Source of the DNA: Nesterenkonia pannonica
GTDB taxonomy: Bacteria > Actinomycetota > Actinomycetes > Actinomycetales > Micrococcaceae
Direction: 5' to 3'
Assembly (NCBI RefSeq): GCF_019575955.1
Contig: NZ_CP080575.1
Location: forward strand, 1,426,001-1,490,000
Length of the DNA stretch: 64,000 bases
The notes under the pieces were generated by a model. It worked only from the letters and a program-made list of their open reading frames with translations, did no database searches and was not told where the DNA came from. Positions 1 through 64,000 of the stretch are shown in pieces. Every line of letters begins with the position of its first letter. Position 1 is the first letter of the stretch. The position numbers were made by a program, and so were the translations under genes.

Positions 1-98
1 TCTTGAGGTCTGTAGAAGGATCTCAGCGCGCCCGACGACGGCATCAGCGCCTGCGGCTCAGGGCCCTCTACCCGACGGGCCGCAGGTCTTATCGCCAT
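1..98 (-). other. Edge open frame, unassigned
   Basis: A stop-free minus frame runs from an ATG at 98 off the window edge (about 32 codons, Arg/Pro-rich). In related actinobacteria holA or comEC lies next to rpsT, so this could be the start of a neighbouring gene, but I recognise no motif. It may equally be non-coding upstream sequence of rpsT. Confidence 0.15.
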
Positions 99-185
99 GG
101 TGCCCCACACCACTGAAGTCTTCAGCCGTCATGGATCGGGAACGCGCAGCCCGTCAACGACGCACACAGAACAGGAATAACCGCG

Positions 186-446
186 ATGGCAAACATCAAG
201 TCTCAGAAGAAGCGCATCCTCACCAACGAGAAGGCCCGGCAGCGCAACCAGGGCGTCAAGTCCGAGCTGAAGACAGCTGTGAAGAAGGTTCGCAACGCTG
301 TTGCCTCCGGTGACAAGGACGCGGCCGTCGCAGCTCACCGCTACGCGGCCATGAAGCTGGACAAGGCCGCCTCCAAAGGTGTGATCCACAAGAACCAGGC
401 GGCGAACCGCAAGTCTGGTCTGGCAGCCAAGGTGAACGCTCTCTGA
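186..446 (+). CDS. rpsT: 30S ribosomal protein S20
   Basis: 86 residues, the usual S20 length, beginning [17 protein letters not shown], the family's signature N-terminus. It is basic and helical with the C-terminal [14 protein letters not shown]20 binds 16S rRNA in the small subunit. A short AGGA precedes the ATG. It is followed by a hairpin terminator and then lepA, a conserved actinobacterial order. The frame is intact, unlike many of its neighbours. Confidence 0.97.
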
Positions 447-465
447 TCACCCGCTCTGCCGTTCG

Positions 466-496
466 AAGGCTCCGCTCCTCACTGGGGCGGAGCCTT
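466..496 (+). terminator. Hairpin terminator after rpsT
   Basis: Perfect 10-bp inverted repeat AAGGCTCCGC (466-475) and GCGGAGCCTT (487-496) with an 11-nt loop, 20 nt after the rpsT stop. The 3' tail is not a long T run, as is common in high-GC actinobacteria. Confidence 0.75.
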
Positions 497-540
497 CGGC
501 GTATTATGGAGCACTGATTCTCCCCGCCGCCGAGCAAAGG

Positions 541-2412
541 ATGTCCCACCTCGTGTCACCCAAGGCCAGCTCCCCACTGGTGCCTGCCAGGACGGACCCT
601 GCGTCGATTCGCAACTTCTGCATCATTGCCCACATCGACCACGGCAAGTCCACCCTGGCAGACCGGATGCTTCAGCTGACCGGAGTGGTCGAGCCTCGCG
701 ACATGAAGGCCCAGTACCTGGACCGGATGGACATCGAGCGAGACCGCGGCATCACCATCAAATCCCAGGCTGTCCGCATGCCCTGGGGTTACAACGACGG
801 CACGTACGCGTTCCATATGATCGACACCCCCGGCCACGTCGACTTCTCATACGAGGTGTCGAGATCACTCGCCGCCTGCGAAGGCGCGGTTCTGCTGGTC
901 GACGCCGCACAGGGCATCGAGGCGCAGACCCTCGCCAACCTGTACCTGGCTATGGAGCATGAGCTGGCCATCATTCCGGTCCTCAACAAGATCGACCTCC
1001 CCGCAGCCCAGCCCGACAAGTACGCAGCGGAGATCGCAGGGCTTATCGGCTGCGAGCCCGAAGATGTGCTCCGCGTCTCGGGGAAGACCGGCGAAGGCGT
1101 CGAAGACCTGCTGGACAAGATCGTCGAGGAGGTTCCTGCTCCGGTGGGGACGAGGATGCTCCGGCCCGAGCGATGATCTTCGACTCTGTCTATGACACGT
1201 ATCGGGGCGTCGTGACGTTCGTGCGCGTGGTGGACGGCTCTCTGGGCCACCGGGAGAAGATCCAGATGATGTCCACCGGGGTGACGCACGAGCTCTTGAG
1301 ATCGGCGTCTCCTCGCCCGAGCCGGAGCCCACCAAGGGTCTCGGAGTCGGTGAGGTCGGATACCTGATCACAGGTGTGAAGGATGTGCGCCAGTCCAAAG
1401 TCGGTGACACTGTGACGGCTGCCAACAAGTTTGCGGGGAGCATCATCGGCGGCTACCAGGAGCCCCGTCCGATGGTCTTCTCCGGGCTGTTCCCCATCGA
1501 CGGCTCAGACTTCCCGTACTGCGTGAGGCCCTGGAGAAGCTGCAGCTGAACGACGCTGCGCTGAACTTCGAGCCCGAGACCTCCACCGCCCTCGGATTCG
1601 GCTTCCGTGTGGGATTCCTCGGCCTTCTCCACCTGGAGATCACCCGGGAGCGGCTCGAGCAGGAGTACGGCCTGGACCTGATCTCCACCGCGCCGAACGT
1701 GATCTACCAAGTGACCGCGGAGGATGGGGAGCACCACCAGGTGACCAACCCATCAGAGTTCCCCGAAGGAAAGATCTCGGAGATTCGCGAGCCGATCGTT
1801 GACGCCACCGTCATCGTCCCGGCCGAGTTCATCGGCCCGGTGATGGAGCTGTGCCAGTCCCGCCGCGGCCAAATGAAGGGCATGGACTACCTCTCCGAAG
1901 AGCGGGTGGAGATCCGCTACGTCATGCCGCTGGCCGAGATCGTCTTCGACTTCTTCGACCAGCTCAAATCGCGCACCAAGGGGTACGCGTCCTTGAACTG
2001 GCAGGGGACCGGCGAACAGGTCGCGGACCTCGTCAAAGTGGACATCCTCCTTCAGGGCGACAAGGTGGACGCATTCTCCGCCATCACGCACCGTGATCAG
2101 GCCTACAGCTACGGGGTCAGAATGGCCTCTAAGCTCAGGGAGCTCATTCCGCGTCAGCAGTTCGAGGTCCCCATTCAGGCAGCGATCGGAAGCCGCATCA
2201 TCGCCCGCGAGAATATCCGCGCCATCCGCAAGGATGTCCTCTCCAAGTGCTATGGCGGGGACATCAGCCGCAAGCGCAAGCTGCTCGAGAAGCAGAAGGA
2301 GGGCAAGAAGCGGATGAAGATGGTAGGCACCGTAGAAGTTCCGCAGGAAGCCTTCATCGCCGCGCTGAGCTCCGACGAGGACGCCGGCAAGGAGAAGGCG
2401 GGCAAGAAGTAG
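541..2412 (+). CDS. lepA: Elongation factor 4 (LepA), read through three sequence breaks
   Basis: Membrane-associated translational GTPase that back-translocates ribosomes. G1 is [10 protein letters not shown]2 region [10 protein letters not shown]3 [12 protein letters not shown]4 NKIDLPAA. The LepA-specific C-terminus [18 protein letters not shown] ends at 2412. The reading changes frame three times: at 1146-1149 (GGGG where GGGGG restores frame), at 1293-1299 (CTCTTGAG where CTCCTGGAG fits), and at 1513-1516 (one G missing in [11 protein letters not shown]). With these repaired the protein is about 624 residues, the normal length, so I treat the breaks as sequence errors and not decay. Downstream hemW starts immediately after the stop. 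Confidence 0.93.
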
Positions 2413-3683
2413 GTGGCACCCTCCGCCCTGCCTGTGGGCGACCCTGTCCCAGCTGACGGATCCTTTCCCTGACCATCCGCCAGGCTCTTCAGGCCAGAGC
2501 CGACATCCCCTGGGCCTCTACGTGCATATCCCGTTCTGCTCCGTGCGGTGCGGGTACTGCGACTTCAACACGTATACGGCTGAGGACCTGGGGCCGGGAG
2601 CGTCACGCCAGTCATACCCGGACACGCTGATTGAGGAGCTGAGATTCTCCCGCGGCGTCTTGACTCCGCCGCCGCACCCGCCCGGGAGCTCTCCACCGTG
2701 TTCTTCGGCGGCGGCACTCCAACGCTGCTGCCTGCAGAGGAGCTCGGCCGCATCCTGGGAACGGCAAGAGACCTCTACGGGTTCCGGGCCGACGCCGAAA
2801 TCACTGCGGAGGCGAACCCGGATACGGTGACCCTCGACTCGGCGAGAACATTGGCCGAGGCGGGATTCACGCGCATCAGCCTGGGCATGCAGTCGGCTGT
2901 TCCGCGCGTCCTGCGCACGTTGGACCGCACGCATGATCCTCGCAACGTTCCTGCGGCTGTCGATGCCGCCCGCTCAGCGGGACTGGAAGTCAGTGTTGAT
3001 CTGATCTACGGAACTCCCGGCGAGTCGCTCGAGGATTGGCGAGCGAGCCTCGAGGCAGCCATCAGCATGTCACCTGACCATGTGTCGGCCTATTCGCTGA
3101 TCGTGGAAGAGGGGACCGCCATGGCCGCCGCTGTGAAGAGGGGTCAGCTGCCGGATATCGACGGCGATGATCACGCTGACAAGTACATGCTGGCCGATGA
3201 GCTGCTGAGGGCAGCGGGATACGACTGGTACGAGGTCTCGAACTGGGCGCGTTCGCCGGAGACCAGGTCCGAGCACAACCTGAACTACTGGCTGGACTCT
3301 GACTGGTGGGGGCTGGACCGGGTGCGCATTCCCACATGGCCGGGCTGCGCTGGTGGAACGTCAAGCACCCCGCCGCCTACGCCCAGCGGCTCCATGGAGG
3401 CACCACGCCTGGTCACGGCCGCGAAACGCTCGACGAGGAATCCCTGGCACTGGAGCACCTCATGCTGCGCCTGCGCATAGCCGAGGGTCTCGACATTGCT
3501 CAGTACAGCCGCCTGCCTGGCGCTGAGGAGATCAGCTCCGCCCGTCTTGATCAGTTGGCCGCGCAGCGGCTCATCGAGCGGGAGGCTCTCACCCCACACC
3601 GGAGCACCCGGCGGGCCGAGCCGTCCTCACACTGAACGGTCGGCTGCTGGCGGACGCCGTCACTCACCAGCTTTCGAGCTGAG
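2413..3683 (+). CDS. hemW: Radical SAM heme chaperone HemW (coproporphyrinogen oxidase-like)
   Basis: HemW binds heme and an iron-sulfur cluster and delivers heme to target enzymes. The radical-SAM motif is YVHIPFCSVRCGYCDF (CX3CX2C), followed by FFGGGTPTLL, ITAEANPDTV, LGMQSAVPRVL and GPGAHSHMAGLRWWNVKHP. A GTG at 2413, directly after the lepA stop, gives an N-terminus like related HemWs. One frame adjustment is needed near 2465 to reach the radical-SAM motif. Further breaks lie at 2659-2664 (CTTGA for CCTGGA), 3313-3316 (one G missing) and 3592-3595 (CCCC for CCCCC). The corrected C-terminus NGRLLADAVTHQLSS ends at 3683. About 423 residues. Confidence 0.88.
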
Positions 3684-3688
3684 CCCTC

Positions 3689-3731
3689 GCGGCGCCCTCG
3701 GAGGAGCAATTTATGGGCCTGGCGCCCGCGG
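3689..3731 (+). terminator. Possible terminator between convergent hemW and DUF4870 gene
   Basis: CGCGGCGCC (3689-3697) can pair with GGCGCCCGCG (3722-3731) with one bulge. It lies between two convergent stops. No T tract is present, so the assignment is tentative. Confidence 0.35.
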
Positions 3732-3734
3732 CCG

Positions 3735-4184
3735 CTACTGAATGAACCTGAAGTTCAAGCGATAGCGGTAGGGCCGTCCCTTGTTGCACTCTGCGTAGGC
3801 GACCAATCCTGTGATGGCCATGATGGCCCAGAGGAACACGGCGACCAGGCTGAAGATCCAGCCCACGGCGGGGAGGTACCCGAGTGCGAAGAGCACGACG
3901 AGGACCACGGTGAGCGGGAGCGTGAAGTTCAGCGCCTCCCGGGACTCCTGCGCCGTGAAGGGGCCGCGGTCCCTGAAGATGAAATAGATGGCCGCAGAGG
4001 GCAGGCATCCTGCGATGCCGCCGAAATGCGACAGAGTCGCCCACCGGCGATCCTCCTCAGGCGTAAGAGGAGGAGCCGAGGAATCGGAGCCGCGCATGAG
4101 CTGGGAGGCGGTGGGACGGGAAGGGTGCGACTGCGGCATGTCCCTCATTTTACGTCTCTTCGGCTGAACGTGCGCTGATCCCAT
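3735..4184 (-). CDS. DUF4870 family membrane protein
   Basis: Up to 149 residues. A hydrophilic N-terminus leads to RRWATLSHFGGIAGCLPSAA, an acidic/basic turn and two long hydrophobic segments (TVVLVVLFALGYL, WIFSLVAVFLWAIMAITGLVAY), then a polar tail NKGRPYRYRLNF. This layout matches DUF4870 (Tic20-like small membrane proteins of unknown function). Internal ATGs at 4148 and 4139 are plausible alternative starts. The frame is intact. It sits convergent to hemW. Confidence 0.72.
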   Translation of the reverse strand: MGSAHVQPKRRKMRDMPQSHPSRPTASQLMRGSDSSAPPLTPEEDRRWATLSHFGGIAGCLPSAAIYFIFRDRGPFTAQESREALNFTLPLTVVLVVLFALGYLPAVGWIFSLVAVFLWAIMAITGLVAYAECNKGRPYRYRLNFRFIQ

Positions 4185-4215
4185 GGCCGCGCCCGAAACG
4201 GCGTGTCATGGATCG

Positions 4216-5071
4216 TCAGGCGTCTTCGACAGTGACGAAGTCGATGAGCTCCTCGACCCGTCCCAGCAGTGAGGGCTCCAGGTCTGCGTAGCTCCGTACC
4301 CGGCCCAGAATCCGCTTCCAGCCGGTTGCGATGTCGCGCTGGTCAGCGTGGGGAGTCCCAGAGCCTTGAGGGTGCCGACTTTGATGTCCGTTCCGCGGGG
4401 ATGTGCGGCCACGCCTGGAGCCCGACTCGTTCGGGCTTCACTGCCTGCCACACGTCCACATAGGGGTGTCCGAGGATGAGGACGTTCCCGCGAGCCCCGG
4501 GCCGTCCCATCGTCTCCTCGGCGATGCGAGTCTCCTTCGAACCTGGCACGAGGTGGTCCAGCAGCACGCCGAGTCTGCGGTGCGGAGCAGGCTGGAAGTC
4601 TGCGACCGCACCGGCGAGGTCATCAGCGCCGTGCAGAGGCTCGACCACGATGCCCTCGCCCCGAAGGTCATCGCCCCACACTTTCTCCACCAGCTCAGCA
4701 TCATGTGTGCCTTCGACCCATATGCGGGAGGCCCGGGCGGTGCGCGCCCTGGGCGGACCGCCCTGAGCGGCGAAGGAGCCTGAGGCGGTGCGCCGTCGGA
4801 CGGTCTCCGCGGACCCGCGCTGGGGAGCGCGAAGCTCCACAGGCCTGCCGTCCACCAGGAAGCCTGCCCCCAGAGGGAAGGTGCGCACAGCTCCTCGGCG
4901 ATCTTCGAGTCGGACGCTGGGGACCCCGTGGACCTGCTCCAGCCCGACCACGGCGCCCACCCAGCCGGTCTCCCGCTCCTCCACGACGGCGCCGGGCTCG
5001 GCATCATGCGTCGGCAGGCTCGGGCGTCGCTGCGCGGTCAGATCCTGCGGGCCCCACGAATCAATAGGCAT
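4216..5071 (-). CDS. DUF3097 family protein
   Basis: Conserved actinobacterial protein of unknown function, about 285 residues after repair. Recognisable family blocks are GWVGAVVGLEQVHGVPSVRL, ARASRIWVEGTHDAELVEKV, WGDDLRGEGIVVEPL, RRLGVLLDHLVPGSKETRIA, HPYVDVWQAVKPERVGLQAW and C-terminal LLGRVEELIDFVTVEDA. The central WVEGTHDAELV/DHLVPGSKE blocks resemble a Toprim-like fold (inference). Two breaks, both G4 on the plus strand where G5 fits (4397-4400, 4350-4353), separate the last 60 residues. Its place just upstream of hrcA is conserved. Start chosen at MPIDSW. Confidence 0.82.
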
Positions 5072-5141
5072 GATGCAGAACTCTACTGAGGCGGCATGAA
5101 GGGCTGCGGGCGGCACGCCATGGGGGCACCGCAGTCACCCG

Positions 5142-5173
5142 TATAATTAGCAGTCGAGATCGTAGAGTGCTAA
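5142..5173 (+). promoter_or_regulatory. CIRCE operator overlapping the hrcA promoter
   Basis: TTAGCAGTC (5147-5155), 9-nt spacer, GAGTGCTAA (5165-5173). This is the CIRCE inverted repeat with one mismatch from TTAGCACTC-N9-GAGTGCTAA. It overlaps a perfect -10 box TATAAT (5142-5147). HrcA bound here would block initiation, giving autoregulation of hrcA-dnaJ. Confidence 0.93.
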
Positions 5174-5184
5174 GGAGGTGCGCG

Positions 5185-6209
5185 GTGTCTGATACCCGTC
5201 GGCTGCAGGTGCTGCGAGCCATCGTGGAGGACTACGTCCACACCCGGGAGCCTGTGGGATCGAAGGCACTGGTGGAGCGTCATAATCTGGACGTCTCTCC
5301 GGCGACGATCCGGAACGACATGGCTCAGCTGGAGGAGGACGGGCTCATTGCAGCGCCGCACACGTCGGCCGGACGCATTCCGACCGACTCCGGCTACAGG
5401 CTGTTCGTGGACCGGATCTCAGAGGTCCGCCCGCTGTCCCGAGCTGAGCGGCGGGCCATGGACCTGCTCGCAGAGACCACTGATGATCACGAGGCCATGC
5501 TGGAGCAGACGGTGCGGCTCCTGGCTACGCTGACGAATCAGGTCGCCGTCGCTCAGTATCCGCAGAGGAGCTCAGCGAAGATCCGCCACGTGGATGTGAT
5601 TCCTGTCACGGAGATGCGGACGGTGGTGATCGTGATCCTCTCGACCGGCAAGGTGGAGCAGCGCATGGTCACTCTGGCCGAGCCCGTGCCTGAGGATTCG
5701 CTGCACACCATCGGCCTCAGGCTCAGCGAGAAGCTCTCGGGACGCCCAGCCTCTGCCGTGCCCCTGCCCGCGGAGAGCCTCATGGCCTCTGTGGAGCCTG
5801 CTCTGCAGCCAGTGATGGCGATCATCGCCAACGCCCTGGAGGGCGTTCTGGAGTCAGGGCGGGTGGATCGCATCATCATGGTAAGCACTGCTAACCTCGC
5901 CAAGTCAGGCGGCGACCTCGGCCCCTCCATCGCTCCGATCCTCGAAGCTCTGGAGGAGCAGGTCGTCCTGCTGCGTCTGCTGCACGAGATGCAGCAGGAT
6001 CGGCGGGGCGTCTCCATCCGCATCGGTCAGGAGACTTCGCACCAGTCGCTGGCGGAGACCTCCGTGGTCGCCGCCGAATATGTGTCCTCCCGAGCTGGGG
6101 CGACGGAGCCAAGCTGGGCATCGTCGGCCCAACCCGGATGGACTACACCTCAACGATGTCGGCCGTGCGGGCCACTGCGCGGTACCTCTCGCGCATTCTG
6201 TCCGAATAG
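5185..6209 (+). CDS. hrcA: Heat-inducible transcription repressor HrcA
   Basis: Winged-helix repressor of class I heat-shock genes, binding CIRCE. N-terminal [20 protein letters not shown] and [19 protein letters not shown] form the DNA-binding domain; the C-terminus is [21 protein letters not shown] chose GTG 5185, which has AAGGAGG 7 nt upstream; an in-frame GTG at 5167 lies inside the CIRCE. At 5881-5886 GTAAGC changes the expected Ala-Gly of the [12 protein letters not shown] block to Val-Ser. One C is missing near 6089-6091, shifting the last 40 residues. Corrected length about 341. dnaJ starts 30 nt downstream. Confidence 0.93.
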
Positions 6210-6238
6210 AGAACCACAAAGGGTGAGATTCACAGCTG

Positions 6239-7356
6239 ATGAGCTCTGACTACTACGAGGCGCTCGGCGTCTCCCGGGACGCCTCGACCGAGGAGATCAA
6301 AAAGGCATATCGGAAGCGGGCTCGCAAGCTCCACCCCGATGTCAACGGTGCGGAGGACGCCGAGGATCAGTTCAAGCTCCTCGGCACCGCCTACGAGGTC
6401 CTCTCCGACCCCAGAAGCGCCAGAACTACGATGCCACGGGCGACCCGGAGGGCAGGCCGTCCGGGTTCGGCGGCGGCGGAGGAGGCTTCGGAGGCTTCAG
6501 CGACATCTTCGAGACGTTCTTCGGCGGAGGCGCGGCAGGTCCGGCAAGCCGCACCCGCAGGGGGCAGGACGCGCTGGTGCGCGTCCGCATCGACCTTCGC
6601 GACGCCGTCTTCGGCACCACCAAAGAGGTCGAGGTCGAGACGGCCGTGGGCTGCTCGGTGTGCGACGCCTCGGGCATGCAGCCGGGCACCAAGCCCAGCA
6701 CCTGTCCCGACTGCCACGGGCAGGGTCAGATTCAGCGCCCTATGCGCTCCATCCTCGGCACCGTGGTCCAGACGCAGACGTGCCCGCGCTGCACCGGCTT
6801 CGGCAACATCATCGAGGACCCGTGCAAGGAGTGCGACGGGCAGGGCCGCGTGCGCGAGCGGCGGACCCTCAAGGTCAAGATCCCCGGCGGCGTAGATCGC
6901 GGCAATCGCATCCACCTGGCCGGTGAGGGAGAGGCAGGCGTCGCCGGAGGGCCTCCGGGCGACCTCTTCATCGAGGTGGACGTCCGTCCCCATGATGTGT
7001 TCACCCGTCGCGGAAACGACCTGCACGCCACTGTCACGGTCCCGATGGCTTCGGCAGCCCTGGGCACGACGACCACGATCGAGACCTTCGACGGCGTCGA
7101 GGATCTCGACGTGAAGCCGGGAACCCAGTCGGGCGAGGTCATCACCCTGCGGGGCAAGGGCGTTGCTCACCTGCGCGGCGCAGGGCGCGGGGACCTCAAG
7201 GTTCATCTGAAGGTGGAGACGCCCACCAAGCTCAACGACAAGCAGCGCGAGCTCTTGAAGATGCTGGCCGAGGAGCGCGGCGACAAGCCCGGCGAATCCT
7301 CTACGGAGCACAAGGGAATGTTCAAGAAGTTCCGCGAGGCCTGGGAGTCGCTGTGA
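6239..7356 (+). CDS. dnaJ: Chaperone DnaJ (HrcA-linked DnaJ2 type)
   Basis: Hsp40 co-chaperone stimulating DnaK. J domain at residues 1-65 with HPD (LHPDVNG), a Gly/Phe-rich linker, then four zinc repeats [24 protein letters not shown] and CKECDGQG, followed by the C-terminal substrate-binding beta domains. CCCC at 6409-6412 should be CCCCC: the downstream frame reads [14 protein letters not shown] and continues to 7356, about 372 residues. Second gene of the CIRCE operon; rsmE follows 20 nt later. Confidence 0.94.
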
Positions 7357-7375
7357 GCGTGACGCAGGCGGGGCT

Positions 7376-8166
7376 GTGACCGCTCCGCTGTTCCATATGC
7401 CGCCTGGCTCTCTCGATGAGGCCCAGGTCGGCTCCCCGGTGCTGCTTGACGGGGCGGAGGGCCACCACGCAGCGACGGTGATGCGCCTGCAGGCGGGCGA
7501 GGACGTCCTGCTGTCGGACACGCAGAGCACATTGGTCACCGGTGTCGTTCTGGAATCGGGGCAGGGGCGGCTCATGGTCGAGGTGGTGGCGACCCGCACC
7601 GAACCTCAGCAGGTGCCCGAACTCGTCCTGGTTCAGGCCCTCGCGAAGGACAAGCGCGACCTCCAAGCCGTGGAGTCCGCCACCGAACTGGGGGTCGATC
7701 GTGTGATCCCATGGCAGGCGGACCGCTCCGTGGCACGCTGGAAGGCCGGGCGCGAGCAGAAGAAGCATGCGGAGTGGACAGGCACCGCTAAACCGGCGGC
7801 CAAGCAGACTCGGCGGATACGCGTCCCAGTCGTGGAGCCGATGTGCACGTCGCGGCAGTACGTCCAGCGCATCGCCGCCGATCCGAACGCTGCGGTTCTG
7901 GTGCTCGACGAGGCCGACGAGGTCAGTCTCCACGACGCTCTCAGGCGGTGCGGCGCACTGCAGGACGGCAGCCCCGTCCGGATGAGCTTCACCTCGTCGT
8001 CGGCCCGGAGGGCGGGATCAGTCCCGAGGAGCTGGGTCGGCTGCGAGACGCTGGAGCCCATCCCTGCAGGCTGGGTCCGCACGTGCTCCGCTCCTCGACC
8101 GCAGGCCCTGCTGCGCTGGCCGCGGTCCAGCTCCTACTCGGGCGCTGGGACCTCCCGCTATCCTGA
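7376..8166 (+). CDS. rsmE: 16S rRNA (uracil(1498)-N(3))-methyltransferase RsmE
   Basis: SPOUT methyltransferase acting on U1498. Seen are the N-terminal PUA-like [40 protein letters not shown], and in the second frame the SAM-binding knot [17 protein letters not shown] and [21 protein letters not shown] one-base break near 7972-7981 separates the two halves, and the true end is WDLPLS at 8166. About 263 residues. Located between dnaJ and phoH as in most actinobacteria. Confidence 0.9.
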
Positions 8167-8175
8167 TCTGTGACG

Positions 8176-9228
8176 ATGTCGACTATGACAAGTGAGGCTG
8201 CTCATTACCGCGACCCCAATGCTGAAGAGCGCGAGGCCCCTCAGGCCGAGCGACAGGTCACCTTCGCAGACGCCGAGACGATGTTCCGCACCCTGGGCGT
8301 GCAGGATCTGGCTGTACGCATTCTTGCTTAAGCATATACCCCGATGCGAGCATCGGACTGCGTGAGCGGCAGATCACGGTCAGAGGCCGCACCAGCGAGG
8401 TGGCCCAGATCGTCGAGGTCCTCACGCAGCTGAGGACGCTCGCCGCGTCCGGCACCACTGCCACCGAGGAGCTGGCCGAGCAGATCATCACGATGGTTCG
8501 ATCGCAGAATTCCACGACCTCGGCACGTATGGTTTCGACGAATATCCTCTCCCACAGGGGCGAACGATCCGTCCCAAGACCGCCAATCAGCAGCGGTACG
8601 TGGAGACGATCGACGAATCGACGGTGGTCTTCGGCATCGGGCCAGTAAGCACCGGAAAGACGTACCTGGCTATGGCGAAGGCGGTTCAGGCCCTCCAAGC
8701 CAAAGAGGTCAACCGAATCATCCTCACTCGGCCCGCCGTGGAGGCGGGGAGAAGCTGGGCTTCCTGCCCGGGTCGCTCAACGAGAAGATCGACCCCTATC
8801 TGCGTCCGCTGTATGACGCGCTGCACGACATGCTCGAACCGGAGTCGATCCCGCAGCTGATGGCCTCAGGCACCATCGAGGTCGCGCCTCTGGCGTATAT
8901 GAGGGGCCGTACCCTCAACGACTCCTTCATCATCCTGGACGAGGCGCAGAACACCACCGCTGAGCAGATGAAGATGTTCCTCACCCGTCTCGGCTTCAAC
9001 TCCAAGATCGTCGTCACCGGTGACATCACTCAGGTCGACTTGCCCCACGGGACCGACTCCGGGCTTCGGACCGTGCTGGACATCCTCGGCGGCGTCGACG
9101 ACATCACCATTACCCGCCTGACGTCCGAAGACGTGGTTCGCCATGAGCTGGTGGGCCGCATCGTCGACGCGTACGAGCGGCACCAGGCTGACCAGCAGCC
9201 CGCACGGCGTGGGCGAGAGGAGCGCTGA
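8176..9228 (+). CDS. PhoH-like ATPase
   Basis: PhoH family cytosolic P-loop ATPase, linked to RNA metabolism and phosphate stress. Motifs: [16 protein letters not shown] (Walker A), [20 protein letters not shown] (Walker B), [12 protein letters not shown]. The Walker A reads GPVSTGKT because GTAAGC (8645-8650) stands where GCNGGC (Ala-Gly) is expected; a real Ser there would be unusual. GCTTAAGC (8326-8333) adds two bases; replacing it with GCCGGC joins VRILAG to [20 protein letters not shown] at 8557-8560 and 8746-8749 each need one more G. Corrected about 350 residues. ATG 8185 is an alternative start. ybeY overlaps the stop. Confidence 0.92.
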
Positions 9229-9728
9229 TGAGCGTCTCCATCAGCGACGAATCGGGGCAGGAGACGGTCTCTGCCGAAGGTTTGGCCGAGCTCACGGACC
9301 TCGTCGCATTCCTCTACGCGCAGATGCACTTGGGCAGGGAGGTGGAGCTGGCGGTCACCCTCTGCGATGAGTCGCGCATGGAGCAGCTGCACCAGGAATG
9401 GATGAGCCTGCCGGGCGCCACCGACGTGATGAGCTTCCCCATGGACGAGCTCTCACCCGGTCTGCCCGGCCACGTCGTGGAGATCGGCACCCTCGGAGAC
9501 ATTGTGCTCTGCCCGACGGTGGCTGCGGCGCAGGCCGAAGCCCACGGCCACAGCGTCCTCGACGAACTGTGCCTGCTGACCGTCCACGGGGTGCTTCATC
9601 TCCTGGGATACGAGCACGACACCCCCGAGGCGCGCTCCGAGATGTTCCACCTCCAGAGGGTTCTCCTCGAGGACTTCCTGGGCCGCGATGCCCCGGTTCC
9701 CACAGAGAGCGACCCCGGCTCAGCATGA
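9228..9728 (+). CDS. ybeY: Endoribonuclease YbeY
   Basis: Zinc endoribonuclease for 16S rRNA 3'-end maturation and ribosome quality control. 166 residues, intact. The metal site HGVLHLLGYEH (HX3HX5H) and the block GATDVMSFPMDE are clear. Its ATG overlaps the phoH stop, and its stop overlaps the next gene's start as ATGA, indicating translational coupling. Confidence 0.96.
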   Translation: MSVSISDESGQETVSAEGLAELTDLVAFLYAQMHLGREVELAVTLCDESRMEQLHQEWMSLPGATDVMSFPMDELSPGLPGHVVEIGTLGDIVLCPTVAAAQAEAHGHSVLDELCLLTVHGVLHLLGYEHDTPEARSEMFHLQRVLLEDFLGRDAPVPTESDPGSA

Positions 9729-11136
9729 TCGTCACCCTCCTGCTCCTCGGAGCGCTGGCAGCGGCCGCGCTGGCCTTCCTGCTGTCGACCGCAGAGGCAG
9801 CCTTCATTCGGCTGACGCGCAAGGAGGCGGAGGAGATCGCGGAGAGGCTGGGCTCCCGCGCCGTTCACCGAATCCTCGAGGAGCCTGTGCCGCATACGCT
9901 GGCACTCCAAATGTGGCGATGGGTCCTGACCACCATTGCCGTGGTGCTGATCACCGCTACGGCGGTGATCCTGTTCAGCGACCTGGTGGTGGGCGCGATC
10001 GTGGCTGCGCTGGCCCTGACGCTGAGCGGATTCGTGTCCGCTGCGATCTCTCCGCGCAAGGTGGGCCGGGCGCAGCACGAATTCATCTCCGCGGCCACAG
10101 CGCGTATGGTCCGAGGCCTTCGCATGAGCCTGGGGCCCATCCCGCAGTGGCTCTCCGCTGCGGGTGTGAAGCTCTTTCCCGGGACGGCCGGAGGCGACCA
10201 GGGCTTCTTCGACGACGACGAGCTCCTTGAGTACATCGCTCGGGCCAACGAGTCCGACGTCATTGAGGACGCCGAGGCTGAGCTGATCCAGTCGGTGTTC
10301 GAGATGTCCAGCACGCGGGTCAGAGCCGTGATGGTGCCCCGCACAGACATGGTGACGATCGATGCGGACGCCACACTGGAAGAGGCCATGACCCTGTTCC
10401 TCCGGTCGGGCTATTCCCGGGTCCCTGTCATTCGCGGTTCCGCAGACGACATCACCGGGATGATCTATCTGAAGGATGTCGCCTACTTGGAGCACATGCT
10501 CCGCATCGGTCGTGCGCCCGAGCACTTCTCCTCCCGGGGTCCTGAAACCATCACCGCCGAGGAGCTGCAGCGCGATGTCCGCTACGTTCCGGAGTCCAAG
10601 GCGGTCGGTGAGTTCCTCTCTGAGCTGCAGCGCGAAACCACCCACGTGGCGATCGTCATCGACGAGTACGGCGGCACCGCGGGCATGGTGACGATGGAGG
10701 ATCTCATCGAGGAGCTTGTGGGGAGATCGTCGACGAGTATGACCATGAGGACGCCGAGCTCGAGCCGTTGGAGGACGGCTTAGGCTGAGGCTCTCCTCGC
10801 GGATGAGCATCGACGACTTCGCCGACGCGTTTGCCATAGACCTTGAGGATGAGGAAGACGTCGACACCGTGGGCGGGCTCCTGGCCAAGCATCTGGGCAG
10901 GGTCCCCATCAGCAAACTCTGAGGTGGAGATACCGCGCAGGAACGGCACGACCGTGGTGCTCCACGCGGACCGGCTCACCGGGCGGCGCAACAGAGTCAG
11001 CCACGTGCTGGCCTGGGAGTCCGAGCGCCACCGCGGCGCCCGGGGCGCTGTGGGCACGGCCGATGAGCAGTCGGCGCTGACAGACGACCACCACCAGGAG
11101 AGTCCCTCCGCGACAGAGAGTGAGAGAGCCCGATGA
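9725..11136 (+). CDS. Hemolysin family/CorC-HlyC transporter-associated membrane protein
   Basis: CNNM/CorC-type protein with N-terminal membrane helices ([52 protein letters not shown]). A tandem CBS pair follows ([60 protein letters not shown]), then a CorC_HlyC domain. It may export Mg2+ or another cation (family inference). Breaks: G4 for G5 at 10720-10723; GCTTAGGC at 10778-10785 where GCCGGC restores [16 protein letters not shown]; one extra A near 10915. The corrected frame ends at 11136, overlapping era as ATGA. About 469 residues. Confidence 0.87.
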
Positions 11137-12107
11137 CAGATGGCGTGCTGCTCGACGAATTCCCCGAGCACGACGAGAACTACCGCGCCGGATTCGCCTC
11201 ATTCGTGGGTCGTCCCAACGTAAGCAAGTCCACCCTGACCAACGCGCTGGTGGGGAGAAGGTGGCCATCACCTCGTCGAAGCCTCAGACGACGCGGCACA
11301 CCGTCCGCGGAATCGTCACGCGCCAGGGCGCACAGCTGGTGCTCGTGGACACGCCTGGTCTCCACCGGCCGCGCACCCTGCTGGGGTCCCGGCTGAATGA
11401 TCTGGTCGTGGACACGCTCAGCGAGGTCGATGCGATCGGCTTCTGCCTGCCCGCGGATGAGAAGGTCGGCCCGGGGACAGGTTCATCGCCGCTCAGCTGG
11501 CGAAGGTCTCGCACAAGCCTGTGGTCGCTCTGGTGACCAAGATCGACACGGTTGCCCCCTCTCAGGTGCCGGAGAAGCTCATCGCAGCCGACCAGCTGGG
11601 ACGTGAGCACCTCGCGGGTGAGAAGAAGCAGGCGGACGGCTTCGCCGCCATCATTCCGGTCTCGGCAGTCGACGGGACCCAGGTGGACACGGTGGCTGAT
11701 GAGCTGACCAAGATGATGCCCATCTCACCGCCGCTCTACCCCACGGGCGAGCTGACGGATGAGCCGGAGGCTGTCATGATCGGCGAACTGGTGAGGGAAG
11801 CGGCCCTGGAGGATGTGCGCGACGAGCTTCCCCATTCCATCGCCGTCACCGTTGAGGAGATGACGCCGCGCGAGGGGCGGCCGGACGACAGGCCCCTGCT
11901 CGACGTATACGCCACCATTCATGTGGAGCGGGACTCGCAGAAGGCGATCATCATCGGCAAGGGTGTAAGTAGCTGAAGCAGATCGGCTCCCAGGCGCGTC
12001 AGGGGATCACCAAGCTCCTGGGCACCCCGGTGCACCTGGACCTTCGCGTGAAGGTGACCAAGGAGTGGCAGCGTGACGCGAAGAAGCTGAACAGGCTGGG
12101 ATTCTGA
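11133..12107 (+). CDS. era: GTPase Era
   Basis: Ribosome-assembly GTPase with a C-terminal KH domain that binds the 16S rRNA 3' end. GRPNxxKSTLTNALVG (G1), TTRHTVRGIV (G2), DTPGLHRPRTLLG (G3), TKID (G4), then KH. In G1 the expected Ala-Gly reads Val-Ser because of GTAAGC at 11220-11225. GGGG at 11252-11255 and 11473-11476 each lack one G. Around 11965-11973 the KH loop (expected GKGGSRLKQIG) is scrambled to GTAAGTAGC. Corrected end LNRLGF at 12107, about 325 residues. Convergent with aspS. Confidence 0.93.
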
Positions 12108-12137
12108 GCCAGCCCGCTCAGCTTCCTGCGGCGCCCA

Positions 12138-13932
12138 CTAGGACTTCTGGCTGTCCCCGGCGGTATCTGCGGCCTTAGGCTCCGGCCTGTGGTCCACGCC
12201 TAGCCTCCTTGCGCTGCTGGCTCGTGATGGGGGCCGGGGCGGCGGTCAGGGGTCGAAGCCGCCGCCGGTCTTCGGGAAGGCGATGACTTCGCGTATCGAA
12301 TCCTCTCCGGCGAGGAATGCCACGGTGCGGTCCCAGCCGAATGCGAAGCCGCCGTGCGGTGGAGCCCCGTACTTCATGGCATCGAGCAGGAATCCGAACT
12401 TCTCCTGTGCTTCGTCCTCGGGAATGCCCATGACGTTGAAGACCCGCTCCTGGACGTCCTGCCGATGAATACGGATCGAGCCGCCGCCGATCTCGTTGCC
12501 GTTGCACACCAGGTCGTAGGCATAGGCCAGGGCTTCTCCGGGGTCGGTGTCGAATGTGTCCATGAACTCCGGCTTGGGCGCGGTGAACGCGTGGTGCACT
12601 GCGGTCCAGCTGCCGCCGCCGACGGCGACGTCGTAAACCGCAGTCGCCGCGGCGGCGGACTCGAACATCGGAGCGTCGACCACCCACACGAAGGACCAGC
12701 TGCCTTCTTCGATCAGACCCAGTCGCTGCGCGATCTCGTTGCGCGCCGCCCCCAGCAGCGCCCGCGAAGGTGCTGCCTCGCCCGCGCCGAAGAAGACGCA
12801 GTCGCCCGGCTCCGCGCCGACCGCTGCGGCCAGACCGTCCCTCTCCTCCTCTGAGAGGTTTTTGGCGACAGGGCCTCCGAGCGTCCCGTCCTCCTGCACC
12901 AGCACGTATGCCAAGCCTTTGGCGCCTCGCTGCTTGGCCCACTCCTGCCACGCGTCCAGCGTCCGTCGGGGCTGGTCGGCCCCTCCGGGCATCACCACCG
13001 CGCCCACATAGGGCGCCTGGAACACGCGGAAGGGCGTGCTGCTGAAGTACTCGGTGAGTTCGGTGAGCTCAAGGCCGAATCGGAGGTCGGGCTTGTCGGT
13101 TCCGAACCTCCGCATCGCTTCCCGGTAGGTGATGTGGGGATCGGGGTGTCGATATCCGTGCCGATGAGCCTCCACAGGCGACGGACAAGCTCCTCCACCA
13201 GCGAGATGATGTCGTCCTGCTCGACAAAGCTGGCCTCGATGTCCAGCTGGGTGAACTCCGGCTGCCGATCGGCTCTGAAGTCCTCGTCCCTGTAGCAGCG
13301 GGCGATCTGGTAGTACTTCTCGACACCGCCGACCTGGAGGAGCTGCTTGAACAGCTGCGGCGACTGGGGCAGGGCGTACCAGGATCCGGGGCCAGTCGCG
13401 CGGGCACCAGGAAGTCGCGTGCCCCTTCTGGGGTGGAGCGGGTCAGTGTGGGGTCTCGACTTCGGTGTAGCTCTGCTCGTGCAGGAACTCTCAGGCCACC
13501 CGGTTCGCCTCGGAGCGCAGCCGCAGCGCGCGGGCGGGCCCCGGCCAAGCGCAGGTCCAGATACCGGTGCTTCAGGCGCGCCTCTTCACCGACTTCGACA
13601 TGCTCGTCCACCTGGAAGGGCAGGGCCTGGGCCTTGTTGAGCACCTCAAGCTCAGAGACGAGGATCTCCACCTCGCCGGACGCGATGCTGGGGTTCTCAT
13701 TGCCCTCTGGGCGCTTAGCGACGGCGCCGGTGATCTTCAGCACCCACTCGTTCCTCAGCGGGTCGAAGTCCTCTTCGTCGCGAACGACGACCTGGGCCAC
13801 TCCGGAGGCGTCCCGGAGATCGAGGAAGGCGACGCCGCCGTGGTCGCGTCGGCGGGCGACCCACCCGGAGAGGGTCACGGTCTGGCCAATGAGCTCGGCG
13901 CTGATCTCGCCGGCGTTGTGAGTGCGGAGCAC
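12138..13932 (-). CDS. aspS: Aspartyl-tRNA synthetase
   Basis: Class IIb synthetase, probably the non-discriminating Asp/Asx form usual in actinobacteria. OB fold at the N-terminus ([20 protein letters not shown]), RYLDLRLAG, motif 2 [20 protein letters not shown], a GAD insert, motif 3 [13 protein letters not shown]. At least six breaks: plus-strand G4 for G5 at 12249-12252, 13136-13139, 13388-13391 and 13450-13453; a missing base near 13530; a TGA created where CCCGGG reads CCTGAG (13490-13495). The apparent stop at 12246 is false. The repaired frame continues [18 protein letters not shown], where minus-strand GCTAGGC (12198-12204) stands for GCCGGC, and ends [19 protein letters not shown] at 12138. 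Confidence 0.9.
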
Positions 13933-13999
13933 GGGTTTCCTCGTCGTTGTTGGTGCAGTTCGAGCGGATGGATGCCCGGCTGGTGCCGGGACGGGGCGG

Positions 14000-15330
14000 T
14001 CAGCCCCTGATGACCTGCGGACGCAGATCCTCAGCCGGTGGGGACCATGTCATCGGGTCAGCTGCGTGCTGCTCACCCGATCGGATGTCCTTGACCTCGT
14101 GGCGTCCCTCCGCGTCAGTGAACCACACGAAGGGAATGCCGCGCCGGTCGGCGTATTTGATCTGCTTGCCGAACTTGTCGGCGCTGTAGGCGACTTCGGC
14201 GCTGATGCCGCGTTCCCGCAGCTGCTCGGCGGTCGCTGTCGCAGCGTTCCAGTCGTCGTCGGTGCGGAGGGTGACGTACACCGCTGTCGGCACCTGGCGC
14301 GACGCCCTGAGGGCCTCTGAGTCGAGCAGGGCCGAGAGCAGGCGGGTCACGCCGATGGAGAGCCCCACGCCCGGATAGGACTTCCGGCCTGCGGATGCCA
14401 GTGATTCGTAGCGGCCTCCGGAGCAGATGGACCCGAGGTGCTCGTACCCCTTCAGCACGGTCTCGTAGACGGTCCCCGTGTAGTAGTCGAGGCCTCGGGC
14501 AATGGAGAGATCGGCCGCAGCGGTGCCGGGCGCCTGCTCGTTGAGGGCGTTCATCACCTCTGTCAGCTCAGACAGGCCCTCCTCGAGCAGCTCGTTGCTC
14601 TCGGTGCCCTCGAGCAGGTCGCGCACCTGCTCGGCGAAGCTCGCGTCGGTGGTGCGGATCTGCGCCAGCGCCAGCGCCTTCTTCGTCTGCTTCCGCGAAG
14701 CTCCCACTGCATCGGCGAGCTCAGACTCGACCTGCTGCGCACCGATCTTGTCCAGCTTGTCCACGATGCGGAGCACGGCAGGAGCGTCGTCCATGCCGAT
14801 GGCCGTGTAGAACCCGGCGGAGAGCTTGCGGTTGTTCAGGCGCAGGGTGAACTCACCGATCTTGAGGGCCTGCAGAGCCTTGGCGATCACGACTGCCAGC
14901 TCGGCGTCCGCGCGGAACGGCAGCGACCCGTCCCCGATGATGTCTACGTCCGCCTGGGTGAATTCGCGGAAGCGTCCGGCCTGCGGCCGCTCCCCGCGCC
15001 ACACCTTCTGAATCTGATATCTGCGGAATGGGAACGCCAGGTGTCCCGCGTTCTCCACGACGTAGCGGGCGAAGGGCACGGTGAGGTCGAAGTGCAGGGC
15101 CAGGCGCCCCTGTCTGACCCTTCGTCGTGGATCCGAGAGATCGTGTAGACCTCCTTGTCCACCTCGCCCTTGTTCAGGAGCGTGTCGAGGGTCTCGACAG
15201 CACGGGACTCGATGTTCGCGAAGCCGTGGGACTCGAATACTCTGCGCAGGGTGTCGAGCATGTGCACCTCCACCAGCCGTTCGGTAAGCAGCAGCTCCAG
15301 ATAGCCGGAGAGGGAGGCATTACGGGCCAT
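14000..15330 (-). CDS. hisS: Histidyl-tRNA synthetase
   Basis: Class II synthetase charging tRNA-His, about 443 residues, the longer actinobacterial form. Motif 1 region [12 protein letters not shown], motif 2 [21 protein letters not shown], histidine motif [13 protein letters not shown], motif 3 [19 protein letters not shown], then an anticodon-binding domain. One break: plus-strand CCCC at 15107-15110 where CCCCC joins DEGSDRG to RLALHFD. It lies 67 nt upstream of aspS on the same strand, a common pairing. Confidence 0.93.
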
Positions 15331-15424
15331 ATGTGCTCAGGACTCCTTGTGCGTGGGGCGTGAGGGCGTGGCAATCATACCGGTGGTGAGGTGCTGGGGA
15401 CGCGTTCCGGTTACGCTGGAATCT

Positions 15425-16712
15425 ATGAGCCGCGCTGCCGTGAAGCCGACATACCACCAGACCTCACTCGATGAGGCCCGTGAGCGTGCCCGAGTCGATG
15501 AGGAAGGGCACGTCTATCTCAAGCCCCCGAAGAGGGAGGCGAGGAGATCTACGTCGGCCAGTACTCTGCGGCAGGCGAGGAGCAGGCACTGGCCTACTTC
15601 ACGCGCAAGTTCGACGAGCTCTACAACCGCGCCCTGCTTCTCGGCGCCCGGGTGGCCACCCAGGCCGACGGCGCGAAGTCGCTGCGCGCGAGCCGGATCG
15701 CGCTCCTCAAGGAGCTGGATGACGGCGCCTGGGTCGGGACGTCAGTGCCCTTCGCGCTCTGCTCGCCGAGATCGAAGGCGGCATTGAGAGCATCGCGGCT
15801 GAGGAGGACAAGGCGCACCAGGCTCTTGCTGAGGAGCGGCTCGCGGCTCGCGAGGAGATCGTCGCGGAGGCCGAGCAGCTGGCCGCTGGGGATGAGGAGA
15901 GCACGCACTGGAAGAACGCCCAGGCGCGGATGGCCGAGCTCTTCGAAGCGTGGAAGGCCGAGCAGCGGACCACGCCCCGCCTGAGCAAGGCGCAGGAGGA
16001 CCCGCTCTGGAAGCGTTTCCGCGAAGCCCGCTCCACCTTCGAGCGTCGCCGCAAGGCATTCTTCGTCAAGCGGGACAAGGACGCCGCTGAGATCAAGAAG
16101 GCCAAGGACGAAATCATCGCCGAGGCGGAGAAGCTCAGTGCCTCACGCGACTTCGGGCCTACGACCAAGGCGTACCACCGCCTGATGGACCAGTGGAAGG
16201 CCTTGGGGCGCGGCCCCGCAAAACGGAGGATGCCCAATGGAAGCGATTCCGGGCCGCTCAGGATGTCTTCTTCTCCGCCAGAGACCAGGCCAACGCTCAG
16301 ACGGATGCTGAATTCGCCGAGAACCTCCGGGTGAAGGAGGACATCCTCTCCAAGCTGCGTGAGCTGATGCCGTTCACCAAGCCTGCCGCCGTCAGGGAGC
16401 GCTACTTCAAACTGATCGACGAGTGGGATGCCGCCGGCAAAGTGCCCCGGCAGGACGTGAAGCGCATGGAGCGATCCCTGGCGGAGGTTCAGGATGCGTT
16501 CCGTGAGGCCAGCTCCACCACCAAAGCGGAGTCGGCCTCGCCGAAGGACGAGCGGCAGGAGGCCATGCTCGCACAGCTGGAGGACACTATCGCCAAGCCT
16601 CGAAAGGGACCTCGCACACGCTCGCGAAAGCAACGATTCCAAGGCCATCAGCGAGGCAGAGGAGGCTCTCGCGGCACGCCGGAGTTGGCTCCAAATGCTG
16701 AAATCGGCTTAA
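15425..16712 (+). CDS. DUF349 domain-containing protein
   Basis: Predicted coiled-coil cytoplasmic protein with repeated DUF349 units of the form WKxxxR...LWKRFREARSTFFxRR. Clear copies are AELFEAWKAEQRTTPRL with PLWKRFREARSTFERRRKAF, YHRLMDQWKALGRGP with AQWKRFRAAQDVFFSARD, and YFKLIDEWDAAGKVPR. It ends ALAARRSWLQMLKSA. Breaks near 15529 (one G missing), 15737 (GGG for GGGG), 16222 (one A missing) and 16595. About 429 residues. Function unknown; the family is ubiquitous in actinobacteria near hisS. Divergent from hisS. Confidence 0.85.
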
Positions 16713-16813
16713 AGTAACGGAGATATTACAATTATGAGCGCCCTGGGATCAGCTGGCATCGATCTCCGTGCGCCTGTCCATGTCCCCGACCGTGCCCCTG
16801 TGAGGATTCTGCG

Positions 16814-18918
16814 TGAGCGATGAACAGCCCCTGAGGCGGGCTCCAGGCGTCGTCGCCGCGAAATCCGCGAGGCGCGGGAACGCGAACGTGCGGCCGAGCG
16901 CGAGAGCGAGTCGGCAGTTCGAAGGCTGAGCACCTCAACTCCATCCTCCGAGCGCCAGACCCCTCCGCTCTTCGACCAGGAGGAGCTGGAGCGCAGGCGC
17001 CGCCGCGGTGAGCCCCTCGACGGTCAGCGCTCAGGATCGCTTCGCGAACGCACAGCCGCCTCAGCCTCAAGCGCCGACGCTGCCGGAGCAGCTTCGCGAC
17101 GGGCGCGGCGCGAGCAGCAGGAGCGCGAGCGTCAGGCAGCCCTGAACCAGCGGCTTGCCGAGCGGAAGAAGGCGGAGCAGGAGGCCGCGGAACGAGCCGC
17201 CGCGCCTCGCGGTGCAGCCTTCTACGCGGGCTCCGGGCTCGACGCGGAGTGGAATGGAGAGGGCTCCGCTCCGCAGCCTGTCCCTCCGCCGGGAGCAGAG
17301 GCCCCAGCCGGCATTCGGCGCGAGCAGATGCCGTCGGAACAGCCTGCGGAGCCGAACGGGCAGCGCCAGAAGCCCTTCCCGCAGCCGCGCAGCCATCGGC
17401 AGCTTCGGGCGAGGCCGCCCCGCCCCGCAGATCCCCGCAGCCGGAGCCTGCACGCGCATCCCAGTTGCCGAGCGGCTCCCCAGGGCCGATTCTGACGACC
17501 CGCACCCCACTCAGGCTGTGCTTACCGCTGTGCCTTCCACGCCCTTTGACGAGGTGGTCGCGGGCTCCCCGTCAGACGCTGAGCAGGGCGAGGACTTCTA
17601 TGAGGATGCTCATCAGGACGATGAGAGCTTCCACGAGCTCAACGGCTTCGAAGAGCTTGACTGGGACGACTTTGAAGCGGGACTGCCTGAGTACGACGAA
17701 ACCGGTGCTCCGGTGCTCGTCGCGGCGTCGGACTTCGGCCGCGGCTACCAGACAGTCCAGCCTATGGAAGGGCGTATGAGCCTCACCGCACTGAAGGCGA
17801 AGAAGGCGAAGCGCCGTCGTCGCAACATCACCCTGGCCCTCGTGCTGGGCGTATTCGCCGCCATGGTCATCGGCGTCGTCGCCGTGGTCCAGAGCTTCCT
17901 CGGAGGAGAGGAGGCCGTGACGGACTATGAGCAGGCCTCCGGCGAGACGATTGACTTCGAGGTCCGGGAGGGCGATGGATTCGAGACCGTCGGAAACCGC
18001 CTGATCGAGCAGGACATCGTGGCCTCCTGGGATGCCCTCTCCGGCGCCTTCCAGGCCGCTGATGCCGACGGGGAGATGGGAACCCTTCAGCCCGGCGAGT
18101 ACCAGATGCAGGAGCAGATGCCTGCGGACGAGGCCATCGAGGCTCTGTTCGCGGAGGGCCCGGCTCAGCTCGTCGTGGGCATCGCCCCAGGCATCTGGAT
18201 CGATGACGCCCTCGACGAGATCGCTGCGCGAACCCCTTCAACCGCCAGGAGATCGACGACGCAGCAGCCGACCCCCAGGCGTATGGGCTCCTGACGAGGC
18301 GGAGACGCTCGAAGGCTATCTGGCTCCCGGCGAGTACACCTGGGAGGTCGACGACCAGCCTTCGGCCGAAGAAGTTCTGCAGGACATGGTCGACGAGACG
18401 TTCTCCCGCTTGGACGACCTGGGCATTGAGGACGAGGAGGAGCAGTGGGAGACAGTGACCATCGCCTCCCTCATCACCGCAGAGGCGAACCATGCCAACC
18501 CTGAGGACTATGACCTGATGTCCAGTGCCATCCAGAACCGTCTGGTGCCGGACAATCCAGAGACCGACGGCTACCTCTACATCGACGCCACCAGCAACTA
18601 CGCCCTGGGCGAGCACGACCTGCACATCGCCGCTGAGCACAGCCCGGAGGACCCCTACAACACGAGGACCAACCCTGGTCTGCCCCGGGCCCCATCGGTG
18701 CTCCCACCCGGGCGACCCTTGAGGCAGCGATCGACCCGCCCGACACGGACTACCACTACTGGGTGACCGTCAACATCGAGACGGGCGAGACCGAGTTCGC
18801 CGAGGACCTGGCACAGCATGAGCAGTACGAGCAGGAGTTCCTCGCATACTGCGCCGACAACCCGGATGTCTGCAGCCCCGGCGACGTGGATGCAGCCGAA
18901 GAGGAGCTCGACCTGTGA
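16814..18918 (+). CDS. mltG: Endolytic murein transglycosylase MltG (YceG-like)
   Basis: Membrane-anchored lytic transglycosylase that terminates nascent glycan strands. A long, charged, low-complexity cytoplasmic N-terminus (about residues 1-330, Arg/Glu- then Pro/Ala-rich) is followed by one helix NITLALVLGVFAAMVIGVVA, a LysM-like FEVREGDGFETVGNRLIEQ, and the YceG core. The core has ASLITAEANHANPEDYDLMS (catalytic Glu region), YLYIDATSNYAL, YNTRTNPGLPPGPIGAPT and YWVTVNIETGETEFAEDLAQ. Several breaks: near 16842, in the N-terminal linker (17300-17480), C4 for C5 at 18233-18236 and 18672-18675, and one C missing near 18292. Its TGA overlaps the aroE GTG. About 700 residues. Confidence 0.87.
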
Positions 18919-19811
18919 GCGCCGGGGCCTCCGGCGGGCCCCGACGCGCATGTGTTCTGGGTTCGCCCATCAGCCACTCGCGGTCGCCCCAGCTGCACGC
19001 CGCCGCCTATGCGTTCCTCGGCCTCGACATCGAGTACACGCGGAGGGATGTGAACCAGGATTCGCTGGAGACCTTTCTCCACGGTGAGGGGTCCGCGTCG
19101 GACTGGGTCGGATGGTCCGTCACCATGCCGCTCAAGGCCGCCATGGCGAGGCATGTCGACACATGTTCGGAGCGGGTCAGCTCTCTCGGCGTGCTCAACA
19201 CTGTCGTCCTGGGTTCGGGCGAGGGCGGCCGTCTCCACGGCGAGAACACCGATGTCGACGGAATCGTGCGCGCGCTCACGGAAGTAAGCGTGCTCGAGCG
19301 GCGGGCCGGGGCCTTCGGCATCCTCGGCGCCGGAGGGACGGCTTCGGCTGCCGCGGTTGCGGCGGCGGAGCTCGGATTCGACGAGGTGCGCGTCTACGCC
19401 CGCTCCCCGGAGCGTGCCGCTGCTCTGGAACCGGTCGCAGAGCGTCTGGGCCTGACACTTCGTGCCTTCCCGCTCGAGGCGCTGGCGGCGGACATCCAAG
19501 CACAGCGGCTCGCCGCGCTCGTCTCCACCCTGCCGCCTGGGGCGGCCGATGCTGCGGCCCAGACGGTGCTCCCAGGAGCGGAGGGTCCCGTGCTTCTTGA
19601 CGCGGCCTATGAGCCCTGGCCCTCTGTGATCGCCGCTGGGTGGACCCGCAACGGCTGGCCCGTCGTCAGCGGGCTTGTCATGCTTCTGCACCAGGCGGTT
19701 CGTCAGGTGGAGCTCTTCACCGCCGAGAGCAGGAATCCGGCCGGGGACCTGTCTGCCGCCGACCGGACTGAGATGGTCCGGAGCATGCGCGGCGCCGTCG
19801 GTCTCGGCTGA
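18915..19811 (+). CDS. aroE: Shikimate dehydrogenase
   Basis: NADP-dependent reduction of 3-dehydroshikimate. 298 residues, single frame. Substrate motifs SPISHSRSP and SVTMPLK, NTDVDG, nucleotide loop GILGAGGTASAAA, and C-terminal SGLVMLLHQAVRQVELF. GTAAGC at 19284-19289 gives LTEVSVLER where Ala-Gly is likely. GTG start overlaps mltG (GTGA). First gene of an aroE-aroC-aroK-aroB shikimate run. Confidence 0.94.
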   Translation: MSAGASGGPRRACVLGSPISHSRSPQLHAAAYAFLGLDIEYTRRDVNQDSLETFLHGEGSASDWVGWSVTMPLKAAMARHVDTCSERVSSLGVLNTVVLGSGEGGRLHGENTDVDGIVRALTEVSVLERRAGAFGILGAGGTASAAAVAAAELGFDEVRVYARSPERAAALEPVAERLGLTLRAFPLEALAADIQAQRLAALVSTLPPGAADAAAQTVLPGAEGPVLLDAAYEPWPSVIAAGWTRNGWPVVSGLVMLLHQAVRQVELFTAESRNPAGDLSAADRTEMVRSMRGAVGLG

Positions 19812-19854
19812 CCCGCTGAGTACCTGACCCCTTACGAGATATAGGATGTTCTGC

Positions 19855-21107
19855 ATGTTGCGCTGGCTCACCTCCGGAGAATCACATGGCAAGTCGCTCG
19901 TGGGCATACTCGAAGGCCTGCCAGCCGGAGTGTCCCTGACCACGTCGGACGTGCAGGAGAGGCTCGCTCGCCGACGCCTGGGCTACGGCCGGGGCGCCCG
20001 GATGAAGTTTGAGCAGGATCAGGTCAATCTGCTGGGGGCGTCAGGCACGGACGGACCATGGGCGGTCCGCTGGCCATCGAGGTGGAGAACACCGAGTGGC
20101 CCAAGTGGCAGGTTGTGATGTCTGCGGACCCTGTTGACCCCGCCGCCCTGGAGGGACTGGCCCGCAACGCGCCCCTGACGCGCCCCCGCCCCGGTCACGC
20201 CGACTACACAGGCATGCAGAAGTACGGCTTCGCGGAAGCGCGGCCTGCGCTGGAGCGCGCTTCGGCGCGTGAGACCGCCACCCGCGTGGCGCTGGGCACC
20301 GCCGCGCAGCAGCTCCTGCGCGAGCTCGGCATCACCACGGTGTCCCACACTGTCGCCGTGGGCGCCGTCTCCGCCCCGGAGGGGCAGCCCTGCCCGGCGC
20401 GGCTGACGTGGACCACCTGGATGCGGACCCGCTCCGATGCTTCGATGCAGCCACCTCAGAAGCGATGGTCGCCGAGGTCGACGCTGCCCATAAGGCGGGG
20501 AGACGCTGGGAGGCGTGGTAGAGGTCATTGTCGAGGGCCTTCCGCCCGGCCTGGGCTCATTCGTCCACTGGGACCATGCGGCTGGACTCTCGCCTGGCAG
20601 GCGCACTGATGGGCATTCAGGCGATCAAGGGAGTGGAGGTCGGAGACGGCTTCCGCACCGCCGCGCGTCGAGGCTCTGAGGCTCATGACGAGATCGAGCT
20701 GGACGAGGCCGGTCAGATCATACGGAGCACCAATCGTGCCGGCGGCATTGAGGGCGGCATGAGCATCGGCGACGCGCTGCGCGTACGTGCTGGTATGAAG
20801 CCCATCGCCACCGTGCCCAGGGCGCTTCGCACCGTGGACATGGCCACAGGAGCCGACTACGGCTCACCACCAGCGCAGCGACGTGTGCGCGGTGCCTGCA
20901 GCCGGAGTGGTCGCCGAGGCCATGACGGCGCTGGTGATCGCGGATGCTGTGCTGGAGAAGTTCGGCGGCGACAGCGTGGATGAGGTGCAGCGCAATATGG
21001 CGACATATCGAGCCACCCTGCCGCAGCTCGGGACCGGCTCCTCATCCGGAGGCGACGGGGACCCGCTGCAGGCGCCCGCCGGATTCGACGAGACGCTCAG
21101 TCGCTGA
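19855..21107 (+). CDS. aroC: Chorismate synthase
   Basis: FMN-dependent conversion of EPSP to chorismate. [25 protein letters not shown]-type block [72 protein letters not shown]. Breaks: GGGGG at 20034-20038 (six expected), G4 for G5 at 20381-20384 and 20497-20500. ATGCGGC at 20576-20582 stands where GCCGGC would give [18 protein letters not shown]. Further shift near 20855. Ends DETLSR at 21107; about 418 residues. Start at ATG 19855 (an upstream ATG at 19846 is weaker). Confidence 0.92.
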
Positions 21108-21141
21108 TCGCTATGCCTGAACAGATTCCTGTACCGGTCCC

Positions 21142-21664
21142 ATGGCGCAGCCGAACGTGGTGCTCATCGGCCCCATGGCATCGGGAAAGTCCAGCGTGGG
21201 GGCCGCTCTCGCTCGGCGACTCAGCCGTCCGCACGTGGACTCCGACCAGTTCTTCGTGGCACGGCACGGTTCAGTGGCCGCTTTCTTCACTGCGCACGGA
21301 GAGGAGGCGTTCCGCCGAGCCGAGGAGACGATTGTGGCCGAGCTTCTGGCCTCGCCGCGCCCGTCGGTGATCAGTCTCGGCGGGGATCGGTTCTTTCCGA
21401 GGCGACGAGGAACGGCTGCGCCGCCACTTCGTCGTCATGCTCGATGTGACGGAGGAGCAGGCTCTGGCACGCATCGGCGATGCGGTCACGCGTCCCCTTC
21501 TGAAGGGAAACCCGGCTGCGGTCTGGAAGGGCATCTACCAGGAGAGGGAGCACCTCTACCGCCAGTGCGCAGACCTCGTCATCGATGCGTCGCACCACAG
21601 CGTCGAGGCCCGGGTCGATACCATCGAGAAAGAACTTCCGTCTCGCGAGGAGCTGAGATCCTAA
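21142..21664 (+). CDS. aroK: Shikimate kinase
   Basis: ATP-dependent phosphorylation of shikimate. Walker A GPMASGKSSVG, shikimate residues HVDSDQFF and EEAFRRAEE, ISLGGGS loop, lid RPLLKGNP. GGGG at 21382-21385 needs one more G, after which the frame continues VLSEATRERLRRHFVVMLDV to the end at 21664. About 174 residues, the normal size. Between aroC and aroB. Confidence 0.92.
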
Positions 21665-21666
21665 GC

Positions 21667-22880
<1,214 letters not shown>

Positions 22881-22921
22881 TGAATCGAGTCGAACACTCT
22901 GCGCAAGGCTGAGAGGAACCT

Positions 22922-23479
22922 GTGGCAAGCTCCAACGACATCAAGAACGGCTCCGTGCTGAAGCTCGAGGGTCAGCTGTGGAACACGCTGGAGTTCCAGC
23001 ACGTCAAGCCCGGCAAGGGCGGCGCGTTCATCCGCACCAAGCTGAGGAACATCAGGTCGGGCAAAGTGGTCGACAAGACCTTCAACGCCGGGGCAAAGGT
23101 GGAGTTCGCCACGGTGGACCGGTCGGACTATCAGTACCTGTACCAGGATGGTGATGACTTCGTCTTCATGGACATGCGGGACTACGACCAGATCATCGTG
23201 CCCGCCTCGGTCGTCGGCAGCTCGGCGAACTATCTCCTCGAATCTGCCACGGCAACGATTGCCATGCACGAAGGCACTCCGCTCTACCTGGACCTGCCTC
23301 CTTCGGTCGAGCTGAAGATCACATACACCGAGCCGGGCATTCAGGGCGACCGCTCCAAGGCGGGCACCAAGTAAGCCACTCTGGAGACGGGCGCGGAGAT
23401 CCAGGTGCCGCTCTTCGTCGATCAGGGCACCACAGTGAAAGTCGACACGCGTGGCGGCGAATACCTGGGGCGGGTCTGA
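22922..23479 (+). CDS. efp: Elongation factor P, with an apparent in-frame stop
   Basis: EF-P rescues ribosomes stalled at polyproline. Domain [19 protein letters not shown] with the modification loop [12 protein letters not shown], domain II, and domain III. TAA at 23372-23374 would end the protein after KAGTK, removing domain III's conserved end. The same frame continues [18 protein letters not shown] and [15 protein letters not shown] to TGA at 23479, giving 185 residues, the family length. The stop sits inside GTAAGC (23371-23376); GCCGGC here would read Lys-Pro-Ala, as in other EF-Ps. I therefore treat the stop as a base-calling artefact. Confidence 0.93.
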
Positions 23480-23485
23480 TCCTCC

Positions 23486-23905
23486 TTGGCTAAACGCAGC
23501 AGAGCTCGTCTTCGGGCGCTCGAGATTCTCTTCGAGGCCGAGCAGCGGAGCATGGCGCCCGATCAGGTGCTGGCCGCTCGGACCCAGCACTCGGAGCTCA
23601 CGTCCAACGAGTATGTGACCGAGATCCTCAACGGTGTCACAGAGCATCAGGCCGAGATCGACGAGCTGCTCTCCACCTACGCCCGCGGCTGGACGCTGGA
23701 GCGTATGCCGCGGGTCGATGTGATGGCACTGCGCATTGGGGCCTGGGAGCTGCTCCACAACCCAGATATTCCCGATGGGGTGGCCGTGGCCGAAGCAGTG
23801 GCTCTGGTGCGTCAGATGTCCACCAACGAGTCCCCGCAGTTCGTCAACGGGCTTCTGGGGCGCCTGCAGCAGCTGAAGCCGAGTCTCGGGGACGGTGAGG
23901 GCTGA
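23486..23905 (+). CDS. nusB: Transcription antitermination factor NusB
   Basis: RNA-binding antitermination factor working with NusE (S10) at boxA. 139 residues, intact. RSRARLRALEILFEAEQR, YARGWTLERMPRVDVMALRI and GVAVAEAVALVRQMSTNESP are typical. A TTG start 6 nt after the efp stop gives the expected MAKRSRARLRAL N-terminus. Last gene before the pyr operon leader. Confidence 0.94.
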   Translation: MAKRSRARLRALEILFEAEQRSMAPDQVLAARTQHSELTSNEYVTEILNGVTEHQAEIDELLSTYARGWTLERMPRVDVMALRIGAWELLHNPDIPDGVAVAEAVALVRQMSTNESPQFVNGLLGRLQQLKPSLGDGEG

Positions 23906-23925
23906 GCCTGCGATAGGCTGAGCCC
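23899..23925 (+). terminator. Hairpin at the nusB stop
   Basis: GGGCT (23899-23903) and GCCT (23906-23909) pair with AGGC (23915-23918) and AGCCC (23921-23925) around a GCGAT loop. It spans the nusB stop. No T tract follows. It may be a terminator or the upper part of the pyrR leader. Confidence 0.5.
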
Positions 23926-23933
23926 ACTAGCCA

Positions 23934-23971
23934 ACTCCTTTAATGATCGTCCTGTGAGGCGAGGAAGGAGT
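23934..23971 (+). promoter_or_regulatory. PyrR-binding leader that can sequester the pyrR ribosome-binding site
   Basis: TCCTGTGAGGC (23950-23960) matches the PyrR RNA-binding consensus UCCNGNGAGGY. It sits in a loop whose base is formed by ACTCCTT (23934-23940) pairing perfectly with AAGGAGT (23965-23971). The second arm contains the Shine-Dalgarno AAGGAG, 8 nt before the pyrR GTG at 23979. This implies translational repression by PyrR-UMP, as established for mycobacterial pyrR, and not Bacillus-type attenuation. Confidence 0.85.
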
Positions 23972-23978
23972 CAATACG

Positions 23979-24535
<557 letters not shown>

Positions 24536-24539
<4 letters not shown>

Positions 24540-25517
24540 AGCACCTCCTCTCCACCGCAGACCTCAGCCGCGAGGACGCTCTCGCGATCCTGGACACCGC
24601 AGAGGAGATGGCTGCCGTCTCCGCGCGGGAGGTCAAGAAGCTGCCTACTCTGCGCGGCCGGACCGTGGTGAACCTGTTCTATGAGGACTCCACGCGAACA
24701 CGCGTCTCCTTCGAGGCGGCGGCCAAGAGGCTCTCGGCCGACGTCGTCAACTTCTCCGCCAAAGGCTCCTCCGTGTCAAGGGCGAATCCCTCAAGGACAC
24801 CGTCCAGACGCTGGAGGCGATGGGGGCGGACGCCGTCGTCATTCGGCACAGCGCCTCGGGCGCAGCCGCGCAGCTCGCCGCAAGCGACTGGACGGATGCC
24901 GCCGTGGTGAACGCCGGAGACGGAACGCATGAGCACCCCACCCAGGCCCTCCTCGACGCCCTCACGCTGCGTCGGGACTGGAGCGCTGCCCAGGGGCCGA
25001 GACGCCGCGCGGGGCAGACCTGGTAAGCATGAAGGTCCTGATCGTCGGCGATGTCGTGCATTCCCGCGTCGCCCGGTCCAACATCTGGCTGCTGCAGACT
25101 CTGGGCGCGGAGGTCATTCTCGCCGCCCCGGCCACCCTGCTGCCCCAGTCTGTGGGACGGTGGCCGGTGACCGTCCGGTACAGCCTCGACGACGCGCTGG
25201 CCGAGGGACCGGACGCCGTGATGATGCTGCGCGTCCAGGCGGAGCGCATGGGAGGCGCCTACTTCCCTCACGCCGCCGAGTACAGCAGCAGATGGGGGCT
25301 CACCGACGAGCGGCTGAAGGTCGTCGAGCGGCTCCGGATGGGAGACGCTGATCGTCGCGCCATCATTCTTCACCCCGGCCCCATGAACCGAGGGGTTGAG
25401 ATTTCGGCCGCAGCGGCTGACTCGGCCCAATCCCGCATCACTGATCAGGTGGCCCACGGAGTGTCCGTTCGGATGGCCGTGCTTCACCTGCTGCTCACAG
25501 GAGGCCCCGATGTCTGA
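24536..25517 (+). CDS. pyrB: Aspartate carbamoyltransferase catalytic subunit
   Basis: Second step of pyrimidine synthesis. [20 protein letters not shown], carbamoyl-phosphate loop [42 protein letters not shown] and [11 protein letters not shown]. Breaks near 24777 (one base missing in [13 protein letters not shown]) and near 25000. GTAAGC at 25023-25028 reads [13 protein letters not shown] where DLAGMKV is expected. About 328 residues. Its end overlaps the pyrC start by 8 nt. Confidence 0.93.
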
Positions 25518-26850
25518 CTCATACCTGATCTCTGGAGCTCGACCCTACGGGGAGGAGCCTGCCGACATGCTGATCGCCGATGGAGTGATCGCTGAGATCG
25601 GTGAGCGCGCCGGATCCCGGGCGTCCCAGATGGAGAACGTCGTCGAGATCGATGCCTCAGGCATGGTCGCTCTGCCCGGAATGGTGGATCTGCACACTCA
25701 TCTCCGCGAGCCCGGACGCGAAGATGCGGAGACGGTGGAGACAGGGACCCGCGCTGCGGCCAAGGGAGGCTTCACGGCTGTCCACGCGATGGCCAACTCG
25801 TTCCCCGTGGCGGACTCCGCTGGGGTCGTGGAGCAGGTCCGTAGGCTGGGCGAGGAGTCCGGCTGGGCGGAGGTGCATCCGGTCGGCGCCGTCACCGTCG
25901 GCTTGGAGGGGAGCGGCTCGCCGAGATGGGAGCCATGGCCTCATCTGAGGCGCAGGTGCGCATGTTCTCCGACGACGGACACTGCGTCGCCGACCCGCAG
26001 CTGATGCGTCGAGCCCTCGAATACGTCAAGTCCTTCGGCGGCTTCATCGCTCAGCATGCGCAGGATCCGAGCCTGACCTCGTGGGGAACGGCGAACGCCG
26101 CCCAGATGAATGAGGGCGAGGTCTCGGCGGTGCTGGGGCTGCCGGGCTGGCCCTCGGTGGCCGAAGAGGCGATCATCGCCCGCGACGTGCTGCTCGCCGA
26201 CTATGTGGGCTCTCGGCTCCACATCTGCCACGTCTCGACGAAGGGGTCGGTGGACATCGTGCGCTGGGCGAAGCAGCGCGGCATCAGCGTCACCGCCGAG
26301 GTGACGCCCCATCACCTGCTGCTGACCGACGAGCTCGTCCGCAGCTATGACCCCGTCTACAAAGTCAACCCCGCTGCGCACCGAAGCTGATGCTGAGGCG
26401 CTGCGCGAAGGTCTGGCCGACGGCACCATCGACGTCGTGGGCACCGACCATGCTCCGCATCCGACTCAGGCCAAGGAATGCGAATGGCAGCAGGCAGCGA
26501 TGGGCATGACCGGCCTGGAGACGGCACTGTCCGGCGTTCAGCGCGCCATGATTGAGACCGGCCTCATCGGCTGGCGACGATTCGCCGAAGTCACCGCCGA
26601 GCGACCCGCAGAGATCTACGGGCACCAGCATCAGGGGCGCCCGTTGGCAGCGGGTGAGCCTGCACATCTCATTCTGGTCGATGCGCAGGCCCGCCGCGTC
26701 GTCGTGCCCGAGGAGCACGCTACGAAGGGCCGCAACAGTCCCTTCCGCGGAGTCGAACTGCCGGGCCAGGTGATCGCCACCTTCCTGGGCGGCCACCCCA
26801 CGGTGCTTGACGGGCAGCTCGCCACCTCCCGCACCGGGAGGACCGCATGA
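25510..26850 (+). CDS. pyrC: Dihydroorotase
   Basis: Class I dihydroorotase, zinc amidohydrolase. HxH motif [58 protein letters not shown] and GTDHAPHP. G4 for G5 near 25908-25913 ([14 protein letters not shown]) and C4 for C5 near 26370 ([15 protein letters not shown]). About 447 residues. Stop overlaps the next gene as ATGA. Confidence 0.93.
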
Positions 26851-27409
26851 TGGCAGGGTCGCTGCTGACGGCTGACGCGGCCGTCCGTCAGCTGGACATG
26901 ACGGGCACATACCTCAACTACCTGTGGGTCTCTGGGGCTGTCATCCTCGTCATCTGCCTGCTGCTGTGGTGGGGGTGGCGCGGGCGCAAGCGCCGCCAGG
27001 AGATCTTCCGGCTCCGGGCGACGTTCCTGCGGAGATCCTCGAGGCCGAGCTAAGCAGCGGCTGCCGAAGGCATGGTGATCGGCACCGTCAGCGCCTCCGA
27101 CTACCTCGACCGCATCGCCGTCCACCAGCTCGGACTGCGCACCGGCGGACGCTTGGAGGTCCACGACGCCGGGGTGGCCGTATTCCGGGCCGGGAGCGCC
27201 AACTTCCTCATACCGGCCGACGACCTGCACCACGTCCGCACCGATCGCGGAGTGGTCGGCAAATTCGTCGAGCGCGACGGAGCGATCATCATCGGATGGT
27301 CCCTGGGCGGCTACGAGGTTGAGACCGCATTCCGCCCCGCCATGCCGCCGAGGCCCAACGACTGCTTGATGTCCTGCATCCCAGAACAGGAGAGAACCCC
27401 ACCTCATGA
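26847..27409 (+). CDS. Membrane-anchored protein of the pyr operon, PH-like C-terminus
   Basis: About 187 residues. One N-terminal helix (YLWVSGAVILVICLLLWWGW) is followed by a basic RGRKRRQEIF stop-transfer, then a soluble beta-rich domain VIGTVSASDYLDRIAVHQLG, GGRLEVHDAGVAVFRAGSAN and GKFVERDGAIIIGWSLGGYE. A similar gene between pyrC and carA is common in Micrococcales; a bacterial PH-like domain is my guess, function unknown. Frame breaks near 27025 and near 27343; the corrected C-terminus [15 protein letters not shown] overlaps the carA start as ATGA. Confidence 0.7.
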
Positions 27410-28666
27410 GCACCTCATCCCCAGCACTCCTCCTCCTGGAGGACGGCTCCTCGTATTCGGGCCGGGCCTTCGGCGCCGAGGGCACCACCCTCGGCGAAGC
27501 TGTGTTCTCCACCGGAATGACCGGCTATCAGGAAACCCTCACGGACCCCAGCTACGCGCGTCAGATCGTGGTGATGACGGCTCCGCACATCGGAAACACC
27601 GGCATCAACGATGAGGATCCAGAGTCTCGCCGGGTCTGGGTCGCGGGCTACGTGGTCCGGGACGCATCCCGCCGTCCCTCCAACTGGCGGTCCGAGCGCA
27701 GCCTCCACGATGAGCTGGCCGCCCAGGAGGTCGTGGGCATCAGCGACGTCGACACCCGGGCGATCACCCGACGGCTCCGTGACCAGGGGTCGATGAAGGT
27801 AAGCATCTTCTCCGGCGAGGCGGCCCGAGCGCCGCTGCCGGAGCTGCTGGAGCAGGTCCGCAGCCAGCCGGGCATGCTCGGAGCGCGCCTGGCCGAAGAG
27901 GTCACCGCCGAGCACGCGTACGTGGTGGAGCCACCGACCATGGGTGGAACGAGGAACCTGTGGGAACGGTCGCCGCCATCGACTTGGGCATCAAGTCGAT
28001 GACTCCGGTGCGGATGGCTGAGCGGGGGCTGCGCGTGCATGTGCTGCCCGCCACGTCCACCTTCGAGGAGATCCAGTCGATCCGCCCCGACGGCGTATTC
28101 CTCTCGAACGGACCGGGGACCCGGCGACCGCGGCTTACCAGGTCGGCATGCTCCGCGAAGTCCTCGGCACTGGCACCCCGTTCTTCGGGATCTGCTTCGG
28201 GAACCAGATCCTGGGGAGGGCCCTGGGCTTCGGCACCTACAAGCTGCCGTTCGGCCACCGAGGCATCAACCAGCCTGTGATGGACCACGCCACAGGCAAG
28301 GTGGAGATCACCAGCCAGAACCACGGCTTCGCCGTGGACGCCCCCGTGGGTGAGACGATCACCGCGCCTCAGCATGAGTTCGGGAGAGTCCAGGTCAGCC
28401 ACAGCTCTCTGAACGACGGCGTCGTCGAGGGGCTCCGCTGCCTGGACATCCCGGCATTCAGCGTGCAGTACCACCCGGAGGCGGCGGCAGGCCCGCACGA
28501 TTCCGCCTACCTCTTCGACCGCTTCGTCGAGCTCATACGCGCTGCGCAGTCCGGAGAGTCGGCGACCGGTGCCGACACGCTCCCGCCCGCAGACCGACGC
28601 CCCAGCGCTGAGCTCGACGCTGAGAACAAAGCCGCACCGACCACAGGAGACGCCGCCCATGCCTAA
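27406..28666 (+). CDS. carA: Carbamoyl-phosphate synthase small (glutaminase) subunit
   Basis: Hydrolyses glutamine and feeds ammonia to CarB. N-terminal [18 protein letters not shown], class I amidotransferase Cys in [20 protein letters not shown], His/Glu in [22 protein letters not shown] (27799-27804) reads SMKVSIFSG where MKAGIFSG is expected. One-base shift near 27944; G4 for G5 at 28115-28118 restores [13 protein letters not shown]. About 421 residues. Overlaps carB by 8 nt. Confidence 0.93.
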
Positions 28667-31600
28667 GCGCCAGGACCTCAAATCCGTGATGGTGATCGGC
28701 TCCGGCCCGATCGTGATCGGCCAGGCTGCCGAGTTCGACTATTCGGGGACCCAGGCCCTGCGCGTCCTGAAGGAGGAGGGCATCCGTGTCATCCTCGTGA
28801 ACTCCAACCCGGCCACCATCATGACGGACCCTGAGTTCGCCGACGCCACCTATGTGGAGCCCATCAGCCCGGCCGTGGTGGCGAAGATCATCGCCAAGGA
28901 GCGCCCAGATGCCCTGCTGCCGACCCTCGGCGGCCAGACGGCCCTGAACACGGCGATCGCCTTGGACAAGGACGGCACCCTCGAGCAGTACTCGGTGGAG
29001 CTCATCGGTGCGAACATCGAAGCCATCGAGCTGGGCGAGGACCGTCAGAAGTTCAAGGGCGTCGTGGAGCGCTCCGGCGGCGAGTCGGCGCGCTCCACCA
29101 TCGTGCACTCGATGGACGAAGCCCTCGACGCCGTGCAGGATCTCGGCCTATCCGGTCGTTGTCCGCCCCTCCTTCACCATGGGCGGGCTCGGTTCGGGCA
29201 TGGCCTACAACGAGGAGGACCTTCACCGCATCGTAAGCGTTACCTGCAGTACTCACCCACCACGGAGGTGCTCCTGGAGGAGTCGATCCTCGGGTGGAAG
29301 GAGTACGAGCTGGAGATGATGCGCGACGCCAACGACAACGTGGTCGTCGTCTGCTCGATCGAGAACCTCGACCCCGTGGGCGTCCACACAGGCGACTCCA
29401 TCACCGTGGCTCCGGCCATGACGCTCACCGACCGGGAGTACCAGAAGCTCAGAGACATCTCCATCAACGTGATCCGCGAAGTCGGCGTCGACACCGGCGG
29501 GTGCAACATCCAGTTCGCGGTGGACCCTGACACCGGTCGCGTCGTGGTCATTGAGATGAACCCCAGGGTCTCGCGCTCCTCGGCGCTGGCGTCGAAGGCA
29601 ACGGGCTTCGCCATCGCGAAGATCGCGACCAAGCTGGCGCTCGGCTACACCCTCGATGAGATCCCGAACGACATCACGCAGAAGACGCCCGCGAGCTTCG
29701 AGCCCACGCTGGACTATGTGGTGGTGAAGATTCCGCGCTTCGCGTTCGAGAAGTTCCCGGCAGCCGACCCCACGCTGACGACCACCATGAAGTCCGTCGG
29801 AGAGGCGATGGCGATAGGGCGCAGCTTCACCGAAGCCCTGCAGAAGGCGCTGCGCTCGCTCGAGCAGCGGGACAGCGAGTTCGCCTTCGACGCACCTGAG
29901 GACGTGTCGCCGCTCCTCGACGCTATGGCCACGGCCACTACGGAGCGGCTCTACCAGGTGCAGCAGGCGCTCAATGCCGGCGCTGACATGGAGACGGTCT
30001 ATGGCATCACCAAGATCGACCGGTGGTACTTGGATCAGATCAGTCTCATCAACGAGACCGCCCACACGCTGAGAACGTCCCCGGAGCTCGACGAGGATGT
30101 GCTGCGACTGGCCAAGCGCCACGGATTCTCGGATGAGCAGATCGGTTAGCTCCGCCACATGGACCCGGCCGTGGTGCGCGGAGTGCGCCACGCTCTGGGG
30201 TGCGACCGGTGTACAAGACGGTGGACACCTGCGCAGCCGAGTTCCCCGCCTTCACCCCTTACCACTACTCCAGCTACGACTTCGAGAACGAGATCGCCGA
30301 GCATGAGCGGCCCTCGGTGATCATCCTCGGCTCAGGCCCCAACCGCATCGGCCAGGGGATCGAGTTCGACTACTCCTGCGTCCACGCCACGATGGCCCTG
30401 CGCGACGCCGGCTGGGAGACGGTGATGGTCAACTGCAACCCTGAGACGGTGTCGACCGACTACGACGTCTCGGACCGGCTCTACTTCGAGCCGCTCACCC
30501 TCGAGGATGTCTTGGAGATCATCCACGCCGAGGAGCAGACCGGGGAGTCGTCGGAGTCTTCGTTCAGCTGGGCGGGCAGACTCCGCTCAAGCTCGCTCAG
30601 CAGCTCGCCGATGCGGGGGTGCCGATTCTGGGCACCAGCCCCGCGGCCATCGACCTGGCGGAGGAGCGCGGCGAGTTCGACCAGGTCCTGCAGCGGGCTG
30701 GACTGACCGCGCCGAAGAACGGCACGGCGGTGAGCTTCGAGGACGCAAAGCGAGTGGCTGACGAGATCGGCTACCCGGTGCTCGTCCGCCCCTCGTACGT
30801 CCTCGGCGGCCGCGGGATGGAGATCGTCTACGACGAGCCGGGGCTGGCGCGCTACATCGCCAACGCCACTGAGGTCACTCCCGAGCACCCCGTGCTTGTC
30901 GACCGCTTTCTCGAGGATGCCATCGAGGTTGATGTGGACGCACTGTATGACGGGTCCCAGCTCTACCTCGGCGGCATCATGGAGCACATCGAGGAGGCTT
31001 AAGCATCCACTCCGGCGACTCCGCCTGCGCGCTGCCGCCCATCACCTTGGGCCCGGACGTGCTGGCCCGAGTCCGGGAAGCCACCGCCGCGATCGCAGAA
31101 GGCGTGGGCGTCCGAGGACTGATCAACATCCAGTTCGCCGTCGCTGCTGACGTGCTGTACGTCATCGAGGCCAATCCGCGGGCCTCGCGCACGGTGCCCT
31201 TCGTGTCGAAGGCCACCGGTGTGCAGCTCGCGAAGGCCGCCGCACTGATCGGCACTGGGGTGAGCATCGCCGAGCTGCGCACCGGCTCGGGGCATCCCCG
31301 CGCGGGTCTGCTCCCGGCTCAGGGAGACGGCTCGCTGCTTCCTCCCGGAGCGCCGGTGGCGGTCAAGGAGGCTGTGCTTCCATTCGCGAGGTTCCGCACT
31401 CCGGAGGGTCGCGTCGTCGACTCTCTGCTGGGCCCGGAGATGCGCTCAACCGGTGAGGTGATGGGCATCGACAAGCACTTCGACACCTCCTTCGCAAAGT
31501 CTCAGCAGGCGGCCAGCAATCCGCTGCCGGTGAGCGGGAAGGTGTTCGTCTCTGTGGCCAACCGGGACAAGCGCGGGGTCATCATGCCGATCAAGCGGCT

Positions 31601-31994
31601 CGCGGACCTGGGCTTCTCGCTGGTGTCGACCGGCGGCACCGCCGACGTCCTGCGGCGCAACGGGGTCCAGTGCGAGGAGGTCGCCAAAATAGGCGATGAC
31701 AGCGGCACCGAGACCATCCTCGACGTGGTGGAGGCTGGGCGCATCGACCTGATCATCAACACGCCGTCAGGCGGGGAGGCGCGCTCCGACGGCTACGAGA
31801 TCCGCGCGGCAGCAACCTCGTTGGGCGTGCCCGTCATCACCACCGTCGCCGAGCTGGGCGCAGCCGTTGCAGGCCATCGAAGCGCTGGGCAGATTCGAAT
31901 GGTCCGTCACCTCCTCCAGGAGCACGCCGAGAGGCTGCACGAAGCGGGGTTCAGCACGCGTGAAGATATAGCCGCCGTGGCGGAACGCGTATGA
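28659..31994 (+). CDS. carB: Carbamoyl-phosphate synthase large subunit
   Basis: Two ATP-grasp halves plus an MGS-like allosteric domain ([21 protein letters not shown]), about 1,110 residues. [20 protein letters not shown] and [20 protein letters not shown] mark the two halves. Breaks: extra C near 29150; GTAAGC plus GTTAC (29233-29243) where GCCGGC-GCCGGC gives [16 protein letters not shown]; in-frame TAG inside GTTAGC (30145-30150) where Gly-Arg is expected; G4 for G5 near 30195-30198 and 30540-30544; GCTTAAGC (30997-31004) where GCCGGC gives [16 protein letters not shown]; compensating shifts near 31870-31917. Stop overlaps the pyrF ATG. Confidence 0.94.
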
Positions 31995-32836
31995 CGGTCG
32001 GCTTCGGGAGGCGCTTGGAGGCGGCGATGGGGAGCACGGGCGCCTGTGCCTGGGCATCGACCCTCACGCCTCACTGCTGCAGGCGTGGGGTCTGGGGCCT
32101 CGCCGGACGGGCTGCGCGAGTTCGGTCTGCGAACGGTGGAGGCAGCCGCAGGCCGCGTGGGTGTCGTGAAGCCCCAGGTGGCGTTCTTCGAGGCGTACGG
32201 GCCGGAGGGGCTGTCCGTGCTCGCGGAGGTTCAGCAGGCCGCGCAGGATGCGGGACTCCTCGTCATCGCCGATGCCAAGCGCGGGGATATCGGATCGACC
32301 ATGGCTGCCTACGCGCAGGCGTGGCTGAACCCCGCGGCTCCTCTGGGAGCTGACGCCCTGACGGTCAGCCCATATCTTGGATTCGGCGCGCTGCAGCCAG
32401 CCGTCGATGCCGCACGGACCTACGGGACGGGAATCTTTGCGCTCGCGCTGACCAGCAATCCCGAAGGCGCGGCGCTGCAGCTTGCTCGAGGTGCGGACGG
32501 CAGAACTGCGGCCGGTTCGGTGGTGGCTGCCGCTGCGCAGGCCAACGCCGCGTCCGGCAATGACGACGGCAGCCTCGGAGACGTGGGCCTGGTCGTGGGC
32601 GCCACCACCGCCCGGTACGCCCAGGAGTACGACATCGACCTCACCATCGGTAGGCCGCCCGTGCTCGCTCCTGGGTACGGAGCTCAGGGGCTTCAGCCGG
32701 GCGCATGCGCGAGGATTTCGGCCCCGCCTGGCCCCAGGTTCTGGTGAACTCCTCCCGGGAGATTCTGGGCCGGGGTCCAGACCCGGCGGCCCTGGTCGAC
32801 GCGCTGGAACGCGCCCGAAAGGATCTGGACCGCTGA
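31991..32836 (+). CDS. pyrF: Orotidine 5'-phosphate decarboxylase (type 2)
   Basis: Final step of UMP synthesis. [30 protein letters not shown], catalytic [10 protein letters not shown], phosphate-binding [14 protein letters not shown]4 for G5 near 32032-32035 and 32094-32097, and one base missing near 32705 before [24 protein letters not shown] at 32650-32655 is a coding-silent member of the anomalous motif set (Gly-Arg either way). About 282 residues. Seventh gene of the overlapping pyr operon. Confidence 0.92.
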
Positions 32837-32888
32837 CGGGCGAGAGCGCCCTTCGTCGCGACTGGTGCCGATCGGCGCGGTCACCGTC

Positions 32889-32945
32889 CGGACATGTTGC
32901 CCCTTACATCGATTGCGGCTACATTCAGCGAACAGAACATGTCCG
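32889..32945 (+). promoter_or_regulatory. 10-bp inverted repeat upstream of mihF
   Basis: CGGACATGTT (32889-32898) and AACATGTCCG (32936-32945) are perfect inverted copies 37 nt apart, each holding the palindrome ACATGT. They lie 34-90 nt before the mihF start and may be paired operator sites. No confident -35/-10 was found between them. Confidence 0.5.
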
Positions 32946-32978
32946 TACGGGAAGACCCCACCTTTCGAGGAGAGCGCC

Positions 32979-33298
32979 GTGGCACTTCGACAGCTCAGCC
33001 AGGAAGAGCGCGACCGCGCACGGGAAAAGGCCTTGAGGCCCGAAGCGCACGGGCGCAGGTCAAACGTGAGTTCGGCGCAGGCGCCCTCAGCTTCACGCAG
33101 GTCCTCGAGCGGGCCGATGCGGAGGAGGCGATCGCTCGACTCAGGTGCACAGAGCTTCTCGAAGCCCTCCCGGGGATCGGCCGAGTCACTGCGGTCAGGA
33201 TCTGCGATGAGCTCGGCGTCTCGGTGAATCGGAGGCTGGGCGGACTGGGAGTCAAGCAGCGCCGTGCGCTGACCGACCGGCTTGCCTCCTTCGCGTAG
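32979..33298 (+). CDS. mihF: Actinobacterial integration host factor MihF
   Basis: Small DNA-architectural protein essential in mycobacteria. About 106 residues: MALRQLSQEERDRAREKALE, then ARSARAQVKREFGAGALSF, VLERADAEEAIARLR and the H2TH-like LEALPGIGRVTAVRICDELG. GTG at 32979 has AGGAG (32968-32972) upstream. The first 18 codons and the rest are in different frames because CTTGAG (33032-33037) stands where CCTGGAG fits. Between pyrF and gmk, its conserved place. Confidence 0.93.
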
Positions 33299-33353
33299 CC
33301 GGTCAGAGGTGTCGGGACAGTGGGGCCGCGGCAGGTATGGCACAATCGGCCCA

Positions 33354-33928
33354 ATGTCAGAAGCTCCCCAGGCCACGGTTCTCGCCGGACCCACATCGGT
33401 GGGCAAGTCGACGCTGAGCAAGCACATTCGTACGCACTACCCGCAGGTGCACTTTTCAGTCTCGGCGACGACACGGCCGCCGCGCGCCGCTGAAGTCGAC
33501 GGTGAGGACTACCGCTTCATCAGCCCCGAGGAGTTTGACGAGCTCATCGCGGCCGATTCGTTTCTGGAGTGGGCCACCGTCCATGGCCGTCACCGCTACG
33601 GAACGCTGCAGTCCACCGTCGAGCAGGCTGTTGCCGCAGGCAAGCGCGTGCTCCTCGAGATCGACCTGCAGGGGCCCGCCAAGTGCGCAGCCTACTGCCG
33701 GGTGCGCAGTTCGTCTTCCTGGCGCCTCCCAGCTTCGACGACTTGGTCTCTCGGCTCGCCGGCAGAGGCACCGAGGATGAGGAGGAGCGACAGCGGCGCC
33801 TCGAAACCGCTAGGATAGAGCTTGCGGCAGAATCCGAGTTCGATGTGACCATCGTCAACGATGACATCGACCGTGCCGCCCGTGAACTCATCTCACGCAT
33901 GGGCCTGGACCCAGAAATCGACGTCTAA
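33354..33928 (+). CDS. gmk: Guanylate kinase
   Basis: Phosphorylates GMP. P-loop [35 protein letters not shown] (GMP site), [35 protein letters not shown] and [20 protein letters not shown] at 33671-33674 needs one G; about 191 residues. The ATG start follows a short intergenic gap after mihF, and rpoZ follows after 15 nt. Confidence 0.94.
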
Positions 33929-33943
33929 AGGAAGCATCTCTCC

Positions 33944-34261
33944 GTGAACCAGCTTGAAGGCATCATCGACCCACCTATCGACGAGCTCGTCGCGAAGGCT
34001 GACTCCAAGTACGCCCTCGTCCTCTTCGGCTCCAAGCGTGCGCGTCAGATCAACAACTACTACGCCCAGCTGCACCAGGGCCTGTTCGAGCACATCGGCC
34101 CTCTCGTCGAGACCAAGCTCAACGAGAAGCCGCTCTCCATCGCCCTGCGCGAGGTCCACGAGGACCTCCTGGTGATGCGGCCCCGCACTGCCGACGACGA
34201 AGCCGCTGCGTTCAGCGCCCCGCAGGCTGAGTTCGTCGAGGCTTACGGCGAAGAGGGCTGA
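33944..34261 (+). CDS. rpoZ: RNA polymerase omega subunit
   Basis: 105 residues, intact. [20 protein letters not shown] and [20 protein letters not shown] are the conserved omega segments that latch the beta' C-terminus. GTG start with AAGGA upstream. Between gmk and coaBC as usual. Confidence 0.96.
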
Positions 34262-34271
34262 CCCAGCGCCT

Positions 34272-35580
34272 ATGCGCGTACTTCTCGGCGTCACAGCGGG
34301 CATCGCAGCCTACAAGAGCGCGACCCTTCTGCGACTGCTGAGGGAGTCCGGCTGTGAGGTCGACGTGGTTCCCACTCCCTCCTCGCTGGAATTCGTCGGC
34401 AAGGCCACCTGGGAGGCACTCTCCGGCCGCCCCGTCACCACAGGGGTGTTCGAGGGCGTGGATGAGGTCCGGCATGTGCGGCTGGGCCAGGAAGCCGACC
34501 TCATTGTGGTCGCCCCGGCCACTGCGGACGTGCTTGCCAAGATCAGGGGAGGCCGAGCAGACGATCTGCTCACATCGAGCATCCTGGCCTCCGAGGCGCC
34601 CAAGCTGCTCGTCCCCGCGATGCACACGGAGATGTGGCGCAACCCAGCTACGACCGAGAACGTCAGTGTCCTGCGCGAGCGCGGCTTCGACGTGATGGAA
34701 CCGGCGGAGGGGCGCCTGACCGGAAAAGACACCGGCAAGGGCTTACTGCCCGAGCCCGACGAGATCTTCGAACGCGCTCAGAAGCACCTTGCAGGGATCC
34801 GGGCCGCTCCGTCTGCGGCCGTGCGTGATGAAGAGGCCCAAGATCTCCGCTCCACACCTCTGCGCGGACGCGCCGTCGTCGTCACCGCAGGCGGCACACG
34901 GGAGCCGCTGGACCCAGTGCGCTTCCTGGGCAACAGGTCCTCCGGCAAGCAGGGCATCGAACTGGCACGGGCAGCTGCTGCTGCTTACGCCGACGTCCGG
35001 CTCATTCTGGGCACGGCGGAGACGACGGTGCCGCATGCAGACGAAGGCATTGTGGTGGAGCGAACAGAGACGGCGGACCAGATGCTGGCCGCGGTCCTCG
35101 CCTCTGCGCCTACCTCCGACGTGCTTCTCATGGCCGCAGCGGTCGCGGACTTCAGGCCCGCGGCATACGCCGAGGCGAAGATCAAGAAGACTGACGACGG
35201 AACGTCGCCGGTGATCGAGCTTCAGCGCAACCCCGACATTCTCGCCGAAGCCGTGCGCCGCCGGGAGAGCTCAGGCGCTCCTCAGGTCATCGTAGGCTTT
35301 GCCGCTGAGACAGGCTCAGCCGATGCAGACCCCGCAGATCTTGCTCGCGAGAAGCTTCAGCGCAAGGGATGCGATCTCCTCGTGCTCAACCAAGTGGGCG
35401 AGGGTCTCGTGTTCGGCCAGGACGAAACGAGCATCCAGGTATTCGCCTCCACGGCCGCGGAGCGGACCTCGACCTCTCGGTGAGGCCGGAACAGTCACAG
35501 GAACAAAGGCGCAGGCCGCAGAGTCGATCGTTCAGCTCGCGTCGCAGCTGCTCGCAGCGTCCGCAGCGGCGTCTGCGTAG
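34272..35580 (+). CDS. coaBC: Bifunctional phosphopantothenoylcysteine decarboxylase/phosphopantothenate-cysteine ligase
   Basis: Coenzyme A synthesis. N-terminal flavoprotein decarboxylase (RVLLGVTAGIAAYKSATLLR, MHTEMWRNPAT) and C-terminal CTP-dependent ligase (VVVTAGGTREPLDPVRFLGN, SSGKQGIELARA, AAAVADFRP, KIKKT). Two motif anomalies: GCTTAC at 34741-34746 (Leu for the Arg of KGRLPEP) and at 34983-34988 (Tyr for the Gly of AAGADVRL). Missing bases near 35465 and 35485; the corrected C-terminus TGTKAQAAESIVQLASQLL ends at 35580. About 436 residues. Confidence 0.93.
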
Positions 35581-35608
35581 TCGGCGCTCCAGAGGGACTG
35601 CACAGCGA

Positions 35609-35664
35609 AGCAGGCCCCGTGCGGTCCACGCGTCCTGGGACGGTGGGGGAGCACGGGGCCTGCT
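35609..35664. terminator. Strong bidirectional hairpin terminator
   Basis: AGCAGGCCCCGTGC (35609-35622) and GCACGGGGCCTGCT (35651-35664) form a perfect 14-bp stem with a 28-nt loop, between the convergent coaBC and lipoprotein genes. No T tract. Confidence 0.75.
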
Positions 35665-35678
35665 CAGCAGCTGCGCTG

Positions 35679-36670
35679 CTACTCGACGATGACCGAGTCG
35701 AGATCGATCTCCTCATCGATGAAGTCGTACTCCACCATGAGGTCGACCATGTCGCTGAGCTGGTCCTGCCGCGGGTCGCCGTCGAACTCTTCCATGTTGA
35801 CGTTGGCGGCCGCCTCCTCAGGCAGGTCGAGGAACTCTGCCAGTGACGAAGCCACGCCTTCGGGGTCTCCCTCAGCCTGCTCGAGGACGTCCGTGAGAGC
35901 GTCCTGGAACTGCTCAACCTCTTCGGGCTCTGCGTCTGCCCGCTCCCGGAGGTGAAGCTGATCATGGTGGGCAGGCCGGGAATGACCTCCTGGTTGGGAT
36001 AGCCCAGGAGCTCGAACTCGTCCTCAGCCAGAGCCTGCGAGAGGAAGGGCTCCGGCAGCCAGGCGGCGTCGATGTTGCCGCGCTCGAGCTGCGCGGCCAT
36101 GTCCGGGAAGTCCACCTCGGTGAGTCCCAGCGCATCCGGGTCTCCGCCGTCCTCAGCGACGGATTCCATGATGGTGAGGTCTCCTGACCGTTGAGCACGT
36201 TGACCGCCACGGAGAGGTCCTCGAGGCCTACCCACGACTCGACGTCGTCATCGGATCGCACCACGACGCCGTTGATGTCGTCGCCCTCAGCATAGGAGTG
36301 CGAGTATCCGGTGAGGATTCGCATGTCCAGGCCCTGGTCGACGGCGACGAGCACTGAGAGCGCGTTGCCGATGGCATAGTCCATGTCCCCGGTCTGCACG
36401 GCTGGGAGCATCGCGGCCGCGCCCTGGCCCGGCGTGAGTGTCACGTCGAACCCGTGCTCCTCGAAGATGTCGTTGTCGAGGCCGTACTGGACCGCGGCGG
36501 AGGGTGCGATGGAGAGAACCCCAGGAAATCTCCGTGAGCTCGCCGTCGGCGGCGTCGTCGCCGTTGGCTGCGCCGCCATTGTCGCCGCCGTCGCCGTTGC
36601 CTCCGCAAGCGGTGAGCGTCAAGGCCACCAGGGAGCAGAGAGCGCCGGTTGTCTTGAGTCTGTGTTTCAT
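35679..36670 (-). CDS. ABC transporter substrate-binding lipoprotein (NMT1/SsuA-TauA-like)
   Basis: About 331 residues. Signal peptide MKHRLKTTGALCSLVALTLT with a lipobox Cys (LTACGG), a Gly/Asp-rich linker, then a periplasmic-binding fold: GLDNDIFEEHGFDVTLTPGQ, GAAAMLPAVQTGDMDYAIGN, GVVVRSDDDVESWVGLEDL, AAQLERGNIDAAWLPEPF. This pattern is typical of nitrate/sulfonate/taurine/pyrimidine-precursor binders. Frame breaks near 36525, 36180 and 35955; the end is acidic (DFIDEEIDLDSVIVE). No permease or ATPase gene lies nearby, so it is an orphan here. Its promoter shares an operator with the divergent catabolic operon. Confidence 0.82.
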
Positions 36671-36761
36671 GGGGATCCCTCGTTGAGTCGCTGGAGATGC
36701 CCGTTCCGAATTCCTCGGGACAGGGGAGAGGTCACTACTACTTGTGACTCATGCCACATTC

Positions 36762-36790
36762 AGTATCAGGCTACCTGTTGATCAAGTCAA
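36762..36790 (-). promoter_or_regulatory. Promoter with embedded palindromic operator for the lipoprotein gene
   Basis: Minus strand: -35 TTGACT (36785-36790), 17-nt spacer, -10 GATACT (36762-36767). The spacer edge holds CAGG-CTA-CCTG (36767-36777 on the plus strand). The same 9-mer AGGCTACCT occurs at 38299-38307 in the maoC promoter, in the opposite orientation relative to transcription. Confidence 0.72.
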
Positions 36791-36829
36791 GCCGATGCAC
36801 CCGATCGTCTGTTTACGCGGGCGACCCTG

Positions 36830-37716
36830 TCAGCTGCCGTCAGAGAAGCCGAAGAGACGGGCTGCGTTCTCGAGGTAGATGAGGCGCTTCACGTCGTCGT
36901 CGTACCCGAGCTGGTCGAAGTCCCTCATCCAGCGCTCAGCCGTCAGCAGCGGAAAGTCAGTGCCGAAGAGCATCTTGTGCTTGAGCAGCGTCCTGGCGTG
37001 CTGAACGAGGTTCGGTGGGAAGTACTTGGGCGACCAGCCCGAGAGGTCGATGTGCACATGAGGCTTGTGCAGGGCCACGGACAGAGCCTCGTCCTGCCAC
37101 GGGAACGACGGGTGGGCGAGGATGATCTTCAGATCCGGGAAGTCGACGGCGATGTCGTCGACGTGCATGGGGTTGGAGAACTTCAGCCGGATGCCGCCGC
37201 CGCCCGGCTACGTACGCTTGCGCCGGTGTGGCCGCTGTGGAACAGGGCGACGGTGCCGGTCTCCTCGATCGCCTCGAGGATCGGGTAGAAGCTGCGGTCG
37301 TTGGGGTAGAAGGCCTGGTAGCTCGGGTGGAACTTGAAGCCGCGGGTTCTGGCCTCGGCCAGTCGGCGCACTTCGCGTGCGGAGCGCATTCCGCCGTGGG
37401 GATCCACGCTGGAGAACGGAATGATGGTCTCCGGGTACTGGGCGGCCAGCTCGATGATCTCATCGTTGGTGACCGGATTGGGCTCGCCGGTGGCCCAGCT
37501 GGTGTCCACGGAGAAGACCACGCACATCATGTTCTGCTCGCGGTAGGTGGCAGCGAGGTCGTGGACGGTGGGGTTCTTGAAGTCTCGCCCGAAGTACTTC
37601 TGCATCGCCTCGTTGTGCTCTGCGTGCTCGGCGGAGTCGTCGGGGACATCGGCCGAGGCGAGGACGTGGGTGTGGACGTCGATGGCCACGATGTTCTCTG
37701 GCAGGGAGGTGTTCAT
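36830..37716 (-). CDS. Amidohydrolase family 2 protein (ACMSD/resorcylate decarboxylase-like)
   Basis: Metal-dependent TIM-barrel enzyme, about 295 residues. IDVHTHVLAS (HxH), GFKFHPSYQAFYP, LFHSGHTGA, IILAHPSFPWQDEAL, HIDLSGWSPKYFP and FGTDFPLL (Asp ligand). Relatives decarboxylate or hydrolyse cyclic/aromatic acids; substrate unknown. The two halves are separated around 37190-37213, where the plus strand reads GGCTACGTACGCTTGCGCC. This looks like two or more adjacent GCCGGC motifs garbled together. It lies 16 nt downstream of the marR gene and is probably cotranscribed. Confidence 0.85.
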
Positions 37717-37732
37717 AGTGCTCCTTAGGGGC

Positions 37733-38194
37733 TCAGGGTGCTTGGTTGTTGAGCTGCCGCAGGTTCCGGCGCATGGTGCGAAGGGTCAGAGCCAGCTGGT
37801 CGGCGGCCTCCCGGCTCAGTCCTTCGAGGAGCTGGGCCTCGGTGCGTGAGACGGGCTCCTCGACCGCTGCGAGGACCCGGAGGCCCTCGGGCGCAGTGTG
37901 GAGCAGCAGGCGCCGCGCGTGGGTGGGGTCCTGGTCGCGGGTGATCCAGCGACGCTCCTGCATCACGGAGACGGTCTCGGCCATCGACTGCGCTCTCACG
38001 AATGAGCGACGAGCCAGTTCCGATGAGGTGATCCCGGGGCGTGTGCGCAGCACGGACAGCGCCGTGTACTGGGCGGCGCTGAGGCCGTGCGCGGAGAGGG
38101 CCTGCTCCAGCGAGGGGCGGAACCCGGTCTCGATGAGCTTCAGCATGTACAGAAACCATCCCGCCCCGGGATCCTCTGAAGTGATCTGGTCCAT
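37733..38194 (-). CDS. MarR family transcriptional regulator
   Basis: 153 residues, intact. Winged helix at about residues 35-105: LSAAQYTALSVLRTRPGITS, ELARRSFVRAQSMAETVSVM, ERRWITRDQDPTHARRLLLH. Relatives respond to aromatic acids or CoA thioesters. It faces the maoC operon, and the intergenic region holds the AGGCTACCT operator. It is the likely local regulator of the cluster (inference). Confidence 0.92.
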   Translation of the reverse strand: MDQITSEDPGAGWFLYMLKLIETGFRPSLEQALSAHGLSAAQYTALSVLRTRPGITSSELARRSFVRAQSMAETVSVMQERRWITRDQDPTHARRLLLHTAPEGLRVLAAVEEPVSRTEAQLLEGLSREAADQLALTLRTMRRNLRQLNNQAP

Positions 38195-38283
38195 ACGTCC
38201 TCGCGACAGTCTCGGTGTTCAGGAGTCCGCTCAGCATAGCCGTCACCTCCTCGTGATCAGATCTCATCCAGCGAGACAAGGAT

Positions 38284-38313
38284 TTGACCTCATGATTAAG
38301 GCTACCTGATACT
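38284..38313 (+). promoter_or_regulatory. Promoter with operator for the maoC operon
   Basis: TTGACC (38284-38289), 18-nt spacer, GATACT (38308-38313). The operator AGGCTACCT (38299-38307) abuts the -10 box. It shares TTGAC, AGGCTACCT/AGGTAGCCT, CCTGATACT and AATGTG with the lipoprotein promoter at 36762-36790. Confidence 0.78.
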
Positions 38314-38359
38314 CAATGTGACCCAGGTCAAGTTTTTTCGTCGAGCTATGGAGGTACAC

Positions 38360-38830
38360 ATGTCATCCGCTCCCCAGAACCCCATTTCCGTGAGCATCGA
38401 GGATCTGCCCAGCATCGAGGGCCAGAGCTTCGGCCCGTCCAGCTGGGAGACCCTCACCCAGGAGGACATCAGTCGGTACGCAGACATCTCAGGCGACCAC
38501 AACCCCATTCACGTGGACGCCGAGGCTGCGGCCCGCAGCCCGTTCGGCACCATCGTGGCACACGGCTACCTCACCCTCAGCCGCGTCGTCCCGCTGATGG
38601 CAGAGGTCTTTGAGGTCAAAGACATCAGCTCCGGCATCAACTACGGGCTCGACAAGCTGCGGTTCCCCGCACCCGTGCCCGCTGAGGGCCGCATCCGCGT
38701 TCACGGCACGGTGACCCAGGTCAAGGAGATCTCAGGCGGCTACCAGGTGCACGCCGACCTGACCTGGGACGTCGAAGGAAACGACAAGCCAGCCTGCTTC
38801 GCACAGCAGGTCCTGCGCTACTACCGATGA
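38360..38830 (+). CDS. MaoC family dehydratase
   Basis: 156 residues, hot-dog fold. The hydratase motif YADISGDHNPIHVDAEAA carries the catalytic Asp/His, followed by GTIVAHGYLTLSRVVPLMAE and GINYGLDKLRFPAPV. It would hydrate an enoyl-CoA. Start ATG 38360 has GGAGG 5-9 nt upstream; an in-frame ATG 38348 overlaps that site. First gene of a four-gene operon. Confidence 0.92.
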   Translation: MSSAPQNPISVSIEDLPSIEGQSFGPSSWETLTQEDISRYADISGDHNPIHVDAEAAARSPFGTIVAHGYLTLSRVVPLMAEVFEVKDISSGINYGLDKLRFPAPVPAEGRIRVHGTVTQVKEISGGYQVHADLTWDVEGNDKPACFAQQVLRYYR

Positions 38831-38841
38831 GAGGAACGTCC

Positions 38842-39830
38842 ATGAACGAGCACAAGACACTCGCAGAGCTGCGGGAGAAGGTCGGATCAGCTGAGCTGAA
38901 CGGCAAAGTTGCCATCGTGACCGGCGCGGGTCGAGGCCTCGGCCGCTGCTATGCCCTGGCACTGGCTGCTGCCGGCGCCTCGGTCGTCGTCAACGACGCC
39001 GACGAGAAGGCCGCCGAAGGGGCCGCTGCGGACATCACTGAAGGAGGCGGCAAGGCGATCGCCGCTCCGGGCCGCGTCGGGCCGGAGGCCGAGGCCCAGC
39101 GCCTCGTCGAGACCGCCGTCGCCGAGTACGGGCGCCTGGACATCATGGTGACCAACGCCGGAATCCTGCGGGACCGCGTGTCGTGGAAGATGTCGGAGGA
39201 GGACTTCGACGCCGTCATCGGCACGCACCTGAAGGGCACGTGGACCTGCGGCAAGGCGGCCCTGCAGCAGATGCGCTCTCAGGGCGAGGGCGGGCGTCTG
39301 ATCCTCATCGGCTCCCCGGCTTACCAGTTCGGGTCCTTCGGCCAGTCCAACTATGCCCCTGCCAAGGCGGGCATCGTGGCGCTGGCCCGCACATGGTCCA
39401 TGGAGCTCTCGAGGGACAAGATCACGGTGAACGTAGTGGTCCCCACCGCCATGACAGCCATGACCGCCACCATTCCTGTCTACAAGGAGTGGGCCGAGGC
39501 CTACGAGAACGGTCTGCCGCTGCCGAAGGTTGCGCGCACCGACCACGCTCTGGGCAGCCCGGAGGACGTCACCCTCTGATCGTGTGGCTGGCCAGCGAGC
39601 AGGCACAGGAGGTCACAGGGCAGGCCATCGGCCTCGGCGGCGACCGGCTCACCCTCTACTCCCACCCCGCGGAGCTGGAGACCGTCGACGCATCCGAAGG
39701 CTGGGACGTCGAAGCCCTCGGCAGAACCTGGCAGGAGCAGCTGGCCTCCAAGGCCCAGCCGTCCGGCATGGGTCCCAAGCCCGATCCCACTGAGCACCCG
39801 GCCGGTGCCCCATCAGGAGACAGGGGATGA
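38842..39830 (+). CDS. SDR family oxidoreductase (3-hydroxyacyl-CoA dehydrogenase-like)
   Basis: NAD(P)-dependent Rossmann enzyme, about 329 residues. TGAGRGLGRCYALALAAAGA (cofactor loop), NAGILRD, ILIGSPxxQFGSFGQSNYAPAKAG (Ser-Tyr-Lys; YxxxK seen), plus a 60-residue C-terminal extension. GCTTAC (39319-39324) gives Ala-Tyr for the expected Ala-Gly. A missing base near 39573 joins EDVT to PLIVWLASEQAQEVTGQAIG. Follows maoC by 11 nt. Confidence 0.9.
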
Positions 39831-39834
39831 CGCT

Positions 39835-41456
39835 GTGCGCGAGAATCACGCCAACATCTGGCAGCAGATAGCGCGCACCCGCCCGGAGAAGATCGCCCTG
39901 GTCTCAGGCGATCGTCGGTACACCTACGAGGAGTTCGAGCAGCTCGCAGAAAAGGCTGCGGGCACGCTGTCTTCCCACGGGGTGCGATCCGGCGATGCGG
40001 TCGGCTTCTATCTGCACAACACCGCCGAGTTCCTTATCGCCTTCTACGCATGCCTGAAGCTGGGTGCCACCCCGGCGCCGATGAATTACCGGTATCGCGG
40101 CGCCGAAGTGGCGGAGCTGGTGCAGACGTCCCAGCCCAAGGCCATGCTGTACCGGGCGGCCTCGCGGGAGGAGGCTGCCGAGGCGCAGCGTCTCCTCGAT
40201 GAGAGCGCCCCGGCCCTGTGGGTGGAGATCGACGATGACTCAGCCCCTCAGGGCCGCGGCCCTGAGGGGGCCATCAGCTTCGACGAGCTGCTGCAGGGTC
40301 CGAGGCACGAGGATTCGGGGCCCATCAGCCCTGACGGTGAGCTGTACATCTTCACCGGCGGCACCACGGGCAGGCCCAAGGCGGTGGTGTGGGAGATAGG
40401 CGGCCTGATGGACATTCAGGGCAGCTCAACCTATCCGCCCATCGGCCTAGACATACCCGAGACGCTCGAGCAGGCCGTCGGCATCGCGACCAGCGAGTCC
40501 ACGCCTCAGGTGAACACACTTCCGCTGGCCCCCTTCATCCACGCCACGGCTCTGTTCATGTCCACGAACACCCTGAACGTCGGGGGCACTGTGGTGGTGA
40601 ACCCCAACGCGAGCCTCGACGCACGAGCTGCCGCGGACCTGGCGATCAGAGAGCATGTCACGCAGCTGATCGTCGCTTACGATGCGGTCGCTCTTCCCGC
40701 CGTGGAGGCTTTCGAGGAGCACCCGGATCGGGACGAGCTGGCCGTCCAGTCGGTGCTGAGCTCAGGAATGCGCTTCAGCGACGAGACCAAGGCCCGGCTC
40801 CACCGTGTGGCGCCCTGAGCATCTTCGACATCCTCGCCTCCAGCGAGGGCGGGCCCTACGCCATGGCGATCACCCGCTCAGAGGCGGATCTGCCACGCGG
40901 TTCCGTCTCACAGAGGGGGTGTGGTCCTGGACGAAGGCAACAACCAGGTGCAGGACACGCCCGGATCCACCGGCATTCTGGCCTTCCGGGAGCCCTCCCG
41001 AAGGGCTACCTCAATGAGCCGGAGCGCAGCCTGGAGACATACCCGGTGATCGACGGGGTCCGCCACGTGCGCCCGGGCGACTACGTGGAGGCTTACGAGG
41101 ACAGGCACATCGAGTTCCTCGGCCGCGGCTCTGCGGTGATCAATACCGGAGGCGAGAAGGTGTACCCCGCCGAGGTGGAGCAGGCGCTCCTGGAGCACCC
41201 GGCCGTCCACGACGCGGTGGTCTTCGGCCTGCCGGATAGGCGCATGGGCGAGCAGGTCTGTGCTGTGGTGGGCGTCGAGGACGTCAGCTCCATCACCGCC
41301 GACGACCTGCGTGCATGGGTGCGGGAGCGCCTGGTAAGCTACAAGAAGCCTCGGATCGTGGCTGTCCGGCAGAGTCTGGATCGCACTCCGGCCGGGAAAG
41401 TCAACATGAAGGCTGTGAAAGAGACGGCGCGAGAAGCCGCGTCGCAGGAGACATGA
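39835..41456 (+). CDS. Acyl-CoA synthetase (AMP-forming)
   Basis: ANL-superfamily ligase that activates a carboxylic acid as its CoA thioester, about 540 residues. YIFTGGTTGRPKAVVW (P-loop), LSIFDILASSEGG, PGDYVEAYEDRHIEFLGRGS, VINTGGEKVYPAEVEQAL, RTPAGKVNMK (catalytic Lys). GTG 39835 has AGGGGA upstream and lies 4 nt after the SDR stop. Breaks near 40812, 40900-40925 and 41005. GTAAGC at 41334-41339 gives RLVSYKKP where RLAGYKKP is expected. Substrate unknown. Confidence 0.9.
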
Positions 41457-42665
41457 TGCCCGACCAGTCCGAGCTGAATCCCGTGGGTCCTGGGGACTTC
41501 TACGGATTCGCGGACCGCCTGACGGTCGCCGAAAAGGCTGCGCTGCGCAGGCTCCGCACCTTCCTGCGCGAACGTGCGGAACCCATTCTCGCCGAGCACT
41601 GGGAGTCGGCGACGCCCCGGAGTTTCTCCGGCACGAGTTCGCAGCCGGTGATTTCGTGAACTCGTGGGAGCTGCGAGAAGCGGGGAGGAGGTGCGTCCGC
41701 TCTTCGTGGGCTTCCGCAATCTGGAGCTCTCGCGGACGGACAGCTCTCTGGCGATACTCATCGGCGGTCAGATCGGCATGTTCAACGGTGTGATGCGCAT
41801 GGGGCTCACACCCGAGCAGTACTCGTCGGTGCAGGCAGACATCGAGAGCTTCCGCATGACGGGATGCTTCGCTCTGACGGAGCCGGAGCACGGCTCGGAC
41901 ATCGCCGGAGGGCTCAGCACCTCGGCTCAGCCTGCGGGCGATGGGTGGGTGCTGAACGGCCAGAAGCGGTGGATCGGCAACGCTGCCTATTCGCAGTACG
42001 CCTTGGTGCCCGCCAAGGATTCCTCGACAGGGGAGCTGCGGGTGTTTCTGGTCCGCACCGACGCGCCCGGAGTGCGGATTGAGAAGATCCAGGGCAAGAC
42101 CGCCGTGCGCATGGTCCACAACGCCCACATCTTTCTCGACGATGTGGAGGTGTCTGAGGCGGACCGGCTGCCGCGCATCTCCTCCTTCGAGGAGCTCGGC
42201 TCGGCCTTCCGCACCCTCCGGCCTGACGTGGTCTGGAATGCCGTCGGCCTGCAGGCCGGTGCCTACGAGCACACTCTGGCGTATGTGAAGCGGCGCCAGC
42301 AGTTCGGACGGCCCATCGGCAGCTTCCAGCTGGTGCAGGAGAAGCTCGTGCGCATGCTCGGCAACGTCACCGCCTCATTGGGAATGGCAGTCCAGCTCGC
42401 CGAGCTCGCTGAGCAGCAGGGCGGCGCCGACGGCGCGGTGAGCCACGCGCAGGCAGCTCTGGGCAAGTCGTGGGTCTGCGCGCGCATGCGCGAGACCGCC
42501 GCCTGGGGCCGCGAGCTGCTCGGCGGGGACGGCGTGCTCCTGGAGAACGACCTCGCGCGCTTCCATGCAGATGCTGAAGCTCTCTACACCTTCGAGGGCA
42601 CCCATGAGATCAACAGCCTCATCGTGGGGCGGGAGATCACAGGCCACAGCGCCTTCCGCGGCTGA
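41453..42665 (+). CDS. Acyl-CoA dehydrogenase (glutaryl-CoA dehydrogenase-like)
   Basis: FAD enzyme, about 404 residues. FALTEPEHGSDIAGGL, GWVLNGQKRWIGNAAYSQYA, KRRQQFGRPIGSFQLVQEKL, LLGGDGVLLENDLARFHADA and LYTFEGTHEINSLIVGREIT, whose Glu is the usual catalytic base. Start overlaps the ligase stop (ATGATG). Breaks near 41610 and G4 for G5 at 41682-41685. The PEHGSD and EGTHEIN blocks favour the GCDH-like branch; substrate unknown. Last gene of the maoC operon. Confidence 0.9.
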
Positions 42666-42707
42666 AACCTCAGGATGTGTCCGCGCCAGGGCATAGCATC
42701 GGGGGTG

Positions 42708-44713
42708 ATGGAACGCTCTGCCTCTCAGCCGGCGCTGCTGGACGCGCCCGCCCCGTCGGCGGCTCGTCTTCCGGCGGGCGCGACGGAGGAGCTGCCGATC
42801 GCCCAGGTGCTCTTGGACTCTCCTGTGCCTCACCTGGACAGGCCGTTCGACTACGCCGTGCCCATGGATCTCTCAGAGACTGTGGTCCCGGGCGGACGGG
42901 TCAAGGTGCGGTTCTCCGGGCGCGAGTTCTCTGCGTGGGTGCTGGCTCGCCGGCAGGAGGCGAGCACTGGGGCACGTCTGAGCATGATCACGAAGGTTGT
43001 CTCGGCGCTTCCTGTTCTCTCTGCGGAGGTCATTGAGCTGGCAGGCCAGGTGGCCCGGCGCTGCGGCGGGGTGACGTCCGATGTGCTTCGCGCCGCCGTG
43101 CCCCGACGGGCCGCTCGTGTTGAGCTTGAGTTCGTACCGGAGGACTTTGCGGCAGCGGCCACCACCGGCTAACAGGCCCTCGAGCCTCAGCGGACGGCTC
43201 ATCTGGTTCTGAAGTCCTACGGCTCTGCGGCGTGGCCGCAGCAGATTGTCGCGGCTGTGCAGCGGACGGTGGGGGAGTCTCCGACCCTGGGCAGGGACCG
43301 GGTGCGGCGGTGGTGCTGCCCGATCAGCGCGATGCCGAGGCCGCGCTCGCTGCGCTGGAGGCCGCTTTCGGGGCCGACCTGGTCGCTCAGCTGACTTCCG
43401 ATATGGGTCCGACGTCGCGGTACCGCTCGTATCTGCGGGTGCGCTGCGGGCAGGCGCGGATAGTGGTCGGCACCCGGTCTGCGATGTTCGCACCGGTCGC
43501 TGATCTGGGTCACATCGTGATGCTGGATGACGATGATCCCTCGCACGCTGAGCCTCGGGCGCCCTACCACCACGCTCGTGATGTGGCCCTGCTGCGAGCT
43601 GTCCAGACCGGCGCGGACGTCACGTTCCTCTCGGCTCATCGCAGCCTTGAGGTGCAGCGGCTCGTAGAGCGCGGGTGGCTGGCTGAGGAGGCTCCGGACC
43701 GCACCGAGCGCAGGGCGTGGAGTCCTCAGATCATCGCCTCGGCCGACTCGTACCAGCAGAGCCGGGATCCGGCAGCTCAGCGGGCCCGGATGCCGGAGGT
43801 GGCCTACCGTGCGGCGCGACAGGGTCTCGAGCGCGGGCCGGTGCTGGTTCAGGTCGGACGCAGCGGATTTGTTCCGGCGGTGCTGTGCGCCCGATGCCGG
43901 AGTCGCCAGGAGTGCCCGAACTGCCATGGTCCGCTCGCTCTTCCCCGCACCACGGCCAGTCGCGGACGCTGCGCTGCCGGTGGTGCGGGCTGCACCACCG
44001 TGACCATCGGTGTGCTGAGTGCGGCTCCACGGAGCTGCGAGCCGCAGTGCGCGGCGCTGAGCGCACCGCCCAGGAGCTCGGACGTGCGTTTCCGAACATT
44101 CCTGTGATCTCCTCAACCGGCGATCAGCCCGCCGAACCGATCGGCGATCGGCCTGCGATCGTCGTCTCCACTCCCGGTGTGGAGCCGGTGGCGGAGGAGG
44201 GGTACGCCTCTGCCCTGCTCCTGGACGGGGACGCTCAGCTGCAGCGAGAGGGACTGGACGTGCCTCGCAGAGTCCTGGCCCGGTGGTTTCGAGCTGCGTC
44301 ATTGGTGCGCCCTCACGCTGAGGGAGGGACGGTGGTGGTGACGGCGGCTGACGAGGAGCTCACGGGGCCCTGGTTCGCTGGGATCCGGTGGGCTTTGCGC
44401 GCCGTGAGCTGCACCGACGCCGAGACCTGGGCCTGCCGCCCGCGGTGCGGATGCTCAGTCTGACGGGCCAGCGGGCCGAGGCGGAGGACTTCGTGGCTGC
44501 GCTGAGCCTTCCGGCCGGGCTGGACTGGGTGGGGCCAGCGTCGACGGACAATGGAGAGCTCCGCTGGCTGCTGTTCTTCAGCTTCGCTCAGGCGGAGCAG
44601 GTGGTGGGCGAAGTCCGCAGGGTGCGTCGCACCACCAGTGCCTCAGCGGCGCGGAGCGGGCAGGAAGGTCCCTGCGCATTGCGGTCGACGATGCGGAGAG
44701 CCTGCAGATCTGA
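42708..44713 (+). CDS. priA: Primosomal protein N' (PriA), actinobacterial form
   Basis: About 669 residues. N-terminal DNA-binding domain (IAQVLLDSPVPHLDRPFDYA, GGRVKVRFSGREFSAWVL), a helicase core, zinc cysteines (CARCRSRQECPNCHGPLALP, LRCRWCGLHHRDHRCAECGS) and a C-terminal SLRIAVDDAESLQI. The usual DEEH box reads LDDDDPSHAEPRAPY and no Walker A is evident. Degenerate ATPase motifs are known for actinobacterial PriA. An in-frame TAA (43170-43172) lies in GCTAAC (43168-43173); GCCGGC would read Gly-Arg. Further shifts near 43295, 43945 and 44620-44670. Confidence 0.87.
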
Positions 44714-44732
44714 GCATGCCTGCAGTCCTGTG

Positions 44733-45719
44733 TCAGAGCAGCTGCAGCGAGCGGGCGAAGCGTCGTACGGAGCGTCCCAGCTCAGCGGGCTTCTCGTAAT
44801 GAATGAGGTGCCCCACTCCGCGCACCAGCTCGAGGTGACCTTGGGGAGCGCATCACGCAGCCGACGTCGCCCTTGAGGGGTGCCGAGGCTGTCCTCCGCT
44901 CCGGCAGCCAGCAGCACAGGCAGGCTCAGACCCTCGGCGAAGTCAGCGGCTGTGCTTCTGCTTGAGGCCCGGTAGGCGTCGAGGAGCGTCGCAATGTCGG
45001 AGTAGCCCCGAAGAAGCGGCGGTGCTGATCGCGCACGTATTCGCGCAGGGCCGGGTCGCGGCTGCTGATGAGGGAGACATTGGTGATCTCCATGATCGTC
45101 TCGGATCGCAGCAGCGCGTGTCCTGCCCGTTCGGGCAGGATCCGGCTGAGCTGGTAGTAGGCCTCGACGGCCGCCGCTCCCACCATGGCGGGCCATCTGA
45201 AGATGGTCTCGCTCACGGGTGCGCTGAGGATGAGACCAGCCCAGGGCAGCTCAGTGTGTGCGGCGTGGGCCGCGGTGACGATGGTTCCGAACGAGTGGCC
45301 CAGCAGAAGATCCCCGGAGCCCAGGCGCAGTGCCTCACTCACGGCGGAGACATACGCCGCGTAGACCTCCAGGGTGTGCTCGACGCGACTGCCTGCGTCG
45401 TCTGTGACGGGGGTGCGGCATTGAAGCCGGGCAGGTCAGGGACCATGAGCTCGAACTCGGGCAGCGCATCGGCCATGAGCTGAAGCCCGTGGTGATCGCC
45501 TCGAAAGCCGTGGATCATGAGCATCCGAGGTGCGGCTCTGCTCTGAGCACCGTCCGAGGCGTGTGCGAGCGGACCGGGAGCTGCGGGGAATCGCCATAGG
45601 TGCGCCTCGGCATGAAGCGTCCTGCCGTTCAGGCTGAGGGTGAGGCTGAGCTGCTCGGAGATGCCTTCACGGTGCGGGTATCCGGACCAGGCAGGGACAT
45701 CTTGGACGGGACTCTTCAC
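44733..45719 (-). CDS. Alpha/beta hydrolase
   Basis: About 329 residues. Oxyanion region [20 protein letters not shown], nucleophile elbow [15 protein letters not shown], acid [14 protein letters not shown] and His in [16 protein letters not shown]. Serine hydrolase, substrate unknown. Breaks near 45415 (G4 for G5), 45015 and 44838. Tail-to-tail with priA (20 nt apart) and divergent from leuS. Confidence 0.85.
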
Positions 45720-45809
45720 GTGTGCCAGCCTACGAGATCGCCGCAGGGGCGCCGCCGCTTAGACTGGTCGGGTTCTGTTGTCCCCCAATCGATCGAAGGT
45801 GCCCGCACG

Positions 45810-48321
45810 GTGTCCGAAACTGCTGCAGACGTTCAGCCCGACGGCCAGAGGAAGAGCTACGACTTCCAGGAGATCGAAGCCCGCTGGCTGCCATTCTGGG
45901 ATGAGGGCGCAACGTTCGCCGTGGACCTGGAAGCTTCTTCCCGCCCCACCAAATATGTCTGCGACATGTTCCCGTATCCATCCGGGGACCTTCACATGGG
46001 GCACGCTGAGGCGTTTGCCATCGGCGACGTGCCTGCCCGCTATGCGCGGCTTCGAGGCTTCAACGTGCTGCACCCGATCGGCTGGGACTCCTTCGGCCTC
46101 CCGGCGGAGAATGCGGCGATCAAGAACAACGCCCACCCCGCCGAGTGGACCTACCGGAACATCGAGACTCAGGCGGCCAGCTTCAAGCGGTACGCGATCA
46201 GCGCGGACTGGTCGACTCGTCTGCACACCTCGGATGAGTCCTACTACCGATGGACCCAGTGGCTGTTCCTGAAGTTCTACGAGCAGGGGCTGGCATACCG
46301 GAAAGACTCTCCGGTCAATTGGTGCCCCTCCTGCCAGACGGTCCTCGCCAACGAGCAGGTCATCGGTGAGGGAGTCTGTGAGCGGTGCAAGACACCCGTC
46401 ACGAAGAAGGCGCTGAACCAGTGGTACTTCAAGATCACCGACTACGCTGACCGGCTCCTCGATGACATGGAGCAGCTGCAGGGCGCGTGGCCGGAGCGGG
46501 TGCTGGCGATGCAGCGCAACTGGATCGGCCGTTCCACCGGCGCGTCGGTCACCTACCGCATCGAAGCTGCCGAGGGCGCTGCGGAGACGAGCATCGACGT
46601 GTTCACCACACGTCCCGACACGCTGTACGGCGTGACGTTCATGGTGGTCGCCGCCGACGCCCAGCTGGCTCTGGACCTGGTCACCGAGGAGCATCATGAT
46701 GAGCTTCACCGGTACCGCGACGGCCTGGGGAATGTGACCGAGATCGAGCGTCAGTCGGCCGACCGGGAACGGACGGGCGTCTTCCTCGGCAGGTACGCGA
46801 CTCACCCGCTCACCGGTGAGCGGCTTCCCATCTGGGCTTCGGACTATGTGCTCGCCGACTACGGCACGGGTGCTGTGATGGGCGTGCCTGCCCACGATCA
46901 GCGTGACCTGGAGTTCGCCCGTGCCATGGGGCTTGAGGTCAGAGTCGTGCTGGACACCGGCGAAGAGGATCCCAGCGTCAGCGGCACGGCCACAGCTGGC
47001 GAGGGACGCTCGTCAACTCCCCGGCGTGGGAGGGCCTGGCAAAGACGGAGGCCATTGCGAAGTCCATCGACGTGCTGTCCTCCGAGGGCACCGGCGAGGC
47101 GAAGGTCAATTACAGGCTGAGGGATTGGCTGCTGTCGCGCCAGCGCTTCTGGGGCGCGCCCATCCCGATCATTCACTGTGAGGCATGCGGCGAAGTCCCG
47201 GTTCCTGCCGAGCAGCTGCCCGTGCGTCTGCCCACCGACGTGCGCGGTGAAGAGCTTTCGCCGAAGGGCAAGTCGCCGCTGGCGGGTCTGGACGAGTGGG
47301 CCAATGTGGACTGTCCGGCATGCGGCGGCTCCGCGCGCAGGGACACCGACACCATGGACACCTTCGTGGACTCCTCCTGGTACTACATGCGGTATCTGGC
47401 GCCGAAGAACGACGAGGAGATCTTCAGCACCGAGACGGTGAACCGCTGGCTGCCGGTGGACCACTATGTCGGGGAGTGGAGCACGCCATCCTCCACCTGC
47501 TGTATTCGCGCTTCTTCACCAAGGTTCTCTATGACATGGGCCTGGTGAACTTCACCGAGCCCTTCAAGTCGCTGATGAATCAGGGGCAGGTCCTCAACGG
47601 CGGCAAGGCGATGTCGAAGTCGCTCGGCAACGGGGTGGATCTGGCGGAGCAGCTCGACGCGTTCGGCGTCGACGCGGTCCGGCTCACCATGATCTTTGCC
47701 TCGCCTCCGGAGGACGACGTGGACTGGGCCGACGTGAGCCCATCGGGCTCCGCGAAGTTCCTCGCGCGTGCCTGGCGCATCGCACAGGAGGTCACCAGTG
47801 AGACTGGGGCTGACCCGGCCCAAGGCGCGGCTTACCTGCGTGCGGTGACCCACCGGACGATCGCCGACGCTGAGCAGCTTCTTGAGGCCCAGCGCTACAA
47901 CGTGGTGGTGGCGCGTCTGATGGAGCTGGTCAACGCGGTCCGCAAGGAGATCGACAGCGGAGTAGGCCCGCAGACCCCGCCGTGCGGGAGGCTGCTGAGA
48001 CGGCCGCTCAGATCCTGTCGCTGGTCGCTCCCTATACCGCGGAGGACATGTGGTCGATGCTGGGCCGGGAGGCGTCCGTGGCGAACTCGGCGTGGCTAGG
48101 CCTATGACGAGTCCCTGCTGGTGGAGGACACCGTGACCGCTGTGGTGCAGGTCAAGGGCAAGCTGCGTGACCGCATGGAGGTCCCGGCCGACATCACGGC
48201 GGAGGAGCTCGAGGCCCAGGCGCTCGCGCTGCCGAAGATCCAGAGCTACGTCGAGGCGGACGGCGGTGTGCGCAAGGTCATCGTCCGCGCCCCGAAGCTG
48301 GTCAACGTCGTCACCGGCTGA
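45810..48321 (+). CDS. leuS: Leucyl-tRNA synthetase
   Basis: Class Ia synthetase, about 838 residues. HIGH-type [19 protein letters not shown], editing domain ([36 protein letters not shown]), [15 protein letters not shown], and [13 protein letters not shown] as in actinobacteria. Breaks: near 47004 (one G missing), 47471-47474 (G4 for G5 in [13 protein letters not shown]), 47970 (one G missing). GCTTAC (47830-47835) gives Tyr for Gly in GAAGLRAVTH. GCTAGGC (48095-48101) creates a stop/shift where GCCGGC reads SAWPAYDESLL. GTG start chosen at [10 protein letters not shown]. Confidence 0.94.
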
Positions 48322-49523
48322 CCCGCTCCTACGCAGGGGCCCTGCTCTCGCGAAGGGAGGGGCTTCCTCACGGTGAGGACCGCTGTGCAGGCCGCTGCCA
48401 GCAGCAGGACGGCTGCCCCAGGACCAGGGCAGGGCCGTATCCGCCTCCGAGGACCGGAACCACGATGAGGGGCCCAAGCACCTGCCCCACGCTGTAGGCC
48501 GCGGTGAGGGTGGCGACTCCGCCGGGCACCCCAGCTCCGCCGCGGCTGCCAGTGTGAGCGTGACGATGCCGACGAATGTGCCCCCGAAGAGGACCGCCGC
48601 AAGCACCGCAGCCCACGAGGATGCTGAGATCACCGGCAGTATGCTGGCCAGTGCCTGGAGCAGCAGGGCGCATGTGAGGAGCGCAGGCCTGGATGCGTGG
48701 CGGCTCATCCACGTCCACAGGACGACTGACGGGATCGCGGCCAGCCCAGCCAAGGTCCACACGCCGCCGCCGGAGAGCTCCGCCTGCGTGGAGCCCACCA
48801 CAGCGACCAGAAAGGTGCCGAGAATGATGTAGCCCGCGCCTTCGAGGAAGTAGGAGAAGATCAGTAGGTAGTAAGCAGCCGTCGGCGCCTCCTCTCAGCG
48901 GGTCGTGCTCGTCGTTTCGCTGCGGTGCCGCCCCGGGGCCGAGGTCCCAGCCGACGAAAATCAGGGCCGCGGTCGCAAGGCCGGAGGCGATCCACGCAGC
49001 TCGCCAGTCGCCCACAGAGGTGACGGCGGCGACAAGGAGGCCGGATGCCGCGATTCCGACACCGATGCCGCCGTAGGCCCAGCCGACGGTGCGTCGGTCG
49101 CGCCGGGCCAGAGTGGTCAGGACGACGTTGCCCGCCACGATGAAGATCGCGGCGCTGCCTGCTCCGGCTGCGAAGCGCAGAGCGAGCCACAGCTCTGTCC
49201 GCTCCGCGAGGCATCAGGAGCATGGAAGCGATCAGCAGGAGGCCGCTTACCTGCAGGGTGCGCCGGACCCGGCCCCAGCGCGGAACCAGCATTCCTATGA
49301 CGGCGCCGACCAAGTAGCCCAGGTAGTTGGCCGTGGCCACCAGGCTCGCACTCTGCGCTGTGAGTGCCGTCTGCGACTCCATGAGGGGAAGGATCGGCGT
49401 GTAGGCGAATCGTCCCAGCCCCATCGCGGCGGCCAGAACAGCCGCCGCTTTGAGGGCGAATAGCCACACGTGAGGCGGGTTGTCAGGCGCTGACACGGCA
49501 CGCACGCCTCTCTCGACACTCAT
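48246..49523 (-). CDS. YbfB/YjiJ family MFS transporter
   Basis: About 12 hydrophobic segments over roughly 425 residues. The family block [13 protein letters not shown] appears near the N-terminus, then [60 protein letters not shown] and [20 protein letters not shown]. Substrate unknown. Frame breaks near 49205, 48885, 48530 and 48415. With the last one repaired the frame runs to 48246, overlapping the 3' end of leuS antisense by about 75 nt, so the exact end is uncertain. Confidence 0.82.
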
Positions 49524-49535
49524 CGACGAGCTGCA

Positions 49536-50293
49536 CTACCAGATCGTCATCCGCACACCGGTTGCGAATGCAGCAGCGGCGCCGAGGACGGCCACAGCAA
49601 TCACAGCCCGCGAGATCATTCGCTCGGGCACACGGCTCTGGGCGAATCGCCCCAGCTGCACGCCCACGAAGATTGCAGCCGCGGAGCTGACCCAGCCCCA
49701 CCACGGCAGGTGCGGCAGCTGCCCGTCGTCGATCTGCCACTTCAGCAGAAAGGCCATGGCTGAGACGGCCATCCACAGAGGCTGAAGGGTCGCCACCATT
49801 CTCAGCAGCGGCCACCCGGAAAGCACCGTGTACACGGTCGTGGCAGGTGCGCCGACGCTTAAGCAATGGCCGTCCCGGCACCAGCTGCCGACCCTGCCGC
49901 GACCTGGAGCATGCGGCTGTCGAACCTGCGGCCCGAACGCCGGACTGCTGCGGATACAGCCAGCCCCAGGACGACTACCGCCCCTACCACCATGTACAGC
50001 ACTCCTGAAGGGGTGGCGACGGTCAGCCACGCGGCGGCGGGCATGATGGCAAGCGCTTACCACATCAGCCACAGCAGCTTCTTCCACTCCACGTAGCTGC
50101 GCAGCTGCCACCAGATGAGGGCCGGTGCGATCGTGCTCAGAAAGTTTACGAGCATGACGCCTTCATGCGGTGGCAGAAGGAGCACCATGAAAGGTGCCAT
50201 GACCAAGCCGAAGCCGAAGCCGATGACTCTCTGCATGGCGCTGACGGCAAGGGTCAGCACAGCGACTGCTATGGGAAGAAGAGCACTCTCCAT
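49536..50293 (-). CDS. TSUP (TauE/SafE) family permease
   Basis: 251 residues after repair, seven or eight hydrophobic segments. RVIGFGFGLVMAPFMVLLLP and EGVMLVNFLSTIAPALIWWQ are typical of TauE/SafE anion (sulfite/sulfonate) exporters. Minus-strand GTAAGC (plus GCTTAC 50055-50060) puts a TAA after WLMW; GCCGGC reads WLMWPALAIMP. GCTTAAGC (49857-49864) adds two bases; GCCGGC joins GTAIAG to VGAPATTVYTVL. Ends ATGVRMTIW at 49536. Confidence 0.86.
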
Positions 50294-50330
50294 CAAAAAC
50301 GTGCCACCTGACGCGGTAGGGAAGGCTGTG

Positions 50331-51343
50331 TCAGGACGACACGTCGAGGAGTATCTTTCCTATGTGCGTGCTCGTCTCCATCTCATGGTGCGCCTGTGCC
50401 GCGTCCTCGAGGGGATAGCGGGAGTGGACGATCAGTCTCATCGGATCTGCTTGGTCTGGGCCGAACGCGTCCCAGAGAGCTTCTCTGGTCTGCCTGACAA
50501 TGGTTGACTTGGCCTCGTCCGAGCGGCTGCGCAGTGACGTGGCGATGATGCGGCCCCGTTTGACGAGAAGCGCTCCCAGGTCGACCTCAGCCTTGCGTCC
50601 GCCGATCAGTCCGATCACGACCAGTCTCCCGTCGGGAGCCAGTGCCCGCACGTTCTGCTCGAGGTACTTGGCGCCGACGACGTCGAGTATGACGTCCGCG
50701 CCCCGACCCTCGGTCGCTGATTTCACCTTCTCCACGAAGTCCTCGTCCCGGTAGTTGATCAGGACCTCGGCCCCGAGGTCTGCGCAGGCACGGAGCTTCT
50801 CCTGTGAGCCTGCGGTCACGATGACGCGCGCTCCCAAGGAGGAGGCAACCTGGATCGCAAGAGTGCCGATGCCGCTCGATCCACCGTGTATCAGGACGGT
50901 TTCGCCGCGGCTGAGCCCAGCTTCCATGACCAGGTTGCTCCAGACCGTGCAGGCGACCTCAGGAAGCGCAGCCGCCTCAGGCAGCGACAGGCCTGCTGGA
51001 ACGGGCAGGACGTGGTCGACGGGCACAGCCGCATACTCGGCGTAGCCGCCGCCTGTCAGGAGCGCGCAGACCTCGAGCCCGATGGGCAGCTCATCACTGT
51101 CGCAGCCGGGTCCGAGGGCGGCGATGCGCCCGCTGACTTCAAGACCGGGCAGTTCGCTGGCTCCCGGAGGCGGGGATAGTTGCCCTGCCGCTGCATCACG
51201 TCGGCGCGGTTCACTCCCGCAGCGACCACCTGGATCAGAACCTCACGGTGCTGCGGCACGGGCCGTGGTGTGCGGGTCAGCTCCAAGCTGCCCCCGTCTC
51301 CGTTCTGCTCGGAGACGATTCTCATCGCTTTCATATTTTCCAT
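50331..51343 (-). CDS. NAD(P)H-quinone oxidoreductase (PIG3-like, zinc-independent MDR)
   Basis: About 337 residues. AAGVNRADVMQRQGNYP, LPGLEVSGRIAALGPG, ALPEVACTVWSNLVMEAGL, cofactor loop IHGGSSGIGTLAIQVASSLG, AADVILDVVG-type GADVILDVVGAKYLEQN, C-terminus HIGKILLDV. Reduces quinones or enones with NADPH. One break near 51173. Its ATG overlaps the stop of the upstream MHS transporter gene, so the two are translationally coupled. Confidence 0.9.
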
Positions 51344-52736
51344 CAGACGACCGCGGTTCCCTTCGTTTCGGGATCAGTGTTGAGATCCTTGGCAAACTCC
51401 GTGTCTCTCGTCTCCGGTCCGAGGAAAGCTCCGAGTGCGACGAGCAGTCCGCCGATGACGAGCAGAGGCAGGACGGTGAGCTCAAAGGGCATGAGGCTCT
51501 CGAGTCCCACCTGGTAGAAAGCGTAGAACGATGGGGGATGACCGCGAGGCTGTATCCCAGTCCGAACCCGCTGGCTCGGACGCCGGTCTGGAAGCGCTCG
51601 TTCAGGTACGTGGTGGCAAGGCCCCAGAACCACACAACGATCCAGATCATGGCGTAAGCCAGAATCACAGTGCCGATGAAGGTGCTGGGAGGCGAGGTGA
51701 GCAGCCAGTAGTAGAGGCTAGGCGCCGGGAATCGCAGCACCGAGGCCTGAGACGATCAGGAATGGCCGTCGTCCGACGATCTGGCTCACCTTTCCCGCCA
51801 CCATATAGCCGACGCCCAGGACGAGGAATGTCACAGACAGGAGCACGGTCACTTCCGTCGATGAGAGTCCCACGACGTTCTCCAAAGAGCTCGGGAGAAT
51901 TGCGGTGACGGTGTTCAGCGTCAGCCAGAATCCGCTCATCATGATGAACACCTGGAGGAAGGCGACCAGGTTGCGGCGCGTTCCGAAGAGCTCCTTCAGC
52001 GGTGCTTTCGTCCCGCCGCCTCGCTTGAAGACCTCAGACTCGTCGACGTTGACGATGTACCACCACACGTAGACGATCGCGATGAGTCCTCCGATGATGA
52101 ACGGAATTCTCCAGCCCCATTGCACATAGGGAGAGCCGAGCCCGTCTGCTGGTGCAATCTGGAGCATCAGGAGAGTCAGCAGGGAGATGGCGACGAACGC
52201 GAAGGGGAAGCCGAGCATGATGTAAGCGCCCCAGGTTCCTCGCTTGTGCCGGGGAGCCGCTCCATGGCGAGCGGGCTCGCGGAGGAATATGACGCGCCGA
52301 CGAAGACGCCGTCCACGAGCCGAAGAATGATGAAGAGAACAACCGCTGCGATGCCCCAGGTGGCGTAGCCCGGCATGGCCGCCATGGCGAAGCTCATGAC
52401 GCCGTAGCCGGAGACCGCGACGATGTTCACCTTCTTGCGCCCGATGCGGTCGGCATAGCGGCCGCCGATGAGCGCCCCGAGGGGACGTCCCAGCAGGGTC
52501 GAGACAAAGATGAGCGATGACACGATCGCGGCCTGGCTTGCCGGCATATGCGGCGAGAGGAAGTAGACCATGGCCGGGCCCAGGGCGACGACGGGAAGAT
52601 AAATATCGTACATATCGATGAAGAACCCTGAGAAAGCGCCGTGTGCGGCTTTCTTCGCCTTGGGGTCGACCGGATCGCCTTGTTTTCGTGTGTGCGATCT
52701 GGCCTGATCGGTATTGCCAATGTGTGACTCAGACAT
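51343..52736 (-). CDS. MFS transporter, MHS (metabolite:H+ symporter) type
   Basis: About 465 residues, 12 helices. GFFIDMYDIYLPVVALGPAM, STLLGRPLGALIGGRYADRI with GRKK, LFIILRLVDGVFVGASYSSA, MERLPAHKRGTWGAYIMLGF, VGYMVAGKVSQIVGRRPFLI. Likely takes up an organic acid or similar metabolite. Start at 52736 has AGGAAAG on the minus strand 7 nt upstream. C4 for C5 near 52247. Plus-strand GCTAGGC at 51717-51723 breaks the frame where GCCGGC gives AAIPGAGLYYWLLT. Another shift near 51535. Divergent from the carboxylase operon. Confidence 0.87.
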
Positions 52737-53036
52737 AGTGTCTTTCCTCGGAGTATGAAATAAGGCGATCAGTGAGCATCCCTGTAATACAGAGTGTCGC
52801 GAAGCGGAGGGAAGCATAGAGAGTGCCCTCGCTCGGGGTTCCGGAGCTGCTGTGCATTCGATTGCACCGGATGAAAGCGACGCTCTCACTGTTCGCCAGA
52901 ATGTGTCAAGAGTCACACTAGCCTGTGATCCACTTCACCATGATTCCTTGACGACAGCGTATGAGTACGATTTCATGGAGGTGAATACGTTTGCACGATG
53001 TCCCAACACAGTGGTTGGTCAGAAGTGAGGTCGAAG
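52737..53036. promoter_or_regulatory. Divergent intergenic region, MHS transporter and carboxylase operon
   Basis: 300 nt of lower-GC sequence holding both promoters. Visible: the 11-nt palindrome CTGTAATACAG (52782-52792), GTGT...ACAC flanking CAAGAGTC near 52901-52916, and TTGACG (52948-52953). The only -10-like box nearby, TACGAT at 52966, is just 12 nt from TTGACG, so I do not assign a promoter. An in-frame ATG at 52998 has GGAGG 16 nt upstream. Confidence 0.45.
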
Positions 53037-54569
53037 ATGACGCAAGACACTCCTAGCATTGCCTCCGTGATGAGCGGCGGTGGGCGACCACCGAACAGCG
53101 AACGAGAAATAAAGATCATCGACACCACTTTGAGAGATGGTCACCAGAGTTTATGGGCTACTCGAATGAGGACCGAGCACATCGTCGACTTGGCAGCAGA
53201 ATTCGATGCTGCAGGCTACGAACATGTGGACCTCATGGCTCCGATTCAGTTCGATGTCGCCGTTCGCTATCTCCAGGAGGATCCCTGGGAGCGCGTGCGA
53301 AAAGCCCATGAGCTGGCCCCGAACACGAAGTTTCGAGCGCTGATCCGGTCCAAGAACATTGCGGCATTCGACTTCCTGCCCGATGATGTCATCACCGCCT
53401 GGGTCGAACGTCTCTACGCCAACGGATTCCGGGTCATCGGCTCGTTCGACGGCCTCAATGATGTGGACAACATTGCGCCGGGACTGCGACGCGCCAAGGA
53501 GCTCGGCGCAGAGACCTTCGGTGCCGTGTCCTTCAGCGAAAGCCCCGTTCACACCGATGAGCTGTTCGTCTCCAAGGCGCAGGAGCTCATTGAGAAGGCC
53601 GACGTCGACCGAATTATGCTCAAGGACGCTGGAGGGCTCCTGACGCCCGAACGCATTCGGTCCCTTGTCCCCGCCCTGAAGGCAGTCATGGGCGAGCGTC
53701 CGCTGGAAGTCCACACGCACTCGCTCACTGGGCTCGCTCCTCTGGTGTGCCTGGAGGCCGCAGAGGCAGGTGCAGATTCCCTGCACCTGTCCGTGGCGCC
53801 CTTGGCTGCGGGCAACGGCCAGCCTTCTGTGCAGAACGTCACGCGGGATCTTCGCGCCCTGGGCTACAGAGTCAACGTGGATGACGCAGCCGTCAGCCGC
53901 ATCAGCGACACACTGCGGTCGATTGCTGAGGCTGAGGGCAAGCCCGTCGGGGAGCCCGTTGAGTACAACGGCATGCACTTCATGCACCAAACACCGGGCG
54001 GAATGCTGTCCAACTTCCGTTCGCAGCTGGCGACCGCTAAGCCTGGAGGACAGGTACGAGGAGCTGCTGATCGAAATTGCCCGGGTGCGGGCCGAGCTGG
54101 CCTATCCGATCATGATCACCCCTTCGCCCAGTTCGTAGGAACCCAGGCGGCTATGAATGTGGCCAGCGGTGAGCGGTACAAGATGGTCCCCAACGAGATC
54201 AAGAAGTACGCGCTGGGCTACTACGGCAAGCTGCTCACCGATATCGATCCCGAGATCCACCGGAAGATCGTGGAGAACGGCGCCTCGGACATTCCCCTCG
54301 AGCCTTCGGAGCCTCAGCCGATGCTCGATGCGATCGCTGGCCGCTTCCCGGAAGAGTCCACAGATCTGCATCTGCTGCGTGCGATGTTTGCGGGAAGCCA
54401 GGTCGACGACATGAAGGCCGCTGTGGCCGAGGGTCGCAGCGGCGAACAGGCTCCAATGCCGCTTCTGGACCTGGTGGAGACCCTGAACGAAAGCGCCAAA
54501 CCCGGAGTGAATCGCCTCGCTGCCGGGGACTTGAAAATAACGATCCTCAAAGGAGAGAACCACGCATGA
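53037..54569 (+). CDS. Carboxyltransferase subunit (pyruvate/oxaloacetate carboxyltransferase type)
   Basis: About 510 residues: HMGL-like TIM barrel plus PYC_OADA conserved domain. IKIIDTTLRDGHQSLWATRM (metal Asp), IMLKDAGGLLTPERI (catalytic Lys), HTHSLTGLAPLVCLEAAEAG (HxH), YNGMHFMHQTPGGMLSNFRS. No biotin domain at the C-terminus; that is encoded by the next gene. GCTAAGC (54036-54042) shifts the frame; GCCGGC gives LATAGLEDRYEELLIEIARV. An in-frame one-base loss near 54125 follows. Start ATG 53037 has GAGG upstream. The acceptor may be pyruvate or another 2-oxo acid. Confidence 0.88.
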   Translation: MTQDTPSIASVMSGGGRPPNSEREIKIIDTTLRDGHQSLWATRMRTEHIVDLAAEFDAAGYEHVDLMAPIQFDVAVRYLQEDPWERVRKAHELAPNTKFRALIRSKNIAAFDFLPDDVITAWVERLYANGFRVIGSFDGLNDVDNIAPGLRRAKELGAETFGAVSFSESPVHTDELFVSKAQELIEKADVDRIMLKDAGGLLTPERIRSLVPALKAVMGERPLEVHTHSLTGLAPLVCLEAAEAGADSLHLSVAPLAAGNGQPSVQNVTRDLRALGYRVNVDDAAVSRISDTLRSIAEAEGKPVGEPVEYNGMHFMHQTPGGMLSNFRSQLATAKPGGQVRGAADRNCPGAGRAGLSDHDHPFAQFVGTQAAMNVASGERYKMVPNEIKKYALGYYGKLLTDIDPEIHRKIVENGASDIPLEPSEPQPMLDAIAGRFPEESTDLHLLRAMFAGSQVDDMKAAVAEGRSGEQAPMPLLDLVETLNESAKPGVNRLAAGDLKITILKGENHA

Positions 54570-55096
54570 CTCTGGAAAAGCCTGACATCAAAGAGCTGAA
54601 GGCGCTCGTGGAGTGGATGAACACCGCCTCTGACGTGCGCGAACTGTCCGTCAAGTACGGCGACGTCGAGCTCTTCGTCTCACGCAACGAGAACAGCGGC
54701 CATGGGTCTGCGCCCGATGCCCAGGCCGCGGCCCCATCAGCACCGGCGGCGAGCTCGACGGCCAACCAGGCCCCTCCCGCTGCCGCACCCACGGAGGATG
54801 CTGGGTAGGCCTCCGCCCCACCGGCACCGGCGTCGACCGAGCGAGGTGCGGACGAGGTGACGGTCACAGCACCCATGGTCGGCACGTTCTATGAGGCTCC
54901 GAGCCCAGGAGCTGAGCCGTTCGTGAAGGTCGGCGATCGAGTGTCCGCTGATTCGGTGCTGTGCATCCTTGAAGTCATGAAGCTTATGAACAACGTGGAA
55001 GCCGGGGTCGAGGGAGTCGTTTCGGAGATCCTCGTGGAGAACAACCAGGCGGTCGAGTTCGGTCAGCCCCTGGTGGTGATCACGCGTGACTCATAA
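54566..55096 (+). CDS. Biotin carboxyl carrier protein (AccB-like), with apparent in-frame stop
   Basis: 176 residues. N-terminal helical part [20 protein letters not shown], a Pro/Ala linker, then a biotinyl domain [20 protein letters not shown] with the target Lys in [13 protein letters not shown] (54806-54808) sits in the linker inside GTAGGC (54805-54810); GCCGGC reads Gly-Pro-Ala and joins the two halves in the same frame. ATG overlaps the carboxyltransferase stop (ATGA), and the end overlaps the biotin carboxylase gene by 11 nt. Confidence 0.92.
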
Positions 55097-56442
55097 GCAG
55101 CTCAGCAGCGTACTGATCGCAAATCGCGGGGAGATCGCGCTGCGCATCGTTCGGGCCTGTCAGGAGCTCGGCGTGACCAGCGTCGTTGCATACTCCGAAG
55201 CCGATCTGGACACGCTTGCCGTGAAGCTCGCGGACAAGGCCGTCTGCATCGGGCCCGCCAGCTCGGCGAAGAGCTATCAGGACCCCGTGCCATCATCAGT
55301 GCGGCGCTGGCCTACAAAGTCGATGCCATCCACCCCGGATACGGCTTTCTGTCCGAGAAGCCGGATTTCGTCGAAATGTGCGAGGCCGAGGGTGTGGGCT
55401 TCGTGGGACCTGCCGCAAGCATCATCCGCAGCATGGGCGACAAGATCGAAGCCAAGAAGATTGCCCGCAGGGCAGGCGTCCCTGTTGTCCCGGGCTCCGA
55501 CGGGGCCATCGATGACTATGATCAGGCCGTAGCGGTCGCCCGGGACGTCGGATATCCGCTCCTGATCAAGGCGTCCGCCGGAGGCGGCGGACGAGGCATG
55601 CGCGTGGTCGAGTCTGCTGAGACGCTCGAGAGCGATCTCGCTCAGATCATGTCGGAGGCGGAGACTGCCTTCGGGGATCGTTCCGTCTATCTCGAGCGGT
55701 ACCTCACTGATATCCGTCACATCGAGATTCAGGTGATGTCGGACGGTGATTCGACGGTTCATTTCGGCGAGCGTGACTGCACCGCGCAGCGGCGCAATCA
55801 GAAGCTTGTGGAGGAGGCCCCTTCCCCGGTCCTTGATCCGCAGCTGAGGGAGCAGCTGGCAGCGGCCTCGGTGGCCCTATGCCGGGAGGTCGCCTACAGG
55901 AACGCGGGAACAGTTGAGTTCGTCTTCGACAACATAGAGCGCCAATTTTATTTCATCGAAATGAATACGCGGATCCAGGTCGAACACCCCGTTTCGGAGA
56001 TGGTCTCCGGCATCGATCTCATCAAGCTTCAGCTGGAGATCGCAGCAGGAAACCCGCTGCCGTTCGCCCAGGAGGACATCAGCATCCGAGGCCATGCCAT
56101 CGAATGCCGCATCAATGCTGAGGATCCTGCTGAAGGCTTCAGGCCCAGCCCTGGACGGATTGAGGCCTTCCGGGCGCCCGGCGGCTTCGGGGTTCGTCTG
56201 GATTCGCATGTGGAGAGCGGGTACACGATTCCTCCCTTCTACGATTCGATGATCGGGAAGCTGATCGTGTGGGAAACAACCGCGACGAAGCGATATCTCG
56301 GGCGCTTCGGGCCCTGAATGAGATGCACGTCGACGGCATTACGACCACCGCAGCTCTGCACGCTGCGATCCTCGACAGTGAGGTCTTCCGCAGCGGCGAA
56401 TTCAATACGGCATTTGTGGCTGACTTCCTCAGCAGCGAGTAG
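55086..56442 (+). CDS. Biotin carboxylase (AccC-like subunit)
   Basis: ATP-grasp enzyme carboxylating biotin on BCCP, about 452 residues. [51 protein letters not shown] (ATP loop), [40 protein letters not shown]. Breaks near 55290 and 56282. GTG start. Completes a three-gene split carboxylase with the two preceding genes. Confidence 0.92.
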
Positions 56443-56515
56443 AGACAGCCTACTGGGACGAAAGCTCTGAGGCAACGACAAGCAGTTCGACGACGATGAA
56501 GGAGGAGCGCTCCAG

Positions 56516-57715
56516 ATGACTGAGGCGTTTGTGTTCGACGGTGTGCGCACCCCTTCGGCAAGATGGGCGGGGCCCTGGCGGGGTGCGTCCGGATGACCTC
56601 GCGGAGCTGGTGATCAGCACTCTGGTCAGCCGCGCGCCCGGCATCAGCGCCGAAACGTCCGGAAAAGTCGTCGGCGAGGTGATCTTCGGCAACGCCAATG
56701 GTGCGGGTGAGGAGAACCGCAATGTCGCTCGTATGGCCTGGCTGTTGGCTGGCGGGGACACAGGTGTTCCGGCCAGCACCGTGAACCGCCTGTGCGGCTC
56801 CTCCCTCGACGCAGCGATTCAAGCGGTCCGCCAGGTGAAGCTCGACGAGAGTGATGCTGTGCTGGTCGGGGGCGTGGAGTCGATGTCTCGAGCGCCGTGG
56901 GTGCTGCCGAAGACGGAGCGTCCCTTCCCATGAAGAACCTTGAGCTGACCAACACCTCCTTGGGCTGGCGCCTCATCAACTCTCGAATGCCTGCGGAGTG
57001 GACAGTCTCGTTGGGTGAGGCCACTGAGCAGCTTCGGGAGAAGTACGGGATCGTCCGAGAGGACATGGACGAGTTCGCAGCGGCGTCTCACCGGCTGGCA
57101 GCTCAGGCGTGGGAGGACGGGCACTATGACGAGCTCACCGTTCAGGTCCCTGGTGCTGACCTGACCCAGGACGAGACGATCCGCTCGGAGACCACGCCGG
57201 AGGCGCTGGCCGGGCTGAGGACCGTCTTCCGCAAGGAGGACGGCACGGTGACGGCCGGAAACGCCTCTCCCATGAATGACGGTGCGTCGGCTGCGTGGAT
57301 CGGGTCCCGGGGCGGGGAGAGGCTGGGCCTGAAGCCTCAGGCTCGCATCGTAAGCTGGGGCGCGGCTGCCAATGAGCCCCAATTCTTCGGCTATGCGCCT
57401 GTCGAGGCCTCGAACAGGGCTCTCGCTCATGCGGGCATCACCTGGGCGGACGTCGAAGCGGTAGACCTCAACGAGGCGTTCGCCGCGCAGTCGCTGGCCT
57501 GCATCAGGGCCTGGGACATCGACCCCACCATCGTCAACGCGTGGGGCGGCGCCATCGCTGTGGGCCACCCGCTGGGCGCTTCCGGCGTGCGCTGCCTGTC
57601 TACCCTGGCTGCCCGGATGCAGCACACCGGAGCGCGTTGGGGGTGGCCACTCTCTGCATCGGTGTGGGGCAGGGATTGGCCATAGTCCTCGAGAACACCA
57701 ACTGACAATTCGGGA
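56516..57715 (+). CDS. Thiolase family protein (acetyl-CoA acetyltransferase/3-oxoadipyl-CoA thiolase-like)
   Basis: About 400 residues. Nucleophile Cys in TVNRLCGSSLDAAIQAVRQV, ALNEAFA-type VDLNEAFAAQSLACIR, NAWGGAIAVGHPLGASG (His), and CIGVGQG (second Cys). The Val where GGG is usual may be another call error. Breaks: C4 at 56550-56553, G4 at 56580-56583, one near 56930, GGGGG at 57639-57643 (six expected). GTAAGC (57350-57355) gives RIVSWGAA. SD GGAGGAG at 56501-56507. Cleaves a 3-oxoacyl-CoA. Confidence 0.9.
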
Positions 57716-57719
57716 GTGC

Positions 57720-58449
57720 GTGACACCTATGACAATGAGAATTGCTGCCTCACCGACTGAGGCTGTGGCTGGAGTCGGTGATGGGGCGACGGTGCTTCTG
57801 GGTGGGTTCGGCAATGCTGGGCAGGCTCATGAGCTGATTGATGCGCTGCTGGACTCTGGCGCCAAGGACTTGACGGTGGTGAGCAACAATGCCGGTCAGG
57901 GTGATGCGGGGTTGGCGCTGCTGGTCAAGGAGTCCCGGGTGGGGAAGATCATCTGTTCGTTTCCGCGGCAGTCGGATTCGTGGCATTTCGATGAGGCCTA
58001 CCGGGCTGGTCGGATTGAGCTGGAGCTTGTGCCCCAGGGCAATCTGGCTGAGCGGCTGCGCGCAGCGGGTGCGGGCATCGGGGCCTTCTTCACCCCCACC
58101 GGCTACGGAACCACGCTGGCCGAAGGCAAGGAGACGCGCCGGATCGACGGTGTGAACTACGTGCTGGAGCACCCGCTCCGGGGACCTGGCGCTGATCAAA
58201 GCTTTTGCGGCCGATGAGCGCGGAAACCTCACCTACCGCAAGACCGCCAGAAATTTCGGTCCTGTCATGGCCGCAGCTGCTGAGCATACGGCGGTGCAGG
58301 TGGAGAAGGTGCTTCCCGCCGGGTCGCTGAATCCTGAGAACGTCATTACTCCCGGTATCTATGTGGACACTGTGGTGGAGGTGCCCACCGCGTCCGGTGA
58401 GGCTGCGAGCAGGGAAGGAAGACTCAAGGATGATCACCGCACGATATGA
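57720..58449 (+). CDS. 3-oxoacid CoA-transferase subunit A
   Basis: About 243 residues. VGDGATVLLGGFGNAGQAHE (the CoA-transferase Gly loop), SNNAGQGDAGLALLVKESRV, FFTPTGYGTTLAEGKETRRI, KTARNFGPVMAAAA and ENVITPGIYVDTVVEV. Matches PcaI/ScoA/AtoD-type subunits moving CoA between succinyl-CoA and a 3-oxo acid. Two bases are missing at the GGGG 58180-58183 (LRGDLALIKAFA expected). Overlaps subunit B by 20 nt. Codons are visibly richer in G/T third positions than in neighbours. Confidence 0.9.
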
Positions 58450-59081
58450 CGAGAAGCTCTCACGGCAGCAGTTGGCTGAGTTGGTGGCGGCTGATATTCC
58501 GGCGGGTTCGTATGTGAATCTGGGGATCGGTCAGCCGACGACGGTGTCGGATTATCTGACTCCGGAGCAGGGGGTGACTCTGCATACCGAGAATGGGATG
58601 TTGGGGATGGGCCCGGCGGCTCAGGGGATGAGGTCGATGGTGATCTGATCAATGCGGGCAAGATCCCGGTCACGGAGCTGCCGGGGACCAGCTATTTCCA
58701 TCATGCTGATTCCTTCGCGATGATGCGCGGGGGCACCTGGACGTCTGTGTGCTGGGTGCTTTTCAGGTCTCTGCTGGTGGGGATCTGGCCAATTGGTCCA
58801 CTGGTGCCCCGGATGCGATTCCGGCGGTGGGCGGTGCGATGGATCTGGCGATCGGGGCTAAGGATGTGTTTGTGATGATGAGCCTCTTCGCCAAGGACGG
58901 TACGGCGAAGATTGTTCCGCAGCTGGGGTATCCGGCGACGGGGCTGGGGTGTGTGAGTCGGGTCTATACCGATCATGGTGTCTTCCACATCGAAGACGGT
59001 GGGGTCAGGCTGCGTCAGGCCTACGGTCTCAGCGCCGAGGAGATCCAGGATCGTCTGGACTTCGAGCTGCTCACCGACTGA
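58430..59081 (+). CDS. 3-oxoacid CoA-transferase subunit B
   Basis: About 217 residues. [20 protein letters not shown], catalytic Glu in [67 protein letters not shown]. Breaks at 58625-58632 (G4 for G5 before [13 protein letters not shown]) and at GGGGG 58727-58734 (six expected). Pairs with subunit A. Third codon positions are unusually T/G-rich for this genome. Confidence 0.91.
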
Positions 59082-60152
59082 CCCCCTGCCCGAACAGACG
59101 CACGTCCCGTCCGGAGTGCGGCCTGTCGTGCTCCGGCGTCGTCAGCCCTCGGGGTGGTGGGCATGTGGCCGGTGGACCCGCGCACCACGAGCTCGGGAGT
59201 GAAGCGTTCCTGCTGAATGGGGGCTGCGTTGTCGCCTATCCGATTCAGAAGAATCTTCAGAGCCACTTCAGCCATCTCATCGATCGGCTGACGAACAGTC
59301 GTGAGGTTCAGCGCTTTCCAAGCAGACATAGGGATATCGTCATAGTAGGCGACCCATAGGTCCTCAGGGACCCTCAGGCCGTGCTCCAGCGCCGCATCGA
59401 TCACGCCGAAGGCCACCACGTCTGTGGTGCAGAAGACCGCCTGCGGAGGGTCTTGTCTGAGAAGAGACCTGCCAAGCCTCCAAGCCTGCGTCGTGGGTGA
59501 AGGGGGTTTCGGGCTGGTGGGCCTCCGTCAGTGGGAATCCAGCTTCGGCGAAGCGCTGGGTGAAGCCCTCACGCCTCTCACGGCCTGTGCTGGCCCACGA
59601 TCCTCCGCCGACGACGGCCGCGTCGGTTCTGCCATGAGCAAGGAAGTAGTCGGCGACTGCCGCTCCTCCTGCCAGGTTGTCGCCGGTGACTCGGTCACTG
59701 GTGACGCCCTCCAGGCTGCGGTTTACCAGGACGACCGGCAGCCCCATCTCCAGGGCGGCCCGAAGGGACTGCGATTCCCGCGTGGCGGTGGTGAAGACGA
59801 GACCGTCGATGAGTTTGGACCGTATCGCCTCGATGGCCGCCTGCTCGCTGTTGTCGCCGTCAGAGACCCAGAAGCTGACTCGCAGGTAGGCCTGCGTGAT
59901 CTCGCGGCTGAGTGCGTACATCATCACGGGGTACCAGGGGTTGGTGAACTCGTAAGCAACCACCCCGATCGCTCCGGAACGCTGCGTGCGCATGGCTCGT
60001 GCCTGGGCGTTGGGGACGTAGCCGAACGTCGCCATCGCCTCTTCGACGCGTCGTCTGCTCTCCTCGCTGACACGCGTGGAGCCCTGCACCACTCGGGACA
60101 CCGTGGCCTGAGAAACTCCCGCGACTTGCGCGATCTCCTTGCCGGTTAGCAT
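59021..60152 (-). CDS. LacI family transcriptional regulator
   Basis: About 375 residues. Helix-turn-helix LTGKEIAQVAGVSQATVSRV, hinge RVSEESRRRVEEAMATFGYV and PNAQARAMRT, then a periplasmic-binding sensor domain (IGVVAYEFTNPWYPVMMYAL, GLPVVLVNRSLEGVTSDRVT, WVAYYDDIPMSAWKALNLTT, VRQPIDEMAEVALKILLNRI). One break near 59455. The frame after LVVRGSTGHMP runs into the antisense of the CoA-transferase end, so the true stop is uncertain. Likely regulates the adjacent carboxylase/CoA-transferase operon or the MHS transporter (inference). Confidence 0.85.
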
Positions 60153-60157
60153 CAACA

Positions 60158-60183
60158 CCTTTCCTGCGCGCCTTTCCTGCGCG
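60158..60183 (-). repeat. Perfect 13-bp tandem duplication containing the lacI ribosome-binding site
   Basis: CCTTTCCTGCGCG at 60158-60170 and again at 60171-60183. On the minus strand each copy carries AGGAAAGG; the proximal copy lies 5 nt before the lacI ATG at 60152. Confidence 0.9.
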
Positions 60184-60340
60184 TTCTGCCTATACGTTCT
60201 CATATGCACGGTGCGCGCGCTGGCTGCACGGAGGCGTCCTTCTTCCACCGAGTCATGGATCCGGCCGTCGGGCACTCCGAGAGTCTCACATGCAGGTGCC
60301 CAGCGACCTCGGCCGTGGCGGGGATTCCTAGCCTGAGGCC

Positions 60341-61104
60341 ATGGAGCGCATCAGTGATCTGCCGCAGAAGCCGGGCGATGGTGAGAGCCTCGAGTATGAC
60401 GACGATCTGGATCGCCTCAGCACTCGGCGTGACCGGCTCCGGGCTGAGCGCGCCGAGGCGCATCGGGCTCCGGCGCGTGTTCGGCTTCGTCTGGGTGCTG
60501 TGCTGGTGGTGCTCGTCGGCATCCTCACGTGGTTCGCGGTCGCCTGGCTCTCGACACCCTCGGGAGCGGACGCCTCAGCCGAGGAGCTGCCCGACCCGCC
60601 TGAGGCCCAACACCCTCCGAGCATGAGGCCGACCGAGTCTCGGCGAACGAGGATACCCAGGACGATGTCGTCGTACACGTCAGCGGGGCTGTGCAGGAGC
60701 CGCAGGTCGTGGTTCTCTCACCGGGCGCCCGGGTCATGGACGCGGTGGACTCTGCCGGCGGCATGACCGACGAGGCTGCTGCGGCCGGGGTCAATCTCGC
60801 CGCCGTGGCTGAAGACGGCAGTCACGTGTGGATACCGACCCAGGAGGAGCTCGAGGAGGGCAGTGCCCCGCCTGCCGCGGCGGCCGCCCCGGACGGCACG
60901 GGCGACGGCGGCGGGCCGATCAATCTCAACACCGCCGATGCGGCAACGCTTGAAGAGCTGACGGGCATCGGCCCAGCCTTGGCCGAACGGATCATCTCCC
61001 ACCGCGAAAGCAGCGGCGCGTTCGAGTCCCTGGAGGATGTGGGCCGCGTGAGCGGCATCGGTCCGGCGATTCTGGAGAACATCGCCGATGACGTCACCTG
61101 GTGA
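60341..61104 (+). CDS. comEA: ComEA family competence DNA-binding protein
   Basis: About 254 residues. Cytoplasmic N-terminus, one helix (LGAVLVVLVGILTWFAVAWL), a linker, an SLBB-like domain VVVHVSGAVQEPQVVVLSPG, and a C-terminal helix-hairpin-helix pair INLNTADAATLEELTGIGPA and SLEDVGRVSGIGPAILENIA. Binds incoming DNA at the membrane. One or two frame shifts between 60600 and 60660 separate the anchor from the SLBB part. Overlaps comEC. Confidence 0.9.
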
Positions 61105-62726
61105 CGCCGCGGCCGCCGATTCTTCAAAGGAGGGAAGAGCTGCGCGCGCGAGCTTGGATCTGCGGCTGCTGCCCGCAGCTGTGGTGGCATTCGCCGCCGC
61201 TTTGGGGCAGTGCACCTCCCTGTCGCCGGTGCCTGGCATCTGGCCGGGCTCGCTGCGGCAACAGGCGGGGCAGCAGCGGTCCTGGCATTCAGCCTGGGGC
61301 CGGGCCGTGGCCGTGCCTTCGGCGTCCAGTGGATGTTCTGTGCGGTGCTGGCCGCTGCGGTGTGCGCCCAGGCGGCTTTGGCAGTGGCAGTGCATGAGGA
61401 GTCCGGCTGGGATGCAGCAGTGCAGGATCGCGCGGAGATGGATGCGGTCCTGCGGATCACCGAGGACGTCAGACCCTTGGCGGATCCGGGGTGGGGCGGC
61501 CAGCAGCGCATTCTGGTTCGCGCCGTGATCGACAGTGCTCAGCTGCCCGGTCAGGACCACTTCACGGAGGTGAATGCCGAGACGGTGCTGATCAGTCAGG
61601 TTCCGTTCGGCGCCCATCCGAGCTGGATGTTTGAAGCCGGTCAGAGGTACACCGGGACGGTGCGGACGGCGCCGACCGATGCGGGGAGCGGGCCACGGCC
61701 CTGATCTTCCCTGAGTGGGATGGGTTGGACCGGCTGCCGGAGGATAGATGGTCGCGGTTCACCGGTGTCTTCAATGATCTGCGTTCGGCGACGAAGGCAG
61801 CCTCTGGCGGTGCGGTGGGGACGCGTCCGGGCTGTTGCCGGGTGTCATTCTGGGGATCGCACCGCGATGGATGAGGATCTTGCGGAGGCGATGTACACCT
61901 CGGGGCTGTCTCACATGACGGTGGTGTCGGGGACGCACTGCTCGCTGATCGTCGGTGCGCTGCTGGGGCTGATTCGCATGTGCTTAAGCTGCCCAGGTGG
62001 TGCTCACCGGTGCTGATCGTCGTGGGCCTGATCCTCTTTGTGCTGCTGGTGCAGCCTGCGCCGAGTGTGATCCGAGCAGCAGTGATGGGCAGCATCGGGG
62101 CGCTGGCGGTATTCGCTTACAGGGGAGGGCCTCATCGGCGCTGCTGTGCCTGTGCACTGTGATCCTGCTGCTCTATGACCCATACTTCAGCACGGAGTAA
62201 GCGTTTCAGCTGAGCGTGACGGCCACGGCTGGGATTGTGCTGACGGGTCAGCCGATGAAGGAGATCTTCGAGCAGCGTATGCCGGGGATTGTGGCAGGGC
62301 CCTTGGCCCTGGCGGCGTCCTCCCAGCTGTTTGTGACCCTGTGCTTCTGCCGATCGCCGCGGGGGTGAACACCTACAGCATTCCGGCGAACATTGCAGCT
62401 GGTCCGCTGCTGCCCTTCGTCACCGTTCCGGGGACGCTGGCCGCAGTGCTGTCCACGGCTGTGCCGTGGCTGAGTCAGGCGCTGCTGTGGTGTGCGGGGT
62501 TCCCGGCTGCGGGCATTGCCGTGATCGGCAGAACGTTCGCGGGTCTGCCGCAGGCGTTGGCGCCGTGGCCCGAGGGCCGGTGGGCCTGGGTTTGGTGCTG
62601 GTGTACCTCTCCGGCTCCGTGGTGCTCTCGCGTCTGCTCATCGGCAGGAGAGCACCACGGAGGTGGGAGAAGGTGACCCTGGCCGTGGTGGCCGGGGCGG
62701 TGGCTGCGGTGATCAGCCCTGGGTGA
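61088..62726 (+). CDS. comEC: ComEC/Rec2 family competence protein, no metallo-beta-lactamase domain
   Basis: Polytopic DNA-uptake channel, about 545 residues. The Competence domain shows LSHMTVVSGTHCSLIVGALL, PSVIRAAVMGSIGALAVFAG and DPYFSTEPAFQLSVTATAGI. It ends AAVISPG without the C-terminal nuclease-like domain of Bacillus ComEC, as in several actinobacteria. GCTTAAGC (61982-61989), GCTTAC (62115-62120) and GTAAGC (62197-62202, in-frame TAA) all revert to sensible protein as GCCGGC. Other shifts near 61210, 61690, 61820, 61850, 62130, 62340 and 62580. Confidence 0.85.
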
Positions 62727-63503
62727 CGGGGAGCTTCAGCTCGTCGCCGACGAAGATGAGGTTGGGGTCCTCCACCTGGTCGGTGTTGGCGCCCCACAGG
62801 TCGGTCCACTCGAGGCCGAGCTCGTCGGCGATTTGAGCGAGGGTGTCGCCCGACTGAATGGTGTAGGTCTCGTCCGAGACCTCAACGTCAGTGTTCGGCT
62901 CAGCGGAGTAGGCAGCGGAGTAGCCGTTGGACTGACTCTCTGGTTCAGGCTGCGGCTCTGGCTGGGGCTGAGTCTCGGGCTGGGGCTCTGGCTCTGGCTG
63001 CGGCTGCGGTGCAGGCTGAGTCTGCTCCTGCTGCGGAGCGGACTGCTGGGGAGCCTGCTGCTGAGGAGCGGACTGCTGCTCCTGCTGCTGGGAGCCTGCT
63101 GCTGGCTCTGACCGCCCGTGTTGGAACCAGAGCTGGTCGCGCCGGCGTTCGGGCTCTCACCGTAAAGGCCGAGCTGGGAAGCACATGACGGCCATGCACC
63201 CCACCCCTGAATGGCGTGAAGCTGCTGGGCGCGGCTGATCTGCTCGGCCTTGGAAGCCTGCGAAGGCAGTCCACTTCCGCCTACGGCCTGCCATGACTGC
63301 TGGGAGAACTGCAGGCCACCGTAGTATCCGTTGCCGGTGTTGATGGACCAGTTGCCGTTGGACTCGCACTCAGCGAGGCGGTCCCAGACGTTAGAGGCAG
63401 AGGCCACGGGAGCCTGGGCCACGATTGCGCCGCCGGAGATGGCTGCTGCGGCAATGCCTCCGCCGATGAGCCTCTTGAATGTGGAGTGCTTAGAAGTCTG
63501 CAT
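62713..63503 (-). CDS. Resuscitation-promoting factor-like transglycosylase with LysM
   Basis: About 263 residues. Signal peptide (KRLIGGGIAAAAISGGAIVA ending ASA), Rpf/transglycosylase-like domain NVWDRLAECESNGNWSINTG with catalytic Glu in ECESN, YYGGLQFSQQSWQAVGGSGL, a Gln/Glu/Pro/Ser low-complexity linker, and a LysM TYTIQSGDTLAQIADELGLE ending DELKLPVTQG. Secreted peptidoglycan hydrolase stimulating growth. Several shifts in the repetitive linker (62900-63150). Tail-to-tail overlap of 14 nt with comEC. Confidence 0.9.
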
Positions 63504-63713
63504 AGTTGTTCTTTGTTTCCTTCAACGAGTGAACGGGATGGGAAGGCCTGGGTCACACCCAGGTCACGAGTTGTTCGGAGACCATTCAAATGTCTCAATT
63601 CGATTGCGTCAAACCCCCGCAATGCGGTAAAAGTCGGCAAAAACCCCGGAATCGCGGGGATGCGGGGCTGTTATCAACCTGTTATCTTGTTTTATGTGAG
63701 AAAACTGTGAATC
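63504..63713 (-). promoter_or_regulatory. rpf upstream region
   Basis: 210 nt between dnaE2 and rpf on the minus strand. It holds the dnaE2 terminator, a CCTGGGT/ACCCAGG hairpin (near 63546-63562) and a CCGCATTGCGG palindrome. I looked for a ydaO-type c-di-AMP riboswitch, common before actinobacterial rpf genes, and did not recognise its conserved blocks. Confidence 0.4.
63639..63659 (-). terminator. Intrinsic terminator downstream of dnaE2
   Basis: Minus strand CCCCG, loop CGATTC, CGGGG followed by TTTTT: the only hairpin with a T tract noticed in the window. It lies 55 nt after the dnaE2 stop; an attenuator for rpf is the alternative reading. Confidence 0.7.
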
Positions 63714-64000
63714 TCACAATGGTGTGCCGCTGCGCTGCCATTCGTTCCACATGTGCTTAAGGTCCCATGCCTCTTCGGCCTGCAGGAGACTCCTCGGGCG
63801 CCGGTGCGGCGGATGCGCCCGCGGATGATCATCAGGCGGGTGCCGAAGAGCAGGGGGCCGTTTCCTGTGCGTCCTCGAAGAACGTGGTGTCGGCACAGCC
63901 TGTGCCGTCGTCGAGGCTGATGAACACCGTCCGCTTCCCGGAGCGCATCGGCGGGGTCTGGGTGGCCACCCGGATTCCGGCGACGAGCACCTCGGTGTTG
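63714..64000 (-). CDS. dnaE2: Error-prone DNA polymerase DnaE2 (ImuC), C-terminal end, partial
   Basis: Only the last roughly 95 residues are in the window. The OB-fold region reads VLVAGIRVATQTPPMRSGKR, then TVFISLDDGTGCADTTFFED and, after one-base shifts near 63850 and 63795, LLFGTRLMIIRGRIRRTGAR and LQAEEAWDLKHMWNEW. These match the C-terminus of alpha-type polymerases used in SOS translesion synthesis with ImuA/ImuB. The rest lies beyond 64000. Confidence 0.82.
   Translation of the reverse strand, partial: TPRCSSPESGWPPRPRRCAPGSGRCSSASTTAQAVPTPRSSRTHRKRPPALRHPPDDHPRAHPPHRRPRSLLQAEEAWDLKHMWNEWQRSGTPL

Follow-up and report, generated by a model that had tools for sequence, protein, structure and literature searches.

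The question raised by this locus is which substrate could be served by a compact group of catabolic genes that includes an acyl-CoA ligase and enzymes of the beta-oxidation type, lacks a thiolase, and had been described in a first-pass annotation as matching no nameable pathway. It lies in the window that was analysed, a stretch of 64,000 nucleotides from Nesterenkonia pannonica. ORF and domain searches of the window located every gene family named earlier at 35679-42665 (Table 1), with the NMT1/THI5-type lipoprotein, Amidohydro_2 and MarR genes on the minus strand and the MaoC_dehydratas, adh_short SDR, AMP-binding ligase and acyl-CoA dehydrogenase genes on the plus strand; no thiolase is among them, as had been stated. 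The start of the dehydrogenase gene overlaps the ligase stop codon (ATGA), and candidate start codons of the MaoC gene are at 38318, 38348 or 38360. Judged from sequence, the earlier picture of a MarR-controlled catabolic cluster with a separate uptake lipoprotein, a beta-oxidation-like logic and an aromatic acid as substrate class appears to be right.

Table 1. Genes and predicted operators of the cluster (positions within the window).
Feature	Position	Strand	Remarks
NMT1/THI5 (SsuA-like) ABC-type substrate-binding lipoprotein	35679..36670	-	three frames in assembly
Predicted MarR operator, lipoprotein gene upstream region	36762..36777	+	AGTATCAGGCTACCTG, exact consensus match
Amidohydro_2 metal-dependent hydrolase, proposed aryl-beta-ketoacyl-CoA hydrolase (CouO-like)	36830..37716	-	frameshift near 37.2 kb
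MarR-family repressor, HcaR-like	37733..38194	-	intact
Predicted MarR operator, divergent MarR/MaoC promoter	38298..38313	-	AGTATCAGGTAGCCTT
MaoC-type enoyl-CoA hydratase	38348..38830	+	intact; GDHNPIH motif
SDR, proposed 3-hydroxyacyl-CoA dehydrogenase	38842..39830	+	YAPAK motif; frameshift near 39.57 kb
AMP-forming acyl-CoA ligase	39835..41456	+	frameshift(s) in C-terminal half; nearest NCBIfam model PRK07798
Acyl-CoA dehydrogenase, GCDH/ACX4 branch	41453..42665	+	5'-end frameshift; FEGTHEIN motif present

Five of the seven cluster ORFs are frame-split relative to intact orthologues in a congener (G019), a count reached from six of eight rows after one was left out because it matched a paralogue, a second binding protein. 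Flanking ORFs are split as well (20 of the 27 whose match covers more than half of the ORF, a set that may include a few spurious shadow ORFs), among them those read as aspS, hisS, carA, carB, priA and leuS. Because the flanks are also affected, we read the splits as a window-wide pattern of assembly error, and we reject a decay particular to the cluster. The assembly (G000) has a completeness rating of 62.5%.

In G019 the intact cluster lies between coaBC and priA. All seven genes recur there with their order and orientation unchanged; only the interval from the lipoprotein gene to the amidohydrolase gene is longer, by about 2 kb. Since order and orientation are kept, the grouping of the seven genes is beyond chance. 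A wider gene-neighbourhood search, as the first-pass annotation had proposed, recovered the set elsewhere. Among loci fetched with the dehydrogenase, 6 of 80 contain the amidohydrolase, and all six also have ligase, MaoC and SDR; among amidohydrolase loci, homologues of ligase, SDR and MaoC are present in the stretch for 12 of 23 (including G019) and absent in 11, which shows that the linkage varies. Homologous clusters with the order SDR-amidohydrolase-dehydrogenase-MaoC-ligase have a VanA homologue within the fetched stretch at six of eight loci (Cryobacterium L037-L039, Arthrobacter L042, and the congeners G021 and G018), and the Arthrobacter locus also carries PobA and PcaH homologues. This order is presumably that of Corynebacterium glutamicum cg0344-47, which we take to be annotated as SDR, TIM-barrel metal hydrolase, 'glutaryl-CoA dehydrogenase' and MaoC-like protein. 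In three other genomes (G165, G100, G181), LigM is found beside ligase and dehydrogenase types like those of the cluster; these loci show no MaoC match, and the amidohydrolase is several kb off.

The signature set of the Cou and Phd systems (ligase, hydratase, 3-hydroxyacyl-CoA dehydrogenase and CouO-type amidohydrolase, with no thiolase) is present both in the window and in G019, and the earlier statement that no nameable pathway matches is superseded, as the set is the Phd/Cou phenylpropanoid set. We consider it highly probable that the cluster serves to degrade phenylpropanoid acids (lignin-type plant acids such as ferulate) by a beta-oxidation that proceeds through CoA thioesters and uses no thiolase, a 'beta-oxidative deacetylation'; what had seemed unknown is probably a common type of aromatic degradation whose genes are arranged a little differently. 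The assignment is one of kind, made from the gene set, its neighbours and the relationships of the protein families. Counting against it are the 11 amidohydrolase loci that lack the full set, the G165, G100 and G181 loci without a MaoC match, the weak similarity of the repressor to CouR, the position of LigM outside the cluster in this genome, and an amidohydrolase subtype distinct from the VanA-linked one. Excerpts of the literature describe the Cou pathway of Rhodococcus jostii RHA1 as having a MarR repressor, ending with a last deacetylation by the amidohydrolase CouO, and delivering its products to protocatechuate (PMC4737184). For C. glutamicum they report that phenylpropanoids cannot be degraded without cg0341, cg0344, cg0345 and cg0347 (PMC11123965), that phdBCDE corresponds to cg0344-47 in a pathway yielding benzoates (PMC5948850), that PhdA is a CoA ligase (PMC10576375), that the MarR repressor PhdR is released by CoA-activated phenylpropanoids (PMC7593625), and that the route is a beta-oxidative deacetylation (PMC12125101).

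As CouO performs the last step of the Cou pathway, the absence of a thiolase is to be expected, and the thiolase that had been noted at 56.5 kb is not needed there. That gene is real, as found by a model search of the ORF pieces of the window; its N-terminal piece fits best with 3-oxoadipyl-CoA thiolase models and its C-terminal piece with a general acetyl-CoA acyltransferase, both scoring below cut-off as fragments. The nearness of the N-terminal piece to 3-oxoadipyl-CoA thiolase led us to reject the gene as pathway-specific and suggests that it may belong to the lower beta-ketoadipate pathway.

From these genes we infer the following scheme, in its substrate, in each of its reactions, in operator function and in repressor ligand. 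A hydroxycinnamate (ferulate, p-coumarate) or a saturated phenylpropionate form would be taken up with the help of the lipoprotein and of an ABC permease whose gene lies at another site, and converted by the ligase to its CoA thioester. The acyl-CoA dehydrogenase, required for saturated substrates only, would oxidise arylpropionyl-CoA to cinnamoyl-CoA, which the MaoC enzyme would hydrate, and the SDR would convert the 3-hydroxyacyl-CoA to an aryl-beta-ketoacyl-CoA. This would be cleaved by the amidohydrolase to a benzoate (vanillate or 4-hydroxybenzoate) and acetyl-CoA, replacing thiolase and thioesterase. A LigM-type O-demethylase and PobA, both from other parts of the genome, would lead on to protocatechuate and ring cleavage. 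MarR would repress both promoters via the shared operator and presumably be released by an aryl-acyl-CoA. Within this scheme, methoxylated (ferulate-like) substrates are perhaps favoured, at roughly even chances.

The proposed terminal enzyme retains the metal-ligand motifs HxH, FKFHP, AHPSFPW and GTDFP across its two window pieces when aligned with intact homologues, in all of which HxH, FKFHP, AHPSxPW and G[ST]DxP are present; the Asp of the last motif (residue 257 in L042) is presumably equivalent to the metal-site residue Asp257 of CouO. The pieces are 76 and 86% identical to the G019 enzyme, which a homologue labelled '4-hydroxyphenyl-beta-ketoacyl-CoA hydrolase' by its depositors (L117) matches at 52%. 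A PDB search with the amidohydrolase returned only the uncharacterised BB4693, and no NCBIfam model matched at the thresholds used. The best PDB match of the MaoC protein is Rv0130 (2c2i, E 3.9e-39). The earlier label 'GCDH-like' for the dehydrogenase stands at the family level only: in an alignment with 2eba, Ala stands in the position of the Arg that binds the substrate carboxylate in glutaryl-CoA dehydrogenase (Arg94 in human), and we therefore reject a glutaryl-CoA dehydrogenase function.

The closest PDB relative of the repressor is HcaR (E 1e-19, 46 of 133 aligned residues identical), followed at a distance by the next match (1.6e-7), with the CouR entry matching weakly (5e-4), so that the protein was assigned to the hydroxycinnamate repressor group. 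According to excerpts of its description, HcaR controls the catabolism of caffeate, p-coumarate and ferulate, and its reported inducer is hydroxycinnamoyl-CoA, yet the structures hold unesterified ligands (PMC5487221). A conserved predicted operator is common to the lipoprotein and catabolic promoters, and the copy upstream of the lipoprotein gene (AGTATCAGGCTACCTG) is conserved at the orthologous promoter of G019.

Homologues for a lower pathway that could receive the benzoate product (PobA, PcaH, PcaC and LigM) occur in the same genome at 1.222-1.242 Mb, together with an ABC transporter like that of G019. The LigM and pobA/pca homologues are 220-240 kb from the cluster and mostly in pieces from frameshifts; LigM homologues lie at 1.237 and 2.323 Mb, outside the cluster, and the best match has two in-frame stops in the assembly. 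Of the G019 queries, PobA and PcaC score above their NCBIfam cut-offs and the putative PcaB below. The G019 locus encodes a LigM-type vanillate O-demethylase (890.8 bits, cut-off 580, NF047885), an MTHFR-like protein, PurU and an IclR regulator above the PcaR/PcaU cut-off. The lipoprotein (orthologue L119:4252-5214, TIGR01728-like but under cut-off; tblastn pieces at 50-81% identity) likely has as partners the permeases and ATPase encoded outside the window at ~1.235-1.237 Mb, which are homologous to those of G019 in L132.

A tree of the amidohydrolases separates the subtype of the window (A) from the VanA-linked subtype (B; split 98/96), and this bears on a reading that overlaps our own, with the same chemistry acting on another aryl substrate: subtype A would serve other phenylpropanoid or aryl-beta-keto acids (side-chain-oxidised, lignin-dimer-derived) and subtype B coumarate and ferulate. 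The two may not share a substrate, because the congener G010 carries both (A on C46, B on C31). Its subtype-A gene is directly 3' of a 3-oxoacid CoA-transferase-type gene, and a PcaI-like match lies ~0.7 kb from the subtype-A gene in G165, G100, G181 and G125; such neighbours suggest that subtype A can take aryl-beta-keto acids from another route. On a Rhodococcus opacus plasmid (L118), subtype A occurs with a P450, a ferredoxin, and alcohol and aldehyde dehydrogenases. In G010 the other genes are ~11-15 kb from the subtype-A gene, the dehydrogenase matches only in pieces, and no LigM or pca-type ring-cleavage match was found within the fetched stretch. Against this reading, the sole amidohydrolase match in our genome at E <= 1e-40 is the cluster gene itself, hence no subtype-B copy is seen, and the HcaR-like regulator and the LigM of G019 fit ordinary guaiacyl substrates. 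We regard it as possible but on balance unlikely.

Phenylpropanoid degradation also has to be weighed against a route for an alicyclic, terpenoid or steroid side-chain acid, in which the amidohydrolase would catalyse a retro-Claisen or decarboxylation step. MaoC and SDR pairs are also found in steroid side-chain beta-oxidation, the dehydrogenase matches the cyclohexane-1-carbonyl-CoA dehydrogenase model (114.7 bits, cut-off 650), and the ligase is nearest PRK07798 (NF005863), a family that includes mycobacterial FadD19-type enzymes; the G019 orthologue reaches 424.3 bits and that of L118 524.5 (cut-off 543). This below-cut-off affinity, with no 4-coumarate:CoA-ligase model among the matches listed, also counts against the phenylpropanoid reading. 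However, the ligase scores 148.1 on the steroid-24-oyl-CoA synthetase model (cut-off 750), the regulator is nearest HcaR, and the neighbours in relatives are vanillate and protocatechuate genes, which makes this alternative improbable.

Slightly less probable still is that the amidohydrolase removes the carboxyl group of an aromatic acid, in the manner of ACMSD or gamma-resorcylate decarboxylase, the other genes serving another substrate. The Amidohydro_2 family comprises decarboxylases as well as hydrolases, which the fold would not tell apart, and both the want of an NCBIfam match and the 11 relatives with no ligase/SDR/MaoC set nearby would agree with this. On the other hand, the set is complete in the window, at the remaining 12 loci and at all six dehydrogenase-linked ones, and a thiolase-free beta-oxidation set requires a terminal C-C cleavage enzyme, the role of CouO in the Cou pathway.

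At 52998-56317 the window has genes for an OadA/PYC-like carboxyltransferase and for a biotin carboxylase; the short ORF that separates them, where a carrier protein would sit, has no Pfam match. This biotin-dependent carboxylase might feed the amidohydrolase in a hydroxyphenylethanone (Hpe, acetovanillone) pathway, described in excerpts as using a biotin-dependent carboxylase and the CouO-like hydrolase HpeF (PMC9618137). In G019, which keeps the cluster, the carboxyltransferase is matched at no more than 32%. We reject this very improbable reading, as PPDK_N, presumably carried by the HpeHI-type PEP-synthase-like kinase, was found in 0 of 4 genomes searched (G000, 62.5% complete, G019, G010 and G165) against 13 of 14 controls, and to our knowledge the pathway has no need of MaoC, SDR or dehydrogenase.

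The phenylpropanoid reading turns an unnamed cluster into a testable pathway and explains the absent thiolase. The cluster is of an ordinary kind, although its LigM-linked subtype is of mild interest. Tentatively, and with less than even odds, it may represent a further subtype, in this actinobacterial family, of the phenylpropanoid pathway that ends with an amidohydrolase. Such a subtype would have a ligase and a hydratase of its own and an HcaR-like repressor with operator; its O-demethylation would depend on tetrahydrofolate and LigM, along with an MTHFR-like protein and PurU, where the other subtype has Rieske VanAB. Its substrates would be methoxylated phenylpropanoids, or saturated or side-chain-modified relatives, not taken by the VanA-linked subtype. 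We did not find this distinction in the portions of the phenylpropanoid literature searched; actinobacterial LigM-type enzymes have, according to an excerpt, already been published for one MAG (PMC9296663). If the split is true, side chains are shortened along two parallel routes within one actinobacterial family, one with oxygen-dependent (VanA) and the other with folate-dependent (LigM) demethylation, which would be relevant to lignin valorisation and to the prediction of substrates from genomes.

Among known systems, Phd of C. glutamicum (phdA, phdR, phdBCDE; cg0340-cg0347) shares a CoA ligase, a MarR repressor and, by its annotation, presumably the rest of the set. The cluster differs from it in adding an NMT1/SsuA-type ABC lipoprotein, in its PRK07798-like ligase, and in the gene order MaoC-SDR-ligase-dehydrogenase with the amidohydrolase on the opposite strand. 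Cou of R. jostii RHA1 has a MarR repressor as well, and an amidohydrolase-superfamily enzyme for the last deacetylation, the role proposed here for the amidohydrolase of the cluster; in contrast to Cou, the regulator here is nearer HcaR than the CouR entry, the set includes an acyl-CoA dehydrogenase, and LigM is found at the G019 locus. The hca regulon of Acinetobacter baylyi ADP1 supplies, in HcaR, the nearest solved relative of the repressor, but in that organism the side chain is shortened non-oxidatively by a hydratase/lyase, with an aldehyde as product, and no amidohydrolase is known to take part. LigM, the tetrahydrofolate-dependent vanillate/3-O-methylgallate O-demethylase, belongs to the G019 locus and not to the cluster of the window, whereas the VanA-linked clusters have a Rieske enzyme in its place.

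All seven gene types that the first-pass annotation had listed for the cluster were found where it had placed them (see table). The motifs that we take to be catalytic are all kept, namely HxH, FKFHP, AHPSFPW and GTDFP in the amidohydrolase, GDHNPIH in MaoC, YxxxK in the SDR, TGGTTGRPK and PAGK in the ligase, and FEGTHEIN in the dehydrogenase. The description of the latter as "GCDH-like" is appropriate for ancestry and not for function, as the substrate arginine of glutaryl-CoA dehydrogenase is absent from the aligned sequence. No 4-coumarate:CoA-ligase model was among the matches listed for the ligase.

Genes and predicted operators of the cluster (window coordinates; those of split genes were obtained by tblastn with intact orthologues and direct sequence reading)
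Feature	Position	Strand	Location	Basis and remarks
NMT1/THI5-type lipoprotein	35679-36670	-		family match; split gene
AGTATCAGGYWRCCTK, predicted operator	36762-36777		lipoprotein promoter	exact match
Amidohydro_2 protein	36830-37716	-		family match; split gene
MarR regulator	37733-38194	-		family match
AGTATCAGGYWRCCTK, predicted operator	38298-38313		MarR/MaoC promoter	exact match
MaoC	about 38348-38830	+		family match
SDR	38842-39830	+		family match; split gene
AMP-forming ligase	39835-41456	+		family match; split gene
Acyl-CoA dehydrogenase	41453-42665	+		start overlaps ligase stop; split gene

The window lies at C1:1426001-1490000 of genome G000, a single contig of 2.70 Mb with an estimated completeness of 62.5%. 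Compared to the congener G019, five of the seven cluster genes are broken into two or three frames (six of eight if one paralogous binding-protein row is included). In the flanks (window 12.2-63.5 kb), 20 of the 27 ORFs whose matches cover over half of their length, a few of which may be spurious, are also split, including housekeeping genes (aspS, hisS, carA/B, priA and leuS by our reading of the names). The cluster is thus no more damaged than its neighbours, which is why we interpret the frameshifts as probable assembly indels, G000 probably being an indel-laden assembly.

G019 carries an intact counterpart (locus L119), with the same seven genes in identical order and orientation (50-86% identity over the tblastn pieces), differing by about 2 kb of extra sequence between lipoprotein and amidohydrolase that includes a partial second binding-protein match. 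Its ligase and amidohydrolase are at L119:10223-11893 and L119:7194-8087. The order in G019 is coaBC, metK, a CynX-type MFS gene, LigM, ABC ATPase and two permeases, lipoprotein, amidohydrolase and MarR, followed by MaoC, SDR, ligase, dehydrogenase, an MTHFR-like gene, PurU, a second lipoprotein, two IclR regulators and priA, while in the window the cluster lies directly between coaBC and priA (both named by our own reading). In G000, the stretch at 1.235-1.242 Mb has LigM, the ATPase and permeases of the ABC system, the MTHFR-like gene, the second lipoprotein and the beginning of PurU, close to homologues of the PobA, PcaK-like transporter, PcaH, PcaB-like and PcaC proteins of G019. Of these G019 proteins, PcaH, PobA (484.8 bits, cut-off 351) and PcaC (164.7, cut-off 155.7) exceed the curated cut-offs; the PcaB-like protein (296, cut-off 355.75) and the PcaK-like transporter (224.2, cut-off 770) fall below. 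As the ABC genes are 220-240 kb from the cluster, together with LigM and the lower pathway, we infer that the permease partner of the lipoprotein is likely encoded in trans. The best LigM match in G000 carries two in-frame stops. metK, absent between coaBC and priA in the window (35483-42690), is matched in G000 in pieces only, at 892 kb; with the genes at 1.235-1.242 Mb, this indicates that the locus differs from that of G019 by rearrangement. A second LigM-PurU-MTHFR set with lipoprotein pieces occurs in G000 within 2314000-2333000 (L133), and contig 31 of the congener G010 has two LigM-like copies and a weaker third, so that each of these genomes has several folate-dependent O-demethylase-like genes.

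A separate catabolic block at window 52998-59081, adjoining a LacI regulator, comprises genes for an OadA/PYC-like carboxyltransferase, a biotin carboxylase and a thiolase, together with pieces of a CoA-transferase and a short ORF located between the carboxyltransferase and the biotin carboxylase. The N-terminal piece of its thiolase is nearest to 3-oxoadipyl-CoA thiolase models, and its carboxyltransferase has matches of only 28-32% in G019, G010, G165, G100, G181 and G125, and of 37% in G212.

The predicted operator AGTATCAGGYWRCCTK is built around a repeat resembling ATCAGG-n3-CCTGAT. G000 and G019 each have exactly two copies, those of G019 lying at the orthologous promoters, and G010 has a single copy, upstream of the MaoC gene; all remaining matches in the three genomes have two mismatches. 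Totals against a reversed-pattern control (8 vs 5 in G000, 5 vs 8 in G019, 12 vs 4 in G010) are no independent test, as the consensus was built from these very sites, and the evidence for the putative operator is its cross-species conservation. The nearest solved structure to the MarR protein is HcaR (E 1e-19, the next match 1.6e-7; 46 of 133 aligned residues identical), described as controlling hydroxycinnamate catabolism in Acinetobacter baylyi ADP1 (PMC5487221).

Relatives of the amidohydrolase (E <= 1e-40) are present in 89 of 197 sampled genomes of the family. Among the best 80 of 142 confirmed dehydrogenase loci, six have the amidohydrolase, always with ligase, MaoC and SDR; VanA is within the stretch in four of these, and PobA with PcaH in one. 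We examined 23 amidohydrolase loci, chosen rather than random, 12 of which have ligase, SDR and MaoC homologues within the stretch. Of the other 11, L117 has in place of the set genes annotated as feruloyl-CoA synthase, enoyl-CoA hydratase, dehydrogenases and MarR, L161 (in G010) has the other genes some 11-15 kb off, and L162, L163 and L165 have ligase and dehydrogenase, with LigM and no MaoC match; L164, L166-L169 and L174 gave neither ligase nor MaoC at the same threshold.

A midpoint-rooted tree divides the 23 amidohydrolases into groups of 9 and 14 (support 98/96). The nine, subtype A, are those of G019, G010 (C46), L117, L118 and L162-L166. Eight loci of the larger group (L037-L039, L042, L170-L173) share the order SDR-amidohydrolase-dehydrogenase-MaoC, with VanA in all except L172 and L173 (named from Pfam VanA_C, NCBIfam VanA giving no match; VanB and PadR are our own reading); L040 and L041 combine A-type ligase and MaoC with an amidohydrolase of the VanA-linked subtype B. 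The subtype-A ligase occurs in eight fetched loci (L119, L120, L162, L163, L165, L040, L041, L118), and LigM is within the stretch in four of them (L119 and the closely related L162, L163 and L165). On the Rhodococcus opacus plasmid NZ_CP082159.1, typed mobilizable, the amidohydrolase-ligase-SDR-MaoC set (L118) has genes for P450, ferredoxin, an annotated protocatechuate 3,4-dioxygenase and both alcohol and aldehyde dehydrogenases as neighbours, an arrangement suggestive of a route for phenylpropenoids or cinnamyl alcohol.

G010 carries both subtypes, its subtype-A gene coming directly after a gene whose two halves correspond to the A and B parts of 3-oxoacid CoA-transferase (both genes within L161:11634-13873), and PcaI-like matches lie near the amidohydrolase in four genomes of another genus (L162 within 9155-11495, L163, L165, L166). 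This suggests that subtype A may have a substrate other than plain coumarate or ferulate, and that the hydrolase may accept aryl-beta-keto acids from other routes by a ligase-free entry.

From its gene set, neighbours and family relationships, we consider it likely that the cluster encodes beta-oxidative deacetylation of phenylpropanoids of the Phd/Cou kind. The substrates are probably hydroxycinnamates and their saturated forms, methoxylated ones being favoured because of the LigM association. cg0344-47 of the Corynebacterium glutamicum Phd pathway are presumably an SDR, a TIM-barrel metal hydrolase, a "glutaryl-CoA dehydrogenase" and a MaoC-like protein, the same gene set as in the window. 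The Phd pathway is reported to require cg0341, cg0344, cg0345 and cg0347 (PMC11123965) and to end in benzoates (PMC5948850). A thiolase would not be needed within the cluster, since CouO, a member of the amidohydrolase superfamily, is reported to carry out the final step of side-chain deacetylation in the Cou pathway of Rhodococcus jostii RHA1 (PMC4737184). Likeness to Phd and Cou makes the cluster largely ordinary, the remaining interest being the LigM-linked subtype A and the way in which it and the VanA-linked subtype B may divide the work between them.
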